Of a stretch of 64,000 nucleotides of DNA, positions 1-64,000 are shown piece after piece; within the stretch, counting starts at the first letter, position 1, and each line of letters begins with the position of its first letter. The notes under the pieces were generated by a model. The model was given only the letters and a program-made list of their open reading frames with translations, did no database searches and was not told where the DNA came from. Position numbers and translations under genes: made by a program. The stretch comes from Phycisphaeraceae bacterium (lineage in GTDB: Bacteria > Planctomycetota > Phycisphaerae > Phycisphaerales > Phycisphaeraceae): assembly GCA_028277745.1 (NCBI GenBank), contig JANQFR010000026.1, positions 1 to 64,000 of the forward strand, given 5' to 3'.

Positions 1-1
1 G

Positions 2-661
2 CCGGGCGGCGGGTATTGGGGGCTCGCCGACCACGAGGGCGAGCCCGTGGCCCGGGCGCTCAACCACGCCGGCTTCCACGCGGCCGTCCTTCAGTACCGG
101 CTCGCGTCGGACGGCCATCATCATCCGGACATGATCCACGACGCTCAACGCGGCGCCCGGCTGCTGCGTCACCACGGCTGGGACAAGTTGGCCGTCCTTG
201 GCTTCTCGGCCGGGGGGCATCTCGCCTCGACCCTGACGGTCCACCACGACCGCTTCACCAGCGACGCGGACGACCTGGCGGCGACGGTCGCGGCCAGGCC
301 CGACGCGGCCGTGCTGTGCTACCCCGTCATCGACATGGCCGGGCCCCACACTCACGCCGGGTCCCGCCACGGCCTGCTCGGCGACCCGTTCGACCCCGCG
401 CTGGCCGAGTTGATGAGCACCCATCGTCATGTCAGCGCCGACACGCCGCCGACGTTTGTCTGGAGCACCGGCGACGACGCGGGCGTGCCGGTTCATAACG
501 GCGTCCAGTTCGCCATGGCCTGCCGGGACCACGGCGTGCCGGCCGAAATCCACGTCTACGAAACCGGCCCGCACGGCATCGGCCTGGGCGAGTCGCACGA
601 GAACGCGCACACCTGGATCGGCTTCGCCGCCGCGTTCCTTCGCCGTCACCTGCTTGAGTGA
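2..661 (+). CDS. Alpha/beta hydrolase (esterase/BD-FAE type), 5' truncated by window edge
   Basis: The frame is open from the first bases of the window, so the start codon lies outside it; a GTG at 47 is internal. The first residues read PGGGYWGLADHEGE, matching the oxyanion-hole HGGG(Y) loop of small acyl-hydrolases of the BD-FAE/lipase group. The nucleophile elbow follows as GFSAGGH (GxSxG, near nt 200-220), and an HGIGL motif near the C-terminus (about nt 575) supplies the likely catalytic His. These three elements define a serine hydrolase for small acyl esters, plausibly acetyl or feruloyl groups on plant or algal polysaccharide. That substrate is inferred from the neighbouring carbohydrate genes. 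The dipeptidase gene begins 7 bp downstream, suggesting co-transcription. Confidence 0.85.
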   Translation, partial: PGGGYWGLADHEGEPVARALNHAGFHAAVLQYRLASDGHHHPDMIHDAQRGARLLRHHGWDKLAVLGFSAGGHLASTLTVHHDRFTSDADDLAATVAARPDAAVLCYPVIDMAGPHTHAGSRHGLLGDPFDPALAELMSTHRHVSADTPPTFVWSTGDDAGVPVHNGVQFAMACRDHGVPAEIHVYETGPHGIGLGESHENAHTWIGFAAAFLRRHLLE

Positions 662-668
662 GCGCCGC

Positions 669-1760
669 ATGATTATTGATGCCCATCTGGATTTGGCCAT
701 GAACGCGCTGCGTTACGAGCGCGACCAGCAACTGACCGTCGAGGCGATCCGCCGCTGGGAGCACCCCGGCGTGGACGACGGGCGGGGCGCCGCGACGGTC
801 AGCCTGCCGGCGTTGCGCGACGCCGGCGTCGCGGTCGTCACCGCAACGATCCTCGCCCGTTGCAAGCCGTGGGTCGATCCGAAGCGGAAGCCCGGCCGCA
901 CCGACATCGACTACCCCGAGCCCGCCATGGCCCACGCCTACGCTCACGCCGAGCTGGCCTACTACCGCTTGTTCGAACGCCGGGGCGCGTTTCGCGTGAT
1001 CCGCACCGCCGCCGATTTCGACGCTCACCTCGCGTCCTGGCGCCCCGACGGGCCGATCGGACTGATCCTGATGCTGGAAGGCGCCGACCCGGTCAGCGAG
1101 CCGATCGAGATCGGCGATTGGCACGCCGCCGGCGTGAGGTGCCTCAGCCTCGCCCACTACGGCCACAGCCGTTACGCCGCCGGCACGCCCTCGACCAACC
1201 TCGATCACCCCGAGCCCGATGCGCCGCTGACCGACCTGGGGGTCGAGCTGCTCCGGGCGATGGAGCCGCTGAACGTTGCGCTCGACCTGACCCACACCGC
1301 GGATCGGAGCCTGGCTCAGGCCCTGGACCTCTACGGCGGGCCGGTGTGCGCAACACACTGCAACACCCGGGCGTTGTGCGACGCGCCGCGCCAGCTCAGC
1401 GACGACCAGATCAAGGCCATCGCCGGGCGCGGCGGGGTGATCGGCGCGGTCCTCTACAACGGCATGATCGACCCGGGCTATCACCGCGACCCAAACCGCG
1501 GCCGAGTTCGTTTGACCGATCTGGTGCGGCACGTCGATCATATCTGTCAGCTCACCGGCAGCCGCGACCACGTCGGCCTGGGGTCCGACCTGGACGGCGG
1601 GTTCGGCGTCGAGCACTGCCCGTACGATTTCGACACTTACCCTGATGTTCTGAAACTGGGCGAGGCGTTGCGCGACAGCGGGTTCAATGACGACGAGATC
1701 GACGGGTTCTTTGCGGGCAACTGGGCGCGTTTCTGGCGGGGGGTGTTGCCCTCAGAATGA
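669..1760 (+). CDS. Membrane dipeptidase (peptidase family M19)
   Basis: The product has 363 residues from the ATG at 669, within the usual M19 size range. Family metal-binding elements appear in order: HLD at residues 6-8, E137 in LEGAD, a DLTHTAD motif, an ATHCNTR motif and GLGSDLDGG near the C-terminus. These are the binuclear zinc ligands of renal-dipeptidase-like enzymes, which cleave dipeptides including D-amino-acid forms. No signal peptide is visible, so it probably acts in the cytoplasm. The start follows the hydrolase stop by 7 bp, so the pair is probably an operon. A longer reading frame extends upstream but only overlaps the hydrolase gene, and family homology begins at this ATG. 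Confidence 0.92.
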   Translation: MIIDAHLDLAMNALRYERDQQLTVEAIRRWEHPGVDDGRGAATVSLPALRDAGVAVVTATILARCKPWVDPKRKPGRTDIDYPEPAMAHAYAHAELAYYRLFERRGAFRVIRTAADFDAHLASWRPDGPIGLILMLEGADPVSEPIEIGDWHAAGVRCLSLAHYGHSRYAAGTPSTNLDHPEPDAPLTDLGVELLRAMEPLNVALDLTHTADRSLAQALDLYGGPVCATHCNTRALCDAPRQLSDDQIKAIAGRGGVIGAVLYNGMIDPGYHRDPNRGRVRLTDLVRHVDHICQLTGSRDHVGLGSDLDGGFGVEHCPYDFDTYPDVLKLGEALRDSGFNDDEIDGFFAGNWARFWRGVLPSE

Positions 1761-1821
1761 GAGGTCTTGTCGCTAGTAAGACCAAACCGAAAAGAAGCGT
1801 TTTCCGCGCCCATGCGTCAGC

Positions 1822-1838
1822 CCGGCCCTGCGGGCCGG
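1822..1838. repeat. Perfect GC-rich hairpin between M19 and GH130 genes
   Basis: A 7-bp perfect stem (CCGGCCC/GGGCCGG) with a 3-nt loop, followed by GCGCTAAA. It resembles the hairpin at 15011-15029, which is followed by GGCTAAA, and may be a copy of the same dispersed palindrome. No T-run follows, so it is not a classical intrinsic terminator. Confidence 0.5.
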
Positions 1839-1900
1839 CGCTAAACGATGGGCCATCAAGGACGGCTGACGCTTCTCGGGGATTCCGGTACCATTCCCCC

Positions 1901-2962
1901 ATGCTTGAACGTCTGTTTACTCAAAAAATGCTCAGCCCGACCGATCTGTCGCCGATGCGCGAGAACACACGCGTCGTCGGCACGTTCAACCCCGGCGCCG
2001 CGGCGTTCAACGGCGGGACCGTCCTCATGGTCCGCGTGGTTGAGGAAGTCACCGAACAACGCGACGGTTTCCTCGCCTCGCCCCGCATTGATGAAAGCGG
2101 CCAACTCACCGTCGACTGGCTGGCCCGGGACGAGATCGACCTCGCCGATCCGCGCGTCTACACCAACAAGCACGACGGGTCGCTGCGCCTGCGGTTTATC
2201 TCCCACTTCAAGGTCCTGCACGCCAAGGACGGCAAGACCATCGACCGCCTCGACGGCCCGGTCGTCATGCCCGAGGGCGAGTACGAAGAATACGGCATCG
2301 AAGACCCGCGCATCACCCAGATCGGCGGGACCTACTACATCACCTACGTCGCGGTTTCCCGGCACGGCGTGGTGACCATGCTGATGTCGACCACGGATTT
2401 CAGCAGCTTCCGCCGTCACGGCGTCATCTTCTGCCCCGACAACAAGGACGTGGTGCTGTTCCCCCAGAAGATCGTGGGCAACTACGTCGCGATGCACCGG
2501 CCGATGCCTTCGATGAAGTTCACGATCCCGAAGATCTGGCTCGCCCGCAGCACCGACCTGATCCACTGGGGCGGGCACGAGCAGCTGCTCGACGACCACG
2601 TGATCGACAGCGAACGGATCGGCGGCGGCACCCCGCCGATCGCGACCGAGGAAGGCTGGCTCACGATCTATCACGGCAACGACAAGATCGAGGTCGCGTC
2701 CGACGGCCGCAAGCAGTTCCGCTACACCGCCGGCGCCCTGCTGCTCGACCACGACAACCCCAAGAAGGTGCTGGGCCACAGCACCGAGCCGATCATGACG
2801 CCGACCGAGCCTTTCGAGACACGCGGCTTCGTGGACAACGTGGTCTTCCCCACCGCGGTGGTGGACCGCGACGGCCAATACCTGGTCTATTATGGCGCCG
2901 CCGACGAACACGTGGGCGTGGTCGGCTATGACAAGGACGCCCTGCTGGGCGCGCTCGACTGA
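1901..2962 (+). CDS. Glycoside hydrolase family 130 protein (beta-mannoside phosphorylase-like)
   Basis: The ATG at 1901 gives 353 residues, typical for GH130; the frame is open about 48 codons further upstream but that part runs through the intergenic hairpin. Recognisable features are the VVGTFNPGAA and RVVEE segment near residues 25-49, EDPRITQIGGTYYITY from residue 134, a DNKDVVLFP segment, AMHRPMP, and ERIGGGTPPI. This is the five-bladed propeller of inverting phosphorylases and hydrolases acting on beta-mannosides, also beta-1,2-mannobiose or mannosyl-GlcNAc. The exact substrate cannot be read from the sequence. With no signal peptide, it probably phosphorolyses imported oligosaccharides in the cytoplasm. 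Confidence 0.88.
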   Translation: MLERLFTQKMLSPTDLSPMRENTRVVGTFNPGAAAFNGGTVLMVRVVEEVTEQRDGFLASPRIDESGQLTVDWLARDEIDLADPRVYTNKHDGSLRLRFISHFKVLHAKDGKTIDRLDGPVVMPEGEYEEYGIEDPRITQIGGTYYITYVAVSRHGVVTMLMSTTDFSSFRRHGVIFCPDNKDVVLFPQKIVGNYVAMHRPMPSMKFTIPKIWLARSTDLIHWGGHEQLLDDHVIDSERIGGGTPPIATEEGWLTIYHGNDKIEVASDGRKQFRYTAGALLLDHDNPKKVLGHSTEPIMTPTEPFETRGFVDNVVFPTAVVDRDGQYLVYYGAADEHVGVVGYDKDALLGALD

Positions 2963-2968
2963 CGGCGG

Positions 2969-3541
2969 TTAATCGTCGACCGCCCGGACCTTGATCTCCA
3001 TCCCGCCGGCGTCGATGACCTCGACCTTCGCCCCTGCGGGGATGACGCCGCGGGTCGAGAGGCACTCGATCCGTTTGCCGTCAAAGAGGCACGATCCGAC
3101 GGGCCGCATATCGGTCAGGGCCTGGCCGACCGCGCCGACCGAGACGGGGTTGCTTTTCGCCGACGGATTCGGACGCATCAGGGCGGCGTCCTCCTCATCT
3201 TCATCCTCGGCCAGCATCAGCCTGCGGCCGATCGGGGTGTGGGGCCAGATCTTCAGCAGGAACGCGACGAAGAACGGGATCGCGATCAACGACGCCCCCG
3301 ACGCCGCCAGCCCCACCCAGGTGTTCACGCCGAAGAGCATGACGATGCCGATCACCAGACACAGCGCCGAGACCGCGGCGATGATCCCGCCGGACGGGAC
3401 GAACACCTCCACGATGAACAGCGTCACCGCGACCGCGATCATGACGATGGCCCAGATCAGCAGCGTGTTGCTTGCCGGCTGCTGCACCACCGGCGCCGGC
3501 TGCTGAGCCAAGGTGTGGAGAAACGATACGGCAAGCATCAT
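2969..3541 (-). CDS. NfeD-like membrane protein
   Basis: The ATG at 3541 (190 residues) is chosen because a GGGGG stretch precedes it at Shine-Dalgarno distance and hydrophobicity begins there; the frame is open further upstream. An N-terminal hydrophobic segment is followed by two or three close membrane spans with the typical EVFVPSGG loop of NfeD proteins. The C-terminal soluble part ends in the NfeD OB-fold pattern (GxAxTDxRPxG..LFDGKRIE..S..G.I..G.KVEVI). NfeD proteins partner with stomatin/flotillin-like proteins in membrane organisation or quality control. No stomatin gene is adjacent, so the partner is unknown. The gene converges with GH130, leaving only 6 bp between the stop codons. 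Confidence 0.85.
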   Translation of the reverse strand: MMLAVSFLHTLAQQPAPVVQQPASNTLLIWAIVMIAVAVTLFIVEVFVPSGGIIAAVSALCLVIGIVMLFGVNTWVGLAASGASLIAIPFFVAFLLKIWPHTPIGRRLMLAEDEDEEDAALMRPNPSAKSNPVSVGAVGQALTDMRPVGSCLFDGKRIECLSTRGVIPAGAKVEVIDAGGMEIKVRAVDD

Positions 3542-3620
3542 GTTGACATTATCCCCCACCGCCGCGCGGCACGCCATTGGATCACGATGACGCCGGCGGG
3601 TTTCGGCCGGGTTCGCCCCA

Positions 3621-4259
3621 TTACGAATCCATCTCAAGATTGCCTTTGGGGAAGGCGATCTTCATCATGGTGGGGAGCAGGTAATTGGCGCCGCGGTAAG
3701 TGTGGACCTGCCCGGAGAGGATGAACACGACGTCGTCGCCGCGCTGGCTGACGATCCGCTCCATGTCTTCGAGGCGTCGACAGGGTTGGATGATCATGGG
3801 CAGCTCGGGCGAGCCCTTGCCGTCGGCCTCAAACACAAATAACTGCTGGCCGCCGGCGGCGTGAATCAGCCGGCCGCGGCGGTTAACGATGAATTCGCCC
3901 TCGCGCCGCAAGGGCGGCATGTCTTCGCCGGGCGCGACGCCGATGATGGCGGGGTCGATTTCGAGGGGCGCCGGCGGGACGCTGACGTCGGGTGGAGGGC
4001 TCGAGCCGTCGGGCGATCGGGTCGGTTCGATGACGGGGGCGCCTTCACGGCGGTGACGCATGAGCTGTCGGATGACCGCATCGGGCGACGCTTCATCCGC
4101 CGTGGCGTCCGCGTCGGCGGGCTGCGTGGCGGCGGGCGTCGCCGGCTCGGCCGCGGGTTGCGTCGCCTGGCCCCGCCCGGCGTCGGGGGGCACGTGGCCC
4201 AGCCATAGCGCCGCGGTGATAAGCCCCGCCAAGCCGAAGATCCGTTGCGTCTCGTTCAT
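3621..4259 (-). CDS. Unrecognised exported protein
   Basis: I do not recognise this 212-residue protein. It starts with a short hydrophobic segment (about residues 8-22, GLAGLITAALWLGHV) that could be a signal peptide or anchor. Next comes a low-complexity Ala/Pro/Thr/Gln stretch to about residue 55, then a charged proline-rich linker. The C-terminal 100 residues look folded and include the patterns GEFIVNRRGRL and LEDMERIVSQRGDDVVFILSGQV. The layout suggests an envelope protein with a flexible tether. It is co-directional with the NfeD-like gene, with 79 bp between this stop and the chosen nfeD start, so the two may be one transcript. Codon use matches the neighbours. No enzymatic motif is visible. 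Confidence 0.75.
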   Translation of the reverse strand: MNETQRIFGLAGLITAALWLGHVPPDAGRGQATQPAAEPATPAATQPADADATADEASPDAVIRQLMRHRREGAPVIEPTRSPDGSSPPPDVSVPPAPLEIDPAIIGVAPGEDMPPLRREGEFIVNRRGRLIHAAGGQQLFVFEADGKGSPELPMIIQPCRRLEDMERIVSQRGDDVVFILSGQVHTYRGANYLLPTMMKIAFPKGNLEMDS

Positions 4260-4317
4260 GAACCGCCTCTCTCTTATCCTTCCAGCCCTTCTCGCGTCGT
4301 CAGACGACTCGGCCGCA

Positions 4318-5181
4318 CTATTCTACCGCCGCCCCCGCTTCCATGAGCAGTTTCCGGGCCGATTCGGCGGCGAGTTGGAAAGTCTCCGCTTGGGGCATTT
4401 CTTTCAGCGACAGATCTCCGCTGCCGCTGACGCCCGTGGAAAGCACGGCGTCGGAAAACGACAGGTGCGGCTCCAGCGTGCAAGGGCCGGACCACCCCAT
4501 GGCCACCGCTTCCTTCACGATCTGCGTCGAGCCGGTTTCGCCGTCGCCCATCGGCACGTGCTGGCCGTTTTTACGCTGGTCCTTGAAGTGGAAGCAGTCG
4601 GTCTTGTCTTTCATCTTCGCCCACGTCTCGAGGCCTTCTTCCCCGGTGCGGATGTAGTTGGCGAAGTCATAGATCAGCTTGAAGGTTACGCCGTCGCGCA
4701 GCTCAGCGATCGCCAGCACGTCGTCCGAGTGATCGCCGAAGATGTGGCTCTCGTTCTCGTGAAAGAGCACGAGGCCGAGCTTACCCGCGAGGTCGCTCAG
4801 CCGCTTGAGGCGGTCGAGGGTGATCTTGCGCCACTCGTCCTTGGGGGCATTCTGCTTATTGAAGTAAGAGAACATGCGGACGCCGCCAGCGCCGAAGATG
4901 TCCTTGAGCTTGCCGAGATGTTCGAGCTTCTTGAGATCGATCTCGAAGTCATCCGCGATGTCGATCTTCCCGATCGGGGAGCCGTACATCCCGACCGCAA
5001 CGCCGGCAGCGTCGTACTTGGCCTTGACCTGCTCGGCGAGGTCGAGCGGCAGGTCGCAGATGTTATGGCCATCGACCATCCGCGGGTCGATATGGGAAAA
5101 GCCGGCGCGTTGGAGCGCGGCGATCTGTTCATCGGTCGAGCCGCCGGCTTCATCGGCGAAGGCGCTGAGCACCCAGGTCAT
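4318..5181 (-). CDS. Sugar phosphate isomerase/epimerase family protein (TIM barrel)
   Basis: The ATG at 5181 is preceded by AAGGAG at ideal spacing, giving 287 residues; an upstream extension has no family similarity. The sequence has the AP-endonuclease-2/xylose-isomerase-like barrel signature: an N-terminal LSAFADEAGG strand, a central LVLFHENESHIFG with acidic and His metal ligands, KLIYDFANY, CFHFKDQR, and a C-terminal CTLEPHLSFS. These are the divalent-metal sites on barrel strands used by keto-sugar isomerases and epimerases. The specific sugar cannot be assigned. The gene lies 16 bp downstream of a lipoprotein gene on the same strand. A cytoplasmic role in sugar catabolism is inferred. 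Confidence 0.85.
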   Translation of the reverse strand: MTWVLSAFADEAGGSTDEQIAALQRAGFSHIDPRMVDGHNICDLPLDLAEQVKAKYDAAGVAVGMYGSPIGKIDIADDFEIDLKKLEHLGKLKDIFGAGGVRMFSYFNKQNAPKDEWRKITLDRLKRLSDLAGKLGLVLFHENESHIFGDHSDDVLAIAELRDGVTFKLIYDFANYIRTGEEGLETWAKMKDKTDCFHFKDQRKNGQHVPMGDGETGSTQIVKEAVAMGWSGPCTLEPHLSFSDAVLSTGVSGSGDLSLKEMPQAETFQLAAESARKLLMEAGAAVE

Positions 5182-5197
5182 AAGAAACTCCTTCGGG

Positions 5198-5716
5198 TCA
5201 CGAGTCGGCCGGCTTGCCTGCCGGCGCATCAGGGGGTTGAACGGCGGGGGGCTGCGTGCGGGCCGGGTCATTGATCGGGCCCCACGGCCGGATCCGGTCG
5301 ACCCACCAGTCGTTCAACGGGGCCGAATCCAGCGAAACGGTAACCAGCGAATCCACCACGCTCGCGCCGGACACCGCCAGGTCGACCTCGCCGTTGTACG
5401 TGCGGATACGGACGCCCGTGACGGCGATGGCGACCGGCGCGAGCCGATCCGGCCCCACCGCTTCCACCGCGATCTGCGGCAACACCGCGGCGTAGGTCTC
5501 GGGCGACGAGCCGGGGGCCAGGGTGATCTTGACCGGCCCGGCGACACGCTGACGGGCGATCAAGGCGTTGATCGCCTCGACCTGGATATTCCGCACACGT
5601 TCGAGGTTGGCGTCGTCCGACGCGATGCTGCCGTCCTCGGCGGGGATGTTGACGTAGGTGGAGCAGCCGACAAGGGCTATCACGCAGAAGCCGGCCAAAG
5701 CAATGGGTTTGAGCAT
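5198..5716 (-). CDS. Hypothetical lipoprotein
   Basis: A 172-residue protein with a lipoprotein signal: MLKPIALAGFCVIALVGC, where LVGC is the lipobox and the Cys at residue 18 the expected lipidation site. The mature part starts STYVNIPAEDG and contains a mixed alpha/beta region rich in Val and Ala, then a Pro/Ala-rich tail after about residue 150. A WWVDRIRPWGP motif near residue 137 is conspicuous. I do not recognise the family. It probably sits in the envelope and is likely co-transcribed with the isomerase 16 bp downstream. Function unknown. Confidence 0.8.
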   Translation of the reverse strand: MLKPIALAGFCVIALVGCSTYVNIPAEDGSIASDDANLERVRNIQVEAINALIARQRVAGPVKITLAPGSSPETYAAVLPQIAVEAVGPDRLAPVAIAVTGVRIRTYNGEVDLAVSGASVVDSLVTVSLDSAPLNDWWVDRIRPWGPINDPARTQPPAVQPPDAPAGKPADS

Positions 5717-5825
5717 GATTTACCCCTGAACCTCGGGTGCTTGAGCAAAGCGGCTTGCGATTGTAGGGCACGGCGACCCGTGCGACAAAACGGGGAACGA
5801 TTTTGAGGCCCGCAGCGGATTTGCG

Positions 5826-7235
5826 TCAATAACCTGCGTTGCGATAGCCCGGGTCGGCATCGGGGCCGAACCCCAGTTCCCGCCGCCGGCGGCGGAAACG
5901 GTCGACCATGGGGGCGTGTCGGGCGTCATCGATCGCGTTGCGGCGCTCCGCCGGGTCGTCCGCCAGGTCGAAAAGCACCTCGGGGGCCTCCGGGCCGTAA
6001 TACTGATACTTGAGGCGGCCCCACTTGATCATCAGGTTCTCGCCTCCGAATTGCGAAACCGTTTCGTCGTTCCAGTCAGATGTCTCCCCACGCATCAGCG
6101 GGAGCAGCGATCGGCTGTCAAGCCCCGCGCCGCGGAAAGTTTCCGCGTCATCGGGCAACGGCACGCCGCTCATGTCGCAGAGTGTCGCGAACAGGTCGCA
6201 GAGATTGACATTTTCGGAGATGGTTGAGCCCGCGCAGCCCCAGGCGGTACGCAGCGCCCGGGGCGGACGGATGATCAGCGGCACGCGGGCCGACGCCTCG
6301 AAGAACTTCTGCTTCTCCCAGATGCCGTGTTCGCCGAGCATCTCGCCGTGGTCGGAGGTGTAGATGATCCACCAGTCGTCCGGGTCCTGGTTTGCGTTTC
6401 GCAGCGCATCGAGCACCACGCCATAGTCCTCGTCGATCTCCTCGATCATGCCGTAGTACGCGGCGGTGGTCCGGCGGATTTCACGCGGGCTCACGTCTTC
6501 GCCCGGGATGACGCGGCGCTTCGACAGGAACGGATGGTCAAACACCTCGGTTTCGAGATACGGCTCCACGCGGTTCAGGTAATAATCGAACTTCTCCTGG
6601 GTGGTGAAATAGGGGTAGTGCGGACGCCCGTAGCTGATCTTCAGCAACACCGGTTGATGCGGGTTCGGGCGGTCATACCGGCTGTTGACGTACTTGCCGC
6701 GGATGAAGCCCAGGGCGGCGCGGGTCCGGCTCTGTTCGCCGCGCTCGGGCATGTAGCCGGACCGGAAGCACTCCTTGGCGTCGGACCACTTGCCGCAGCC
6801 GTCCTCGTTGGGGGGGATGGCGGCAAAAGAGGCCTCGTCCCGGCCTTCGATGTACGGCGGGGTGATGCGCATATCCCCGGCGAGCCGCTGCGTCCAGCCC
6901 TGCATCTGGTCCGGGCCGTTGTGGTGCAGCTTGCCGACGCAGACCATTTGATACGCGAACTGACTCATCCGCTTGGCGAAGGTCATCGAGAACGGCGGCA
7001 GGTCCTCGCCGAACCGCTCGACGCCGCAGGTGCGCGGCAGCTGCCCCGTCGCCATGGCCTGGCGGCAAGGCACGCAGATCGGTGAGGGTGTGTACGCGTT
7101 GCGGAACACGACGCCGGTGCGGGCCAGCTCATCCAGCACCGGCGTGCGGACCACGCGGTTGCCTTCGTAACCCGTGACGTCCGGGCGGTGCTCGTCGGAC
7201 ATCAGGAAGAGGATGTTGGGGCGGCTCACGGTCAC
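5826..7235 (-). CDS. Sulfatase (type I, formylglycine-dependent)
   Basis: A 469-residue alkaline-phosphatase-superfamily sulfatase with an apparent GTG start at 7235, 3 bp after the upstream isomerase stop. The N-terminal NILFLMSDEHRPD provides the metal-binding strand. The cysteine-type activation motif is C54-V-P-C-R58 followed by QAMATG: position 54 would be converted to formylglycine, and Cys replaces the usual Ser at position 57. YTSDHGEMLGEHGIWEK supplies further metal ligands. No signal peptide is visible, so desulfation probably occurs in the cytoplasm on imported sugars or choline-sulfate-like esters. The adjacent isomerase and MFS-type genes fit degradation of sulfated polysaccharide, but the substrate is not determinable here. 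Confidence 0.92.
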   Translation of the reverse strand: MTVSRPNILFLMSDEHRPDVTGYEGNRVVRTPVLDELARTGVVFRNAYTPSPICVPCRQAMATGQLPRTCGVERFGEDLPPFSMTFAKRMSQFAYQMVCVGKLHHNGPDQMQGWTQRLAGDMRITPPYIEGRDEASFAAIPPNEDGCGKWSDAKECFRSGYMPERGEQSRTRAALGFIRGKYVNSRYDRPNPHQPVLLKISYGRPHYPYFTTQEKFDYYLNRVEPYLETEVFDHPFLSKRRVIPGEDVSPREIRRTTAAYYGMIEEIDEDYGVVLDALRNANQDPDDWWIIYTSDHGEMLGEHGIWEKQKFFEASARVPLIIRPPRALRTAWGCAGSTISENVNLCDLFATLCDMSGVPLPDDAETFRGAGLDSRSLLPLMRGETSDWNDETVSQFGGENLMIKWGRLKYQYYGPEAPEVLFDLADDPAERRNAIDDARHAPMVDRFRRRRRELGFGPDADPGYRNAGY

Positions 7236-7238
7236 GGC

Positions 7239-8273
7239 TCAGTTGTCGAACTGCGCATCAAACGCGAGGCCACTGGTGGGGAAGTCCACCGCACGGACGA
7301 AGCCGGCCGCTTCGGCGGCGCCGTGTTCGCGGTCCATCCGGCTGTCCTCCCACTCCACGCTCAACGGCCCGGCATAGCCGGTGTCGTTGAGAGCAACGAT
7401 GATGTCTTCAAACTTGATGCTGCCGCGGCCGAGGGAGCGGAAGTCCCAATAGCGGCGAGGGTCGGCGAAGGTCGTGTGTCCGCCGAAGACGCCCACGTCG
7501 CCGTTGCCGCGGCCCCACCAGACATCCTTCATGTGGACGTGGTAGATGCGGTCGGCGAAGACACGGATGAACTTGACGTAGTCAACGCCCTGGTAGCCCA
7601 GGTGGGACGGGTCGTAATTGAAACCGAACCGCTTGTGGCTTTTCACCGCGTCGATCGCGCGTTGGGCGCTGGCGATATCAAAGGCGATCTCGGTCGGGTG
7701 AACCTCCAGGGCGAAGTTCACGTCTACCTTGTCGTAGGCGTCGAGGATCGGCTTGAAGCGCTTGGCGAAGTCCTTAAATCCGTTGTCCCAGTACTTCTGA
7801 TCGGTAGGCGGGAAGGCGTAGATCGAATGCCAGATCGACGAGCCGGTGAAGCCGTTGACGACGGCGGGGAACTCGTCTTTTTTCTTGCGCCCCGGCTTGT
7901 TGTCGAGGAACCGCCGGCACGCTTTGCCGGTGGTGATCATTTTCTTCGCCGCCCGCTTGCGGACGCCTTCGGGCTCGCCGTCGCCCCAGACATCTTCGGG
8001 CAGGATCGCCTTGTGCCGCTCGTCGATCAGGTCGCAGACCGCTTGCCCGACCAGGTGGGCGGAGACGGAATAGGCGGTCAGGCCGTGGTCGGAGAGGACC
8101 TCCCAACGGCCTTTGCAGTACTTGTCGCTCTTGGCCGCCTGATCGACATCGAAATGGTCGCCCCAGCACGCGAGCTCGAGCCCGTCGTAGCCGAAGCCTG
8201 CGGCCTTGGCGCAGATGGTTTCAAACGGCAGGTCGGCCCACTGGCCGGTGAAGAGGGTGACGGGACGGGCCAT
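7239..8273 (-). CDS. Sugar phosphate isomerase/epimerase family protein (TIM barrel)
   Basis: A 344-residue xylose-isomerase-like TIM-barrel protein. Metal-site strands can be read as [14 protein letters not shown] near the N-terminus, [14 protein letters not shown] in the middle, [20 protein letters not shown], and [13 protein letters not shown] at the C-terminus. These carry the Glu/Asp/His ligands expected on successive strands. It is longer than the isomerase at 4318-5181 and only distantly similar, so it is not a recent duplicate. The sulfatase gene begins 3 bp downstream, a tight pair suggesting that the released sugar is isomerised by this enzyme. A role as a keto-sugar 3-epimerase or inosose-type enzyme is possible but unproven. 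Confidence 0.88.
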
Positions 8274-8314
8274 GATTCAAACTCCGTGTGCAAAGGGGCG
8301 ATGGTTCAAGAGGG

Positions 8315-10225
8315 TCATGGAGGGGTAGTGTCGTGGGATGTCCCGGCGGCCGCAAGTTGGTCGCGCAGCGCCTCGAGCCGACGGCGCAGCTCGTCGGTGA
8401 CCTGGTCGTGCGTCAAGCCGGCGTCCGGGGTCCACGGCTCGCCGAAAATCACGGTCGACCGGCTGGGATGGAGGAAGTGCCAAAGCATGTTCCGGCGGCG
8501 CGGCGTGCCGTCGATCCAGGTCGGGACGAGGGCGGCGCCGCTGCGCTGGGCGATCATCGCGATGCCCGGCTGGAACGTTCCCAACTCGCGGTGAGTGCGC
8601 TGCAGGTCGCCCTCCGGGAAGAGCCCGACGATCTGCCCGTCTTTCAAGACGCTGATGACCTTCCGCAGCTTGGCCAGGTCGCTGTTGTCGAGGTCCAGGG
8701 CGATGGGCTCGATCGCCCGCCAGAGCGGCGTCGCGACGCGGAAGAGGTACGACGTGAGCATGACCCAGCGGATCGTCCGCGGCACGGCGGCCTGCATGAG
8801 GAACGGGTCCAGCCCGGTCGTGTGGTTGGCCGCCAGGATCACCGGCCCCTCTGCCGGGACGCGGTGTTTGCCGATGACTCGCAGGCGGTGATACGAGAAC
8901 ACGAACAGCCGGCCGATGCGCCACAGGCCGTTGGTCATCCGTTTGGGCATCGGCCCGCTGCGGAGGTGACGCAGTAGGCCGACCAGACCCAGCAGCATGA
9001 TCCCCGGCCCCAGGAGATAGAGCACGTAGCGGATGTTGAGGTCGGCGTCGGGCAGTCGCCAGATCGCGTAGTAGACCGCAACGGCGCAGATGTTGTTCAC
9101 CATCGCGCTGAGCCCCATGATCCGGCCGCGGATGTAGTTGGGGGTGATAGACTGGAGCATGGTCATGACGCCGATGATGGTGATGTTGCCGAACATGCCG
9201 ATGCCCAGCGCCGCGGCGTAGGTCGCCACCATCGAGGGCACGGCGGCGAGCAGCAGGACGCACAACCCCGCCATGCCGAAAGCGGTCATGATGACCACCG
9301 TCATCTCGCGGCGGGTCCGAATCAGGGTGATGATTGCAGCCCCGATGAGCATGCCGACGCCCAGCGTGGCGCTGACCCAGGTGAAGTGCTTGAGCAGCGC
9401 GTCGCCGTTGAGGCCGTACTGCACCCTTCCGAGGCCGAGGATCGCGGTGGTGACGACGGCGGCGGACGCCCAGGTCAGGACGTTGATGACGATGAGGCTG
9501 ACCACCCGCCGGTGCCGCAGCGCGTACGTCCCCGCGTCACGCAGCGACCGCCGCTGCTGGGGCGCCGGCTCGGTCGATTCATGCGGCCTGAGGAACGCAA
9601 AGAACCAGCCCGACACAAAGTAGAATGCCGCCCCGAGCAACAGGCCGGTCCGCACGCTCGACGCCGCGGTCGGGCTGATGATCTCGCCGCCGACCACCAT
9701 GCCGATCTGCGACGCGACGACGTTGATGACGAGAATCACCGCGTTGCCGGCGGGGAGCTGGGAGCGCTCCATGAGCTGGGGGATGATGGCGTTGCGCGTC
9801 GGGTTGAAGATCGCCGCGAACCCCCCGACCGCGAACAGCGTGGCGTAAACCTTCCAATGCTCCTGCTCTGGGACCGCGGCGGGCCCGCTGGCGGCGGCGA
9901 GCATGCCGAACGCGAACATGAGGATGACGCTCCGCGACTCGTCGCAGCCGAGCATCAGCCACTTGCGGGGCAGGCGGTCGGCGAGGTATCCGCCGGGGAT
10001 GCTGAAAAAGATGTAGGAGAGGAAGAACCAGAATTGCGTGGATGCTTGGATCGAGGTGTCGTCGGCGTGCTGGGTCATGCCGCCGAGCAGGGCCAGCGCG
10101 CCCAGCATGATCATCCGGTCTCCGAACCCGCTGGCGGCGGTGCTTGTCCACATCAGCGTGAAGCTGAGGTTATGCCACAGCGGGCGGGGACGAGCAGGCG
10201 AAAGGCTGTCGGCCTGTTCAGACAT
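8315..10225 (-). CDS. MFS transporter fused to 1-acyl-glycerol-3-phosphate-type acyltransferase
   Basis: The ATG at 10225 gives 636 residues. Residues from about 20 to 420 form a 12-helix major-facilitator region with a GGYLADRLPRK loop typical of MFS loop 2-3. From about 450 a PlsC-like domain follows: the NHTTGLD motif (HX4D) is the catalytic site and FPEGDLQR the glycerol-phosphate-binding motif. This resembles LplT-Aas lysophospholipid flippase/acyltransferase proteins, but the acyl-ACP synthetase part of Aas is absent. The likely role is bringing lysophospholipid across the inner membrane and re-acylating it. It lies 41 bp upstream of the isomerase-sulfatase pair, though no functional link to those genes is obvious. 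Confidence 0.88.
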   Translation of the reverse strand: MSEQADSLSPARPRPLWHNLSFTLMWTSTAASGFGDRMIMLGALALLGGMTQHADDTSIQASTQFWFFLSYIFFSIPGGYLADRLPRKWLMLGCDESRSVILMFAFGMLAAASGPAAVPEQEHWKVYATLFAVGGFAAIFNPTRNAIIPQLMERSQLPAGNAVILVINVVASQIGMVVGGEIISPTAASSVRTGLLLGAAFYFVSGWFFAFLRPHESTEPAPQQRRSLRDAGTYALRHRRVVSLIVINVLTWASAAVVTTAILGLGRVQYGLNGDALLKHFTWVSATLGVGMLIGAAIITLIRTRREMTVVIMTAFGMAGLCVLLLAAVPSMVATYAAALGIGMFGNITIIGVMTMLQSITPNYIRGRIMGLSAMVNNICAVAVYYAIWRLPDADLNIRYVLYLLGPGIMLLGLVGLLRHLRSGPMPKRMTNGLWRIGRLFVFSYHRLRVIGKHRVPAEGPVILAANHTTGLDPFLMQAAVPRTIRWVMLTSYLFRVATPLWRAIEPIALDLDNSDLAKLRKVISVLKDGQIVGLFPEGDLQRTHRELGTFQPGIAMIAQRSGAALVPTWIDGTPRRRNMLWHFLHPSRSTVIFGEPWTPDAGLTHDQVTDELRRRLEALRDQLAAAGTSHDTTPP

Positions 10226-10319
10226 CGGGCATGAAGATATCACGGAGGCGCCCAAGCGGCTCGCCTCGGCTTCAACCCGTACGAAAGATCACCCCATGTG
10301 AGAGCGGGCGGAGCTGACC

Positions 10320-10370
10320 TAGCCGGCGGGCTACGCCCGCCTGGTCCAGGGCCGCGTAGCGGCCCGGCTA
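10320..10370. repeat. Two-hairpin REP-like palindrome, copy A
   Basis: Outer inverted repeat TAGCCG/CGGCTA encloses two adjacent hairpins. Arm 1 is GGCGGGCTACGCCCGCC (10325-10341) and arm 2 is GGGCCGCGTAGCGGCCC (10349-10365). The same layout and an identical arm 2 occur at 20927-20979. It lies between the MFS fusion and folE2 genes, both on the minus strand. It resembles REP/BIME-like elements; no associated transposase is visible. Confidence 0.75.
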
Positions 10371-10397
10371 AATCTCAAACCGCCCATCAAGATGCTT

Positions 10398-11255
10398 TCA
10401 AGCCCCGTCCCGCTTGTCCTTGATGATCTGGGCGTAGGCGTTGTGGTTGTGGATCGACTCGAAATTCTCGCTCTGCACCTCGTACCAGCAGATGCGTTCT
10501 TCATTGTTCAGCACCCGGGCCAGGTCGCGGACGATATCTTCGACGAACTTGGGGTTGTCGTACGCGGCCTCGGTCACGTGCTTCTCATCAGGCCGCTTGA
10601 GGACCGCGAAGACCTGCGTGCTGGCGCAACGCTCGACGAGGTCAAACAGGTCCTCGATCCACATGAATTTGCCGGGGGTGAAACGGACACGGACGTTCAT
10701 CTCGCACCGCTGATTGTGGGCGCCGTAAGCCGAGATTTCCTTCGAGCAGGGGCACAGACTGGTCGCGGGGACTCTCAGGCCCATGATGAAGTCGTCGTGG
10801 CTGTTGCTGGCGCACTCGAAGGTGACCTCGATGTCGAGCTTGCCGGGCTGGCCGGTCACGGGGGCTTTTTTGTCGATGAAGTAAGGGAAGTTGAGTTCGA
10901 GGTGCGCCTCCTCGGCCTCAAGGCGGTCTTTCATGTCGTGGCAGATGTCCATGACCTGGTCGGAGCGGATGGACTCGTGGTGCTCGTTGAGGACCTCGAG
11001 GAACCGCGACATGTGGGTGCCCTTCTGGTGATGGGGCAGGCCGACGTACATGTTGACCCGGGCGATGGTGTGCTGGACCCCGCCGGTGGTCGGGCATTTG
11101 AGGGTGATGGGGTAGCGGACGTTCTTGACGCCGACCTTGTCGATGGGGACGTTGCGGCGGTCCTCACTGCCCTGGACATCCGGCATGGCGGCGGCGGAAG
11201 GGGCGGGGCGGTCGACGGAGTCGGCCAGCGTGGCGGCGAAGTCAGAGGTTTTCAT
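10398..11255 (-). CDS. folE2: GTP cyclohydrolase I, type IB (FolE2)
   Basis: A 285-residue protein of normal length for FolE2, the type that converts GTP to 7,8-dihydroneopterin triphosphate in folate and queuosine precursor synthesis. Diagnostic segments are DVQ...VGVKNVRYPI near residues 26-50, HHQKGTHMSRF at 75-85, and the metal-binding TSLCPCSKEIS with C168/C170, followed by YGAHNQR. FolE2 is the metal-flexible isozyme found in many bacteria and is unrelated in sequence to FolE1. It is separated from the downstream MFS fusion gene by the palindromic repeat, so it may be monocistronic. Start ATG at 11255. Confidence 0.96.
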   Translation of the reverse strand: MKTSDFAATLADSVDRPAPSAAAMPDVQGSEDRRNVPIDKVGVKNVRYPITLKCPTTGGVQHTIARVNMYVGLPHHQKGTHMSRFLEVLNEHHESIRSDQVMDICHDMKDRLEAEEAHLELNFPYFIDKKAPVTGQPGKLDIEVTFECASNSHDDFIMGLRVPATSLCPCSKEISAYGAHNQRCEMNVRVRFTPGKFMWIEDLFDLVERCASTQVFAVLKRPDEKHVTEAAYDNPKFVEDIVRDLARVLNNEERICWYEVQSENFESIHNHNAYAQIIKDKRDGA

Positions 11256-11416
11256 GATTGAGCTCTGGGGTGGCGCGGGGTCGGGCGAGCCCGACCGAAC
11301 ATGTCATCTTAGGCAGTCGGACGGGCGATGACAAAACCCGTCATTGCCAAGCCGGGGCGGGCCGGATAGCATCGCGGCTCGCTCGGAACCCGCATTTCTG
11401 CCTCGGAGTCCTGAAT

Positions 11417-11761
11417 ATGCCCGATCCCCAGGAATCGTCGGCCGATCATCCCGCCGGCCGGGACCCCATCGACCTGCACGACCCGCGGATCATCGACAGC
11501 ATCAACCGCTACTGGAGAAGCAACCTCCGCATCATGGGGGTCCTGCTGCTGATCTGGGCCGGGGTCGGCCTGGGGTGCGGCATCCTCCTGGCCGACGTGC
11601 TCAACCACTACCGGATCGCGGGGTTTCCGCTGGGGTTCTGGTTCGCCCAGCAGGGATCGATCATCACGTTTGTCCTGATCATTTTCGTCTACGCCCTGCT
11701 GCTCAACCGCCTCGACAAGAAGCACCGCGACGAGCTGCGTCGGCTGCGGGGGACGAAATAG
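11417..11761 (+). CDS. Sodium/solute symporter small subunit (DUF4212 family)
   Basis: A 114-residue protein from the ATG at 11417. After a polar N-terminus, YWRSNLRIM leads into two membrane helices (VLLLIWAGVGLGCGILLADV and SIITFVLIIFVYALLL), separated by GFPLGFWFAQQG and ending with a LDKKHRDE cytoplasmic tail. This is the DUF4212 pattern, always found before a large SSS-family symporter. Its stop codon directly abuts the ATG of the symporter, so the two are translationally linked. The presumed role is a helper subunit for stability or transport. Confidence 0.9.
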   Translation: MPDPQESSADHPAGRDPIDLHDPRIIDSINRYWRSNLRIMGVLLLIWAGVGLGCGILLADVLNHYRIAGFPLGFWFAQQGSIITFVLIIFVYALLLNRLDKKHRDELRRLRGTK

Positions 11762-13588
11762 ATGTCGGTTCCCGCCTGGACCTACCTGTTCGTCGGCCTG
11801 AGTTTCGGCCTGTACCTGCTGATCGCCTGGCTGTGCCGGGTCCGCGACACCAAGGGGTTTTACGTCGCCGGTCGGGGCGTGCCGTCGATCGCCAACGGCA
11901 TGGCGACCGGGGCGGACTGGATGAGCGCCGCGTCGTTTATCTCCATGGCCGGCCTGATTTCGACCATGGGCTACGCCGGGGGCGTCTACCTCATGGGCTG
12001 GACCGGCGGGTACGTCCTGCTCGCCCTGCTGCTGGCGCCCTACCTGCGTAAATTCGGCCACTTCACCGTGCCCGACTTCGTCGGCGACCGCTACGCCAGC
12101 GACTTCGCCCGCCTCGTGGCCGTCCTCTGCGCGATCTTCATCAGCTTCACTTACGTCGCCGGGCAGATGCGCGGCGTCGGCGTCGTGTTCGCCCGGTTCC
12201 TCGAGGTCGACATCAATATCGGCGTGGTGATCGGCATGGCGATCGTCTTCGTCTACGCCACCCTCGGCGGGATGAAGGGCATCACCTGGACCCAGGTCGC
12301 CCAGTACTGGGTGCTGATCACCGCGTTCCTCGTGCCCGCGATCGCCATCAGCATCAAACTGACCGGACAGCCCCTCCCCCAGGTCGGCATGGGCAGCGAA
12401 CTGGCCGGCCAGGGCGTGTACCTGCTCGACAAGCTCAACCTGATCCAGCAGGACCTCGGCTTCGGCAGCTACACCGAGCCTTTCACCAGCGAAAAATGGT
12501 CGAAACTGAATGTCTTCTGCACCGCGCTGGCGCTAATGGTGGGCACCGCGGGCCTGCCGCACGTCATCGTGCGGTTCTACACGGTCAAAAACGTGCGTGC
12601 GGCGCGGTGGTCCGCCTTCTGGGCGCTGTTTTTCATCGCCCTGCTTTATCTGTCCGCCCCCGCTACTGCGACGTTCGCCCGGTACTACATGCTCCAGTCC
12701 CTCAACGGCGTGACCCAGGCCGAGCTGCCCGACTGGTTCAACAACTGGCGGAAGACCGGGCTGATCCTCTGGCTGGACAACGGCGACGGGGTGGTGCGCT
12801 ACTCGGCGGGCGACCGCAACGAGATCTTCCGACGCGGAAATATCGACGACGCGGAATACGCGGAGCTGATCGCCAATCACCAGAGATGGATCGACTCCGA
12901 CGGGGCCGCGGGCGCCGACGGGGCGGCCATTTTGCGGGCCCACGGGCTGAGCGGACCGGACCGCGACATCATCGTGCTGGCGACGCCGGAGATGGCCGAG
13001 CTTTACAACTGGATCATCGCCCTGGTCGCCGCCGGCGGGCTGGCGGCGGCGTTGTCGACCGCGTCCGGGCTGCTGCTGGTGATCTCGTCCAGCGTCGCCC
13101 ATGACCTGTATTACCGCGTCATCGACCGCGAGGCGACAGAGGCCAAACGCCTGCTGGTCGGCCGGGTGGTCATCGGGCTGGCGGTGGTGATCGCCGGCCT
13201 GTTCGGCATCTTCCCGCCGGGCTTTGTCGGGCAGGTTGTGGCGTTCGCGTTCGGGCTCGCCGCGGCGTCGTTCTTCCCCGCGATCGTGCTGGGTATCTTC
13301 TCGCGGCGGATCAGCACCTGGCCCGCGGTGATCGGCATGCTGGCCGGCATCGGATTCACGGCTTACTACATCATCGGCACGGTCTACTTCGGTATGTCCA
13401 ACTGGTGCTTTGGGATCCACGCTCAGGGTATCGGCACGGTCGGGATGGCGCTCAACTTCGCGGTCACCCTGCTGCTGACGCCGCTCTTCCCGCCGCCGTC
13501 GCAGGGCGTGCGGCAGATGGTCGAATCCATCCGCGAACCCGAGGGCGAAGGCCCCGCCGTCGAGATCGAAGCCGCCCCCGAGCACTAG
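11762..13588 (+). CDS. Sodium:solute symporter (SSS family, VC_2705-like)
   Basis: A 608-residue multi-spanning membrane protein. Family features include YVAGRGVPSIANGMATGADWMSAASF near residues 36-60 (first inverted-repeat helices with the sodium-site environment), YLRKFGHFTVPDFVGDRY and LGGMKGITWTQVAQYW. A soluble insert of roughly 100 residues rich in acidic residues lies around residues 320-415, as in the VC_2705 subfamily that pairs with DUF4212 proteins. It imports a small solute, typically a carboxylate, with sodium. The next gene downstream, uxaE, suggests a uronate as a possible substrate, but this is inference. Confidence 0.93.
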   Translation: MSVPAWTYLFVGLSFGLYLLIAWLCRVRDTKGFYVAGRGVPSIANGMATGADWMSAASFISMAGLISTMGYAGGVYLMGWTGGYVLLALLLAPYLRKFGHFTVPDFVGDRYASDFARLVAVLCAIFISFTYVAGQMRGVGVVFARFLEVDINIGVVIGMAIVFVYATLGGMKGITWTQVAQYWVLITAFLVPAIAISIKLTGQPLPQVGMGSELAGQGVYLLDKLNLIQQDLGFGSYTEPFTSEKWSKLNVFCTALALMVGTAGLPHVIVRFYTVKNVRAARWSAFWALFFIALLYLSAPATATFARYYMLQSLNGVTQAELPDWFNNWRKTGLILWLDNGDGVVRYSAGDRNEIFRRGNIDDAEYAELIANHQRWIDSDGAAGADGAAILRAHGLSGPDRDIIVLATPEMAELYNWIIALVAAGGLAAALSTASGLLLVISSSVAHDLYYRVIDREATEAKRLLVGRVVIGLAVVIAGLFGIFPPGFVGQVVAFAFGLAAASFFPAIVLGIFSRRISTWPAVIGMLAGIGFTAYYIIGTVYFGMSNWCFGIHAQGIGTVGMALNFAVTLLLTPLFPPPSQGVRQMVESIREPEGEGPAVEIEAAPEH

Positions 13589-13687
13589 GCGCCTCTCAAC
13601 CCCGGACGGGGCCCGGGGCGTCTCACAAACGGGGTCAGGCCCGCGGGTTTGGCATCTCCTGCGGATTGCGATACAACGCTCCTCATC

Positions 13688-14965
13688 ATGAGTACAACTA
13701 CCCTCCGCCCCAGCGCTCTTGGCCTCGAACCTTCCTTCGGCTTCGGCGACCGCCTCGGCAACGCCACGCCCGGCCACCTCGCGGCGCTCCGCGCCCACGG
13801 CGGCGCAATCCGCGGCATCTTCGCCCAGCAATCCATCCGTGAAATGTCCCGCACCCAGCGGACCCCCGATCAGGTCATGACCGCCGCGGTCGACGCCCTG
13901 TCCGCCGCCGGCTTCGACGACCCCTGGGGCGCGGACGCCGACCACCTCAAGACCCCCGCCGACGTCGATTACACCGCGGACGCGGGGTTCATCTTCTTCA
14001 CCATCGATCCGTCCGACCATGTCGACCAGCAGGCCGACAACTACAGCCCCGACGAAATCCAGGCCCGATACCAGCCCACCGCGTGGGCGGAGGAGTACCT
14101 GGGCAAAACCCTCGAGGTGAACGATCGGCTGTCCATCACGTTCGATGACCTGACCGTCAAACGCGCGGCGGTGAAGTACGGCCCGGCGATCGAGGAAGCC
14201 CTGAAGCTCGCCGCATACATCCATGAGGCGGCCGGGAAACGGGAGCAGGACCACGAAATCGAAATCAGCGTCGACGAGACCGAGCAGCCGACCACGCTCG
14301 CCGAGCACTACATCATCGCCGACCAGCTCATCAAGGGCGGCGTAAAGCTCGTGAGCCTCGCCCCGCGGTTCATCGGCGACCTGGAAAAAGGCGTCGACTA
14401 CAAGGGCGACCTCGGCGCCCTCGAGGCATCCCTGGCGGATCACGCCGCGATCGCCGAGCGGCTGGGGCCCTACAAGCTCAGCCTCCACTCGGGCTCGGAT
14501 AAGCTCTCGATGTACCGGCTCTTCGCCCGCGCGACCCGGGGCCGGCTGCACGTGAAGACCGCCGGCACCAGCTACCTCGAAGCCCTCCGTGCCGTCGCCC
14601 AGCTTGACGAAAAGCTGTTCCGCGAGATCATCGACTTCTCCCGCAGCCGGTACGACGAGGACAAGGCAACCTATCACGTCTCGGCCACCCTCGACTGCGC
14701 CCCGCCGCCCGGGCACATCGCCGAGACCCCGCGGCTGGTGAAGCTCTACCTCGAGAACTGGTCGGACGTGCCGGAAGGCAAGGGTTTTACCGAGCCGGGC
14801 CGGCAGGTCCTGCATTGCACCTTCGGCTCGGTGATGACGCACGAAACCTACGGCCCGGCGATCCTCGAGTTGCTCCGCAACCAACCCGACACCTATCGTG
14901 AGGTGCTGGCGGAACACTTCGGCAAGCACCTGTCGGCGCTCAACCAGGGCCTGGCGGACCTTTAA
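13688..14965 (+). CDS. uxaE: Tagaturonate epimerase (UxaE family)
   Basis: A 425-residue protein starting at the ATG at 13688. It matches the UxaE family (TM0440-like) in length and layout: an N-terminal LEPSFGFGDRLGNATPGHL segment, a central IEISVDETEQPTT segment, KLVSLAPRFIGDLEKGVDYKGD, then YKLSLHSGSDKLSMY and HVKTAGTSYLEALR. UxaE interconverts D-tagaturonate and D-fructuronate, joining galacturonate breakdown to the mannonate branch. It therefore implies use of pectin or other galacturonate-containing polysaccharide. It lies 99 bp after the sodium symporter on the same strand, making a uronate uptake-and-conversion pair plausible. Other uxa/uxu genes are not in the window. Confidence 0.85.
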   Translation: MSTTTLRPSALGLEPSFGFGDRLGNATPGHLAALRAHGGAIRGIFAQQSIREMSRTQRTPDQVMTAAVDALSAAGFDDPWGADADHLKTPADVDYTADAGFIFFTIDPSDHVDQQADNYSPDEIQARYQPTAWAEEYLGKTLEVNDRLSITFDDLTVKRAAVKYGPAIEEALKLAAYIHEAAGKREQDHEIEISVDETEQPTTLAEHYIIADQLIKGGVKLVSLAPRFIGDLEKGVDYKGDLGALEASLADHAAIAERLGPYKLSLHSGSDKLSMYRLFARATRGRLHVKTAGTSYLEALRAVAQLDEKLFREIIDFSRSRYDEDKATYHVSATLDCAPPPGHIAETPRLVKLYLENWSDVPEGKGFTEPGRQVLHCTFGSVMTHETYGPAILELLRNQPDTYREVLAEHFGKHLSALNQGLADL

Positions 14966-15010
14966 GTCGCGGGGCTCCGCCCAGAGGGGACGGTTTTTTT
15001 CAACGATCCA

Positions 15011-15029
15011 CCCCGGGCGAAGCCCGGGG
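15011..15029. repeat. Perfect hairpin followed by GGCTAAA-type tail
   Basis: An 8-bp perfect stem CCCCGGGC/GCCCGGGG with a 3-nt GAA loop, followed by CTAAAGTC. It lies in the 220-bp gap between uxaE and rpmF and resembles the hairpin at 1822-1838. It may help end uxaE transcription, but there is no T-run. Confidence 0.55.
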
Positions 15030-15065
15030 CTAAAGTCTTAATATACGGCCTCGACTTGGCTTAAC

Positions 15066-15094
15066 TTGACTTGAACGATTCCGCCGATTACATT
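15066..15094 (+). promoter_or_regulatory. Candidate sigma-70-type promoter for the rpmF-plsX-fab operon
   Basis: TTGACT (15066-15071) and TACATT (15089-15094) are separated by exactly 17 bp and lie about 90 bp upstream of the rpmF start, in the only lower-GC stretch of this gap. The hexamers match the -35 and -10 consensus at 5 of 6 and 4 of 6 positions. Assigned by inspection only. Confidence 0.5.
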
Positions 15095-15122
15095 TTGCCG
15101 TTTTGACCTACCCGGGTTGTGC

Positions 15123-15140
15123 GCTTTGCTGTCGCAAAGC
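15123..15140 (+). promoter_or_regulatory. Small hairpin in the rpmF leader
   Basis: GCTTTGC/GCAAAGC with a 4-nt loop, between the candidate promoter and the rpmF start. It would be part of the 5' untranslated leader. An autoregulatory or stability role is possible but untested; it may be chance. Confidence 0.25.
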
Positions 15141-15185
15141 TCCTGCCGGGTCGGCTATCCTCGAAACTGACAAGGGTTTGCGACC

Positions 15186-15368
15186 ATGGTTCCTCAACAA
15201 CGACAAAGCCGCACCCAAGGCCGGATGCGCCGCTCGCACGACGCGCTCACCGCCCGCCGCACGGTCCGGTGCCCCAATTGCGGCGCGCACAAGCTTCCTC
15301 ATGCGGCCTGCCGTGACTGCGGCTACGTCCGTCCCGGCCTCAAACTCGAGTTCTCCAAGGAAGACTAA
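15186..15368 (+). CDS. rpmF: 50S ribosomal protein L32
   Basis: A 60-residue basic protein with the L32 layout: an arginine-rich N-terminus (MVPQQRQSRTQGRMRRSHDA), then a zinc ribbon with two Cys pairs, RCPNCGAHKLPHAACRDCGYV. Length is normal for bacterial L32. Its stop at 15366-15368 abuts the GTG start of plsX, the common rpmF-plsX arrangement. The YceD-like gene that often precedes rpmF is not seen; the 5' side is a 220-bp non-coding stretch with a candidate promoter. Confidence 0.95.
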   Translation: MVPQQRQSRTQGRMRRSHDALTARRTVRCPNCGAHKLPHAACRDCGYVRPGLKLEFSKED

Positions 15369-16400
15369 GTGCGGATCGCCATCGACGTCATGGGTGGCGA
15401 CCACGCGCCTGATGCGATCCTCGCCGGCGCGCTGGACGCGATCGAACTGATCGGCCCCGGCGACACCCTCGTGCTCATCGGAGACGAGGACGTTATCCGT
15501 GAGGGCATCGAGGAGCGACAGCTCGAGGCCGAGCCCCGGCTCGAGGTCGTGGGCACGACCCAGGTCGTCGAGATGGCCGAGTCCCCGGTCGAGGCCATCC
15601 GCAACAAGCCCGACAGCTCCATCGTCCGCATGGGCGAACTGGGCAAAAAGCGTGCGGGCGACAAGCGGTGTGAAATCGTCATTTCCGCCGGCAACACCGG
15701 CGCCTGCGTGGCGGCCGCCCAGATGCACATGCGCCGCCTCCGCGGCGTCCACCGGCCCGGCATCGCGATCACCCTGCCGACCTTCCACGGCCCGGTCGTC
15801 CTCTGCGACGTCGGCGCCAACCCGGAGCCGCGGCCGTCGCACCTTCACCAATACGGCCACATGGCCGGCGTCTACGCCAACCGCGTGACCGGGATTACCG
15901 AACCCAAGGTCGCCGTCCTTTCCATCGGCGGCGAGGAAGGCAAGGGCAACACCCTCGTCCGCGAAACCCACAAGCTGATGAAGGCCGACGAGCGGCTCAA
16001 CTACGTCGGCTACGTGGAGGGCCGCGAGCTGTTCGTCGGCAAGGCCGATGTCGTCGTGTGCGAGGGCTTCACGGGCAACGTCGTGCTCAAGCTGGCCGAG
16101 GGGCTGTCCTCGGGGCTGTTCCGGACGATCGCGCACGAGATTTTCGAGATCGACCCCGAGCTGGCGATGAAGTTCGAGCCGGTGGTCAAGAGCATTTACA
16201 AGAAGCACGACTACCACGAATATGGCGGGGCCCCGCTGCTGGGCGCCAACGGGATCTGCATGATCTGCCACGGTTCGAGCGAAGCCCGGACGATCAAGAA
16301 CGCGGTCCGGGCCGCCATCCATTTTGCGAATCACGACGTCAACGAAGCGATCGTCGACGCCCTGGCCGAAACCCCGGCCACCGCCGAGGAATCCGCATGA
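15369..16400 (+). CDS. plsX: Phosphate acyltransferase PlsX
   Basis: A 343-residue protein with a GTG start directly after the rpmF stop. The N-terminal MRIAIDVMGGDHAP is the PlsX signature, and EIVISAGNTGACVAAAQ, LCDVGANPEPRPSHLHQYGHM and CEGFTGNVVLK follow in the family order. PlsX converts acyl-ACP to acyl-phosphate, the acyl donor for PlsY in phospholipid synthesis, and works peripherally at the cytoplasmic membrane. The last codons overlap the fabH start (ATGA, 4 bp), indicating translational coupling. Confidence 0.97.
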   Translation: MRIAIDVMGGDHAPDAILAGALDAIELIGPGDTLVLIGDEDVIREGIEERQLEAEPRLEVVGTTQVVEMAESPVEAIRNKPDSSIVRMGELGKKRAGDKRCEIVISAGNTGACVAAAQMHMRRLRGVHRPGIAITLPTFHGPVVLCDVGANPEPRPSHLHQYGHMAGVYANRVTGITEPKVAVLSIGGEEGKGNTLVRETHKLMKADERLNYVGYVEGRELFVGKADVVVCEGFTGNVVLKLAEGLSSGLFRTIAHEIFEIDPELAMKFEPVVKSIYKKHDYHEYGGAPLLGANGICMICHGSSEARTIKNAVRAAIHFANHDVNEAIVDALAETPATAEESA

Positions 16401-17425
16401 CCCGACGCAAGCCGCCCCGCCCCGCCGGCGTCGCCATCGCCGGCACCGGCATGGCTGTCCCCGACAAGCTTGTCACCAACGATGACCTGGCCCAGCTCGT
16501 CGACACCGACGACGAGTGGATTGTCCAGCGCACCGGCATCCGCACCCGGTACCTGGCGGACAACGGCGTCAAGACCTCCGACCTCGCCGCCAAGGCCACC
16601 CGCCAGGCCCTCGACAACGCCGGCCTCCAGCCCGAAGACCTGGACCTGCTGATCTGCGCCACTATGACGCCCGACGTCATCTGCCCCGCCACCTCCTGCA
16701 GGGTCGTGCGGAAGATCGGCGCCATCCCCTGCGGCGCGTTCGACATCAACATCGCCTGCACCGGCTTCGTCGCCGCCCTGGGCATGGCGTCCAACGCCGT
16801 CGAGTCGGGCCAGTACCGCCATGTCGCCCTGCTCGGCGCCGACTGCCTGAGCACCATCGTCAACTGGGAGGACCGCCGCACCTGCATCCTCTTCGGCGAC
16901 GCCGCGTCCTGCGCCATCCTCAGCCCGTGCGACGATGAAAACCGCGGCAGCCTGTACCAGGCCCTCGGCTCCGACGCCGAGCGCGGCGAGGCCCTGTTCG
17001 TCCCCCGCGACGAGTCGGACATCCCTCCCTGCGTCGACGCCTCGACCACCGAGAAGCCCGGCTGGAACGGCATGTACAACACCCTCCAGATGGACGGCCG
17101 CACGGTCTACAAGTTCGCCGTCAACATCCTCGCCGAGTCGGTCGAGAAGGCGATGGACGCCTGCGACATGACCGCCGACGACATCAAGATGGTGATCCCG
17201 CACCAGTCGAACATCCGCATGCTCCAGAGCAGCTGGAAGCGGCTGGGCTTCCCCGAAGACAAGATCAGCGTCAATATCGACCGCTTCGGCAACACGTCAG
17301 CCGCCAGCGCCGGCATCTGCCTCCACGAGTGCATCACCCAGGGGGCCGTGGCGCCGGGGGACCACCTGATTTTCGTCGCCCAGGGCGGCGGGCTATCGTG
17401 GGGCGCCAACCTGTGGCGACTGTAG
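16397..17425 (+). CDS. fabH: 3-oxoacyl-ACP synthase III (FabH)
   Basis: A 342-residue condensing enzyme that starts fatty-acid synthesis by joining an acyl-CoA primer to malonyl-ACP. The catalytic triad is visible: Cys121 in NIACTGF, His269 in IPHQSN, and Asn299 in FGNTSAAS. The conserved EWIVQRTGIRTR segment sits near residues 40-51. The start overlaps plsX by 4 bp. Residues before about 10 are a short basic, proline-rich extension (TRRKPPRPA). It is the second enzyme of the plsX-fabH-fabD-fabG-acpP-fabF cluster. Confidence 0.97.
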   Translation: MTRRKPPRPAGVAIAGTGMAVPDKLVTNDDLAQLVDTDDEWIVQRTGIRTRYLADNGVKTSDLAAKATRQALDNAGLQPEDLDLLICATMTPDVICPATSCRVVRKIGAIPCGAFDINIACTGFVAALGMASNAVESGQYRHVALLGADCLSTIVNWEDRRTCILFGDAASCAILSPCDDENRGSLYQALGSDAERGEALFVPRDESDIPPCVDASTTEKPGWNGMYNTLQMDGRTVYKFAVNILAESVEKAMDACDMTADDIKMVIPHQSNIRMLQSSWKRLGFPEDKISVNIDRFGNTSAASAGICLHECITQGAVAPGDHLIFVAQGGGLSWGANLWRL

Positions 17426-17462
17426 GCCGCAAGACCGCTCCGTCCCTGCATCGAAACGATTC

Positions 17463-18398
17463 ATGACTGACACCGCTTCAACATCCTGCTTCATCCTCTG
17501 CCCGGGCCAGGGCGCCCAGCACGTCGGGATGGCCCGTGAATGGTTCGACCAATTCCCGGTCGCCGCCCAGACCTTCGCGGCCGCGGACGAGACGCTGGGG
17601 TTCAAGCTCAGCGAGGTCTGCTTCAGCGGCCCGGAAGAACGGCTCCACCGGACCGACGTCGCCCAGGCCGCGATCTACACCGCCTCGGCGGCGTGTTACC
17701 AGGCGCTGGTCGAGTCCGAACAACTGGGGCCGATCGAGGCGGCGGCGGGGCTGAGCCTCGGCGAGTTCACCGCCTTGCACCTGGCCGGGGCGTTCAGCTT
17801 CGTGGACGGGCTCAAGCTGGTCCGCCTGCGCGGCGAGGCGATGCAGGACGCCGCCGACGCCGCCGAATCGTCGATGGTGGCGGTCACCGGCGACGTGAGC
17901 GAAGAGCAGATCAACGAGTTGTGCGACGAGGCGCGGGGCGAGGGGGTGCTCGTGCCGGCCAACTTCAACTCGCCCATGCAAGTGGTGGTCAGCGGCAGCC
18001 TCGACGCCTGCGAGCGGGCGGTGGCCGTCGCCAGCGAGATGGGCTTCAAGCCGACGCCGCTGACCGTCGCCGGGGCGTTCCACTCGCCGATCATGAAGCC
18101 GGCGGCGGACCGCCTCGCCGCGGCGCTGGACCAGGTGGCGTGGAGCCCGCCTCGGGCGCCGGTGGTGTCGAATGTCACCGCGGAGCCGCACGAGGCCGAC
18201 GACATCGAGTCGATCAAACGCCGGCTGGTCGAACAGCTGACCCACCCGGTGCGGTGGACCCAGTCGATGCAGTGGGCCGCGCGCGAGCACGCCGGCCGCC
18301 GTTTCGTCGAACTCGCCCCGGGCAAGGTGCTCACCGGCCTGATGCGGCGGATCGACCGGTCCGTCAAGCCCGACAACTTCGCCGTCCCGAAAGGCTGA
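17463..18398 (+). CDS. fabD: Malonyl-CoA:ACP transacylase (FabD)
   Basis: A 311-residue protein with the FabD layout: CPGQGAQHVGMA near residue 13, the nucleophile Ser98 in GLSLGEF, and His207 in AGAFHSP. It loads malonate from CoA onto ACP for chain extension. It lies 37 bp after fabH and 4 bp before fabG, in standard order for a type II fatty-acid operon. Start ATG at 17463; length is normal for the family. Confidence 0.97.
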   Translation: MTDTASTSCFILCPGQGAQHVGMAREWFDQFPVAAQTFAAADETLGFKLSEVCFSGPEERLHRTDVAQAAIYTASAACYQALVESEQLGPIEAAAGLSLGEFTALHLAGAFSFVDGLKLVRLRGEAMQDAADAAESSMVAVTGDVSEEQINELCDEARGEGVLVPANFNSPMQVVVSGSLDACERAVAVASEMGFKPTPLTVAGAFHSPIMKPAADRLAAALDQVAWSPPRAPVVSNVTAEPHEADDIESIKRRLVEQLTHPVRWTQSMQWAAREHAGRRFVELAPGKVLTGLMRRIDRSVKPDNFAVPKG

Positions 18399-18402
18399 AC
18401 CG

Positions 18403-19152
18403 ATGGCAGAGAAAACCCAACAGCGTGTCGCGATCGTGACCGGCGCCTCCCGAGGCATCGGCGAGGCGATCGCCCGGTCCCTGGGGGAGCAGGGCCGCCA
18501 CGTCGTGTGCGTGGCCCGCAACGCGGAGAAGCTCGACGCGGTGGCCAAGGCGATCACCGACGCCGGGGGCCACGCCTCGGTGAAGACCTGCGACATGTCC
18601 GACCACACCGCGGTCGGCGCCCTGATCGACACCGTCGCCGACGAGCACGGCCGGCTGGACATCCTGATCAACAACGCCGGCATCACCCGCGACAACCTGA
18701 TGCTCCGAATGAGCGACGCCGAATGGGACGAGGTGATGCAGACCAACCTCCGGGGCGTGTTTATTGCTTGCCGGGCGGCGCTTCGGCCGATGATGCGGGG
18801 CAAGTGGGGCCGGATCGTTAATATCAGCTCGGTCTCGGCCCTGGTCGGCAACGCGGGGCAGGGCAACTACGCCGCCGCCAAGGCCGCGGTGATCGCCCTG
18901 ACCAAGTCGATCGCCAAGGAGATGGGCGGCAAGAACATTACCGCCAACGCGGTGTGCCCCGGGTTTATCGAGACCGACATGACCGATGTGCTGCCGGCGT
19001 CGATCAAGGACAACGTCAAGAAGATCACCGCCCTGGGGCGGTTCGGAAAACCCCAGGAAATCGCGGCCGCGGCCGCGTATCTGGCGTCGGAAGAGGCCGG
19101 TTACACCACCGGCCAGGTCATCACCGTCGACGGCGGGATGACGATGTGTTAG
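18403..19152 (+). CDS. fabG: 3-oxoacyl-ACP reductase (FabG)
   Basis: A 249-residue short-chain dehydrogenase. The NADPH-binding TGASRGIG motif is at residues 13-20, NNAGITRDNLMLRM near 90-103, and the catalytic Ser143, Tyr156 (YAAAK) and Lys160 are in place. The C-terminal GQVITVDGGM is typical of FabG. It reduces 3-oxoacyl-ACP in each elongation round. It begins 4 bp after the fabD stop. A 149-bp gap to acpP follows. Confidence 0.97.
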   Translation: MAEKTQQRVAIVTGASRGIGEAIARSLGEQGRHVVCVARNAEKLDAVAKAITDAGGHASVKTCDMSDHTAVGALIDTVADEHGRLDILINNAGITRDNLMLRMSDAEWDEVMQTNLRGVFIACRAALRPMMRGKWGRIVNISSVSALVGNAGQGNYAAAKAAVIALTKSIAKEMGGKNITANAVCPGFIETDMTDVLPASIKDNVKKITALGRFGKPQEIAAAAAYLASEEAGYTTGQVITVDGGMTMC

Positions 19153-19301
19153 ACGGCCGCCCCGCGTGGGCCGCCCGCGGACGGCGGAATCGCTGTGTTG
19201 GCGATTTGTGAGAGCCGGCCCGCGACAGTATATTTCCGCGATAGGCCCAGTCGGCCCATACCGCGCATCCCCCCTGCCCCGCAGGACGTTAGGAGAACCT
19301 C

Positions 19302-19553
19302 ATGGAAGAAAAAGAGATCGAAGAAAAGGTGATCGCCATCGTCGCCGAGCAGATGGGCGTCGACAAGGGCGAGATCAATCGCGACACCAATTTCGTGAAT
19401 GATCTCAACGCCGACAGCCTCGACACGGTGGAACTCGTCATGGAGTTCGAGGACGAATTCGAGACCTCGATCCCCGACGAGGAGGCCGAGAAGATCCAGA
19501 CCGTCGGCCAGGCCATCGATTTCATCAAGAATTTCATGGAACAGAACAAGTGA
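19302..19553 (+). CDS. acpP: Acyl carrier protein
   Basis: An 83-residue acidic protein with the phosphopantetheine attachment site [17 protein letters not shown]; Ser39 is the modified residue. It is preceded by AGGAG at good spacing. Length and charge are typical of AcpP. The 149-bp gap from fabG could hold an additional promoter, as acpP is commonly expressed more strongly than its neighbours; I see no clear hexamers there. Confidence 0.97.
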
Positions 19554-19669
19554 CGCGACCCGTCGCGCCGCTCCGGCCGGTCGTCGCCTCAACGGGCGAC
19601 GCCTAGCCTTCCTTCTCCTCCCGATGCGCTTCGCCCCGCGGCGATCGACGCATCCCTGATTCACAGACC

Positions 19670-20908
19670 ATGAGTAGACGACGCGTCGTGATCACCGGGC
19701 TCGGCTGGACCACCAGTCTCGGGCACTCCGTCCCCGAAGTGTGGGGCAAGCTGCTGGACGGGGTCAGCGGCATCAGCCCGATCACCAAGTTCGACACCGA
19801 ACGCTACTCCACCAAGTTCGGCGGGCAGATCACCGGCTGGACCGCCCCCAATGTGGAGGCCCGGGTCGCCAAGCGGCTCGACAAGTTCGCTCAGTACGCG
19901 ATCAACGCCTCCGTCGATGCGGTCAACGACGCCGGCCTCGACTTCTCTCAGGAAAACCCTTACCGCTGCGGCGCCATCATCGGCTCGGGCATCGGCGGCA
20001 TGGAGGAGTTCGAAGCCGGCTACGCCAAGCTGCTGCAGAAGGGCCCCGAACGCGTCAGCCCGTTCATGGTCCCGAAGCTGATGTGTAACGCCGGGTGCGG
20101 CAACGTCTCCATCCACTACGGGCTCAAGGGCCCGAACTTCGCCACCACCACCGCCTGCGCCTCGGCCGCCCACGCCATCGGCGAGGCCACCGAGGCCATC
20201 CGCAACGACGCGGCCGACATCGTCATCTCCGGCGGCACCGAGGCCGCCCTGACCCCCCTGGGGCTCGCCTGCTTTATCGCCCTGCGGGCCCTCTCCAGCC
20301 GCAACGACGACCCCGCCGCCGCGTCACGCCCGTTCGACAAGGACCGCGACGGCTTCGTCCTCGCCGAGGGCTGCGGCATCGTCGTCCTCGAGGAATACGA
20401 GCACGCAAAGGCCCGCGGGGCCGACATCTACTGCGAAGTCCTCGGCTATGGCCAGTCCGCCGACGGCACCCACATCACCGCGCCCGACGAAGAGGGCCGC
20501 GGCGCCGCGTACGCCATGGAATACGCCCTCCAGGACGCCGGGCACACCACCGCCGACGTCAACTACATCAACGCCCACGGCACCTCGACCGGCCTCGGCG
20601 ACGTCGCCGAAACCCGCGCCATCAAGCGGCTCTTCAAAGACGACGCCCACAACGGCCTGGCCGTGTCCTCCACCAAGTCCATGACCGGCCACACCCTCGG
20701 CGCTTCCGGCGGCATCGAGGCCGTCATCACCGCCAAGACCATCCAGACCGGCGACATCGCCCCCACCATCAACCTCCACGAGGCCGACGAAGAATGCGAC
20801 CTCGACTACGTTCCCAACACCGCCCGTCACGCCGACGTCAAGGTCGCCATGTCCAACTCCTTCGGCTTCGGCGGACACAATGTCGCGCTGGTGATGGGCA
20901 GGATTTAG
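19670..20908 (+). CDS. fabF: 3-oxoacyl-ACP synthase II (FabF)
   Basis: A 412-residue elongating ketosynthase. Active-site residues are Cys163 in TACASAAHAIGEA, His303 in NAHGTSTG and His341 in KSMTGHTLGASG, the Cys-His-His triad of KAS I/II. It condenses acyl-ACP with malonyl-ACP. It lies 116 bp downstream of acpP and is the last gene of the cluster; fabZ, fabI and acpS are not in the window. A palindromic repeat follows the stop. Confidence 0.97.
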   Translation: MSRRRVVITGLGWTTSLGHSVPEVWGKLLDGVSGISPITKFDTERYSTKFGGQITGWTAPNVEARVAKRLDKFAQYAINASVDAVNDAGLDFSQENPYRCGAIIGSGIGGMEEFEAGYAKLLQKGPERVSPFMVPKLMCNAGCGNVSIHYGLKGPNFATTTACASAAHAIGEATEAIRNDAADIVISGGTEAALTPLGLACFIALRALSSRNDDPAAASRPFDKDRDGFVLAEGCGIVVLEEYEHAKARGADIYCEVLGYGQSADGTHITAPDEEGRGAAYAMEYALQDAGHTTADVNYINAHGTSTGLGDVAETRAIKRLFKDDAHNGLAVSSTKSMTGHTLGASGGIEAVITAKTIQTGDIAPTINLHEADEECDLDYVPNTARHADVKVAMSNSFGFGGHNVALVMGRI

Positions 20909-20926
20909 CCCTGACGTCTGACCCCG

Positions 20927-20979
20927 TAGCCGGATCGCTACGCGATCCCGGTTCCCAGGGCCGCGTAGCGGCCCGGCTA
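20927..20979. repeat. Two-hairpin REP-like palindrome, copy B
   Basis: Same architecture as 10320-10370: TAGCCG and CGGCTA at the ends, a variable first arm GGATCGCTACGCGATCC, and the identical second arm GGGCCGCGTAGCGGCCC. The first arm differs in sequence from copy A but keeps perfect pairing. It lies between the convergent fabF and ychF genes and may serve as a bidirectional stop or mRNA-stabilising element. Confidence 0.75.
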
Positions 20980-20989
20980 TCCGTATGCC

Positions 20990-22078
20990 TCAAACGTTGA
21001 ACAGGAAATGGCAGACGTCGCCGTCCTGGACGACGTAGTCTTTCCCCTCCACCCGCATCTTGCCCGCCTCCCGGATCGCCTTCTCGCTCTTGTATTGCTC
21101 CAACTCGGGCACGGTGTACACCTCCGCCCGGATAAAGCCCCGCTCGAAATCGGTGTGGATCACGCCCGCCGCCTGGGGCGCCGTGGCGCCCACCGGGATC
21201 GTCCAGGCCCGGACCTCCTTCTCCCCGGCCGTGAAATAGCTCTGCAGCCCCAGCAGGTTGTACGCCGCCCGGGCCAGCACGTGCAGCGCCGGCTCAGCCA
21301 AGCCAACGTCTTCCAGCAGCTCGGCGCGATCGGCCTCATCCAACTCCGCCAGTTCCGCCTCCAGCTTCGCACAGACCGGCACCACCATCCCGCCCTCGCG
21401 GTCGGCCCGCTCCCGGACCGATTGCACGAACGGGTGCTCTCCCTGCAGGTCGTCTTCGCTGACGTTGGCCACGTAGAGCACTGGCTTGAGCGTGAGAAAG
21501 CCGAAGCTTTTGAGCTCCTTCGATTCCTCCTCGCTCAGGTCGATCCCGCGAAGGGGCGCTCCGCCGCCGAGCTTCTCGGCGCATCGTTCCAGAGCCGCCA
21601 GGCGTATCTTCGCCGCCTTGTCGCCCGTGCGCGCCGACCGTCTGGCTTTCTCAATGCCCGACTCGGCCGTCGCCAGGTCGGCCAGCATGAGTTCAGTGTC
21701 GATGGTCTCGATATCACGGATGGGGTCGACCTCGCCGTCGACGTGGGTGACGTCGTGGTCGTCGAAGCACCGCACGACGTGAAGGATCGCGTCCACATCG
21801 CGGATGTGGGACAGGAACTTGTTGCCCAGCCCCTCGCCTTCGGAGGCGCCGCGGACGATGCCCGCGATGTCGACCAGCCTCAACGCCGCGGGGATCAGCT
21901 TCTGGGGGGGGATGTACTGGGTGATGACCTCGAGCCGCGGGTCAGGGACGGACACCACGCCGACGTTGGGCTCGATGGTGCAGAACGGGTAGTTCTCGCT
22001 GGCGATCCCTGCCGCGGTCAGCGCGTTGAACAGGGTGGACTTGCCCACGTTTGGTAGACCGACGATTCCTGCTTCCAT
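20990..22078 (-). CDS. ychF: Ribosome-binding ATPase YchF
   Basis: The ATG at 22078 gives 362 residues, the usual YchF length. The P-loop GLPNVGKST sits at residues 7-15, directly after the start, and [21 protein letters not shown] gives the switch and G3 regions. ANVSED carries the NxxE motif that makes this Obg-family member prefer ATP to GTP. The C-terminal TGS domain ends with [20 protein letters not shown]. The protein is linked to ribosome function and oxidative-stress response. An in-frame upstream extension to 22288 is proline-rich and not part of the gene. It is divergent from gyrA. Confidence 0.97.
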
Positions 22079-22253
22079 AGGGCGGGGATTATAGAGAGAC
22101 GGCCCGGGTCTTGCCGCGGGAAACGCCCCGATCGGGACGGCGATTGGGGGGGGCGGCGAGGGAGGGCGCCGGCCTGCATGAGCGGGCTCGGTGAGGTACA
22201 ATATGTGTTTCCCCGCACGCCGCTTACGCCGCCGCAGGAGGCCGCCCCGCCCG

Positions 22254-24851
22254 ATGAGTGACCAGCCCGATCCGATGAATCCCGACACGCCCGACGCCCC
22301 CGTCCCCGAGGGCCGGACACAGGACCTGGCGATTGAGCAGGAGCTGGCGGAGAGCTATCTCACCTACGCGATGTCGACGATCGTCGACCGGGCGCTGCCG
22401 GACGTGCGCGACGGGCTCAAGCCCTCGCAGCGCCGCATCCTCGTGGCGATGAACGACCTGAACCTGCGGCCCAGCAGCAAGCACCGCAAGTGCGCCAAGA
22501 TCGCCGGGGACACGTCGGGCAACTACCACCCCCACGGCGAGGCGACGATCTACCCCACCCTGGTCAACATGGGCCAGGATTGGAAGATGCGGCACGTCCT
22601 GGTGGCCAAGCAGGGCAACTTCGGATCCATCGATCCTGACCCGCCGGCGGCGATGCGGTACACCGAGGCCCGGATGGCCGGCCCCGCGGCGGACATGCTG
22701 GACGACCTCAAGCTCGACACCGTCGACTGGCAGGAAAACTACGACGGGACCCGCGACGAGCCCAGGGTCCTGCCCTCGAAATTCCCCAACCTGCTGGTCA
22801 ACGGCGCGACCGGCATCGCGGTGGGCATGGCGACGTCCATGGCGCCCCACAACCTCGGCGAGGTGTGCGACGCCATCCACGCGGTGATCGACGATCCCCA
22901 GATCGACCTGATGGGGCTGCTGCAGATCATGCCCGGCCCCGACTTCCCGACCGGCGGGATGATCATGGGCAAGCGCGGCATCGCCGAGGCCTACGCCCGG
23001 GGCCGCGGCCGGATCACCGTCCGGGCCAAGGTCGAGCACGAGCAGACCCGCAGCGGCAAGGACCTGCTGGTCGTCAAGGAGATCCCGTACCAGATCACCA
23101 AGAACGCGGGAATCATCGAGAAGATCGTCCAGCTGCGCAAAGCCGACAAGCTGACCGACATCAGCAACATCGTGGACGAGTCGAGCAACCGCGGCGGTAT
23201 GCGGGTGGTGATCGAGCTGAAGCGCGGGGCGGACCCGGGCGTGGTCGAGAACCAGCTCTACCAGATGACGCCGCTGCAGTCGACGTTCAGCATCATCAAT
23301 ATCGCGCTGGTCAAGGGGCAGCCCCGGACACTGGCGTTGAAAGAGTTGATCGAGCTTTTCATCGAGCACCGCGTCGACGTGATCCGCCGGCGGACCGCCT
23401 ACCGCCTGCGCCAGGCCCAGCAGGAAGCCCACCGCATCGAAGGCCTGATCTACGCGGTGTGCGATATCGATGAGGTCATCCGCCTGATCCGGTCGAGCAG
23501 GACGCGGGAAGAGGCGATCGAGCGGCTGATGCAGCGCGGCTTCCGGATCCCGCCGGACCACCCCCAGGCGCCGAGCATCCCCCAGCGGCTGCGCGACGCG
23601 TCGGCCGAGAACGATGTCTTCCTCTCACGCACGCAGGCCGAGGCGATCGGTCGGCTCCAGCTGATCCAACTGGTGGGCCTTGAGATCGAGACACTGGTGA
23701 GCAACTACGCCAAGCTGCTGGAGCAGATCGAGGAGTACGAAGCGATCCTCGCGGACGACCAGCGGGTGCTGCAGATCATCAAGGACGAGACCGCCGAGAT
23801 CAAACACAAGTACGCCAACCCCCGCCGCACGATCATTGACGCCTCCGAGGCCGGCGACCTGGACATGGGCGACCTGACGCCGGTCGAGCAGGTGGTTGTC
23901 ACGATCACGCACGAGGGGTACGTCAAGCGCCTCCCGGCGGATCAGTACCGGGTGCAGAACCGCGGCGGCCGGGGCGTGATCGGGGCCAAATCGAAAGACG
24001 ACGATTTCACCGAGCACGTGTTCGTCGCGTCGACGCACGACGACCTGCTCTGCTTCACCGATACCGGCCGGGTGTTCAAGATCAAGGTGTACCAGATCCC
24101 CGAGGGCGCCCGGACCACCAAGGGGCGGGCGATCGTCAACCTGATCAACCTGCAGCCGAGTGAACGGGTCCGCGAGTTCATGCCGATTGCGGATTTCGAG
24201 AAAAGCGAAGACTACCTGCTTTTCGCGACCGCGAACGGGCTCGTGAAGCGGTCGGCGCTCAAGGATTACAAGAACGTCCATTCGGGCGGGCTGATCGCGG
24301 TGAACCTGCGTGACGGCGACGCCCTGATCGGCGTGATCTGCACCGGCGGCAACGACCACGTGATCCTCGGCACCGCCAACGGCATGGCGATCCGCTTCAA
24401 CGAGAACGATGCGCGGGTCATGGGCCGCAACGCGTCGGGCGTCAAGGGCATCGGCCTCGGTCATGACGACCAGGTGGTCGGACTGGTCCGGGTGCCCGAC
24501 GGCGTGGAGGCGGACCTGCTGACCGTCACCGAGCAGGGCTACGGCAAACGCACGCCGACCGACGAGTACCTCGTCCAGCCCGAAAACGGCGAACCCCGCC
24601 CCCAGTCGCGCGGCGGCAAGGGGCGGCGCGACATGAAAACCAAGAACGGCCGGGTCGTCGCCATCAAACGCGTGGCCGAAGAAGACGACCTGATGCTGAT
24701 CACCGCCGCCGGCATGATCGTCCGCATCAACGCGGCCGCCGTCCGGCAGACCCGACGCGATTCGCAGGGCGTGCGCGTGATCAAGATCGTGCCCGGCGAC
24801 AAGCTCGTCGCCCTGGCGCGGGTCAAGGACACCAATGGAGACGAAACGTAG
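22254..24851 (+). CDS. gyrA: DNA gyrase subunit A
   Basis: The ATG at 22254 is preceded by AGGAGG, giving 865 residues; the frame is open further upstream but without ribosome-site support. The N-terminal winged-helix/tower part contains the DNA-cleaving Tyr136 in [10 protein letters not shown], and QGNFGSID precedes it. The C-terminal beta-pinwheel includes a GyrA-box-like QNRGGRG near nt 23955, favouring GyrA over ParC. In the quinolone-determining region the HPHG motif (92-95) is followed by EATIYP: positions equivalent to E. coli Ser83 and Asp87 are Ala97 and Pro101. gyrB is not adjacent. No stop or frameshift is seen. Confidence 0.96.
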
Positions 24852-24960
24852 TTTGGACCGCGGGTAAGGGTGGACAGGCAATGGGTGACAACCCTCGCCA
24901 ACTTCATCAGGCCATCCCGCTGCTCGGCGGTCCCATCATTCCCGCGAAAGGCGATTGAGG

Positions 24961-25299
24961 ATGCCGATACAGAAGTGGTCGGATCGGATCTGGGTAGCGC
25001 AACTCGGCGATGAGCCCGGTTTCACCGAGGACCTCGACCAATTGCTCGAGAAAGTCCCCGTTCAGACGCCGATGCCGGACGTGGTGCTCGACATGTCGGG
25101 CGTGCGCCATCTCAACAGTTCCAACCTTTCCCACCTGCTGCGGGTCCGCAAGCTCATCATCGACAGCGAGACGCGGCTTCGGCTGGCCGGACCGAACGAC
25201 CATGTGTGGGCGCTGTTCCTGTCAACCGGCCTCGACAAGGTGTTTGATTTCACGTCAGACACCACCACCGCGCTGGCGGACCTGCAGATCGAATCCTGA
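24961..25299 (+). CDS. STAS-domain protein (anti-sigma factor antagonist-like)
   Basis: A 112-residue protein from the ATG at 24961 (a TTG two codons earlier is possible). The core VVLDMSGVRHLNSSNLSHLLRVRKLI matches the STAS phosphorylation loop of SpoIIAA/RsbV-like proteins, with Ser residues at the expected site. The last strand/helix reads STGLDKVFDF, also typical. Such proteins switch anti-sigma kinases in partner-switching regulation. No kinase or phosphatase gene lies nearby, so the partner is unknown. It follows gyrA by about 110 bp and converges with purD. Confidence 0.85.
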   Translation: MPIQKWSDRIWVAQLGDEPGFTEDLDQLLEKVPVQTPMPDVVLDMSGVRHLNSSNLSHLLRVRKLIIDSETRLRLAGPNDHVWALFLSTGLDKVFDFTSDTTTALADLQIES

Positions 25300-25322
25300 C
25301 CTGCGCCTCCCCCGGCCCGCGC

Positions 25323-26627
25323 TCACATAACACGGTAGCCGATGTCCCGGCGGAACCACGCGCCGTCGAACGAGATCTTCCCGCACGCCGCGTTCGCCTT
25401 CGCTTGGGCGGCTTTCAGGTCGTCCCCCATCGCGCAGACATTGAGCACGCGCCCGCCGGCCGTCACCAAACCGCCCTTGCCTTTGACGGTGCCCGCGTGA
25501 AACACCGCCACGCCCGGCTCGGCCTCGGCCTCCGCGATCCCGCGGATCACCTTCCCCTTCGCGTAGGCGTCGGGATATCCGCCGCTGGCCATGACCACGC
25601 AGCAGCAGCAGCGTTTGTCCCAGCTCAGGTCGACCTCGTCCAGCCGACCCTCGCACGTCGCCAGCATGATCTCCAGCAGGTCGCCCTTGAGCCGCATCAT
25701 CAGCGGCTGCACCTCCGGGTCTCCGAATCGGCAGTTGAACTCAATCACTTTCGGCCCGCCCGCGGTCAGCATCAGCCCCGCGTACAGCACCCCGCGGTAC
25801 GTCACCCCGTCCCGTCGCAACGCATCGACCGCCGCGACCAGGATGTCCCGCTCGATCTCGCTCATCAGCTTGTCGCTCACCAGCGGCGTCGGGCAATAGG
25901 CGCCCATGCCGCCCGTGTTCGGGCCGGTGTCGCCCTCCCCCGCCTGCTTGTGGTCCTGCGTCGGGTCGAGCACGAAGATGTTCCGCCCGTCCACTAACGC
26001 CAGGATCGACACCTCCTGTCCGACCATCTTTTCCTCGACCAGCACCGTGGCACCCGCGTCGCCAAAAACTTTGTCGACCAGGCACACCCGCAGCGCCGCC
26101 AGCGCCTCGTCCACCGTGTCACAGACGATCGCGCCCTTGCCCTTGGCCAGCCCGGTCGCCTTGACCACGACCGGCTCGTCACGCGCCTCGACGTACCGCG
26201 CCGCGGCCGCGTAATCAGTGAACGTCCGCGCGTCCGCCGTCGGGATCGACGCCGACTTCATGATCTGCTTGGCGAAGGCCTTGTCCGCCTCCAGCCGCGC
26301 CGCTTCCGCCCCGGGCCCGAACACCGCCCGGCCCGGGTGCTCGAGCCGGTCGGCCAGCCCCTCGGCGAGGGGGTTCTCCGGCCCGATCACGACCAGGCTG
26401 ATGTCGTTCTGCCGGCAGAAATAGTCGATCTCGTCCACGGTCTTGGTGTCCACCACATCGGCGTTGAGCGGCACGTTCTCGCCGACCGCGCCGGTCCCGC
26501 CATTGCCCGGCCCAAAATAGAGCCGGCCGCACCGCGGGGACTGCTTCAACTTCCAGCCCAACGCGTGCTCTCGCCCGCCCGAACCGATCACCAATACATG
26601 GACTTTGTCACTGCTTCGCTTCGACAT
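25323..26627 (-). CDS. purD: Phosphoribosylamine--glycine ligase
   Basis: The ATG at 26627 gives 434 residues; a GTG eight codons upstream is an alternative. The N-terminal VLVIGSGGREHALGWKL is the PurD signature, PENPLAEGLADRL follows, then the ATP-grasp region with VVKATGLAKGKGAIVC and GPNTGGMGAYCPTP, and VIEFNCRFGDPE near the ligand-binding core. PurD joins phosphoribosylamine and glycine in the second step of purine synthesis. It is convergent with the STAS gene and divergent from the mutarotase gene. Other pur genes are not adjacent. Confidence 0.96.
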   Translation of the reverse strand: MSKRSSDKVHVLVIGSGGREHALGWKLKQSPRCGRLYFGPGNGGTGAVGENVPLNADVVDTKTVDEIDYFCRQNDISLVVIGPENPLAEGLADRLEHPGRAVFGPGAEAARLEADKAFAKQIMKSASIPTADARTFTDYAAAARYVEARDEPVVVKATGLAKGKGAIVCDTVDEALAALRVCLVDKVFGDAGATVLVEEKMVGQEVSILALVDGRNIFVLDPTQDHKQAGEGDTGPNTGGMGAYCPTPLVSDKLMSEIERDILVAAVDALRRDGVTYRGVLYAGLMLTAGGPKVIEFNCRFGDPEVQPLMMRLKGDLLEIMLATCEGRLDEVDLSWDKRCCCCVVMASGGYPDAYAKGKVIRGIAEAEAEPGVAVFHAGTVKGKGGLVTAGGRVLNVCAMGDDLKAAQAKANAACGKISFDGAWFRRDIGYRVM

Positions 26628-26739
26628 AGGCCCGACAACATAGCGACTCACCGCTCAACCGGCGAATCCCGCTCCGACCTGCACCGTTGACGCCGTCGCC
26701 GTTTGCCCAGCCCCCACCCCTTCCGCTAACTTGCATGGC

Positions 26740-27192
26740 ATGCTCAAACACAACCTCCTCCACCCGCAGGTTCTCAACGCCCTGGCCGCGGCGGGCCATT
26801 CGTCCCGCGTCCTCATCGCGGACGGCAACTACCCCGCCTCCACCACCCTCGGCCCCAACGCCAGGCTCGTCCACCTCAACCTCACCCCCGGCGTCGTCTC
26901 CTGCACCCAGGTCCTCGACGCCCTCCTGACCGCCGTCCCCGTCGAGGCCGCCCAGACCATGGCCTACGCCACAACCGGGCCCTACGCCCTCTCCGAGGAC
27001 CCGCCCATCTGGGCCGAGTATCGGCAGAGCCTCGACCAGCACGGCTACGCCGACGTCACGCTCGACCCGGTCGAACGCTTCGCGTTCTACGACCTGGCCA
27101 AGGCGCCCGACGTCGCCCTGACCATCGCCACCGCGGACCAGCGGATCTACGCCAACCTGCTGCTGACCATCGGCGTCGTGCTCCCGCAGTGA
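26740..27192 (+). CDS. RbsD/FucU family mutarotase
   Basis: A 150-residue protein from the ATG at 26740 (a TTG three codons earlier is possible). It begins MLKHNLLHPQVLNALAAAGH and contains VLIADGNYPAS, with the active-site His near the N-terminus as in the RbsD/FucU fold. The C-terminal FYDLAKAPDVALTIATADQRIYANLLLTIGVV also fits. These decameric enzymes interconvert ring or anomeric forms of sugars such as ribose or fucose. I cannot separate RbsD from FucU from sequence alone. It ends just before a strong hairpin. Confidence 0.88.
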   Translation: MLKHNLLHPQVLNALAAAGHSSRVLIADGNYPASTTLGPNARLVHLNLTPGVVSCTQVLDALLTAVPVEAAQTMAYATTGPYALSEDPPIWAEYRQSLDQHGYADVTLDPVERFAFYDLAKAPDVALTIATADQRIYANLLLTIGVVLPQ

Positions 27193-27204
27193 CGCGCGTC
27201 AACA

Positions 27205-27250
27205 GAATCCGGATCTTGAGGACGCCCAAGACGTCCTCAGATCCGGATTC
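27205..27250. terminator. Strong bidirectional hairpin between convergent genes
   Basis: Left arm 27205-27224 and right arm 27232-27250 pair over 19 bp with one bulged T and a 7-nt loop. It lies exactly between the stops of the mutarotase gene (+) and the GH10 gene (-). No T-run flanks it, so function as a terminator is inferred from position and stem strength. Confidence 0.6.
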
Positions 27251-27262
27251 CGGCATTCCGCT

Positions 27263-29071
27263 TCAGTCGCCGGCCCCACCCAACGTCACAACCACCTCGA
27301 CGCCCGGCTGCGTCAGCGTCACGTCGGCTGCGCCGGTCAGTCCGCCCGCCTCGGCGGTGACCCGGTAGCTCCCCATGAACCCACGCACCGACGCGGCCCC
27401 GTGGTCGTCGGCCACCGCCGACTCATCCGTCCGCCACGCGTCAAACACACGCTCACGGTAGGCACGCCCGACCGGCAGGAGCTTCCAGTCCCGGTCGTAC
27501 ATCGCACTGCTCTCCGCCCACATCACCGGCTCCCAGAACCCCCACGTCGTGAAGCCGATCACCGCGGGATGGCTGAACACCACGGTCATGAAATCACGGG
27601 TGTACTGTTCCTGCACCGCCGGGTCCGGCACGGTGACGTCGTACTCGGTGATCAAGATCGGCAAACCCAACTCGGCGAAACGATCGAGGACCTGCATCAA
27701 CCGCAGCGGCGGCGTGAGGCCGTGGCCCATGTGGGATTGAAACCCCATCGCGTCGATCGGGGCGCCGTGATCCAAGAGAAACTTCACGGTGTCATACATG
27801 AAGTCCTGCTTCTCGCGGTTGACGCCGTTGGCGCCGAGGATGCCGAAGTCGTTGAGAAACAGCCGGGTGTCCGGGGCGTACTGGCGGGCCAGTTTGAACC
27901 AGTGAACCATCTCTTCACGCCCGAGCAGGTCGATCAACTCGTGCTGCGTGAAGGGCTCGTTGATCACGTCCCAATCGTCCACGAGGCCCGCGGTGCGGGT
28001 GAGGATGTCGATGAAGTGATCGTCGATCCGCTTGCGCAACACGTCAGGATCGTCCTGAGCCGCGACCCAGACCTCGTGTTTGTCACGGACCCGGAACTTC
28101 TCGAGCCCCGGCCAGATCAGGACGTGGCCGTGCACGCCGATGTTGTTCTGCTTAAGCCAGCCGAGGGTTCTCAGGGCGATCTGCGGGTCGTTTTCCCACC
28201 GCGCCCACTTGAGCTGATTGGCCAGCGCGACGCCGTTGAACAACTCAGTGATCTTCTCTCGGTACCGCTGGGCGTCGGGCGTGTCCCAGTGCTGGATCAG
28301 CCAGTCCGAGCTGATCGCCGATCCGAACCAGAAGGCGTGGCCGGTCTGCTCGACCCGCACCCGCGCGCCGGGGATGGGCCGGCCGTCGCCGTCAACCACG
28401 CGGACGGCGAGGTCGGCCTTGCGCAGCCGGTCGATGCGCTGCTCCGCCGTCGCCCGCCACACAGCGTCGGGCTCCTGGCCCGCGTAGCCGTGCGCCATCT
28501 GGGGCAGCGACCGGGGATCGACATCGGGCCCGAAGTTGATCACTTCAAGCCCCGCGACTTCGAACGCCTGGCGCGGATAGCCGGCCGAGAAGACCGCCGC
28601 GACCTCACCGGCGGGGATGTCCTGATCGGCACGCCCGCTGCGGTACACGTATCGCCACTGCGGCCCGACGATAAACTCGCCATACAGCATCCGCGTCCAG
28701 GGCGGGCGCGTCAGCTGGACCCGGAACAGCGTGACCGCCTCGCCGCTCTCCACGCTGGATTCCGCCGTCCGCATCCAGAATCCCGCGAAGACCGTGTCAC
28801 CCTTGCGGATCGCCCCGGTCAGAGGCGCCCGGAGCTCGATGTGATAGTGCAGCCGCGGCTGTTTGAGCGTCCGGACGCGGAACCCCCAGTCGGCCGGGGC
28901 GCCCTCCGGGTGAATCCGCTCGAGCTGGGCGTCCGCCGCGCTGCGGTTGCCGAGTCCGACGTCGGCGAACTCCACCGCCGCGGCCATGTCCACGCCGCCG
29001 TCGGGCAGCTCGACATCGCCGGCCGCCGCCGAGGCGGCGATCACCGCCGCCATCATGATCTTCCAGGTCAC
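27263..29071 (-). CDS. Secreted GH10 endo-1,4-beta-xylanase
   Basis: The GTG at 29071 has AAGGA at proper spacing and opens a signal peptide (IMMAAVIAASAAAG), giving 602 residues. Residues about 20-190 form a beta-rich, carbohydrate-binding-like region. A short beta-sandwich (ADLAVRVVDGDGRPIPGARVRV) precedes the barrel. The GH10 TIM barrel runs from about 245 to 540: acid/base Glu372 in WDVINEPF and nucleophile Glu476 in ITEYDVT are both present, with HGHVLIWPG in between. A C-terminal beta tail follows. It should hydrolyse xylan outside the cytoplasm. It is the last gene after lacI, a PEP-CTERM gene and a prepilin-like gene on the same strand, 30 bp after the prepilin stop. Confidence 0.93.
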   Translation of the reverse strand: MTWKIMMAAVIAASAAAGDVELPDGGVDMAAAVEFADVGLGNRSAADAQLERIHPEGAPADWGFRVRTLKQPRLHYHIELRAPLTGAIRKGDTVFAGFWMRTAESSVESGEAVTLFRVQLTRPPWTRMLYGEFIVGPQWRYVYRSGRADQDIPAGEVAAVFSAGYPRQAFEVAGLEVINFGPDVDPRSLPQMAHGYAGQEPDAVWRATAEQRIDRLRKADLAVRVVDGDGRPIPGARVRVEQTGHAFWFGSAISSDWLIQHWDTPDAQRYREKITELFNGVALANQLKWARWENDPQIALRTLGWLKQNNIGVHGHVLIWPGLEKFRVRDKHEVWVAAQDDPDVLRKRIDDHFIDILTRTAGLVDDWDVINEPFTQHELIDLLGREEMVHWFKLARQYAPDTRLFLNDFGILGANGVNREKQDFMYDTVKFLLDHGAPIDAMGFQSHMGHGLTPPLRLMQVLDRFAELGLPILITEYDVTVPDPAVQEQYTRDFMTVVFSHPAVIGFTTWGFWEPVMWAESSAMYDRDWKLLPVGRAYRERVFDAWRTDESAVADDHGAASVRGFMGSYRVTAEAGGLTGAADVTLTQPGVEVVVTLGGAGD

Positions 29072-29101
29072 GTCGCGTTCCTTGTGCAATACAGAGGTTG
29101 A

Positions 29102-29896
29102 TTAATAGAGCAGGTCGTAATTGAACCAGTCGGGCTCCCATTCAAAGATGGGGACCGTCCCGACGTGCCCGTCGACATACAGCAGGTTGTGGGCGTCATT
29201 GAGATGCGCCGGCCGGTAGCCCGGGTTGGAAGGGTCGATCTGCGGGTACTCGTTCACCCGGGTGATGCTGTCGCGGAAGACGTCGTCCATCCGCTGACGC
29301 ATCCAGCCTTCCAGCATCATTGGCGTTCCGGACGCGGGCAACACCTCATCCAACCGGTGGGGGCGCGCTTTGTACTCCCCAGACGCGGTGGTCGCCCAGG
29401 TGAAGGTCCCGCCACCGGGGTTGTTTCCGTTCAGCCCCAGCACTCCCCCGTCCTCACCGACGCCGCCAAGCACGTACGCGTGCCCGACGTAGCTTTTATC
29501 GCCCAGCTCTTCGAAAAACGGATTGTTGGGACAGACGAAGATACTGCGGGCGCCTTGCCCGTAAGTGCTCTGCACCAGGGCCGCGTTCACGAATGTGCCC
29601 GAAGGCAGATCAAAGGCGTAACCGCTGAGCGTCGAGGCGACGCCCTCCCAGAAGTTATTGCCATGGTCACCGTCGGGCGTGTACCAGGTCGGGGCGCCGA
29701 TCCCGCCGAAATCGTTGGCGTACGTGTTGTGGAGCAGCCCGATCTGCCGGAGCTGGCTGCCGCACTGCGCCTGCCGCGCCGCCTCGCGGGCGGCGCCGAG
29801 CGCCGGCAGCAGGATGGCGATCAGCAAGGCGATAATCGAAATCACCACCAGCAATTCAATTAACGTGAAGCCTCGGCTGCGAGTTGAATCAGGCAT
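29102..29896 (-). CDS. Prepilin-like protein with N-terminal cleavage/methylation signal
   Basis: A 264-residue protein. MPDSTRSRG is the leader, and [24 protein letters not shown] is the hydrophobic pilin helix with Glu at position 5 after the cleavage site. [19 protein letters not shown] follows, as in planctomycete DUF1559-like pseudopilins. Near the C-terminus, [16 protein letters not shown] resembles the H-X9-DG processing-associated motif. Such proteins are processed by a prepilin peptidase and are abundant in planctomycetes, with unknown roles. It sits between a PEP-CTERM gene and the GH10 xylanase gene, so it may be expressed with them under LacI control. Confidence 0.88.
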
Positions 29897-29980
29897 GGGG
29901 ACACTCCAGAAAACCAGTGAAGTCTACGTCGACCGGCGAGGCCGGCGGAAGAGGAGCCCGGCGACCATGGACGGAGAGCA

Positions 29981-30778
29981 TCAGCGTCGCCGGGCCGTCG
30001 CTATCAGCAGCCCCATCGCCCCGAGGCCCATGGCCCCGACCCCGGGCTCGGGAACGATGACCGTCACGTTGAGGTTCGGCCCGGCGCCGCCATCCTTGGT
30101 GAGCACGGCCACGTTGGCGTTGTCCGTCGCGTTCACGAGATAGATGACCGCGACGTCGTCCTCGAGCGCGGCCTGCGTCAGGAAGCTGTTGAGGGCCGCG
30201 CTGCCCGTCAGGGAAACCGTCGTGCCCCCGGGGCTGTTGGCGGGCACATTAATCGCCCCCAGCAGCGTGGTGAGCGAGGCGTCGATCATGTCGACGCCGG
30301 TCTGGTTCTCGATAAACCCCGGGGCGTTGTCGCCGCGCAGGTCGGTCGCTCCGCCGGGAGAAAAGTTGCTGACGCCTTCCGTGTAACCGGCCTCGGCGAA
30401 CTCGTCCTCCGCGCCCAGGCCGTCGGCACCGCCCGCGTAGCCGTCGTTGAGGCCGTAGACGTTGATCGTCGCCGCCGTCGTCTCGAGGTCGTTTTGGGTG
30501 ATGTTCAGCGTCGCCTCGATGGTCTGGTCGGCGCCGATCGTGACCGACGAGAGGTCGAAGCGCAGCACGCCGACAAAATTGTTGCCCGGCGTCGAAGTGT
30601 TGTTGCGGAGCTCGATATTACTACCGCCGCCCTTGTTAAGGGTGTGGCGGTTCTGCCCGTCGAGCCCCATCACCTGGTTGTCGGCGCCGACGCCGTCAGC
30701 CGTGGTGATGACGGCCGCATGGGCGGCCGGCGCCAACGCGGCGGAAAGGACCAACAGAAGGTTTTGGAATCGTGGCAC
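29981..30778 (-). CDS. PEP-CTERM sorted extracellular protein
   Basis: The GTG at 30778 is preceded by AAGGAGG. The 265-residue product has a signal peptide ending APAAHA and a beta-rich body with GVLRFDLSSVTIG, similar to DNRLRE-type beta-sandwich domains. The C-terminus has the tripartite PEP-CTERM signal: VPEPG, a hydrophobic helix and a final ARRR. Proteins of this kind are handled by an exosortase, none of which is in the window. It lies 40 bp after lacI, so it is probably the second gene of the lacI transcript. A role at the cell surface in xylan binding is possible but unsupported by any motif. Confidence 0.85.
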   Translation of the reverse strand: MPRFQNLLLVLSAALAPAAHAAVITTADGVGADNQVMGLDGQNRHTLNKGGGSNIELRNNTSTPGNNFVGVLRFDLSSVTIGADQTIEATLNITQNDLETTAATINVYGLNDGYAGGADGLGAEDEFAEAGYTEGVSNFSPGGATDLRGDNAPGFIENQTGVDMIDASLTTLLGAINVPANSPGGTTVSLTGSAALNSFLTQAALEDDVAVIYLVNATDNANVAVLTKDGGAGPNLNVTVIVPEPGVGAMGLGAMGLLIATARRR

Positions 30779-30818
30779 AATATCCTCCTTTCGTAGAGAT
30801 GAATGAAAACCGACCGGT

Positions 30819-31889
30819 TCAAGCGCGTTCGCTCGGCCGGGGGCGGGCGACAGAAACGCCCGGTTCGATCGCCACCGGCGTTACACGGGCCGGCAGTTTG
30901 GTCTGGGGAGTTTCAATCTTCTGTATCAGCATCTCCACGGACGTGTCGCCGATCGCCCGCCAACCGAGCGTGACCGTGGTAATGGCCTGGCCGGCCGTGG
31001 CGACGACCTTGTCGGCGATGGTGACCACCGACAGGTCCTCCGGCACCCGGATACCCTCGAGCGCCGCCGCCAGACACAGCACGTCGGCGCAGGCCTGGGT
31101 GTAGGCGACCACGCCGGTGAGATCGCGCGACCGCCGCAGGTAGTCGCGCATCAGACCCAGCCGCTCGTCCTGATTGAAACCGCCCTCTTCAATCAGGTGG
31201 AACTGTCGGCTGCCGAGGTTCTCGGCCGACGCGTGCAGGCCCGCCGCATTCATCGCGGCGGTGTAGCCTTCGACACGCAGCCGCTCGGAATGATGCCCGC
31301 CGCCGCTGAGTTTCACGAAACCGATCCGCCGGTGCCCCGCACGGATCAGGTGTTCCGCCGCGAGACGGCCCGCCTCTCGGTCGTCGGGGCGGATCGAGTC
31401 GTGGGGCAAGTCGATGTTCAGCCACACCGCCGGGATGTGGTGCTGTTCGATCAACTCCAGCATCGGCGGCGGAAAATTGAAGGTGTAGTTGATGAGGACG
31501 CCGTCGGCCATGAACTCACGCAGGATCTTGGGCATGTACTGCGGGTCGGTGAGTTTCTTGTCGGCGACCTGGCTCAGCGTCAGGTGGAGGTTGTGGCGGC
31601 TCATCGCATCGTGGATGCCTTCGAGCAACCCGAAGGGGATGCGCGAGACGCCGCCGCGGAGGTTGGAGACGAGCAGGTCGATGGACCCGAGCCGGCCGGA
31701 GCGGGTGGCGCGGGCGGCGACGTTGGGCCGGTAGCCGTGCCGGCGGGCGAGCTCGCGGATGCGGTCGCGCGTCGCGTCCCCCACGCCGCGGCGGCCCTCC
31801 AGAGCCCGACGCACCGTCAAACGGGTTACCCCCGCAAGGCGGGCGAGGTCATCCTGGGTAATCGTGCTGGCGGAGCCGCGAGAAGTCAT
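30819..31889 (-). CDS. LacI family transcriptional regulator
   Basis: A 356-residue repressor-type protein. The N-terminal helix-turn-helix reads TITQDDLARLAGVTRLTVRRAL (residues 9-30), with a hinge helix near RPNVAARATRSG. A periplasmic-binding-protein-like effector domain follows, with GVLINYTFNFPPPML, HHIPAVWLNIDLPHDSIRPDD and HRRIGFVKLSGGGHHSERLRVEGY. These regulators usually bind a sugar and control the adjacent catabolic genes. It is first in a row with PEP-CTERM, prepilin-like and GH10 genes, and a palindromic site lies 20 bp upstream of its start, consistent with autoregulation and control of the set. A xylan-derived sugar is the likely effector, by inference. Confidence 0.93.
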   Translation of the reverse strand: MTSRGSASTITQDDLARLAGVTRLTVRRALEGRRGVGDATRDRIRELARRHGYRPNVAARATRSGRLGSIDLLVSNLRGGVSRIPFGLLEGIHDAMSRHNLHLTLSQVADKKLTDPQYMPKILREFMADGVLINYTFNFPPPMLELIEQHHIPAVWLNIDLPHDSIRPDDREAGRLAAEHLIRAGHRRIGFVKLSGGGHHSERLRVEGYTAAMNAAGLHASAENLGSRQFHLIEEGGFNQDERLGLMRDYLRRSRDLTGVVAYTQACADVLCLAAALEGIRVPEDLSVVTIADKVVATAGQAITTVTLGWRAIGDTSVEMLIQKIETPQTKLPARVTPVAIEPGVSVARPRPSERA

Positions 31890-31909
31890 GATGGGTTCAG
31901 AGCCTAGAG

Positions 31910-31942
31910 AGTATTCACGTGGTTACTAATCACGTGGATACT
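31910..31942. promoter_or_regulatory. Candidate LacI-type operator (long palindrome)
   Basis: AGTATTCACGTG and CACGTGGATACT form inverted arms, each AGTAT-N-CACGTG or its complement, with a 9-nt spacer (GTTACTAAT). It lies 20 bp upstream of the lacI ATG. Each arm also contains the self-complementary CACGTG. Position and symmetry suggest the binding site of the adjacent LacI protein. Confidence 0.6.
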
Positions 31943-32927
31943 ACCCTGGCGAACAGACCACGTCAAGTATCTTTACCCAAAAAACGAGAAGCCAACCGGA
32001 GCATCCCCCAGGTGATGTGGACATTTGAGGCGTCGTTTTCCCTGCGGCTTGAGTAAAGAAACACCTTCCTCCCGACTCGCCAGCCTCCGGTTTCCTTGTT
32101 GGCCGCCCCCCGATGTGTGTTGTTGTCCATCTGGTTACGGATCAGCGTCCAGTTGCCTTGGACGTCATAAAGCAGGTGGCCTGGAATTCGGCTTAAGGCT
32201 GATGTTCAAGGGCGATCACAATACACGGCCACAGACAGGGTGGGCCGTTCCACCGACGACCGGCGGAGTGGGAGTTGTGGGTTCGATGCCGGGGTTCAGT
32301 GGTGACGGTAACCATGACGGAGTTAGAAAGAACTAGATCGCACGCTCTCACTCCCACCCGCTGTGAACCGATCTGCTGGCGACAGGCCTGCCGTGCTCGT
32401 CGAGGATGCAAATGGATGAGGGACGTTGGTGAACATCCAACCCGGCCGTGAGCACGTCGAATCTTCTTGGTTGAGGAATATGGTCGGTCATTACCCCGAG
32501 ACCATCAGAGTTCGTTGCAACGCTTCAGGCTAGCCCGACGTTCACCAATCTTATTTAAGTTTCCGCCATTCGCATTTTAAAGTAATTGTCGAAGAGAACT
32601 TGCGCATTAGCAGGAAGTTAACGAAATCTTTATGTCAGGCTGTTTCCGGTAAAAACGAGCTGTCTGACGGTGACATGGAGATGGTCTCCATCCGCAATTG
32701 ATGACGCGGCGCGGCCGGCGTGAGGCCAGAAGCCCAGACCCTCCTGAAGCGTTTCGGTTGGTCTGTCGGTACATCTTGATGAGCGGGGGAAAGCTTACTC
32801 GGTCGGAAATGGCCTTCAAGTCATACCTGGCTATCGCTGCGCCATTTCTGTGTGTTGAGGTTGATTCTTGTTCGATCAGGGTGAATTGGGATTGTCTTGA
32901 AGGCTCGTGATTAGGGGACTTAGTCGC
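31943..32927. other. About 1 kb lower-GC intergenic region
   Basis: Between the lacI operator and the giant gene there is no convincing complete gene. Base composition is visibly less GC-rich than the flanks, most strongly at 32540-32640. On the minus strand, 31963-32210 is open for about 80 codons without a start (segments VQGNWTLIRNQMDNN and GGWRVGRKVFLYSS); I cannot identify it. An IS110-like fragment lies at 32348-32491. The stretch from 32500 to 32927 must hold the promoter of the giant gene, but I see no clear hexamer pair. Confidence 0.6.
32348..32491 (-). pseudogene. IS110-family transposase N-terminal remnant
   Basis: A 47-codon frame opening with ATG at 32491 and stopping at 32348. 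It contains AGLDVHQRPSSICILDEHG, which matches the start of IS110-type DEDD transposases (GLDVHKxSxxVCVLDxxG), including the first catalytic Asp. The remaining 300 or so residues are missing, and no second fragment is seen downstream. It is a decayed insertion-sequence remnant. Confidence 0.55.
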
Positions 32928-35900
32928 ATGGCCCGTTACGTCAAAGTGCTGGACAAACTGCGTCACCTGCTCTTGGTGCGCAACTACGCCGATGATCGCG
33001 GCCTGACGCCCATACGTCTTGAGCCGCTGGAAGAGCGTCGGCTGTTATCCGCGGACCTGGGCCTGATCGACGACGGGCTGACGGGCACTGGCGCCGAAGA
33101 CTACTTTGGAGCGCTTCAGAAGGAACTCAATGACGAGGTCTTCGGAGCCCTGATCCCGTTCGTCGGCGACCAGTTCTCCGAGAAGACCGCCGGCAAGATC
33201 GCCGAGCAGATCGAAGAGGCCTGGGATCAGAGCACGGGCTTCGACTTCACCGACCCCAACATCACGGTAGAGCAGGTCCGGCAAGAGATCGCGAACCGCT
33301 TTGCGAGCCTGATGGACACGGGCGTGCAGGTTCTGGCCATCGGCGACGACAACAGCGCTCAAGTCAAGTACCAGGTCGAGCTGAGCGGCGACTTCACCGA
33401 GATCTTCGACTTCGAACTCCAACTCGACCCGGCGGTCGAGATCCTGCTGACCCATCAGGGCGGCCTGCTGGTCGACGGATCCTGGGACTACGTGCTAACC
33501 TTCGGCGTCGACGAGACCAACGGCTTCTTCATCGATGTGTCGGGTGAGGATGAGCTGGTGGTCGACTGGACCGCCGACCTGAGCTCCGACTTCTGGGGCG
33601 CGGGCACGCTGGGCGTCTTCGGCTCGTCGTACAAGCAGGACGCCACCGAAGACTCTTCGTTCACCGGCCGCTTCGAGATTGATATTCAGGATGCAAACAC
33701 CGACGACCTGCTCTACAGCACGGAGTTCGTCGACACGGGGGTCGTCGGCTACGCGACGGGCAGCGGTGAGGCGAACCTGGACGCCGATTTCGCGCTGGTC
33801 CCCGACTTCGGCGACATGATCAACGTCACGACGGCCGAGACGTTCAACCTCGAGTTCCGCTCGGGCGTGGTGGTCACCTTCGCGGACTTCGCGGCCGACC
33901 TGAGCGACGACTACACCATGAGCCCGACGATCGAGTACACCGACATCGAGCTCAACACCTACAAGTTCGTCCTCGACTTCATCAACCCCGTCATGGAGGA
34001 CCTGCAGGACACGCTCAGGCCTCTGGAGGACATGATTTCCATGATGGTCGACCCGATCCCCGGGATCGACCAGATCTTCGAGGCGGCGGGCATGGCGCCG
34101 CTCAACGGCTTCGACCTGCTGCGCGCCGCGGCGGTCGGGACCAGCGTCACCAACGGCTCGTTCAACCTCGCCGGGACCCTGATCGCCATCCAGGCAGCCG
34201 AGAGCGTTTTCAGGACCATGGACTCCATCCTCGATTTCGAGGCCTATACCCCGGGCGACTTTGTCGTGGGGACGGACCTCGAGTCCGAGGAGGCTTTCTC
34301 GGTTTTAGGCACCACGGTCACCGGCCTCGACAGCACCGTCCGGAAAAACGGCAAGTGGCAGAAACCCAGTTCCAAGAACACGTTTAAGGGCCACGATGCG
34401 AAGAAACAGACACCCGCCAAGGATGTGCTGGATAAGGCGAAGGGCCCGCTCGGGGCGGAGGAGGAGACACGAACCAAGGTCTTTTTCGGCGCCGAGTACG
34501 CCGACCTGAGCTTCCCCTTTCTCGACGACCCCAACGAGCTGTTCAAGCTCATGTCCGGCGACCCCACCGGCAAGTTCTTCAACTTCGAGGTCAGAGACCT
34601 CCAGCTGTCGACGACCCTCAGGTGGTCGCTGGTTGGCGTCAGGTTCCTCAACTTCATCAACATGGGCATCGAGGCGGACATCCTGGTCGAGTTGAACGGC
34701 AATCTCGGCTTCGCCTACGACGGCGGCGGTGCGCAGTTGCTGACCGACACGCTCGACTTCACCGGCGTCAACACGCTGCAAACCGATGTGCAGACCAGCC
34801 TGTTCCTGCTCAACAACGGCGTCAGGCTCGAAGACCACAACGGCCGGTCCGACTTCGACGGCGTCGAAACGGTCTACGCGGACGACCCCGACGCCGCGCG
34901 AGAACTGCCCGATTTCGGCGGGGACCAGGGGCCGCCCAGAGACGGCCACGAATTCGGGCTCCTGTTCAGGTTCGCTCTGTCGCCGGTCGCCGAGTTCGAC
35001 GCTAGCGTGATCAAGCTCAAGGCCGAACTCGAGGGCGGGGTTGAGGGCCTCTTCTTTGTCGACCTCAACGACCTGCCCAACGGCACCGTCGAGTACTTGG
35101 CCGACCCCGACAACAACCCGCTGCCCGATGAGGCAGACGGGTACGAGTACGACAACAGCATCCGCGGCCTGGAGGCCGAGTTGCTCCACGACTTCAACCC
35201 CGCGGCCCTCTTCAACTACGGCGGGCAGGTCAAGGCGTTCGCCAGGGCTAAGTTCGAGTACACGGTCGCCGGCTGGATCAAGACCAAGAAGGAATGGGTC
35301 ATTGCGGACATCATCCTCCTCCAGGGACCCCTCTACGAGTTTGATGACTTTGACATCCTCAATGTCGTGGGTAACGTGCAGCCGGTCATCGGCGAAGTCA
35401 CCAATGGCGAGCTGCGGCTGTTCGCCGGCGAGCTCTATGCCGACCAGCGTCAGTACACCAAGTCGTTCTTGGATCAGTCCAGCGACAACGCCACTTATGA
35501 GCACTTCTTCATCGAGTCGCTCGGCGCGTCTGAGAACGGAGTCGGCGAAGACTTCCTGGTCACCTTTATCGGATACAACGCCGAGGGCGCCGCGATCGGG
35601 AAGGCGACTCAGACCTTCACCAACGTCACCAGCATCGTCGGCGACGGGGGCAAAAATGACGACCTGTTCAACGTGGTCAGCTCGACGACCAACGTCGACG
35701 TGACCTTCACCGGCGGCAGTGGGAAGGACATCCTCGCCTACTCCGGCGCCGGCGACGCCACCCTCGAGGGCGGGGCGGGTGACGACATCCTCGTCGGCGG
35801 CTCGGGCGACGACACGCTCAAGGGCGGCGGCGGCGACGACAGCCTCCAGGGCAACGCGGGCAGCGACAAGCTCTACGGCGGCGCGGAGAACGACACCATT

Positions 35901-38900
35901 GACGGGGGCGAGGGCCTCGACGCCGTCCTGGAAGGCGGGGCCGGCGACGACCTGTACTTCTGGCAGGTTGGCCAGGCTGGCGGGCAGGAAACGATCAACG
36001 ACCTGAGCGGACAAGACGAACTGACCGTCATCGGCGGCAAGCAGTGGAATGGGGTTTCTTATGTCGACGCCGACGACAGCGTCCTGGTCTCCAACGATTC
36101 AGGCGTTCTTTACATTGCCAACGGCTCCGAGCAGATCGACGCCGGCGGCATCGAGGGCATCGCCCTGGTCCTCGGTGGCGGGGCCGACACGGTCACGCTC
36201 GACGACCTCGACACCACGAATCTCACGCGACTGGCCATCGACATGGGGCTGCCGAGTGGGCCCGACTTCGATGTCGACAAGATGATCTTGGTTGGCAGCG
36301 GCAACGCCGACACTTTTGACATCACCGACGTGACCTACGACACGGATCTGGGGCTCGTCGGCATCGATGTCGATGCGTCGCTGGGCGCCGGCCAGGACGT
36401 CCTGGTACGCGTGATCAACAGCGACCCGGGTCGTGATCAGATCCAGATCCTGGCCGGCGCCGGGAACGATACGATCAACGTCGATACCGACACTACGCCC
36501 GTGTCCCGGCTGATCGACCTGGTGCTTGATGGCGGCTCCGAGTCCGACACCTTTAACGTGGTCTATGGCGACATCGAGATCCTGGGCGGCGCCGGCAACG
36601 ACACGCTCAACATCGAAGACGACGGCACCGCCACCGGCACCCGGCATCTCGCCTACTCCGCCGCCCAGGACGGCACGGGCCTCAGCGCCGACAGCGGGGC
36701 GATGCACGTCCGGGGAACCAATCAACTGATCGAGTTCGAGGGCATCGAGAACACGGTCACGCTGGACATGAGCAACACGACAAAGGCCAATGACCTGGTC
36801 ATCCAGAGCACGACCGCCGGCGGGCTCGATGTCATCGGGTCGGAGCAAAGCGACGACGTCCACGTTAAGCAGGTCAATGGCGCGTCAAGCCTCAGACTCG
36901 CGGGCAGCGCCGACACAGTCGAGATCGGCAACAACGGCACGATCGACGGCATCCAGGCCGCACTGAATATCATCGGCGGCGCCGGCATTGACACCGTCAT
37001 GTACGACGACACCGGCGACACCACCGGCCGAACCGTGTCGGTTACCAACACCCTGGTCAGCGGGCTGGGCACGCGGTCCAGCAACGTCACCTACGACAGC
37101 ACCGTCGAGACCCTCGACCTGCTCCTAGGCTACGGCGACGACATAGTGACCATCGCCGACCTCGGCCGCCGGGTCGAGGTGGAGGGCGGCGTCGGCGACG
37201 ACCTGGTCGACGTCACCTACATCGGCCAGCCGGGCAGCGACAGCGCCAAAACGGTTAAAACCGGCGCCGTCGAGACCGTCGTTTTCACTCACGACGACAT
37301 CGTGATCAACGAAACCGTGTACTGGATGGTCAACGGCTCCAAGCTCTGGGGCTCGGCAACCAAACCCACGAACGAAGAGGCCAGCGACTTTAAGCACCTG
37401 CTGCTCGATGCCTCGGACGCCGACCTGATCGATGTCCAGCTCGACGACGACGGCACGGTGCTTTGGGACCCCAGCAACGTGGTCTACGTCAAATCTCTGT
37501 CGGTCCCGATGCAGATCAACGGCGACGACGGCAATGACGACATCGTGCTGGGTTTTGACGGCAACACGCTCGACCAGATCGTGGCCCCGCTGAACCTGAT
37601 CGACAGCAAAGGCTCGGATACGCTGACGATCGATGATCAGCACCGCGCGACGACGCTCACGCCGGTCAAGTTCATCCTCGACGACACGATGGTCCGGCGC
37701 GACGCCGGTGCTCAGCAGATCGCGGATGTGACCTTTGCCGCCGGCTACTGGCTGATCTTCGAAGGCTCGGCCAACAGCGTCCCGTATGACATCGCCGTGC
37801 AGGATGCCGTGCTCACCTCGGTGCGACTCAACAGCTCGGCCGAAGACGAGGTCACCGTCACCGGGGTGACTTTCGCATTAGGCATTGTCGCCGACCCCGA
37901 GGACGTGATCATCCTCGACTACGGGCAGGCCGAGGCCGCGGTGCACACGAAGGTCGACAGCACCAGCAACGGGGCGTTGAAAATCACCGACGAAGACTCC
38001 GCCGGGGCCGGCCCGATCGAGCAGGTGAACATCGACGGCGCGGGCACGGTCGAGATCACCGGCAGCGACTTCAACGACACCTTCGACCTGGAATCCGCTC
38101 TGGCGGACGTAACGCTGCTCTTCGACGGCGGCAAGGGCGATGACGTCTTCAACATCATCGACTGGGGCACCGACAGCACTCAGGTCGACGCGACCGAGAT
38201 CATCGGCGGGGACCAGAGCGACACCGTCGTGATCGCAGTCGACGGCGACCCCACGGACTTCACGGGCCTGGCCGACGGCGTGGTCGTCGACGTCGAGAAC
38301 GTCGGCTTCATGAACACCAGCAGCACCGACGATATCGACTGGCGGGTTGCGAACGACAAGGTCGAGGCCAAGCTCAGCACCGACAGCAGCTACACCACGC
38401 TGCTCTACACCGAATCCGTCGACAAGGTCACGGTCAACGGCGGAACCGCGGGCGGGGACACGCTTGAGATTCAGGAGGCCGGCGGCCCGGTCCAGGCCAC
38501 CATCAAGACCGACAACGTCACGATGACCGTCGGGCCGGAGATCATAACCCCGAGCGATGACGGGCAGTTCTATGTTCACGAGCAGAATAGCGATTTTGAT
38601 TTTGATCTGTGGAAGAAGATAGGGGAGTTAGACCGGTCGACTGACGTCGGGAGGAGCATGTGGGAGGGTGTCCGCGACTTCGTCGTCACGCGCGACGGCA
38701 AGCACATTTACTGGGTTGAAGACACCACCGTGATCGATGGGGCGCGCTTTGTCTGGGTCGGCCAGGTCAGCAACGGCAGCTTCCTCCCCGGGGAGGTCGA
38801 CCGCGTGTCGGCGGGCGGCACCCCGAGCCCGGCGCAGTTCGTGGCGATCGCCATCAGCCCGGACGACCGCCAAGTCTATGCCTACGACGCCCACGACCAC

Positions 38901-41900
38901 GTTGTCAGTGTCTTCACCCGCAACGCCAGCAGCGGCGTCCTGACCTTCCACTCATCCGTCTCCGTAGGTAGCGACTACTACATCACCTCGCTTGAGTTCA
39001 GCAGCGACGGTGATGTCCTGTACGCCGCTTCGCCCGACGCCGTGCTGCGGCTGACCCGGAACATCAGCACCGGCGCCCTGACGAAACAGTCGGACGAAGC
39101 CGTGATCGGTTCCAGCCCCCCCATCGTGCTAGCGTACTACGACTTCACGGACCTGGACAAGAACGTCGATGCTTCGGCTGCCGGCCTCGATGTGTCGGGC
39201 ATTGGCGCCGGCGGGGGCCTCGTGTCCAGTATCGGGCCGTCTAGGGATCATTTGTCTCAGCCGATGCTAAGGGTCGTTGCAGATGACGTGCCCAACAGCG
39301 GCAACGGGTATCTTTATCTTAAATACACGCCGCGGGCCGGCAACACCATTAACCAAGATGTCTATCTCGACTTCGACTCGCTGACCTTTGACTGGCAGCT
39401 CAGCGGCGACGCCAACAACCAGAACCGCTACAAGGTGATCGTACGCTCGAGCACCGACAACTATTCGACGGATATTGCGACCTTCCACCCCGGCTACGTG
39501 GGCGGGATGCCTAGCCCCAGTTCCCCCACCTTCCGTGAAGGCACAACGACGTTGGATCTGTCGGACATCGTGGCCACAAACGGCGAAGAGGTAACGCTCC
39601 GGCTATACGTCAGCAATGAACTTAATCGCCCTAACGACAACACAACTTTACAGCTCGACAACATCTCCTTTAACGGCCATATGCGCGACACGCGCGAGCA
39701 ACCCGAGACGGAGGTTGTCGTCAGCGAGAATCATGACTTCGTCTACGTCGGTACAGAGTCCGGCGAGCTCTCCGTCCTCACTTCTTATGAACTCTCGAGT
39801 GTGCTCGACACCATCGGCTCCGCCGACGGGCTCGGCGGCGTCCAGGCGATGACGGTGGTCAGCGATCCCGTGTTCGGCGACTTTGTCTACGTGAAGGACG
39901 CCGCGGCCGCCAAGATCCTGGTCTATTCGGTCGACCCGTCCAACGGGACGCTCTCGCTGGTGCAGACGCTCCTCGACAGCGACGCGGCCTCGGGCGACAT
40001 CGACGGGATCACCGTGCTCGAGGCATCGAGCGACGGCGCGTACGTCTACGCCCTCAACGAGACCAGCGATGTCCTGGACATCTACCGGCGCGACCGGGAC
40101 TCGGGCACGCTGACGCTCGACCGCTCCGTCGCCGACTCCGACACCACCGACCAGAGCACCTTCGGGCAATCGGAAATCGATCACCTGGAGGTCCGCGACG
40201 GGCAGGTCTACGTCTCGTTCGGCGAGGGGCTCCAGTCGTACCGCCACTACCAGTTCACCGACATGGCGACCGACGGCACGCACATCTACGCCGTGGATAC
40301 GGCGGGTCAGGGCCTGGTCGTGCTCGACGCCAGTGACCTGAGCGTTGTGGCGGAATACTACAACGACATCGAGGGCGTCCACTCGGTCGAGATCACCGCC
40401 GACGGGGAGTACGTCGTCATCGCCGGGACCGAGGAAGGCCTCGGGATCTACACGCGCAACAGCGCGGATGGGAAGCTGACGTTCGCGCAGACCTACACCG
40501 GCTATCTTAGTTCGAGTGAAGCCGCTGATACGCACACCTACATCCCTTGGCGGATCGCGGCCGATCCGACCGACGCCGACATCTTCTATGTGAGCAGCGT
40601 ACGCCAAGTCAATGGGTTCTTTAACACGAGCAATGGTGTGCGCAAGCTCGTGCGCGCCGCTGATGGATCGTGGCCCGCCACGCCATTGATTTCGCACGTC
40701 CAGACAAGCAATAATGTATGGCCTAACACGCTGGATGTGTCCGCCGACGGCAGCCAGCTGTACACCGACCGCGACGACAATGCTTACATCTACGACACAT
40801 CCGATCTCAGCTACACCAGCGACTTCTTCGGCAGTGATAACATCCCGGCCGACATGAAAGACAGCTCAGACGGGGCATTCCTGTTTGCCGCTTGGAGAGA
40901 AAAGAATCGGGTTTACATCTCAACCGCGGACGGAACCTCCGACCACTCCATCGTCGTTGCAGCTCCCGACTCGATCGCGGTCTCGCCGGACACCAACCTG
41001 GTCTACATCGGCTCCAGCACGAACGACACGATCACGGTGCTCGACCGCGACGCCAACGGCTACCACTTCATCCAGCAGGTCATCGATGCCAGCGAGATCC
41101 CTGATCTCGTCGGGCTTGATTCGCTGCTGACCATCGGGTCGCGGGTGTACGCGTCGACTGATGCGGGGTTTGTCGCCATCGACCGGTCCGAGAGCGCCGA
41201 CCAGTTCAGTTTCGCCGACATCGCCGTGAGCCCCGATGGCAAGCACCGGTACGCCATCGACACGCAGAATAATGAGATCGTGGTCTTGGCCAACGACGTC
41301 GTGGCCGACGGCTTCAAGATCGTCGCGCGGCACACGCTGGGCAGCGGCGATACCCCGGTCGACGTCGAGGTCGCCGCGGACGGGACCCACGTTTATGTCA
41401 CGGCCGGGAGCCTCGGCAAACTCTACATTTTCAGACGGGACGCGACCACAGGCGAGCTGACATATATGTCCACGTCGACCGGCTCGTACATCGACACGAC
41501 ACCCAAATCCTCTGGCGCCGGGTTCTACGTGTTGACGACCGACGGAAAGATCCGCGCGTTCTCGTACAGCAACTCGATCTTCACCTACACGGAACTCACC
41601 ACCAGCGTTGGGAGCGACGCTTCGGCGATCGAGCTCTCGCAGGACGGCGCCAAACTCTACGTGATCCGGGACGCCTCAGCATCCGACGCCGCCGCGCAGC
41701 TGCTTGTCTTCAACGCGTCCACCGGCGTGCTGCTCGAAACGCATACGATCGGCGAGGTCGGTTTCAGGAGCCAAGGCAAACACGGCGCAGTGACGCAGAC
41801 CAGCGACGGCAGGTACTTCTACGTCGCGTCCCCCGAAGCGGGCGAGTTGGCGGTGTTTGAAAAGCAGACGGATGACTCGCTGACCCTCATCGAGACGATC

Positions 41901-44900
41901 TCTGCAGTCACCGGCGGGCGTGGGTTATACGACGCCAACTCTTTGGCCGTGTCCAGTGACAACACGCTGCTGTTCGTCGGTTCGGCGGCCGGCGGAAGCG
42001 TCGCGGCTTACCGACGCGACGCCACGACCGGCGAGCTGACCTTTGTGCAGATCCTGCGCGACCGCAGCGACTCCGCGCTCCGGGGCGTCAACGCTCTGAC
42101 CTTCGACGGCGGGGCGCTGGTCGCCGCGACCGACGAGGGGCTGCAGTACATCGATATCGACAGCACCAACACCGACGTTTCCGAAGCGTTCACCGTCGCG
42201 TTCAACGACAAGTTGAGCGATCTCATCACGGAGTTCGGCGCCTACGATGACACCATTATTCAGACCACCGCGCCGCATGTCGACTACCACGAGATCACGA
42301 CCAACGGCGGAGACGACTTAATCGAGATCCGTGAGAACGGCGACGATGCGGACTACTCGGCCGGCGCCGGCAACGATGAGGTGATCGTGTTCGCCACCAA
42401 CCCGAGCGGGGAGATCGTCGTCACCGGCAACGGCGGCGAGGACAAGATCTACCTCAATCGCGCAGTGAACGGCGTCGACGTCACGATCAACGGCGGCACA
42501 GACGACGACAGCATCTACGTCGAGGGCACGAAGATCCTGAGCGGCTCGACCGTTACGATCGACGGCCAGACCCACGACGCCGGCGACACCCTGTACTTTA
42601 ACCCAGGCACGACCTACGGCACCAACCCCGCCGACCCGCAGCCCAACGACCCCAACACCACGCCCAAGACGCTCGGGTCGCTGGACCCGGCCGCCGGATC
42701 GATCAGCTACACCCGGATCGAGTTCGTCCCCGGCTTCCAGGCCACCAGCGCGAACGCCGGCGGGTCATACGCGATCACCGAGGGCGGCAGCCTGTCGCTG
42801 GCCGCCACCTACGCGCTGGCGACCAACACGAGCCTGGCCGGCATCGCCTGGGACATCAACGGCGACGGGATCTACGGCGACGTCACCGGCGCCAACGTCA
42901 CGCTTGACTGGGCCACGCTCCAGGGCCTGGGGATCGGCGACGACGGCACGTACACGGTCGCGGTGCGCGTGACCGACAGCGCGGGCAACCACGCCTACGA
43001 CATCGCTACGGTGACCGTCAGCGACAAGGCTCCCACGCTTACGGTGAGCGACGACGGCCCCATGCAGGCGGGCACGCCGATCGAGGTCTCGTTCTCGGCG
43101 GCCGACCCCAGCGACGCCGACGTCATCACCAACTGGGCGATCGACTGGAACGACGGCGGCGGCGCCCAGGACCTGGGGATCGCATTCAGCTCGGCGCAGC
43201 ACACCTACCTGACTACCGGCAGCGTCACCATCACGGTGTACGCGACCAATAAGAATGGAACGTTCTCCACCACTCACACCTTATCGATCACCGGTGCAAC
43301 GCCGACCGCCGAGGCCGCGACAATCGCCGAGGGGGAAACACTCTCGTTGATCGTCACCGCCCCGGGTGCCGACTCGGTCCGCGTGCTCTACAACGGCACG
43401 GTCGTCGGCACCGGGGCCAGCGGTAGCGAGATCCAGATCGACTGGGTCACGCTCGACGCGCAGGGGATCAACGATGAGGGGACCTACACACTGGTTCTCG
43501 AAGCGGTGTACGACACCACGACGATCACCGGCACGTCGAGCCTCACGGTCACCAACGCCGCGCCCACCGCGACGTTCACCGGCAGCATGGTCAACGAGGG
43601 CCAGGCCGCGACAGCCACCTTCAGCAACCTCGTCGAGCCCTCGTCCGTCGACCGGTCGTCTAATTTCAAGTTCGAGGTCGACTGGGACAACGACGGCACG
43701 ATTGACCAGACCGTGACCCGGACCGTGCCGACCACCGGCTCGGACGCCGTCGTCTTTACGTTGCCCAACACGATCAAGCTCGACGCCGGCGCCCACGTCG
43801 TGCGTGGCGTCATCACCGACGCGGACGGCGGGTCCACTGTGGTCTACACGACCATCCACGTCAACGAGGTCGCGCCGACGCTGACGCTAACGGGCCTCTC
43901 GACCGTGACCGAGGGCCAGATTTACCAGTTGGCGTTCTCGGCCGCCGACCCGGGCGACGACACGGTCGAGGGCTGGATCATCGACTGGGGCGACGGCAGC
44001 GAGCCGGTCTACTACGACGGCGCCGCGGGTACGCTCAGCCACACCTATGACGACAACGCCAGTTACACCATCACGGCGACCGCGTTCGACGAGGACGGGT
44101 ACTACGGGACGACCAAGATCGTGGCGGTCGCCGACGCGCCGCCGGCGCTGACGGTGACGCCCTCGGCCACGACCGGCAGCGAGGGCGACGTCCTCGTGCT
44201 GACGCTGGGCGCCAGCGATGTGGGCGATGACGTCATCGAGTACTGGACCGTCGACTGGGGCGACGGAACCGTCGAGCGGATCGCGGGCGGCGCGACGACG
44301 GCCTACCACGCCTACCAGGACGACGGGACCTACACGGTGACGGTTTCCGCCACCGATGAGGACGGGACGCATACGTACACCGGGTCCACGATCTCCTACA
44401 TCGCCGCCAACGTGGCGCCGACCGCTGAACTCGGCAGCGCCGACGGCTCCGATACGCCCACCGTCGAGGAAGGCTCACCCTTCGTCCTGGTCCTCGACAA
44501 CCTCTATGACCCCGGCCAAGACCACGTCTCGCACTACATTATCAACTGGGGCGACGGCAACACCGAGACCATCTATCCGCACGCCGCACCGATCACCACG
44601 GAGTCGAGCGCCAACGACGACGGCGCCGCCGGCTTTACCACCAACGACCTGGCGTACGCCGACGACCTGCGCGGCAGCTTCAGCCGTATCTCACGGATCG
44701 ACGGGCAGACCGAACGGTTCTCGGCCTCGGTGGGCGGGCAGATCGATGTCGGCTCCGACGTCGACGTGTTCCTCCTCGACGTGGCCGCGGGCGACACGCT
44801 CTCGGTCAGCGTCGGCGGAGGGACCCTCTCCAACGCGACCGTCAGCCTCTACGACGGCACCGGCAACCTGATCGCCACGGCGACCGGGTCCGCCCTGACG

Positions 44901-47900
44901 TACGACGCGTTCACCGAAACCGGCGCCTACTACCTGGTCGTCAAGTCCAATGACACGGCCACGGGCACGTACACCCTCGGCGTCACGCACGACCGCCGAC
45001 AGGTCATCCCGCCGCCCGTGGTGCGCGCCGAGCACACCTACGCCGACGGCGACCAGACCCACACCATCACCGTCACGATCGTCGACGAGGACGGCTCGCA
45101 CACGCTGGTCCAGACGCTCGGGGTTCAGGTGCTCAACGAGTCGCCGGTCATCGACAGGCTCGGCGGCGTGGAGGTCCGTGCCGGCGAGGTCTTCACCCTC
45201 GACATCGGCGACGTGATCGACCCCGGTGACGACACCCCGACCGGGTACGTCATCGACTGGGGCGATGGGACATCGCCCCAGACGGTCGGCGTCGTGGACA
45301 CTGTGACCCATGTCTACGCCAACGACGGTACGTACCTGATGAGCGTCACCGTCGTCGACGAGGACGGCTCGCACGCGCCCGGCACCGGCGACTACACGCT
45401 CAACATTGTCCACGAGGACGCCGACGCCACCCCGCTGATCGGCAGCGAGTCCGAGCCCAACGACAGCGGCGAGCCCGACGGGAGCAGCGCGCCCACACAG
45501 TTTAACGATCTGTCCGGCAGCTTCGCCCCAGTCGGCGGGCAGGACTACCGCGCGGTCGTCACCGGCGCATCGGAGCCCTTCGCCTACGACTCCGGCGTTC
45601 CCGGCTGGTACGACCTGTACCGCCTCGACGTCGAGGCCGGCGACCGGATCAAGGCGGCCGTGCAGGGCGCCGAGACCAGCGGCGGAACCCTCGCCAGGCC
45701 CATGATCCACATCCTCGACGCCAGCGGCGCCATCGTCGCCTCCGTGACCAACGGCGGCGCCGACGAGGATAACCCGCTCGACGTCACCCTCAGCCACGAT
45801 ATCCCTACGGGCGGGAGCGGCGCCTGGTTCGTCGCAGTGTCCAGCGACCTGCAGGGAACCTACACCCTCGACGTCACCCACACCGACGTCAACGCCGCCC
45901 CGCAGGTGACCGCCGAGAGCGGGTCGAACAACAACACGCCCGCCACCGCCGACGACCTGAGCGGCAGCTTCACCCCGACCGGCGAAGGCCGGCGGGCCGT
46001 GACCGTGACCGGGACGATCGACGCGTCGGCCAACAACCTCAACACCGGCGACTACGACAACGACCCGGACGTGTACGAGTTCCAGGCCGCGCCGGGCGAC
46101 TCGGTCCGCATCGAGGTAGCGGGCGACCTTCTGGCCCCGGGCGCGCTGCGCAGCCCGGTCGTGCAGTTGCTGGACAAGGACGGCAACGTCCTCGCGTCGT
46201 ACGAGGCCGACGGCCGGGGCGTCGCGACAGTCAATTACACCTTCTCGAACACCGACTACAGCGGCGATTACTATGTCCGCGTGGCTTCCAATCCCGAAGC
46301 CGGCGGGTACGAAGTCGACATCCTCCCGGCCCTGGAAGCGACGATCGGCCTCAACGGCGCCGACACCATCGAGGAGCACCACGAGTACAAGCTCAACGTG
46401 GGCGCGGTCACCGGCAGCGCCGCCGGCGACGTCACCGCCGTCACCATCGACTGGGGCGACGGGACCACCACGACCGTGCCCTACAGCGGGACCGCCATCG
46501 GCGAGCTGACTCACACGTACACCGACGCGTTTCTCTACGACATCACCGCGTCGCTCACCACGAGCACGGATGTCTTCGAAGACGTCGCGTCCAAGCGGGT
46601 CGAGGTCACCCCGTACATCAACCGGCACGCGCCGGTCATCACGTCGCCGCCCGCCGCGGCGATCGACGAGAACACCACCGATGTCCACACCCTCACCGCG
46701 ACCGACGCCGATGTCGCCCCGCAGCCGCTGACCTTCTCCATCATCGGGGGTGACGACGGTGCGCTGTTCGAGTTGGTGAACGGCAACAAGCTGGCGTTCA
46801 TCAACGCCCCGAACTATGAAGCGCCGCGCGACGCCGACGGGGACAACGTCTACGAGGTCCGGGTGCAGGTCAGCGACGGTGAGCTGACCGACACCCAACT
46901 GGTGCGCGTCAGCATCAACGACCTGGACGCCCTGAATCTGGTGGTTGACAACGTCGTAGACGAGAGCGACGGCGACTACTCGGTCGGCGACCTGTCGCTG
47001 CGGGAAGCGATCGAGCTGACCAATGCCTACCGCGAGGACGTGATCGATAGCATCAGCTTCGACCCCACTGTGTTCGGCACCCCTCAGACGATCCTCCTGA
47101 CGCTCGGGCAGATGGAGATCACCGACGACGTAACCATCAACGGCCTCGGCGCCGACCTCATCACGATCGATGCCCAAGACGCGTCGCGCATCTTCGATGT
47201 CGATAATGGCGGGGGTGGGCTGATCGGTGTCCAGATCAGCGGCCTGACCCTGACCGGCGGCCTGGCTGACGCCTCCGGCGATGACGATGGCGGCGCGATC
47301 TTCTCCCGTGAGAACCTGCTCCTCTCGTCGGTCATCATCAGCGGCAACGAAGCCGGTGGCGACGGCGGCGGCGTCTACCGCGCCGCGGGGACGCTGACTA
47401 TCAACGACAGCACGATCAGCCACAACGTCGCGGATAGCGGCGCCGGCATCTACATGCGCTTCGGAACGCTGAACGTTGCCGACAGCACGATCAGCCACAA
47501 TACCGCCGCCGTCGATGGCGGAGGCATCTACAACTCCCAAGGCAACACATTCGTCACCGGCAGCACGATCAGCCACAACATCGCTGCAGGCGGTGACGGT
47601 GGCGGCGTGTCCAACCGCTTCGGCGGGAATCTGAGAGTCACCGACAGCGATATCAGCCACAACTCGTCCAGCGGCTCCGGCGCCGGCATCATGATCTCGT
47701 CCTCCGGCAGTAGCAACTTCCTCGAAGTGACCGGCAGCACGATCGACAGCAACACGTCCGGCTGGACCGGGGGCGGCATCTTCGCCTTGGTCAACGACGT
47801 CCGCATCTCCGACACCATGATCAGCAACAACGTGGGCGGCGGCGAAGGCGGCGGCGGCCTGTACGCCTACGGCGAGCTGACCCTGGCCGGCAGCGCCGTG

Positions 47901-50900
47901 ATCAACAACAGCACCGGCTCGGGCCGCGGCGGGGGCGTGTATCTCTACAACCACGACCACAACAGCGGCAGCGTCGAATCGACCATCATCAACACCACGA
48001 TCAGCGGCAACGACTCCGCCGATTACAGCAACGTCACCTCCGGCAATTTTGGTGGCGGTGTTTACGTGACAGAACACTCGAGCGGGACGAAGCTCACGAT
48101 CCGCAACGCGACGATCACCGACAACTTCCCGTGGGGCGTCTACACGAACGGTGTCCCTGTCGAAATCGGCAACTCGATCGTCGCGGGCAACATCGGCAAT
48201 ACCGCCGGTTGGGACGCCACCCTGGGCAGCGAGAATGGCGGCACTTATGTCAGCCTCGGCTATAACCTGATCGGCAACGGGGACCAGGCGGGCGGCGCGT
48301 TTGTCGACGGCGTCAACGGCGACCTGGTCGGTTCGAACACCAGCAAAACCCAGATCGACCCGCGGCTCGGCTCGCCGGTCGACAACGGCGGGGGCTCCTG
48401 GACCCACGCGCTGCTACCCGGCAGCCCGGCGCTTGATGCAGGCTCCGCAGCCGTGGCGCTCGACGCCGACGGTAACCCGCTAACCAACGACCAGCGCGGC
48501 GTCGGCTTCCCGCGTATCGCCGGCCACGCCATCGACATCGGCGCCTACGAGGCGCCCGGCGACACCACTCCGCCGGCGCTGCTGGCCAATACCGGCCTCA
48601 CGGTCACGCGTGGGCAAACCGTCCCGATTACCGCGGCGGAACTAGCGTACACCGACGACCAGCCCACCGACTTCATCCGCTACACGGTGACCACCCCGCC
48701 GGCCCGTGGCCAACTCGAGCTGACCACCAATCCGGGCGTCGCTATCACCAGCTTCACGCAGAAGGACATCGACGACGGCCTGCTGGTCTACGTGCACGAC
48801 GACTCGACACACGCAACCGACGAATTCATGTTCAGCGTCGACGACGGCCGAAGCAACCAGGTGACGAATCAGCGGTTCGCGGTCATCGTGGTCGCCCACA
48901 ACGAAAACGCCCCCGTCATCACGTCGCCCAATACCGTGGCGATCGATGAGAACACCACCGACGTGCTGACCGTCACCGCGACCGACGCCGACCTGCCGGC
49001 TCAGCAGATCACCTACGCCATCAGCGGGGGAGACGACGCCGCGCTGTTCGAACTGGTCAACGGTAACGAACTGGTCTTCATCAACGCCCCGGACTACGAG
49101 AACCCGCTCGACACCGGTGGCGACAACGTCTATGAGGTCGAAGTCCAGGTCACCGACGGTGTCCTCTCCGACACACAACTCATCAGCGTGACGGTCAACG
49201 ACATCAGCAGCTTCGTCGCGGTGGTCGACACCGTCGTCGACGAGAGCGACGGCGACTACTCGGCCGGTGACCTGTCGCTCCGCGAGGCCATCGAGCAGGC
49301 CAACGCGAGCCACACGGGCAACTACGAGGGCGCCGCGCCCCTGATCAAGTTCGACACGACCGTGTTCGCCACGCCGCAGACCATTCTCCTGACGCTTGGA
49401 CGGATGGACATCACCGGCGACATCATCATCGAAGGGCTTGGAGCCGATCGCATCACGATTGACGCCGATGACAGTTCGCAAATCTTCTATACCGTCTCAG
49501 CAGACATCGAGATTTCGGGCTTGGCGTTGACCGGGGGTCTGGCCGACACTTACGGCGGCGCGATCCGAAGCTGGGGCGGCGACCTGACCCTGAGCGAAGT
49601 CGATATCTACGGGAACACGGCGCTCACCAACGGGGGTGGTATCGGGGCACAGCACGGCGATGTGATCCTGAACGAGGTCGACATCTATGGGAATACGGCG
49701 AACGGCCGAGGTGGCGGCCTCTGGTCACAGGGCGGACTCATCGTTGTGGACAGCACGATCCACGATAACGAGGCTTTATTGGGCGGCGGTCTCTACGTGT
49801 CTGGGCACACACTGACGGTGATCAACACCACCATCAGCGGCAACAAAGCCACCGATGGACACGGCGGCGGCGTCGCCCTGTGGAACGGCTCGGTGCCAGG
49901 TAATGGCGCCGGGTTCACGAACGTGACCATCACCCAAAACGAAGCAAGCGGTAAAGGCGGCGGCGTTTACATGGGCATCGGTACGGGCTTCGCGAGTGAT
50001 GGCAGCACCTTCCGCAACACCATCATCGCCGGGAACGTCAACGATGATGACATCTTCGTCGAAAATCTCACCAATACGCCCTTCACGGACCTGAGCCACA
50101 ACCTGATCGGCAACGGCGACAACGCGCGGGGTGTGTTCGTGGACGGGGTCGACGGCAACATCGTGGGGAGCCTCAGCGGCGCCGGCGTGGTCGACGCCCT
50201 GCTCGGGCCGCTGGCCGACAACGGCGGGCCGACCCCGACCCACGCGCCGGCCTACGGCAGCCCGGCCCGCGACGCCGGGGACGACGCTCGGGCGCTCGAC
50301 ACCGAGGGTAGTCCGCTGCTCACCGACCAGCGCGGCGCCGGGTACGACCGCATCGTGGGCACGGCCGTCGACATCGGCGCCTACGAGTACGTGCCGTCCA
50401 GGCCGTCCGCCTACGACGACGCGGTGACCACCGACGAGGACACGGCGCTGGTCATCAACGTACTGGCCGACAACGGCAGCGGGGCCGATACCGACCCCGA
50501 TGGCGACATCGACCTGACGCTCACGGTCGTGCTCACGCCGCCGGCAAAGGGCACGCTGACCAACCACGGCGACGGGACCTTCACCTTCGACCCGAGCGGC
50601 GCGTTCGACGACCTTGCGGTCGGCGAGACCGTCGACGTGACGTTCACGTACCAGATCGAGGACGCCCAGGGGCAGACCGCCTCGGCGACGGTGACCATCA
50701 CCGTGACCGGGGTCAACGACGCCCCGGTCGCGCCGGCGGACATCCCGTTCGTGATCGACGAGAACACCATGCTCAATGGCGACCTGGTCGGCTACGTCAC
50801 CGATGTCGACAGCGACGTGCTGACGTTCGCCCCGGGCACTAACCCGGCCAACGGCACGCTCAGCCTCAACCCCGACGGCACGTTCACCTACACGCCGGAT

Positions 50901-53669
50901 GCGAACTACGACGGCGCAGACAGCTTCACCTACACCGTGTCCGACGGCAACGGCGGAACCGCCACCGGGACCGTGAGCGTCACGGTCAACTCGACCAACG
51001 AGGCGCCCGCGTTGACCGTGGATGAGTCGGCGGTCACGGTGGACGAAAGCGAGACGGCAGCCAACGGCGGGACGTACGTCGACCCGGACGGCGACTCGCT
51101 GACCTTCTCGGCGACGGTGGGTATGGTGACCGATCACGGGGACGGGACCTGGAGCTGGTCGTACGTGACGACCGACGGCCCGGACGAATCGCGGGTGGTG
51201 ACGATCACGGCCGACGATGGGAACGGGGGCGTGACCACGATCGAGTTCGACCTGACGGTGAACAACGTGGCGCCGGAGCTGACGGTCACGGGCTCGACGA
51301 GCCTGCTGGAGGGCTCGACGTACCAAGTGTCGTTCTCGGCGACGGACCCCGGCGACGACACGATCACGCAGTGGCGCGTGGACTGGGGCGACGGCGTGGT
51401 GGACGTGCTGGGCGGCGACGCAACGGGCCACAGCCACGTGTACGAAGACGACGGGCTCTACGAGATCAAGGTGACGGCGGTGGACGAGGACGGGGAATAC
51501 ACCACTCGGCTGCTGTCGCCGGACCCGGAATTCGGGGTCAACGGGAAGGTGACAACGGACTTCTCGGGGTCGCAGGACTACATCTACTCGGTGTTCGAAG
51601 ACGGCCAGGGCCGGATCGTGGCGGCGGGAGCGACGCGGATCAACGGCGGACCGTTCGACTTCGCGTTGGCGCGGTACCTGTCGGACGGGACGCTGGACAC
51701 GAGCTTCGGCAACGGCGGGCTGGTGATCACCGACTTTGAGGGTGAGGCGGACCGCGGGTTCTCGGCATTCGAAGACGCCCAGGGCCGGATCGTGGTGGGG
51801 GGCTGGTCGAGCGATGGCGGCCAGTCGAACTTCACGCTGGCGCGTTACCTGTCGGACGGGACGCTGGACGTGAGTTTCGGCGACGGCGGGAAGCTGGTGA
51901 CCGATTACGCGGGTGAGCACGATCGGGTGCGTTCGGTCTACTCCGACGCCCAGGGTCGTCTGGTGGTGGCGGGCTACGCGTACATCGGCGGGCAGCCGGA
52001 CTTCGTGTTGATGCGTTACCTGGCCGACGGGACCTTGGACACGTCGTTCGGGACCAACGGGACGACGCTGATTGATTTCGCCGGCGGTCGTGACTTCGGG
52101 AACGCGGCGTACGCCGACGGCTCGGGCGGCATCCTGGTGGCGGGGACGGTGAATCTCGACGGGCTGAGCCGGTTCGGGCTGGTGCGATTTAACGAGGACG
52201 GGACGCTGGACACGTCGTTCGGCGTGAACGGGCTGGTGATCACCGCGTTGTCGGCGAACGAGGACGATTACGCCTATGCGCTGGTGGTCGACCGTTCGGG
52301 CCGGATCGTGGTCGCCGGTGAGAGTGACGAGGACTTCGGGTTGGTGCGGTACCTGTCGGACGGCTCGCTGGACCAGAGCTTCGGGTCGGGCGGCCTGATG
52401 ACCACTGACTTCGTGGGCGGCAAGGACCGGGCGCTGTGGCTGTACGAGGACAGCCTGGACCGTCTGGTGGTGGCGGGCTACGCGCAGCTCAACGGCCAGT
52501 ATGACTTCGCGATGGCGCGGTATCTGGAAAACGGCGCGCTGGACGCGACGTTCGGGGCCGGGGGCCTGTACACAACCGACTTCTTCGGCAGCCACGACTA
52601 CGCGTACTCGACGTTCGAGGACAGCCAGGGCCGGATCATCCTGGCGGGTTACGCCAACGAGCCGGGCGAATCGTACAACTTCGCATTGGCGCGTTACCTG
52701 GCGCCCCAGACGACGATGGTGCGGGTGAACAACGTGGCGCCGGAGTTGACGGTCGACACGCCAAGCGTGATGGCGGACCCTGGTGTGTCCGCGATCAACG
52801 GCGGCACATCGGCCGACCCGGGCGTGCTGGACGCCATGACGCTGGCGGCGTCGATGGGCCAGGTGATTGACCACGGCGACGGGACGTGGGGCTGGTCGCT
52901 CGACACGACAGGTTTAGATGCCGGGACATATACCGTGACCGTAACGGCCACCGACGACGACGGGGGGCAGGGGCTCGTGATGTTCGAGTTGGTGGTGTCG
53001 GCCCCCGCATCGCCGCCGACGGTGGCGGACGTGCAGGTGGGCTCATCGTCGTGGGACCAGCAGGGAGAATTTATGAACCATCTGCGCAGCAACAGCCTGG
53101 GCGACATCGGCTACAGCATCCCGACCGGCAGTGATGAGCAGCTGCGCAACCTGTCGTGGGCGGGGTTGGACCAGATCACGATCGTCTTCACCGAGCATGT
53201 GAACGTGACCAGCGACGACTTGGTGATCATCGGCACGATCGGCGGAACGTTGAGCGTGGCCGGTTTCACCTACGATCCAACGACTTTCACCGCAACCTGG
53301 ACGCTGGCGGCGCCGATCCTCACCGACAACATCACGATCACGCTGGACGGCGATGCCGGAACGGGCGTGAGCTCGGCTGGCTCGGGCCTGGCCCTGGACG
53401 GAGAGTTTGTCGACACGGTGGACACCTTCGACACGATCGGCGACGGCGCGGCCAGGGGCGACTTCGTGTTCGGGTTCGACGTGCTGGCGGGGGACATCGA
53501 CGACGATGGCAGCGTGCTGGGCGGCGACCTGGGCGCGCTGGGCTCGTTATATGGCCAGCGGATCGGCGGGGCGACGTACAGCATCTTCGCGGATCTCAAC
53601 GCCGACGGCAAGATTTTGGGAGAGGACCTTAGCGTGATCGGTTCGCGTTATGGTCAACGCTTGTGGTGA
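32928..53669 (+). CDS. Giant multidomain surface protein, LEPR-XLL N-terminus and C-terminal dockerin
   Basis: About 6,913 residues from the ATG at 32928, which has AGGGGA at good spacing; a GTG at 32907 is an alternative. Order of parts (residues): basic N-terminus and LEPLEERRLLSAD (31-43); unrecognised acidic region (to about 920); RTX-like glycine/Asp repeats (928-1013) with related repeats to about 1880; beta-propeller-like YVTN/lactonase-type repeats (about 1890-3070) with an inserted block (2066-2252); a second RTX-like patch (about 3125-3210); PKD domains with interspersed PPC domains (about 3270-4565); two cadherin plus CSLREA beta-helix modules (4568-5208 and 5328-5820); Ig/VCBS-like domains; seven delta-60 repeats (6199-6596); dockerin (6856-6913). 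All point to a calcium-binding extracellular adhesin or matrix protein. No catalytic motif is recognised. There are no internal stops over 20.7 kb, and the pseudopilin genes follow on the same strand. Confidence 0.93.
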   Translation: MARYVKVLDKLRHLLLVRNYADDRGLTPIRLEPLEERRLLSADLGLIDDGLTGTGAEDYFGALQKELNDEVFGALIPFVGDQFSEKTAGKIAEQIEEAWDQSTGFDFTDPNITVEQVRQEIANRFASLMDTGVQVLAIGDDNSAQVKYQVELSGDFTEIFDFELQLDPAVEILLTHQGGLLVDGSWDYVLTFGVDETNGFFIDVSGEDELVVDWTADLSSDFWGAGTLGVFGSSYKQDATEDSSFTGRFEIDIQDANTDDLLYSTEFVDTGVVGYATGSGEANLDADFALVPDFGDMINVTTAETFNLEFRSGVVVTFADFAADLSDDYTMSPTIEYTDIELNTYKFVLDFINPVMEDLQDTLRPLEDMISMMVDPIPGIDQIFEAAGMAPLNGFDLLRAAAVGTSVTNGSFNLAGTLIAIQAAESVFRTMDSILDFEAYTPGDFVVGTDLESEEAFSVLGTTVTGLDSTVRKNGKWQKPSSKNTFKGHDAKKQTPAKDVLDKAKGPLGAEEETRTKVFFGAEYADLSFPFLDDPNELFKLMSGDPTGKFFNFEVRDLQLSTTLRWSLVGVRFLNFINMGIEADILVELNGNLGFAYDGGGAQLLTDTLDFTGVNTLQTDVQTSLFLLNNGVRLEDHNGRSDFDGVETVYADDPDAARELPDFGGDQGPPRDGHEFGLLFRFALSPVAEFDASVIKLKAELEGGVEGLFFVDLNDLPNGTVEYLADPDNNPLPDEADGYEYDNSIRGLEAELLHDFNPAALFNYGGQVKAFARAKFEYTVAGWIKTKKEWVIADIILLQGPLYEFDDFDILNVVGNVQPVIGEVTNGELRLFAGELYADQRQYTKSFLDQSSDNATYEHFFIESLGASENGVGEDFLVTFIGYNAEGAAIGKATQTFTNVTSIVGDGGKNDDLFNVVSSTTNVDVTFTGGSGKDILAYSGAGDATLEGGAGDDILVGGSGDDTLKGGGGDDSLQGNAGSDKLYGGAENDTIDGGEGLDAVLEGGAGDDLYFWQVGQAGGQETINDLSGQDELTVIGGKQWNGVSYVDADDSVLVSNDSGVLYIANGSEQIDAGGIEGIALVLGGGADTVTLDDLDTTNLTRLAIDMGLPSGPDFDVDKMILVGSGNADTFDITDVTYDTDLGLVGIDVDASLGAGQDVLVRVINSDPGRDQIQILAGAGNDTINVDTDTTPVSRLIDLVLDGGSESDTFNVVYGDIEILGGAGNDTLNIEDDGTATGTRHLAYSAAQDGTGLSADSGAMHVRGTNQLIEFEGIENTVTLDMSNTTKANDLVIQSTTAGGLDVIGSEQSDDVHVKQVNGASSLRLAGSADTVEIGNNGTIDGIQAALNIIGGAGIDTVMYDDTGDTTGRTVSVTNTLVSGLGTRSSNVTYDSTVETLDLLLGYGDDIVTIADLGRRVEVEGGVGDDLVDVTYIGQPGSDSAKTVKTGAVETVVFTHDDIVINETVYWMVNGSKLWGSATKPTNEEASDFKHLLLDASDADLIDVQLDDDGTVLWDPSNVVYVKSLSVPMQINGDDGNDDIVLGFDGNTLDQIVAPLNLIDSKGSDTLTIDDQHRATTLTPVKFILDDTMVRRDAGAQQIADVTFAAGYWLIFEGSANSVPYDIAVQDAVLTSVRLNSSAEDEVTVTGVTFALGIVADPEDVIILDYGQAEAAVHTKVDSTSNGALKITDEDSAGAGPIEQVNIDGAGTVEITGSDFNDTFDLESALADVTLLFDGGKGDDVFNIIDWGTDSTQVDATEIIGGDQSDTVVIAVDGDPTDFTGLADGVVVDVENVGFMNTSSTDDIDWRVANDKVEAKLSTDSSYTTLLYTESVDKVTVNGGTAGGDTLEIQEAGGPVQATIKTDNVTMTVGPEIITPSDDGQFYVHEQNSDFDFDLWKKIGELDRSTDVGRSMWEGVRDFVVTRDGKHIYWVEDTTVIDGARFVWVGQVSNGSFLPGEVDRVSAGGTPSPAQFVAIAISPDDRQVYAYDAHDHVVSVFTRNASSGVLTFHSSVSVGSDYYITSLEFSSDGDVLYAASPDAVLRLTRNISTGALTKQSDEAVIGSSPPIVLAYYDFTDLDKNVDASAAGLDVSGIGAGGGLVSSIGPSRDHLSQPMLRVVADDVPNSGNGYLYLKYTPRAGNTINQDVYLDFDSLTFDWQLSGDANNQNRYKVIVRSSTDNYSTDIATFHPGYVGGMPSPSSPTFREGTTTLDLSDIVATNGEEVTLRLYVSNELNRPNDNTTLQLDNISFNGHMRDTREQPETEVVVSENHDFVYVGTESGELSVLTSYELSSVLDTIGSADGLGGVQAMTVVSDPVFGDFVYVKDAAAAKILVYSVDPSNGTLSLVQTLLDSDAASGDIDGITVLEASSDGAYVYALNETSDVLDIYRRDRDSGTLTLDRSVADSDTTDQSTFGQSEIDHLEVRDGQVYVSFGEGLQSYRHYQFTDMATDGTHIYAVDTAGQGLVVLDASDLSVVAEYYNDIEGVHSVEITADGEYVVIAGTEEGLGIYTRNSADGKLTFAQTYTGYLSSSEAADTHTYIPWRIAADPTDADIFYVSSVRQVNGFFNTSNGVRKLVRAADGSWPATPLISHVQTSNNVWPNTLDVSADGSQLYTDRDDNAYIYDTSDLSYTSDFFGSDNIPADMKDSSDGAFLFAAWREKNRVYISTADGTSDHSIVVAAPDSIAVSPDTNLVYIGSSTNDTITVLDRDANGYHFIQQVIDASEIPDLVGLDSLLTIGSRVYASTDAGFVAIDRSESADQFSFADIAVSPDGKHRYAIDTQNNEIVVLANDVVADGFKIVARHTLGSGDTPVDVEVAADGTHVYVTAGSLGKLYIFRRDATTGELTYMSTSTGSYIDTTPKSSGAGFYVLTTDGKIRAFSYSNSIFTYTELTTSVGSDASAIELSQDGAKLYVIRDASASDAAAQLLVFNASTGVLLETHTIGEVGFRSQGKHGAVTQTSDGRYFYVASPEAGELAVFEKQTDDSLTLIETISAVTGGRGLYDANSLAVSSDNTLLFVGSAAGGSVAAYRRDATTGELTFVQILRDRSDSALRGVNALTFDGGALVAATDEGLQYIDIDSTNTDVSEAFTVAFNDKLSDLITEFGAYDDTIIQTTAPHVDYHEITTNGGDDLIEIRENGDDADYSAGAGNDEVIVFATNPSGEIVVTGNGGEDKIYLNRAVNGVDVTINGGTDDDSIYVEGTKILSGSTVTIDGQTHDAGDTLYFNPGTTYGTNPADPQPNDPNTTPKTLGSLDPAAGSISYTRIEFVPGFQATSANAGGSYAITEGGSLSLAATYALATNTSLAGIAWDINGDGIYGDVTGANVTLDWATLQGLGIGDDGTYTVAVRVTDSAGNHAYDIATVTVSDKAPTLTVSDDGPMQAGTPIEVSFSAADPSDADVITNWAIDWNDGGGAQDLGIAFSSAQHTYLTTGSVTITVYATNKNGTFSTTHTLSITGATPTAEAATIAEGETLSLIVTAPGADSVRVLYNGTVVGTGASGSEIQIDWVTLDAQGINDEGTYTLVLEAVYDTTTITGTSSLTVTNAAPTATFTGSMVNEGQAATATFSNLVEPSSVDRSSNFKFEVDWDNDGTIDQTVTRTVPTTGSDAVVFTLPNTIKLDAGAHVVRGVITDADGGSTVVYTTIHVNEVAPTLTLTGLSTVTEGQIYQLAFSAADPGDDTVEGWIIDWGDGSEPVYYDGAAGTLSHTYDDNASYTITATAFDEDGYYGTTKIVAVADAPPALTVTPSATTGSEGDVLVLTLGASDVGDDVIEYWTVDWGDGTVERIAGGATTAYHAYQDDGTYTVTVSATDEDGTHTYTGSTISYIAANVAPTAELGSADGSDTPTVEEGSPFVLVLDNLYDPGQDHVSHYIINWGDGNTETIYPHAAPITTESSANDDGAAGFTTNDLAYADDLRGSFSRISRIDGQTERFSASVGGQIDVGSDVDVFLLDVAAGDTLSVSVGGGTLSNATVSLYDGTGNLIATATGSALTYDAFTETGAYYLVVKSNDTATGTYTLGVTHDRRQVIPPPVVRAEHTYADGDQTHTITVTIVDEDGSHTLVQTLGVQVLNESPVIDRLGGVEVRAGEVFTLDIGDVIDPGDDTPTGYVIDWGDGTSPQTVGVVDTVTHVYANDGTYLMSVTVVDEDGSHAPGTGDYTLNIVHEDADATPLIGSESEPNDSGEPDGSSAPTQFNDLSGSFAPVGGQDYRAVVTGASEPFAYDSGVPGWYDLYRLDVEAGDRIKAAVQGAETSGGTLARPMIHILDASGAIVASVTNGGADEDNPLDVTLSHDIPTGGSGAWFVAVSSDLQGTYTLDVTHTDVNAAPQVTAESGSNNNTPATADDLSGSFTPTGEGRRAVTVTGTIDASANNLNTGDYDNDPDVYEFQAAPGDSVRIEVAGDLLAPGALRSPVVQLLDKDGNVLASYEADGRGVATVNYTFSNTDYSGDYYVRVASNPEAGGYEVDILPALEATIGLNGADTIEEHHEYKLNVGAVTGSAAGDVTAVTIDWGDGTTTTVPYSGTAIGELTHTYTDAFLYDITASLTTSTDVFEDVASKRVEVTPYINRHAPVITSPPAAAIDENTTDVHTLTATDADVAPQPLTFSIIGGDDGALFELVNGNKLAFINAPNYEAPRDADGDNVYEVRVQVSDGELTDTQLVRVSINDLDALNLVVDNVVDESDGDYSVGDLSLREAIELTNAYREDVIDSISFDPTVFGTPQTILLTLGQMEITDDVTINGLGADLITIDAQDASRIFDVDNGGGGLIGVQISGLTLTGGLADASGDDDGGAIFSRENLLLSSVIISGNEAGGDGGGVYRAAGTLTINDSTISHNVADSGAGIYMRFGTLNVADSTISHNTAAVDGGGIYNSQGNTFVTGSTISHNIAAGGDGGGVSNRFGGNLRVTDSDISHNSSSGSGAGIMISSSGSSNFLEVTGSTIDSNTSGWTGGGIFALVNDVRISDTMISNNVGGGEGGGGLYAYGELTLAGSAVINNSTGSGRGGGVYLYNHDHNSGSVESTIINTTISGNDSADYSNVTSGNFGGGVYVTEHSSGTKLTIRNATITDNFPWGVYTNGVPVEIGNSIVAGNIGNTAGWDATLGSENGGTYVSLGYNLIGNGDQAGGAFVDGVNGDLVGSNTSKTQIDPRLGSPVDNGGGSWTHALLPGSPALDAGSAAVALDADGNPLTNDQRGVGFPRIAGHAIDIGAYEAPGDTTPPALLANTGLTVTRGQTVPITAAELAYTDDQPTDFIRYTVTTPPARGQLELTTNPGVAITSFTQKDIDDGLLVYVHDDSTHATDEFMFSVDDGRSNQVTNQRFAVIVVAHNENAPVITSPNTVAIDENTTDVLTVTATDADLPAQQITYAISGGDDAALFELVNGNELVFINAPDYENPLDTGGDNVYEVEVQVTDGVLSDTQLISVTVNDISSFVAVVDTVVDESDGDYSAGDLSLREAIEQANASHTGNYEGAAPLIKFDTTVFATPQTILLTLGRMDITGDIIIEGLGADRITIDADDSSQIFYTVSADIEISGLALTGGLADTYGGAIRSWGGDLTLSEVDIYGNTALTNGGGIGAQHGDVILNEVDIYGNTANGRGGGLWSQGGLIVVDSTIHDNEALLGGGLYVSGHTLTVINTTISGNKATDGHGGGVALWNGSVPGNGAGFTNVTITQNEASGKGGGVYMGIGTGFASDGSTFRNTIIAGNVNDDDIFVENLTNTPFTDLSHNLIGNGDNARGVFVDGVDGNIVGSLSGAGVVDALLGPLADNGGPTPTHAPAYGSPARDAGDDARALDTEGSPLLTDQRGAGYDRIVGTAVDIGAYEYVPSRPSAYDDAVTTDEDTALVINVLADNGSGADTDPDGDIDLTLTVVLTPPAKGTLTNHGDGTFTFDPSGAFDDLAVGETVDVTFTYQIEDAQGQTASATVTITVTGVNDAPVAPADIPFVIDENTMLNGDLVGYVTDVDSDVLTFAPGTNPANGTLSLNPDGTFTYTPDANYDGADSFTYTVSDGNGGTATGTVSVTVNSTNEAPALTVDESAVTVDESETAANGGTYVDPDGDSLTFSATVGMVTDHGDGTWSWSYVTTDGPDESRVVTITADDGNGGVTTIEFDLTVNNVAPELTVTGSTSLLEGSTYQVSFSATDPGDDTITQWRVDWGDGVVDVLGGDATGHSHVYEDDGLYEIKVTAVDEDGEYTTRLLSPDPEFGVNGKVTTDFSGSQDYIYSVFEDGQGRIVAAGATRINGGPFDFALARYLSDGTLDTSFGNGGLVITDFEGEADRGFSAFEDAQGRIVVGGWSSDGGQSNFTLARYLSDGTLDVSFGDGGKLVTDYAGEHDRVRSVYSDAQGRLVVAGYAYIGGQPDFVLMRYLADGTLDTSFGTNGTTLIDFAGGRDFGNAAYADGSGGILVAGTVNLDGLSRFGLVRFNEDGTLDTSFGVNGLVITALSANEDDYAYALVVDRSGRIVVAGESDEDFGLVRYLSDGSLDQSFGSGGLMTTDFVGGKDRALWLYEDSLDRLVVAGYAQLNGQYDFAMARYLENGALDATFGAGGLYTTDFFGSHDYAYSTFEDSQGRIILAGYANEPGESYNFALARYLAPQTTMVRVNNVAPELTVDTPSVMADPGVSAINGGTSADPGVLDAMTLAASMGQVIDHGDGTWGWSLDTTGLDAGTYTVTVTATDDDGGQGLVMFELVVSAPASPPTVADVQVGSSSWDQQGEFMNHLRSNSLGDIGYSIPTGSDEQLRNLSWAGLDQITIVFTEHVNVTSDDLVIIGTIGGTLSVAGFTYDPTTFTATWTLAAPILTDNITITLDGDAGTGVSSAGSGLALDGEFVDTVDTFDTIGDGAARGDFVFGFDVLAGDIDDDGSVLGGDLGALGSLYGQRIGGATYSIFADLNADGKILGEDLSVIGSRYGQRLW
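33018..33056 (+). other. LEPR-XLL-type N-terminal motif
   Basis: Encodes LEPLEERRLLSAD, a variant of the LEPR-XLL motif found at the N-terminus of very large planctomycete surface proteins, usually after a short basic segment as here (RNYADDRGLTPIR). The motif is thought to serve in export or anchoring; its mechanism is not established. Confidence 0.85.
35710..35965 (+). repeat. RTX/hemolysin-type calcium-binding repeat block
   Basis: Tandem nonapeptide-like units GGAGDD-x-L, GGSGDDTLKG, GGGGDDSLQG, GNAGSDKLYG, GGAENDTIDG and GGAGDDLYFW. These build a calcium-filled beta-roll. Here they sit inside the giant protein rather than at its C-terminus, so they probably act structurally and not as a type I secretion signal. 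Confidence 0.88.
39123..39683 (+). other. Inserted beta-sandwich-like block within the propeller region
   Basis: Encodes residues 2066-2252, starting IVLAYYDFTDLDKNVDASA and ending TLQLDNISFNGHM. It resembles the jelly-roll-like domains of PEP-CTERM proteins (YDF near the start, LDNISFNG at the end). It separates propeller repeats that end VLRLTRNISTGALTK and resume VVVSENHDFVYVG. The DNA from 39240 to 39680 is less GC-rich than the rest of the gene. Confidence 0.6.
46629..48551 (+). repeat. Cadherin plus CSLREA beta-helix module, copy 1
   Basis: Begins APVITSP...AIDENTTDV (cadherin-like repeat), then DESDGDYSVGDLSLREAIE (CSLREA-type start of a right-handed beta-helix). Right-handed coils rich in STISHN follow, for example NDSTISHN, ADSTISHN and TGSTISHN, ending with GSPALDAGS and AIDIGAYE. 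A second, shorter copy lies at 48909-50387. Confidence 0.85.
48909..50387 (+). repeat. Cadherin plus CSLREA beta-helix module, copy 2
   Basis: Same order as copy 1: APVITSP...AIDENTTDV, ALFELVNGN, DESDGDYSAGDLSLREAIE, a beta-helix with DIYGNTA and ISGN coils, LIGNGDNARGVFVDGVDG, and AVDIGAYE at the end. It is about 440 bp shorter, mainly in the coil part. Similarity is strongest in the cadherin and first beta-helix segments. Confidence 0.85.
51522..52715 (+). repeat. Seven tandem delta-60 repeats
   Basis: Units of about 55-60 residues with the core GRIVVAG....FALARYLSDGTLDTSFG. Seven can be counted, the fifth shortened (no FD insert) and the last ending LARYLAPQT. Delta-60 repeats form propeller- or solenoid-like surface structures. 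The block is flanked on both sides by VNNVAPELTV segments. Confidence 0.85.
53493..53666 (+). other. C-terminal dockerin type I-like domain
   Basis: Two calcium-loop motifs, DIDDDGSVLGGDLGALGSLYG and DLNADGKILGEDLSVIGSRYG, separated by about 16 residues and ending the protein with QRLW. This is the duplicated F-hand pattern of dockerins. Its cohesin-like partner is not in the window. Confidence 0.85.
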
Positions 53670-53762
53670 CGCCCAAGTGGAGGCGGAGTCGGGTCAGGCG
53701 CCCGTTGATGATGAACCGCCCTGAGGTGTGACCGGATTTTGAAACCTTGAAGAAGGAGATTG

Positions 53763-54389
53763 ATGTTGAAGTTGAAGAAAAGCATATGGCTAATCGCGGC
53801 CGCATCGGCCGTGTTGGGCGGACCGGCCCATGGCACGTACATCTTCAGCGCTCCGGACCTGGTCGTGAACCCCTTGGTCGATGGTTCGACCGGGACGTTC
53901 GATATCACGATCGAGTTCACCGAAGGCAGCGACCTGTCGGGCCTGTCGCTGGACCTGTTGATCGATCCCGCCTCCGGCCTCACGCTGACGGGAGCGACGA
54001 CGGAGCACGCCTCAAGGTTTGGCATCACCCCCGGCGGCGTGAATTTTTGGGATTTCACTTCGATGACCCCGGGCAACTACAACCTGTCTTCGACCGGCCT
54101 AGCCAACGCCGGGTTCAGCGGGGAGCAGACGATCTACACCGTCAGCTACGAGCTGACATCTCCCTCGGTCGCGGCGACCTACCGCTTGGGGCTGACGGTC
54201 ATTCAGGTCACGTCCGGCTCCTTCGCCGCTCCCGAGACTCTTGATGAGGACGACGCGCGGGTCGTGATCGATGACTCGCGCCGCGGCAGCCTGACGGTCA
54301 TCATCCCCGAGCCGGCTTCGTTGGTGCTGTTGGGACTGGGCTTGCTGACGATGTCGAGGCCGTGGCGAATGCACGGCGGGCGTCGATAA
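53763..54389 (+). CDS. PEP-CTERM protein with cohesin-like beta-sandwich character
   Basis: The ATG at 53763 follows AAGGAG; 208 residues. The N-terminal signal peptide ends LGGPAHG. The body has alternating strands, e.g. DLVVNPLVDGSTGTFDITI, LSLDLLIDPASGLTLTGA and YTVSYELTSPSVAATYRLGL, which resembles the fold of cohesin or cohesin-like domains. The C-terminus reads IPEPASLVLLGLGLLTM and ends in a basic tail (HGGRR), the exosortase sorting signal. The gene starts 93 bp after the giant gene on the same strand. A cohesin-like protein next to a protein ending in a dockerin would be a natural pair, but the cohesin assignment is tentative. Signal and PEP-CTERM parts are clear. Confidence 0.82.
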   Translation: MLKLKKSIWLIAAASAVLGGPAHGTYIFSAPDLVVNPLVDGSTGTFDITIEFTEGSDLSGLSLDLLIDPASGLTLTGATTEHASRFGITPGGVNFWDFTSMTPGNYNLSSTGLANAGFSGEQTIYTVSYELTSPSVAATYRLGLTVIQVTSGSFAAPETLDEDDARVVIDDSRRGSLTVIIPEPASLVLLGLGLLTMSRPWRMHGGRR

Positions 54390-54424
54390 CGCCCGACCGG
54401 TCGTGTATTGGGTGAGGTGTTGTG

Positions 54425-55105
54425 ATGCGATCGAACCATCAAGTCGAGACGTTACCGCCGCGGCCAGACCACGGCCGCCGGGTGTTCTTGCGTTGCTTCC
54501 GGGGGCGGGGATTCTCGCTGATCGAGTTGCTGGTGGTGATCAGCCTGGCGGCGGTGCTGCTGACGCTTGGGGTGATCGCCGGGAACGCGATGCGTGACCG
54601 GGCCGAGGCGGGGCTCGAACGGTCGGTGCTCATCGGCCTCAGCGGCGCCGTGGATGAGTACGCCACGCGGGTGGGTCGGCCGCCGGACCACACCGACCTA
54701 TCGGTCCCGGGCCTGGCCGTCAGCAGCGACGACGCCCAGGATTCGACGATCGGCTTGTTCTTGTCTAAGGCCCACCAACTGGGCGAGGACGCGTCGGTGT
54801 GGAAGATGATCACTTCGGCGACCCGCGACGGCCTGGTCATCGGCGACGGGACCGATGTCACGACGTGGTCGTATGTCGATATGTGGGGCGGCAAGCTGCG
54901 TTACGCCCGACGCGTCAGTCACACCGACGCGTTCGCGGCGGACGACTACCTGCCGGCCCACCCGGCGCCGTTTTTCGCCTCCGCCGGGCCCGACGGCGCG
55001 TTCGGCGACTACCAGCAGGTGTTGCTCCAGGAAGCGGGCCAGCCCCACGATGCGGACGCGGCTCGCGCGACCCAGGACAACCTCTACAGCTTCGATATCG
55101 AGTGA
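54425..55105 (+). CDS. Type II secretion pseudopilin-like protein (G/H-like)
   Basis: The ATG at 54425 gives 226 residues (a GTG one codon earlier is possible). The leader is long, about 30 residues ending FRGRG, and is followed by [24 protein letters not shown], with Glu at +5. The body LIGLSGAVDEYATRVGRPPDHTDL recalls GspG, and WSYVDMWGGKLRYARR is typical of such pseudopilins. It should be cleaved by a prepilin peptidase and enter a pseudopilus. First of five co-directional secretion-like genes, 4 bp before the next. The long leader is unusual compared with the 6-10 residues of classic pseudopilins. Confidence 0.85.
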   Translation: MRSNHQVETLPPRPDHGRRVFLRCFRGRGFSLIELLVVISLAAVLLTLGVIAGNAMRDRAEAGLERSVLIGLSGAVDEYATRVGRPPDHTDLSVPGLAVSSDDAQDSTIGLFLSKAHQLGEDASVWKMITSATRDGLVIGDGTDVTTWSYVDMWGGKLRYARRVSHTDAFAADDYLPAHPAPFFASAGPDGAFGDYQQVLLQEAGQPHDADAARATQDNLYSFDIE

Positions 55106-55109
55106 CGCG

Positions 55110-56183
55110 ATGAGACTACCGCCGCCCCAGACAACCCACCCCCACCCCCGGAAGCGCCCCCGCAAGCGCCCCTCCCCGCGGAGCCCGATGTGCGCTCGGC
55201 CCGCCATTTGCAGGGGCGGGGGCGTTTCCGGGCGGGGTGGGTTTTCACTGGTCGAGCTGCTGGTGGTGATTTCGATCGCGGCGATCGTGCTGGGGATCGG
55301 CTTCCCTTACGTCGGTGCGATGATCCGCTCCTCGAGCGAGCAGATGATCGCGAACACGGCTTCCAACGCCGTGAGCGCCGCCCGCGCTTACGCCGTGCGC
55401 TACAAGCCGTTTCTCGACGACGACCCCCACACCGGCCGCACCGCCGAGATCCACGGCGACGGCTACTCGGGCGCCGTGGCGATCTTCACGCCCAGCCGGG
55501 AGATCCGCCTCTGCGAGAACGATGAGTTGGCGACCGACCGGGCCACGGGCCTGCGGCTGGAACTGCCGACCAAGGGGTCGGGCGACCCGATCCGCAACGG
55601 CTACAAGCCGATCGAGGACCTGGGCGCCCTGCAGCTGTCGCAGCGGTCGGCGGTGCTCGGGATCGTCCGCACCGGCGCCGACACCCTCCAACTGCTGCCC
55701 CCGCCGTTCGCGATCAGCTTCAACCGGCGCGGGCAGATGGTCGTCCGTCGGTCGGCCGGCTCGGCCGAACGCTCCGACGGCCTCGTCTACTATGACGCCA
55801 ACGGCGACGGCGTCTACGACACCGCCGCCACCCGCGCCGGCTTCGGCGGCGCGTACCGCGACTACTTCCGCGGATCGGCGCCGATCATCCAGAACGCCGA
55901 TAGCCCCATGGACGGCTACCGCGAGCTGCCCTGGGAGGTGCTCGAGCCGGTCATCGGCCTGGTGATCTTCGACCCCCAGCAGGTACCCCAGGGCATCTGG
56001 GTCGACACCGGCTCGCCGTTGGCCGCCAACGACGGGGCCCGGTACGACCCGGACCGTCACCTGGCCTACACCATCGACACCTCCGACCTCCATGACACCG
56101 ACCTGCTGGCCTGGGCCGCCAAGCCGGGCCGGGCCACGGTCATGTTCTTCAACCGTTTCACCGGCGCTGACACCCTGCGCTGA
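55110..56183 (+). CDS. Type II secretion pseudopilin-like protein (GspH-like)
   Basis: A 357-residue protein starting at the ATG at 55110, 4 bp after the previous stop. A basic, proline-rich leader of about 45 residues ends SGRGG, then [28 protein letters not shown] forms the pilin helix. The segment SNAVSAARAYAVRYK fits GspH-type minor pseudopilins. It is longer than classical GspH. The region DGLVYYDANGDGVYDTAAT contains an Asp-rich loop that may bind calcium. Likely part of the tip complex or a core variant of the pseudopilus. Cleavage by a prepilin peptidase is expected. Confidence 0.82.
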   Translation: MRLPPPQTTHPHPRKRPRKRPSPRSPMCARPAICRGGGVSGRGGFSLVELLVVISIAAIVLGIGFPYVGAMIRSSSEQMIANTASNAVSAARAYAVRYKPFLDDDPHTGRTAEIHGDGYSGAVAIFTPSREIRLCENDELATDRATGLRLELPTKGSGDPIRNGYKPIEDLGALQLSQRSAVLGIVRTGADTLQLLPPPFAISFNRRGQMVVRRSAGSAERSDGLVYYDANGDGVYDTAATRAGFGGAYRDYFRGSAPIIQNADSPMDGYRELPWEVLEPVIGLVIFDPQQVPQGIWVDTGSPLAANDGARYDPDRHLAYTIDTSDLHDTDLLAWAAKPGRATVMFFNRFTGADTLR

Positions 56184-56199
56184 CGGAGCAAACCCCGCG

Positions 56200-57234
56200 A
56201 TGCCAAGCCCAGGCCCCGCCTCTCCTCCCCCTCCCACGCCCGCCGCGCCTGGCTTTTCGATCATGGAGGCGCTCGTCGCGATGGGCGTGCTGTCGATCGG
56301 GCTGACCATGGTCGCCGCGATCTTTCCCACCGCCATCCTGCTCCAGAAAGAAGCGGCCCAGGACGCGCGGCGACAGATCAACGTCCGCTCGGCCGAGGCC
56401 ATCCTCCAGGCCAAGACCCTCGACGCCCAGGTCCTGTTTGACTTCACCGAAGACGCCGCCACCCGCGCGCGGCTGGCGCGGACCGGGGTGAGGGACCTGG
56501 AGTTCGACGTCTACGCCCTGGCGGAGGTCGACGACGACCTCAACGACCTGCACACCCCGGACATGCGGGTCGGCAGCTATAACCCCGCGGGCTCGTACCT
56601 CAACCGCTGGCCGCAGGTCGACCGCTGCTTCCCGTCTTACCTGCCGGACCCGGCCACGCGCGAGGTCTACAGCGTCCCGCTGTTCCGACGCGGCCGGCAA
56701 GGCACGCCCTACATCAACGACTGGCCCGTCTACCTGTTCGTGATGCGCCGTAACCACAACGCATCGGGGAAGGGCTACTACACCAACCAACCCAACGATC
56801 CGACCGGCAACCTCACCGCCTGCGCCAACCCCTTCGACGACGCCGATTACTTCCCCAAGGTCTTCAGGATGGCGGTGGACGACGCCGTCGACAACCGGCT
56901 GGACGTCGGCGTCGGCGGCAACCTGCAGGTCTTCCCGGACAACAGCACCGGGCTGCGGGTGCGGGCCGGCGACACGATCCTGGTCGATGTCCCGATCATC
57001 GGCGGGGGCGACATCATCTACCGCGTCACCAGCGCCGACAGTCGGTACATCCGGGTGAATCAGGACCTGCGTCAAGACATGGACAGCACGCTGTGGGCGG
57101 ACCCCGAACAGAAATTCGGAGACATCAAGGCCATCTGGTTCGCCATGCCGCCGACCGACGCGGCCGGCTCCCCAGTCCGGGATATCCGGGTCCTGTCTCA
57201 ATCCACGGTCCAGACAATCGCGGGGTTGAACTGA
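56200..57234 (+). CDS. Type II secretion pseudopilin-like protein (GspI-like)
   Basis: A 344-residue protein from the ATG at 56200, 16 bp after the previous gene. The leader is proline/alanine-rich and ends PAAPG; the helix FSIMEALVAMGVLSIGLTMVAAIFPTA follows. The MEALVAM pattern is typical of GspI/PilV-type pseudopilins. The large C-terminal domain has no family I recognise and contains VYLFVMRRNHN and RYIRVNQDLR. In T2SS, GspI starts the tip complex with J and K, and a J-like and a K-like gene follow here in that order. Confidence 0.82.
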   Translation: MPSPGPASPPPPTPAAPGFSIMEALVAMGVLSIGLTMVAAIFPTAILLQKEAAQDARRQINVRSAEAILQAKTLDAQVLFDFTEDAATRARLARTGVRDLEFDVYALAEVDDDLNDLHTPDMRVGSYNPAGSYLNRWPQVDRCFPSYLPDPATREVYSVPLFRRGRQGTPYINDWPVYLFVMRRNHNASGKGYYTNQPNDPTGNLTACANPFDDADYFPKVFRMAVDDAVDNRLDVGVGGNLQVFPDNSTGLRVRAGDTILVDVPIIGGGDIIYRVTSADSRYIRVNQDLRQDMDSTLWADPEQKFGDIKAIWFAMPPTDAAGSPVRDIRVLSQSTVQTIAGLN

Positions 57235-57235
57235 G

Positions 57236-59140
57236 ATGAACGCTCACCGCACCGATTCGAATCACGACCGCACACGTGTCCGCTCCCAGAGCGTTTGTTC
57301 CGGAGCTGTTTCCGGGGGTAGGGGCGGGTTCACGCTGATGGAGATGATGGTCACGGTGGCCATCTCCGGCCTGCTGATCCTGCTGGTGCACCAGATCTTC
57401 AACAGCGTGGTGCGGGCCGTCGAGAACGGCAAGGACGTGAGCACCATCATCGACCACGCCACAGCGTTCAGCACGCAGATGTTCGCCGACGGCAAACAGA
57501 TGATTACCCACCGGGCCAACCCCCACACCCACCCCGAGTTGGTCGATCAGCCCGCCGCGTTCCTGGTCATCATCCAGCAGACCAACACCGGGGTCCGGTT
57601 CCCGGCGCCCCGGAAGCAGCGGCAGCCGATGGAGGACTGGGGCGTCTCCACCGACCCGATCCACTCGGCCCAGCTGCTGCTGTTCCGCGACGCCGACCTG
57701 ATCGACGCCATGACCCCCGCCGCCGCCGACCGCTACGACTCGGACGCCCGCGCCCAGATCGCCGCCGTCTGGTACGGCCATCTCGCGCCGCCCGACGCCA
57801 ACGGCGGCGCAACCGGGGTCGAGATCGGCGTCGGACCCGACAACGACGCCGCCCCCCGGCTGGTCCTCGGGCGCCAGGCCCTCTTGATCGTCGATCGCGG
57901 CGGCCGCTTCCCCAACGGCGCTGAACTCGCCGCCGCCGGGCTCTTCTACGCGGACTTCGAGGACGCCAACGATCCTCTCGTCCCCAGCGACCCCGCCGCC
58001 GACGCTGTCCCTGGCCACCCCGGCGTCGCCGTCCGGGCGGTCTACGACCTCGACGTCACCGGGACCCCCGGTGATGACTACAACAATCTCTGGGAAGGCG
58101 CGACCGACGTCCTGGCCATCGATGACTCAGCCGACGGCGGCAACCGATTCTTTTTCCACGAGATGTTCGCCGAAGAGATCGACGGCCCCGGGTCGGTTCC
58201 GGGCCTTTACGCGGTGACCACCGCCCACGCCAACCCCGATTACCAACGCCCCCGCACCGGCTTCACCGACATGCTTGACGCGTTCTGGATGCCCACCGCG
58301 GCCTACAAAACGATGGCCAGGAATTGGGGCTATTCGGCCTACGGTTACCGGCTCACCGGCGCCCAGAAACTCACCTACCCCTACACGCCCCAGCAGGTCG
58401 GCCGGATGCACCCGTTCTTCATCCCCCACGTCTCCGACTTCGCCGTCGACTTCGCCGCCGACATCACCGACGACTACGACGCCGACGGCGATTACCGCTT
58501 CCGCGTCGCCGCCGGCGCGGTCGCCGCCAACGTCGCGTTCTCCGCCGACGGCCTGCCCGACGCCACGCCCGACGAGTACGCCTCCCTCGACGCCAACGGC
58601 ACGCTGGTCAAGGCCATCAAGTGGTACAACGCCGTCGCACCTAACCCCGACCTCGACGGCGACGGCGTCGGAGACGTTGACCCCGCCAAGACCATCACCT
58701 GGCCAATCCCCGCCGACGCCGTCAGCAACCCAACCCAGCAGCAGCACGGCCCGTACCACTCGCCCCTGGTCCTGGGCCCCACCGTCAACGGCGCGCCTTA
58801 TCCGCCCTACGTCGCCCATCTTCAGACCCCGTACAGCACGATCCATCGCCGCGCCGTCTTCGTCTTCGGGCACACCCCCGACCTGGACCTGTACAACGCC
58901 GACGCCGGCGACGTCGCCCGCACCGCGCCCGACTTCGGCGACGGCGCCGACGCCGCCGGAGCCGGCGAGGCCAAGGGGTTCGAGTCCGGCTGCGCCAAGT
59001 GGTGGCCTTACCTGATCCGAATCCGGTACCGGCTCCACGACAACAACGGGTCCTTCAGCTCGATCGACGAGGTCAGCCAGGCCCCGATCGTCGGCAAGTG
59101 GTTCGAGCAGATCATCCCCGTCCCACGCCCCCCGCAATAA
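57236..59140 (+). CDS. Type II secretion pseudopilin-like protein (GspJ-like)
   Basis: A 634-residue protein, about three times the usual GspJ size, from the ATG at 57236, one base after the previous stop. The leader ends SGGRGG and is followed by FTLMEMMVTVAISGLLILLVHQIFNSV, the J/PilW-like helix with Glu at +5. The large soluble part contains Asp-rich patches such as DYDADGDYRF and NPDLDGDGVGDVDP, which look like calcium-binding loops. The C-terminus includes the pattern YLIRIRYRLHD seen in pseudopilin tails. Expected in the tip complex of a pseudopilus together with the I- and K-like proteins. Confidence 0.82.
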   Translation: MNAHRTDSNHDRTRVRSQSVCSGAVSGGRGGFTLMEMMVTVAISGLLILLVHQIFNSVVRAVENGKDVSTIIDHATAFSTQMFADGKQMITHRANPHTHPELVDQPAAFLVIIQQTNTGVRFPAPRKQRQPMEDWGVSTDPIHSAQLLLFRDADLIDAMTPAAADRYDSDARAQIAAVWYGHLAPPDANGGATGVEIGVGPDNDAAPRLVLGRQALLIVDRGGRFPNGAELAAAGLFYADFEDANDPLVPSDPAADAVPGHPGVAVRAVYDLDVTGTPGDDYNNLWEGATDVLAIDDSADGGNRFFFHEMFAEEIDGPGSVPGLYAVTTAHANPDYQRPRTGFTDMLDAFWMPTAAYKTMARNWGYSAYGYRLTGAQKLTYPYTPQQVGRMHPFFIPHVSDFAVDFAADITDDYDADGDYRFRVAAGAVAANVAFSADGLPDATPDEYASLDANGTLVKAIKWYNAVAPNPDLDGDGVGDVDPAKTITWPIPADAVSNPTQQQHGPYHSPLVLGPTVNGAPYPPYVAHLQTPYSTIHRRAVFVFGHTPDLDLYNADAGDVARTAPDFGDGADAAGAGEAKGFESGCAKWWPYLIRIRYRLHDNNGSFSSIDEVSQAPIVGKWFEQIIPVPRPPQ

Positions 59141-59176
59141 ATCCCTACCCCCCCGCACCCTCTGGAATCGACGACC

Positions 59177-62100
59177 ATGAGCCGCAGCAACAGGATCCGT
59201 GTCGGCATGCCCCGGCCAAAACACACCGACGCCCGACGCAGGGGCAGCATCCTCATGCTGAGCATGGTGCTGCTGATCCTGCTGATCATGGTCGGCGCGG
59301 GATTCCTCCAGATGAGCCGCGCCCAACGCCGATCCGTCCAGATGGTCGATACCCGACACCAGGACTACGAAGGGTCCATCCTCCGCTTCATCGCTGAGAT
59401 CCTCGCCGCAGACACGGTTGATCCCGAAACCGGCGAATTCGCCCCCACCGGACTCGACGCGCCCCCTCCTCAGGAGCGGTACGACTACCCCTGGACCAAC
59501 CCCACCCTCGGCGCCGACCTGTCCCAGGACCGACTTGAGTCGGGCCACCTCGACGGCGCCTACTCCGCCAACATCACCCAGGCCGCCGCCGTCGTCCCCG
59601 GCGTCCCCTCCAACCACTCGGTCGGCGACGGACCCCTGTCACGCGACGATGCCTGGCTCGCCTCCATCGAGCCGGACAACCTTGCGGCCGAGCCAACCTG
59701 GCCCCACCTGACCAACCTCCGCGGCGTCTTCCTGGACCTGGACGACATCATCGACGTCAAGGGCGACGGCTCGGTCCTGCTGCCCATGCAGCACCTGACC
59801 ACCGGGGACGATCACCTGGCGTCGGGCAACACCGACATCCGGATCAGCGACATGCTCGCCAACCCCGGCAGGTTCGCCGACGCCGACGCCGACGGCATCC
59901 CCGACAGCCGGTGGACCTGGGCCCCCTTGGCCAACCAGCTGGGCCGGCGCTACATCATGGCCGTGCGCATCGTCGACAACTCCGCCATGGCCGACCTCAA
60001 CACCTGGAACGCCCTCACCACCGGCTCCGCCTACGCCTACACCGCCGACCCTACGCAGATGCCCAACTGGTACTGGCCCGGCGAGCTGAACCTCCACCCC
60101 GTGGTCCTCGACGACGTGACCTCGCTGGCCGGGGGCGATGCTTATCTGTGGTCGGTGCTCGGGGAGCGGGGCGTGGCCTTGACCGGCAACCGCTCCGACG
60201 CCTCCGCCCGCTACCGCAACTGGCTCCAGGCCAGCCGACGCTGGGGGAATCTCGCCAACGGGAGCCTCCTGCCCGCAGACCTGCGCTACATCGGCGCGAC
60301 CCTCAAGCGGGACCAGGCCTCGGGCGCCAGGACCTTCCCCGCCGGCCTGGGCGTCGTCGACGCCCAGAACATGACCGCCGCCGCCGAACCCTACCAACGC
60401 TACAGAGGCGTCAACGAAGCCGAGATCCGCTGGCGCAACGGGGTCAACCGCTCCTCGGACAACCTAGCCAACGACGCGGTCACCGACATCGAATACGCCG
60501 GCCACGGCGCACACGAAGACTGGTGGCGCCAGAACGCCGACCCCGTCGAGGTCGATCACCGCTCCACGCCCTATTCCACCGTCCAGGCTTTCTTCCAGAA
60601 CGAGAACCGTAAGCGCTTCACCCTCTTTGCCGGCAGCGCCGACCACGAGAAGCTCGACCTCAACGCCATCACCGCCCAAGCGATGGCCGACGCCATCCGC
60701 GACCGAATGGCCGACCACCCCCGCGCCGACAACCCTCCCACCGGCGCCCAAGGCGGGCCACATCTCTCCAGCCCCCCCGACGTCTGGCTCGATGGGGACG
60801 CCCTCGCCGACGCCCTCGCCGTCGCCGCCATCGACTTCCGCGACGCCGACAGCACCCTCACCAAGATCGGCTCGGCCTACGGCATGGAGTACCTGCCCTT
60901 CATCTCTGAGATCTATATCCAGGCCCGGTACATCGTCAGCAGCATCGAAGACGACGGCAACGGCGAGTTCCTGGTCACCTGGGAGCTGCGGGCCATCGAA
61001 GCCGCCGTCGAGATCGTCAACCCCTGGCCCTGGCCCATCGAGATCCCCGAGGGCGTCAAACTGTTCATCAACGACCAGGAACTGGGCGACCTGCGCCAGA
61101 TGATCGGGGCCGCCGCCGCGGCCAGCAGCGAGCACAACGACCCCTACCTGGCCGGCCACGAGCTGATGCACCTGTTGATCGACGATACCGGCTCCGAGTC
61201 CTGGCCCACCTACCCCGGGACCCAGCTGCTGCTCGATCCCGCCCAATACGCCTGGCCCAGCAGCGGCAACGCCGTCAACCGCATCATCACCGCCCGGCTG
61301 GAGGCGCCGGCCAGCGATGGCGCGCGTGTCGTCTACCAGCGGATCACCGCCATCGCCCCCGCCGACCGCCAACTCAACCACTACGTCACCGAAGTCGAAT
61401 ACGAAGACGACGGGGTCACCCACGGCGGGACCGGCTACATGCAGTTCCACGTCCTCGGCACCGGCGACGGCCTCTCGGCCCTCACCGTGCGGGAGGCCGA
61501 CACGCAGGCCGTCCGACGCGACACCACCCACTTCGCCGAAGGCGGCACCCCCTGGCACAAACGCAGCGTCCTGCCCGACGGGACCGACCCCACCGGCGAA
61601 CTCCGCTTCGACACGCACGCCAAGAATGCCAACCAACCCAACGGCCCCGACCTCGACGGACGCGTGGCCGACGCCGCCTCCGTCGGCAGCACGCCCACCC
61701 CGGGCGACGAGCCCTTCCTCATCGGCAACGCCGGCGTGTTCTACCGCGCCGGCGACCTGCTCCGCGTGGTCTGTCTCGGGCCCAACGACACGCAAACCGT
61801 CGCCGAGGTCTGGGCCGACGTCGAAAACAAAACCCACCGCTACGCCGTCGCCGACTTCATGCTCGACCTGACCTATGAGCCCGACCCCAACGACCCCGAA
61901 GCCGTCGCGGAATACGTCGACGGCCGCCAGGTCAACCACGCCGCCTACCTCCTCGACCTGTTCTCGACCCTGCGTCCCAATGAGGACGGCGTCGACAACG
62001 ACGGCAACGGGCTGGTCGACGACGAGACCGAACAACTGATCCCCGGCCGGATCAACCTCAACACCGCCTCACGCGCCCTGCTCAAACGCGCCCTGCCCAT

Positions 62101-62614
62101 CCCCGGGCTCGCCAACTCCACCTCGCTCGACGGGCTGGTCGATGACATCATCCTCGCACGGTCCACGCCCAGCGCCCGCGGCGGCGTCACCAACCGACGC
62201 GACGACGCCAAGGACCTGGGCCTGGCCTGCCTCGGCGAACTCGCCACCACCGGCGCCGCCAGCTGGACCGACCCCGACGCCGTCGTCGACGCGTTCGCCG
62301 ACTTCAACGAGTACGACCCCGACCTCGGCCCCGGGGGCTGGGCCGCCGCCGCCCACGCCGCCGACGGGTTCACCCGCGACCGCGAGGAGATCACCCTCCC
62401 CTTGGCCGCCCTCAACCAGGTCGCCTCCGTCCGCACCGACATCGTCACCGCCTACGTCGTCGTCCGCGCCTACCCCGCCGACGACTTCACCAACGCCGGC
62501 GCCTACACCCCTCTCGAGCAGCATCACATCATCGCCACCTTCGACCGCTCCGTCATCCACGAGAACAGGCCCCTCCCCAGGCTCATCGCCGTCGCCGTCT
62601 ACAGGCAACGCTAA
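59177..62614 (+). CDS. Type II secretion GspK-like minor pseudopilin, very large
   Basis: A 1,145-residue protein, over three times the length of classical GspK. The N-terminal RRRGSILMLSMVLLILLIMVGAGFL is a pilin-like helix without Glu at +5, as expected for GspK; QMSRAQRRSV follows. Near residue 957, PGRINLNTASRALLKRAL matches the conserved GspK core (KINLNTA), and DGVDNDGNGLVDDE just before it is a calcium-loop-like motif. The long central part (e.g. RRYIMAVRIVDNSAMADLNTWN) is typical of large planctomycete relatives but I know no function for it. In T2SS, GspK caps the pseudopilus. Last gene of the five-gene set, 36 bp after the J-like gene. Confidence 0.82.
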   Translation: MSRSNRIRVGMPRPKHTDARRRGSILMLSMVLLILLIMVGAGFLQMSRAQRRSVQMVDTRHQDYEGSILRFIAEILAADTVDPETGEFAPTGLDAPPPQERYDYPWTNPTLGADLSQDRLESGHLDGAYSANITQAAAVVPGVPSNHSVGDGPLSRDDAWLASIEPDNLAAEPTWPHLTNLRGVFLDLDDIIDVKGDGSVLLPMQHLTTGDDHLASGNTDIRISDMLANPGRFADADADGIPDSRWTWAPLANQLGRRYIMAVRIVDNSAMADLNTWNALTTGSAYAYTADPTQMPNWYWPGELNLHPVVLDDVTSLAGGDAYLWSVLGERGVALTGNRSDASARYRNWLQASRRWGNLANGSLLPADLRYIGATLKRDQASGARTFPAGLGVVDAQNMTAAAEPYQRYRGVNEAEIRWRNGVNRSSDNLANDAVTDIEYAGHGAHEDWWRQNADPVEVDHRSTPYSTVQAFFQNENRKRFTLFAGSADHEKLDLNAITAQAMADAIRDRMADHPRADNPPTGAQGGPHLSSPPDVWLDGDALADALAVAAIDFRDADSTLTKIGSAYGMEYLPFISEIYIQARYIVSSIEDDGNGEFLVTWELRAIEAAVEIVNPWPWPIEIPEGVKLFINDQELGDLRQMIGAAAAASSEHNDPYLAGHELMHLLIDDTGSESWPTYPGTQLLLDPAQYAWPSSGNAVNRIITARLEAPASDGARVVYQRITAIAPADRQLNHYVTEVEYEDDGVTHGGTGYMQFHVLGTGDGLSALTVREADTQAVRRDTTHFAEGGTPWHKRSVLPDGTDPTGELRFDTHAKNANQPNGPDLDGRVADAASVGSTPTPGDEPFLIGNAGVFYRAGDLLRVVCLGPNDTQTVAEVWADVENKTHRYAVADFMLDLTYEPDPNDPEAVAEYVDGRQVNHAAYLLDLFSTLRPNEDGVDNDGNGLVDDETEQLIPGRINLNTASRALLKRALPIPGLANSTSLDGLVDDIILARSTPSARGGVTNRRDDAKDLGLACLGELATTGAASWTDPDAVVDAFADFNEYDPDLGPGGWAAAAHAADGFTRDREEITLPLAALNQVASVRTDIVTAYVVVRAYPADDFTNAGAYTPLEQHHIIATFDRSVIHENRPLPRLIAVAVYRQR

Positions 62615-62631
62615 GAAAGCGGATGGAATGA

Positions 62632-62808
62632 ATCCAATGCACAAGCTTTTGCCGAATCGGTGAACATGCCGTCCTCCGCGCCGGCGGGTGCGCGTTCCTT
62701 ATCGACTACGACACCGATCTCGATGGCGGCGACCTCGCCCAAACTGTGACCGTGGTCACGATCCCCGAGCCAGCGTTGCAGGCGTTGCTCGGCTTATGGC
62801 AGGTTTAA
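62632..62808 (+). pseudogene. PEP-CTERM protein C-terminal remnant
   Basis: An open frame without a plausible start, beginning after a stop at 62629-62631. It reads ...GGCAFLIDYDTDLDGGD, TVTVVTIPEPALQALLGLW and stops at 62806. The IPEPA motif after a beta-strand run is a PEP-CTERM start, but the hydrophobic helix and arginine tail are missing. It is probably the tail of a decayed surface-protein gene between the GspK-like gene and the sigma factor. Confidence 0.5.
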
Positions 62809-62898
62809 CCGAATATGAATATGAGCCACTAGTTCTGGTCAGGCGCTTCCTCTACTATGTGGCCCCAAACGAGGGTTTTTGTTTTCGCAAGACCACTT

Positions 62899-63447
62899 AT
62901 GCCTGAAGACCAGGCCACTGGCGACTCAGCACTGTATACCACCGAAACCCTGCTGCCGGAGGCCTATGTGGCGCTGCGCCGGTTGGCGGTCGGGCGTCTT
63001 CGGCGGCTGGGGCCGGGGCAATCGGTAACGGGCACCGCATTGGTGCATGAGGCCTACCTCCGATTAAGCAAGGAAGCGGACAGACCACAGTGGGCCAATC
63101 GCAAGCAGTTTTTCTCCGCAGCGGCCGAGGCGATGCGGCGGATCCTGATCGATCGGGTCCGCGCCACGAATGCAAAAAAGCGAGGCGGCGAGCATCGTCG
63201 GATACCGTTCGAGGGTGTGGTTATAGCGGCGCCAAGCAGCACCGAACGTCTCATTGAGATCGACGAGGCTCTGGACGAGTTGGCGAAGATCGATCCGGAT
63301 AGCGCCGATCTGGTCAAGCTGCGTTTTTTTGTCGGCCTGACCATTGATGAAATCGCCGAGTCGCTGGGCCTGTCGTCGCGCACCGTGTCGCGTCAGTGGA
63401 GTTATGTCCGCGCCTGGTTGGAGGATTACCTCAAGGATGATCCGTAA
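62899..63447 (+). CDS. ECF sigma factor (Sigma70_ECF family)
   Basis: The ATG at 62899 (residues MPEDQATG) gives 182 residues; the frame is open 14 codons earlier. Region 2 is YVALRRLAVGRLRRLGPGQ with TGTALVHEAYLRL, and region 4 is LTIDEIAESLGLSSRTVSRQWSYVRAWL. This is the planctomycete-rich ECF family often linked to secreted or signalling proteins. No anti-sigma gene is adjacent. It could control nearby PEP-CTERM genes, including the one at the window end, but no shared promoter motif was found. Upstream DNA is non-coding apart from the decayed PEP-CTERM tail. Confidence 0.92.
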   Translation: MPEDQATGDSALYTTETLLPEAYVALRRLAVGRLRRLGPGQSVTGTALVHEAYLRLSKEADRPQWANRKQFFSAAAEAMRRILIDRVRATNAKKRGGEHRRIPFEGVVIAAPSSTERLIEIDEALDELAKIDPDSADLVKLRFFVGLTIDEIAESLGLSSRTVSRQWSYVRAWLEDYLKDDP

Positions 63448-63556
63448 TCCGGACGAATCCATCTGTTGCATACGTCAACGCCTGACATCTTTCGAAGCTC
63501 AATCGCGAGCTGCTCAATGAGACAGACCGGCGGTGTCGGCCTTTCGTGTGTTCTCA

Positions 63557-63630
63557 GCTGCGACGTCCTCGTCGCAGCCCGCCGTAGCCAACGACAGACG
63601 ATACAACCGCGACGGGGACGTCGCGGCTAC
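63557..63630. repeat. REP-like palindrome, divergent copy
   Basis: Two hairpins: GCTGCGACG/CGTCGCAGC with a 4-nt loop at 63557-63578, and CCGCGACG/CGTCGCGG with a GGGA loop at 63607-63626. GTAGCC (63584-63589) and GGCTAC (63625-63630) pair around the second hairpin, echoing the TAGCC...GGCTA ends of the copies at 10320 and 20927. The arms differ, so membership of the same family is likely but not certain. Confidence 0.5.
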
Positions 63631-63661
63631 CGGCCACGTCGAACGTGTTTGATTCCTTAGA

Positions 63662-64000
63662 TTAGTGACCCGGCCGGCGACGACGGCCCAGCAGCGGGAG
63701 GCCGGCGGCGAGGCCGAGCAGAGCGGCCGAGGCGGGCTCGGGGATGAGCGTGCCGAGCCGGACGCTGTCGTACTGCGCCCCGCTGCCCGGCGCTTCGGGG
63801 AAGAAGTCGTTGACGAACAGGTCGGAGTTGGGGTCGGAAGGGTTCGAGACCGCGACGCCAGCGTAGGCCCAGTCCAGCGCGGCGGTGAAGTCGCCGAGGG
63901 TCAACCCCAGATCGCTGAGTTCGACCGCGACCTCGACGACAAAGGTGACGTCGTCCGCGCGGACCTCGCCGGCCACGGTGCTGTCGCCGAAGCTGTTGCC
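63662..64000 (-). CDS. PEP-CTERM protein, N-terminus beyond window
   Basis: The frame is open to the last base of the window, so only the C-terminal 112 residues are seen; a GTG at 63976 is internal. The visible part contains GNSFGDSTVAGEVRADDVTFVVEVAVELSDL and a beta-rich segment with VSNPSDPNSDLFVNDFFPE, then LIPEPASAALLGLAAGLPLLG and a basic RRRRPGH tail, the tripartite exosortase sorting signal. It is the third clearly intact PEP-CTERM C-terminus in the window. Family of the main domain unknown. It is convergent with the ECF sigma gene. Confidence 0.85.
   Translation of the reverse strand, partial: GNSFGDSTVAGEVRADDVTFVVEVAVELSDLGLTLGDFTAALDWAYAGVAVSNPSDPNSDLFVNDFFPEAPGSGAQYDSVRLGTLIPEPASAALLGLAAGLPLLGRRRRPGH

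Follow-up and report, generated by a model that had tools for sequence, protein, structure and literature searches.

The stretch of DNA analyzed here, which we call the window, comprises the first 64,000 nucleotides of the forward strand of a 107-kb contig (JANQFR010000026.1, C19 below) of a Phycisphaeraceae bacterium (assembly GCA_028277745.1). Its positions 54422-62614 hold five tandem, intact open reading frames on the plus strand in G-H-I-J-K order, separated by gaps of 4, 16, 1, and 36 bp and all with good coding scores (Table 1). The prepilin N-methylation profile PF07963 scores 24.7, 25.8, and 21.6 bits against genes 1, 2, and 4 (cut-off 21.2), with TIGR02532 also matched, and gene 3 carries GFSIMEALVA, with Glu at +5, despite a PF07963 score of 15.4 bits. 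The best matches of genes 3 (PilV) and 4 (GspJ) each fall under the curated cut-off. Gene 1 carries the prepilin motif, and its product ends in SAGPDGAFGD, which by eye resembles the calcium loop of GspG; this GspG-like C-terminus is more evident in the G protein of a relative, G038 (SAGQDGVFGTDDDI), than in that of the window. With a prepilin motif, Glu at +5, and a hydrophobic helix, the products of genes 1-4 are predicted to be minor pilins or pseudopilins of a type IV filament.

Table 1. Features of the window discussed in the text.
Feature	Position	Strand	Length (aa)	Family match or basis
LEPR-XLL-type giant surface protein, outside the cassette	32907..53669	+	6920	LEERRLLSA near N-terminus
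PEP-CTERM protein between giant and block	53763..54389	+		PF07589, TIGR02595 at cut-offs
G-like pseudopilin (gene 1)	54422..55105	+	227	PF07963 1.6e-5; TIGR02532 7.9e-6; weak GspG/GspH
H-like pseudopilin (gene 2)	55110..56183	+	357	PF07963 7.4e-6; TIGR02596 N-terminal, sub-cut-off (28 of 70 bits)
I-like pseudopilin (gene 3)	56200..57234	+	344	PilV-type match 3.2e-4; PF07963 below cut-off
J-like pseudopilin (gene 4)	57236..59140	+	634	GspJ 9.7e-5; PF07963 1.5e-4
K-like tip pseudopilin (gene 5)	59177..62614	+	1145	GspK and HHH_3 via homologues
Weak terminator-like hairpin, 3' of K gene	62677..62692	+		Consensus scan

A preliminary description of this DNA had claimed a pseudopilin-like quintet in G-K order, and the quintet is real: its frames are intact, its members carry prepilin motifs, and the identical five-gene order recurs in dozens of relatives, which makes the block more than a product of chance. 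The range then given, 53763-62614, was right for the cassette itself (54422-62614), but its first ~630 bp (53763-54389) encode the separate PEP-CTERM protein. That every member is enlarged holds against the type II secretion system (T2SS) set of the same genome (121, 177, 121, 211, and 341 aa), relative to which the window proteins are ~2-3.4 times larger, but their size is normal for homologous blocks of the class. The consensus scan that gave the hairpin behind the K gene found 6 terminator-like hairpins against 4.2 expected, so the hairpin is no evidence of function, and promoter and terminator signals around the block were at or near chance level. An ECF sigma factor gene (TIGR02999, 181 bits) lies immediately downstream of the block, at 62857-63447.

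The K-like protein begins with RRGSILMLSMVLLILLIMVGAGF and, like GspK, has no Glu at +5. The INLNTA core reported for it earlier is present as GRINLNTA at residues 957-964 and lines up with GspK from the T2SS of this genome. No family model, the curated GspK models included, matches the window protein directly; among 39 aligned homologues, the NCBIfam GspK model (NF037980) matches nine (best 8.6e-5), HHH_3 eight, and T2SSK (PF03934) one, at 0.023. A profile of the K family meets the genome's own T2SS GspK in the INLNTA region (E 3.5e-6, 46% identity over 35 columns); the two are distant, with similarity confined to the surroundings of the motif. Twenty columns are invariant across the 39 homologues, the window frames retain the conserved residues of the family, and K homologues are present in 71 genomes out of the 101 searched, a set made up of the window's own genome and 100 relatives. 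An AlphaFold model of K built from six sequences reached a pLDDT of 33, too low for any use. In some relatives, the frames at the K position run from 1732 to more than 2400 aa (loci L079, L080, and L088), and K homologues bear extra domains, CBM5/12 in one and lamin-tail in four. At locus L050 (G016:C38:9006-16865), a full K-like gene is followed by two shorter K-like frames (386 and 684 aa) that may represent a second, broken copy.

The Verru_Chthon cassette is a small cassette of genes with prepilin-type N-termini, and the window cassette is similar in this respect. We considered this identity and rejected it, as the TIGR02596 and TIGR02599 matches of window H and J are N-terminal only and below the cut-offs, and none of the 39 K homologues has a Verru_Chthon match that would supply an equivalent of K. 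A search of the literature on planctomycete pseudopilins or Verru_Chthon cassettes found nothing relevant.

We searched the source genome (G000; 5.1 Mb in 99 contigs, 95.6% complete) for the machine that such proteins would need. Profile searches with PF00482, PF00263, and PF00437 gave zero matches on C19, no L or M gene was seen among its open reading frames, and PF11104 is likewise without a match there; the earlier observation that no secretin, ATPase, or platform gene is nearby holds across the entire contig. Of the genes that would stand alongside the pseudopilins in a T2SS, E, F, and D are thus absent from C19 and none for L/M was seen there. Elsewhere, contig C97 ends in PilB-PilT-PilB-PilC followed by the start of a small pilin, and this motor is present in one copy in the genome. 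Its first PilB carries a c-di-GMP domain of the MshE type and scores 607 bits as PilB versus 585 as GspE, its second PilB scores 647 versus 626 bits, and its PilT scores 448 bits (cut-off 319). Contig C28 starts with a fragment resembling a pilin C-terminus, followed by another set of G/H, H, I, J, and K and by HIT, with HisB and HisC further along. Because gene fragments lie at both contig ends, C97 and C28 are most likely contiguous, meeting within the first pilin gene; a sequence overlap between the ends was looked for and not found. Two T2SS-like loci, on C36 and C50, each have their own normal-sized G-K set, E, F, and secretin, and the K, G, E, and D proteins of C36 match T2SS families. 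The search for prepilin peptidases gave a single one, on C21. Besides the C97 machine, the genome has five of GspF type. The genome also holds secretins on C95 and C7, PilM-type matches on C91 and C95, extra ATPases on C91 and C46, and pilin-rich loci on C17 and C45.

The arrangement in relatives links the cassette to a motor. In 44 related planctomycete loci (39 + 5), the block stands directly after PilC/GspF and PilB-type ATPases, usually as PilB-PilT-PilB-PilC and otherwise as PilB-PilC, and HIT and His genes frequently follow it. In these relatives, the cassette is thus genetically linked to an assembly ATPase and a platform protein. A contig search with K alone returned nothing, and with the K alignment as query it returned six loci in named records (Phycisphaeraceae, Phycisphaerales, and other Planctomycetota MAGs) that carry the family, with the motor in view at four. 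Across 294 genomes taken from the phylum, 134 have profile matches, which are weak outside the class. In all 11 genomes tested, the C97 PilC has just one relative (74-80%), whether or not a block is attached to it; in one of these genomes it is split over two contigs. Genes were called by a simple script, which makes start positions approximate; many of the relatives are draft assemblies, and blocks at contig ends were excluded from the count of detached ones. Detached five-gene blocks were found in three relatives, all of one genus, g20 (G038, G019, and G046). In G038, amidohydrolase-like and pyruvate-kinase-like genes (named by eye) flank the block, and in both G038 and G019 PilC is followed directly by HIT and HisB at the motor locus, the block being missing there and located elsewhere. 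In the single-contig genome of G038, ~2.2 Mb in coordinates separate the block from the motor. This genus apparently lives with the detached block as its sole one.

Cassettes and motors differ in divergence, with a mean identity among 14 relatives of 71-74% for the motor and 69% for GyrA versus 28-33% for H, I, J, and K. In the GyrA tree, the source genome is sister to G009, G036, G003, G014, and G037, and the PilC tree agrees weakly. All five cassette trees (G, H, I, J, and K) place the window block together with G014, G037, G003, G042, and G036, whose blocks lie behind the motor wherever the contig shows it: window G groups with G014/G037, window H is sister to these two (support 96), and I and J fall in the type-B clade (support 99 and 100). 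The C28 block groups instead with G041, G035, G005, and G034, plus G006 where present. Forcing the C28 K into the clade of the window block was rejected (AU p 2.4e-5), as was forcing the G009 K together with its genus mates G042 and G036 (AU p 1e-8), although the tree groups were named after the trees had been seen and these p values are a guide only. We set aside a further AU test, with the window K and C28 K as sisters (p 0.05, likelihood difference 395). Inside the clade of the window block, cassette branching departs somewhat from that of GyrA. The separate groupings of the two cassettes, together with this departure, indicate that cassettes and motors have partly separate histories, which may reflect either transfer or duplication with loss. 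As the window block goes with the motor-linked blocks of sister genera and the C28 block with other genera, cassettes appear to have been exchanged behind a constant motor.

The homology of the block, the motor linkage in relatives, and the single C97 motor point to that motor as the partner. We consider it probable, judging from gene content and phylogeny, that the window block is an alternative cassette for the pseudopilus tip, dissociated from its motor and serving the C97 PilB-PilT-PilC machine in trans; this machine is conserved in the class of planctomycetes to which the source belongs. The preliminary description had proposed a minor-pseudopilin (tip) set that depends on a machine encoded elsewhere, which our analysis supports, and had assigned it to a housekeeping T2SS, which is unlikely given that both T2SS-like loci have G-K sets of their own and that homologous blocks follow PilB-PilT-PilB-PilC. 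In the proposed mechanism, the cassette encodes a complex with large external domains that would initiate the pilus tip. The C21 prepilin peptidase would process the cassette proteins; I, J, and K would assemble as a tip, which G and H would extend; and the C97 motor would build the filament in trans, with PilT able to retract it. The window and C28 tip sets would share this one motor, such that the cell could equip the same filament with one tip or the other, for adhesion or surface contact. The partner might also be one of the other five GspF-type machines.

The cassette could instead be a silent remnant, displaced from the motor locus by another cassette and now unused. The lack of a motor nearby and the apparently different cassette behind the motor fit such a history, but five intact frames with good coding scores and the family's conserved residues argue against decay, as does genus g20, which apparently has only the detached block, and we regard disuse as unlikely. 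Slightly less likely still is that the cassette is an alternative tip for the T2SS-like machine on C36 or C50, both of which have E, F, and a secretin. The G-H-I-J-K order and the GspJ and GspK similarity would suit this pairing, whereas the homologous blocks of relatives are tied to C97-type PilB-PilC, and K resembles T2SS GspK around the INLNTA motif only.

The remaining alternative comes from the preliminary description, which had cast the block as a pseudopilus tip dedicated to the giant or the PEP-CTERM protein, recruiting it or exporting it by way of a T2SS. The giant (with propeller, PKD, RTX, and cadherin domains), the PEP-CTERM gene, and the block share a strand, the gaps between them being 93 and 32 bp, and no convincing terminator was found from the giant gene through K, so one transcript from the giant to K is possible. 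A survey for the block beside LEPR-XLL giants, as then suggested, speaks against dedication: no giant stands beside the 44 motor-linked or 3 detached blocks, no frame above 1500 aa other than K was called in stretches of 10-20 kb around a set of blocks that includes 39 of the motor-linked ones, and LEPR-XLL motifs, found in 52 of 101 genomes, do not occur at the block in relatives. Blocks that stand without giants are the very outcome that the preliminary description had named as its refutation. Conserved adjacency to LEPR-XLL giants, expected of an accessory to giant export, is absent. The sole giant near a K gene among the relatives is in G030, in which a K gene stands alone, without pilins, ~5.7 kb behind a frame of more than 15,000 aa; this could favor an association, but the G030 giant has no similarity to that of the window and other genes intervene. 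The PEP-CTERM gene is in none of the homologous blocks of relatives, and so lies outside the conserved cassette, and 60 other genomes lack a full-length relative of its protein. With T2SS-like loci that possess their own pseudopilins, dedicated export through a T2SS is improbable, and the block's position beside the giant gene may be coincidence; under the C97 pairing, the giant and the PEP-CTERM gene would be neighbors and not the defining cargo.

Some features of these neighbors deserve mention in their own right. The frame in G030 (G030:C1:455000-501310; L225, L116, and L048) extends over more than 15,400 aa without its start being reached. The C-terminus of the window's giant (near 53490-53669) has two dockerin-like repeats, GDIDDDGSVLGGDLGALGSLYG and ADLNADGKILGEDLSVIGSRYG, and the adjacent PEP-CTERM protein reads somewhat like a cohesin; that the two form a surface anchor pair is a guess, as there is no Cohesin or Dockerin family match and a single-sequence model of the PEP-CTERM protein (pLDDT 47) has no fold match at E <= 0.001. 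Further upstream on the minus strand (29102-29896 and 29981-30778), a DUF1559/SBP_bac_10 pilin-like gene lies beside a PEP-CTERM protein gene, with a LacI-type regulator-like gene (30819-31889) as the pair's downstream neighbor.

Unlinked tip clusters that share a machine have precedents. Myxococcus xanthus has three minor-pilin clusters for one T4aP machine (PMC7541494), and the proposed arrangement is like these minor-pilin/PilY1 clusters in having unlinked alternative tips with one PilB/PilT motor (PMC7541494). However, the M. xanthus clusters consist of FimU/PilV/PilW/PilX and PilY1, whereas the window block is G-H-I-J-K, its K is very large, and PilY1 was not seen in it. The Kil (Tad) pilus of Myxococcus has four KilLMN tip clusters for one machine (PMC12075869); it likewise combines paralogous clusters with a single machine and tips with extra external domains, but its pilins are Tad-type and each tip has three genes (PMC12075869). 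The block shares with T2SS GspG-H-I-J-K the gene order, prepilin motifs, GspJ and GspK similarity, a K without Glu at +5, and the INLNTA core, and departs from it in that the blocks of relatives are linked to PilB-PilT-PilC and a secretin gene is absent from the motor-linked loci shown.

Somewhat tentatively, we picture a type IV pilus motor joined to an oversized tip in T2SS order, with a cassette that may be swapped as a unit among lineages, can be detached from its motor, and may serve as a spare second tip, which would let a single filament bear varied recognition parts on its outside. Our analysis points to a probable partner motor for planctomycete genes that have hardly any family annotation, and it disentangles the block from the giant, a pair that seemed linked in one genome. 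The filaments of this phylum are little studied in the literature we found, and if cassettes are indeed exchanged behind a constant motor, this machine would offer a natural system for examining what the tip contributes to a type IV filament.
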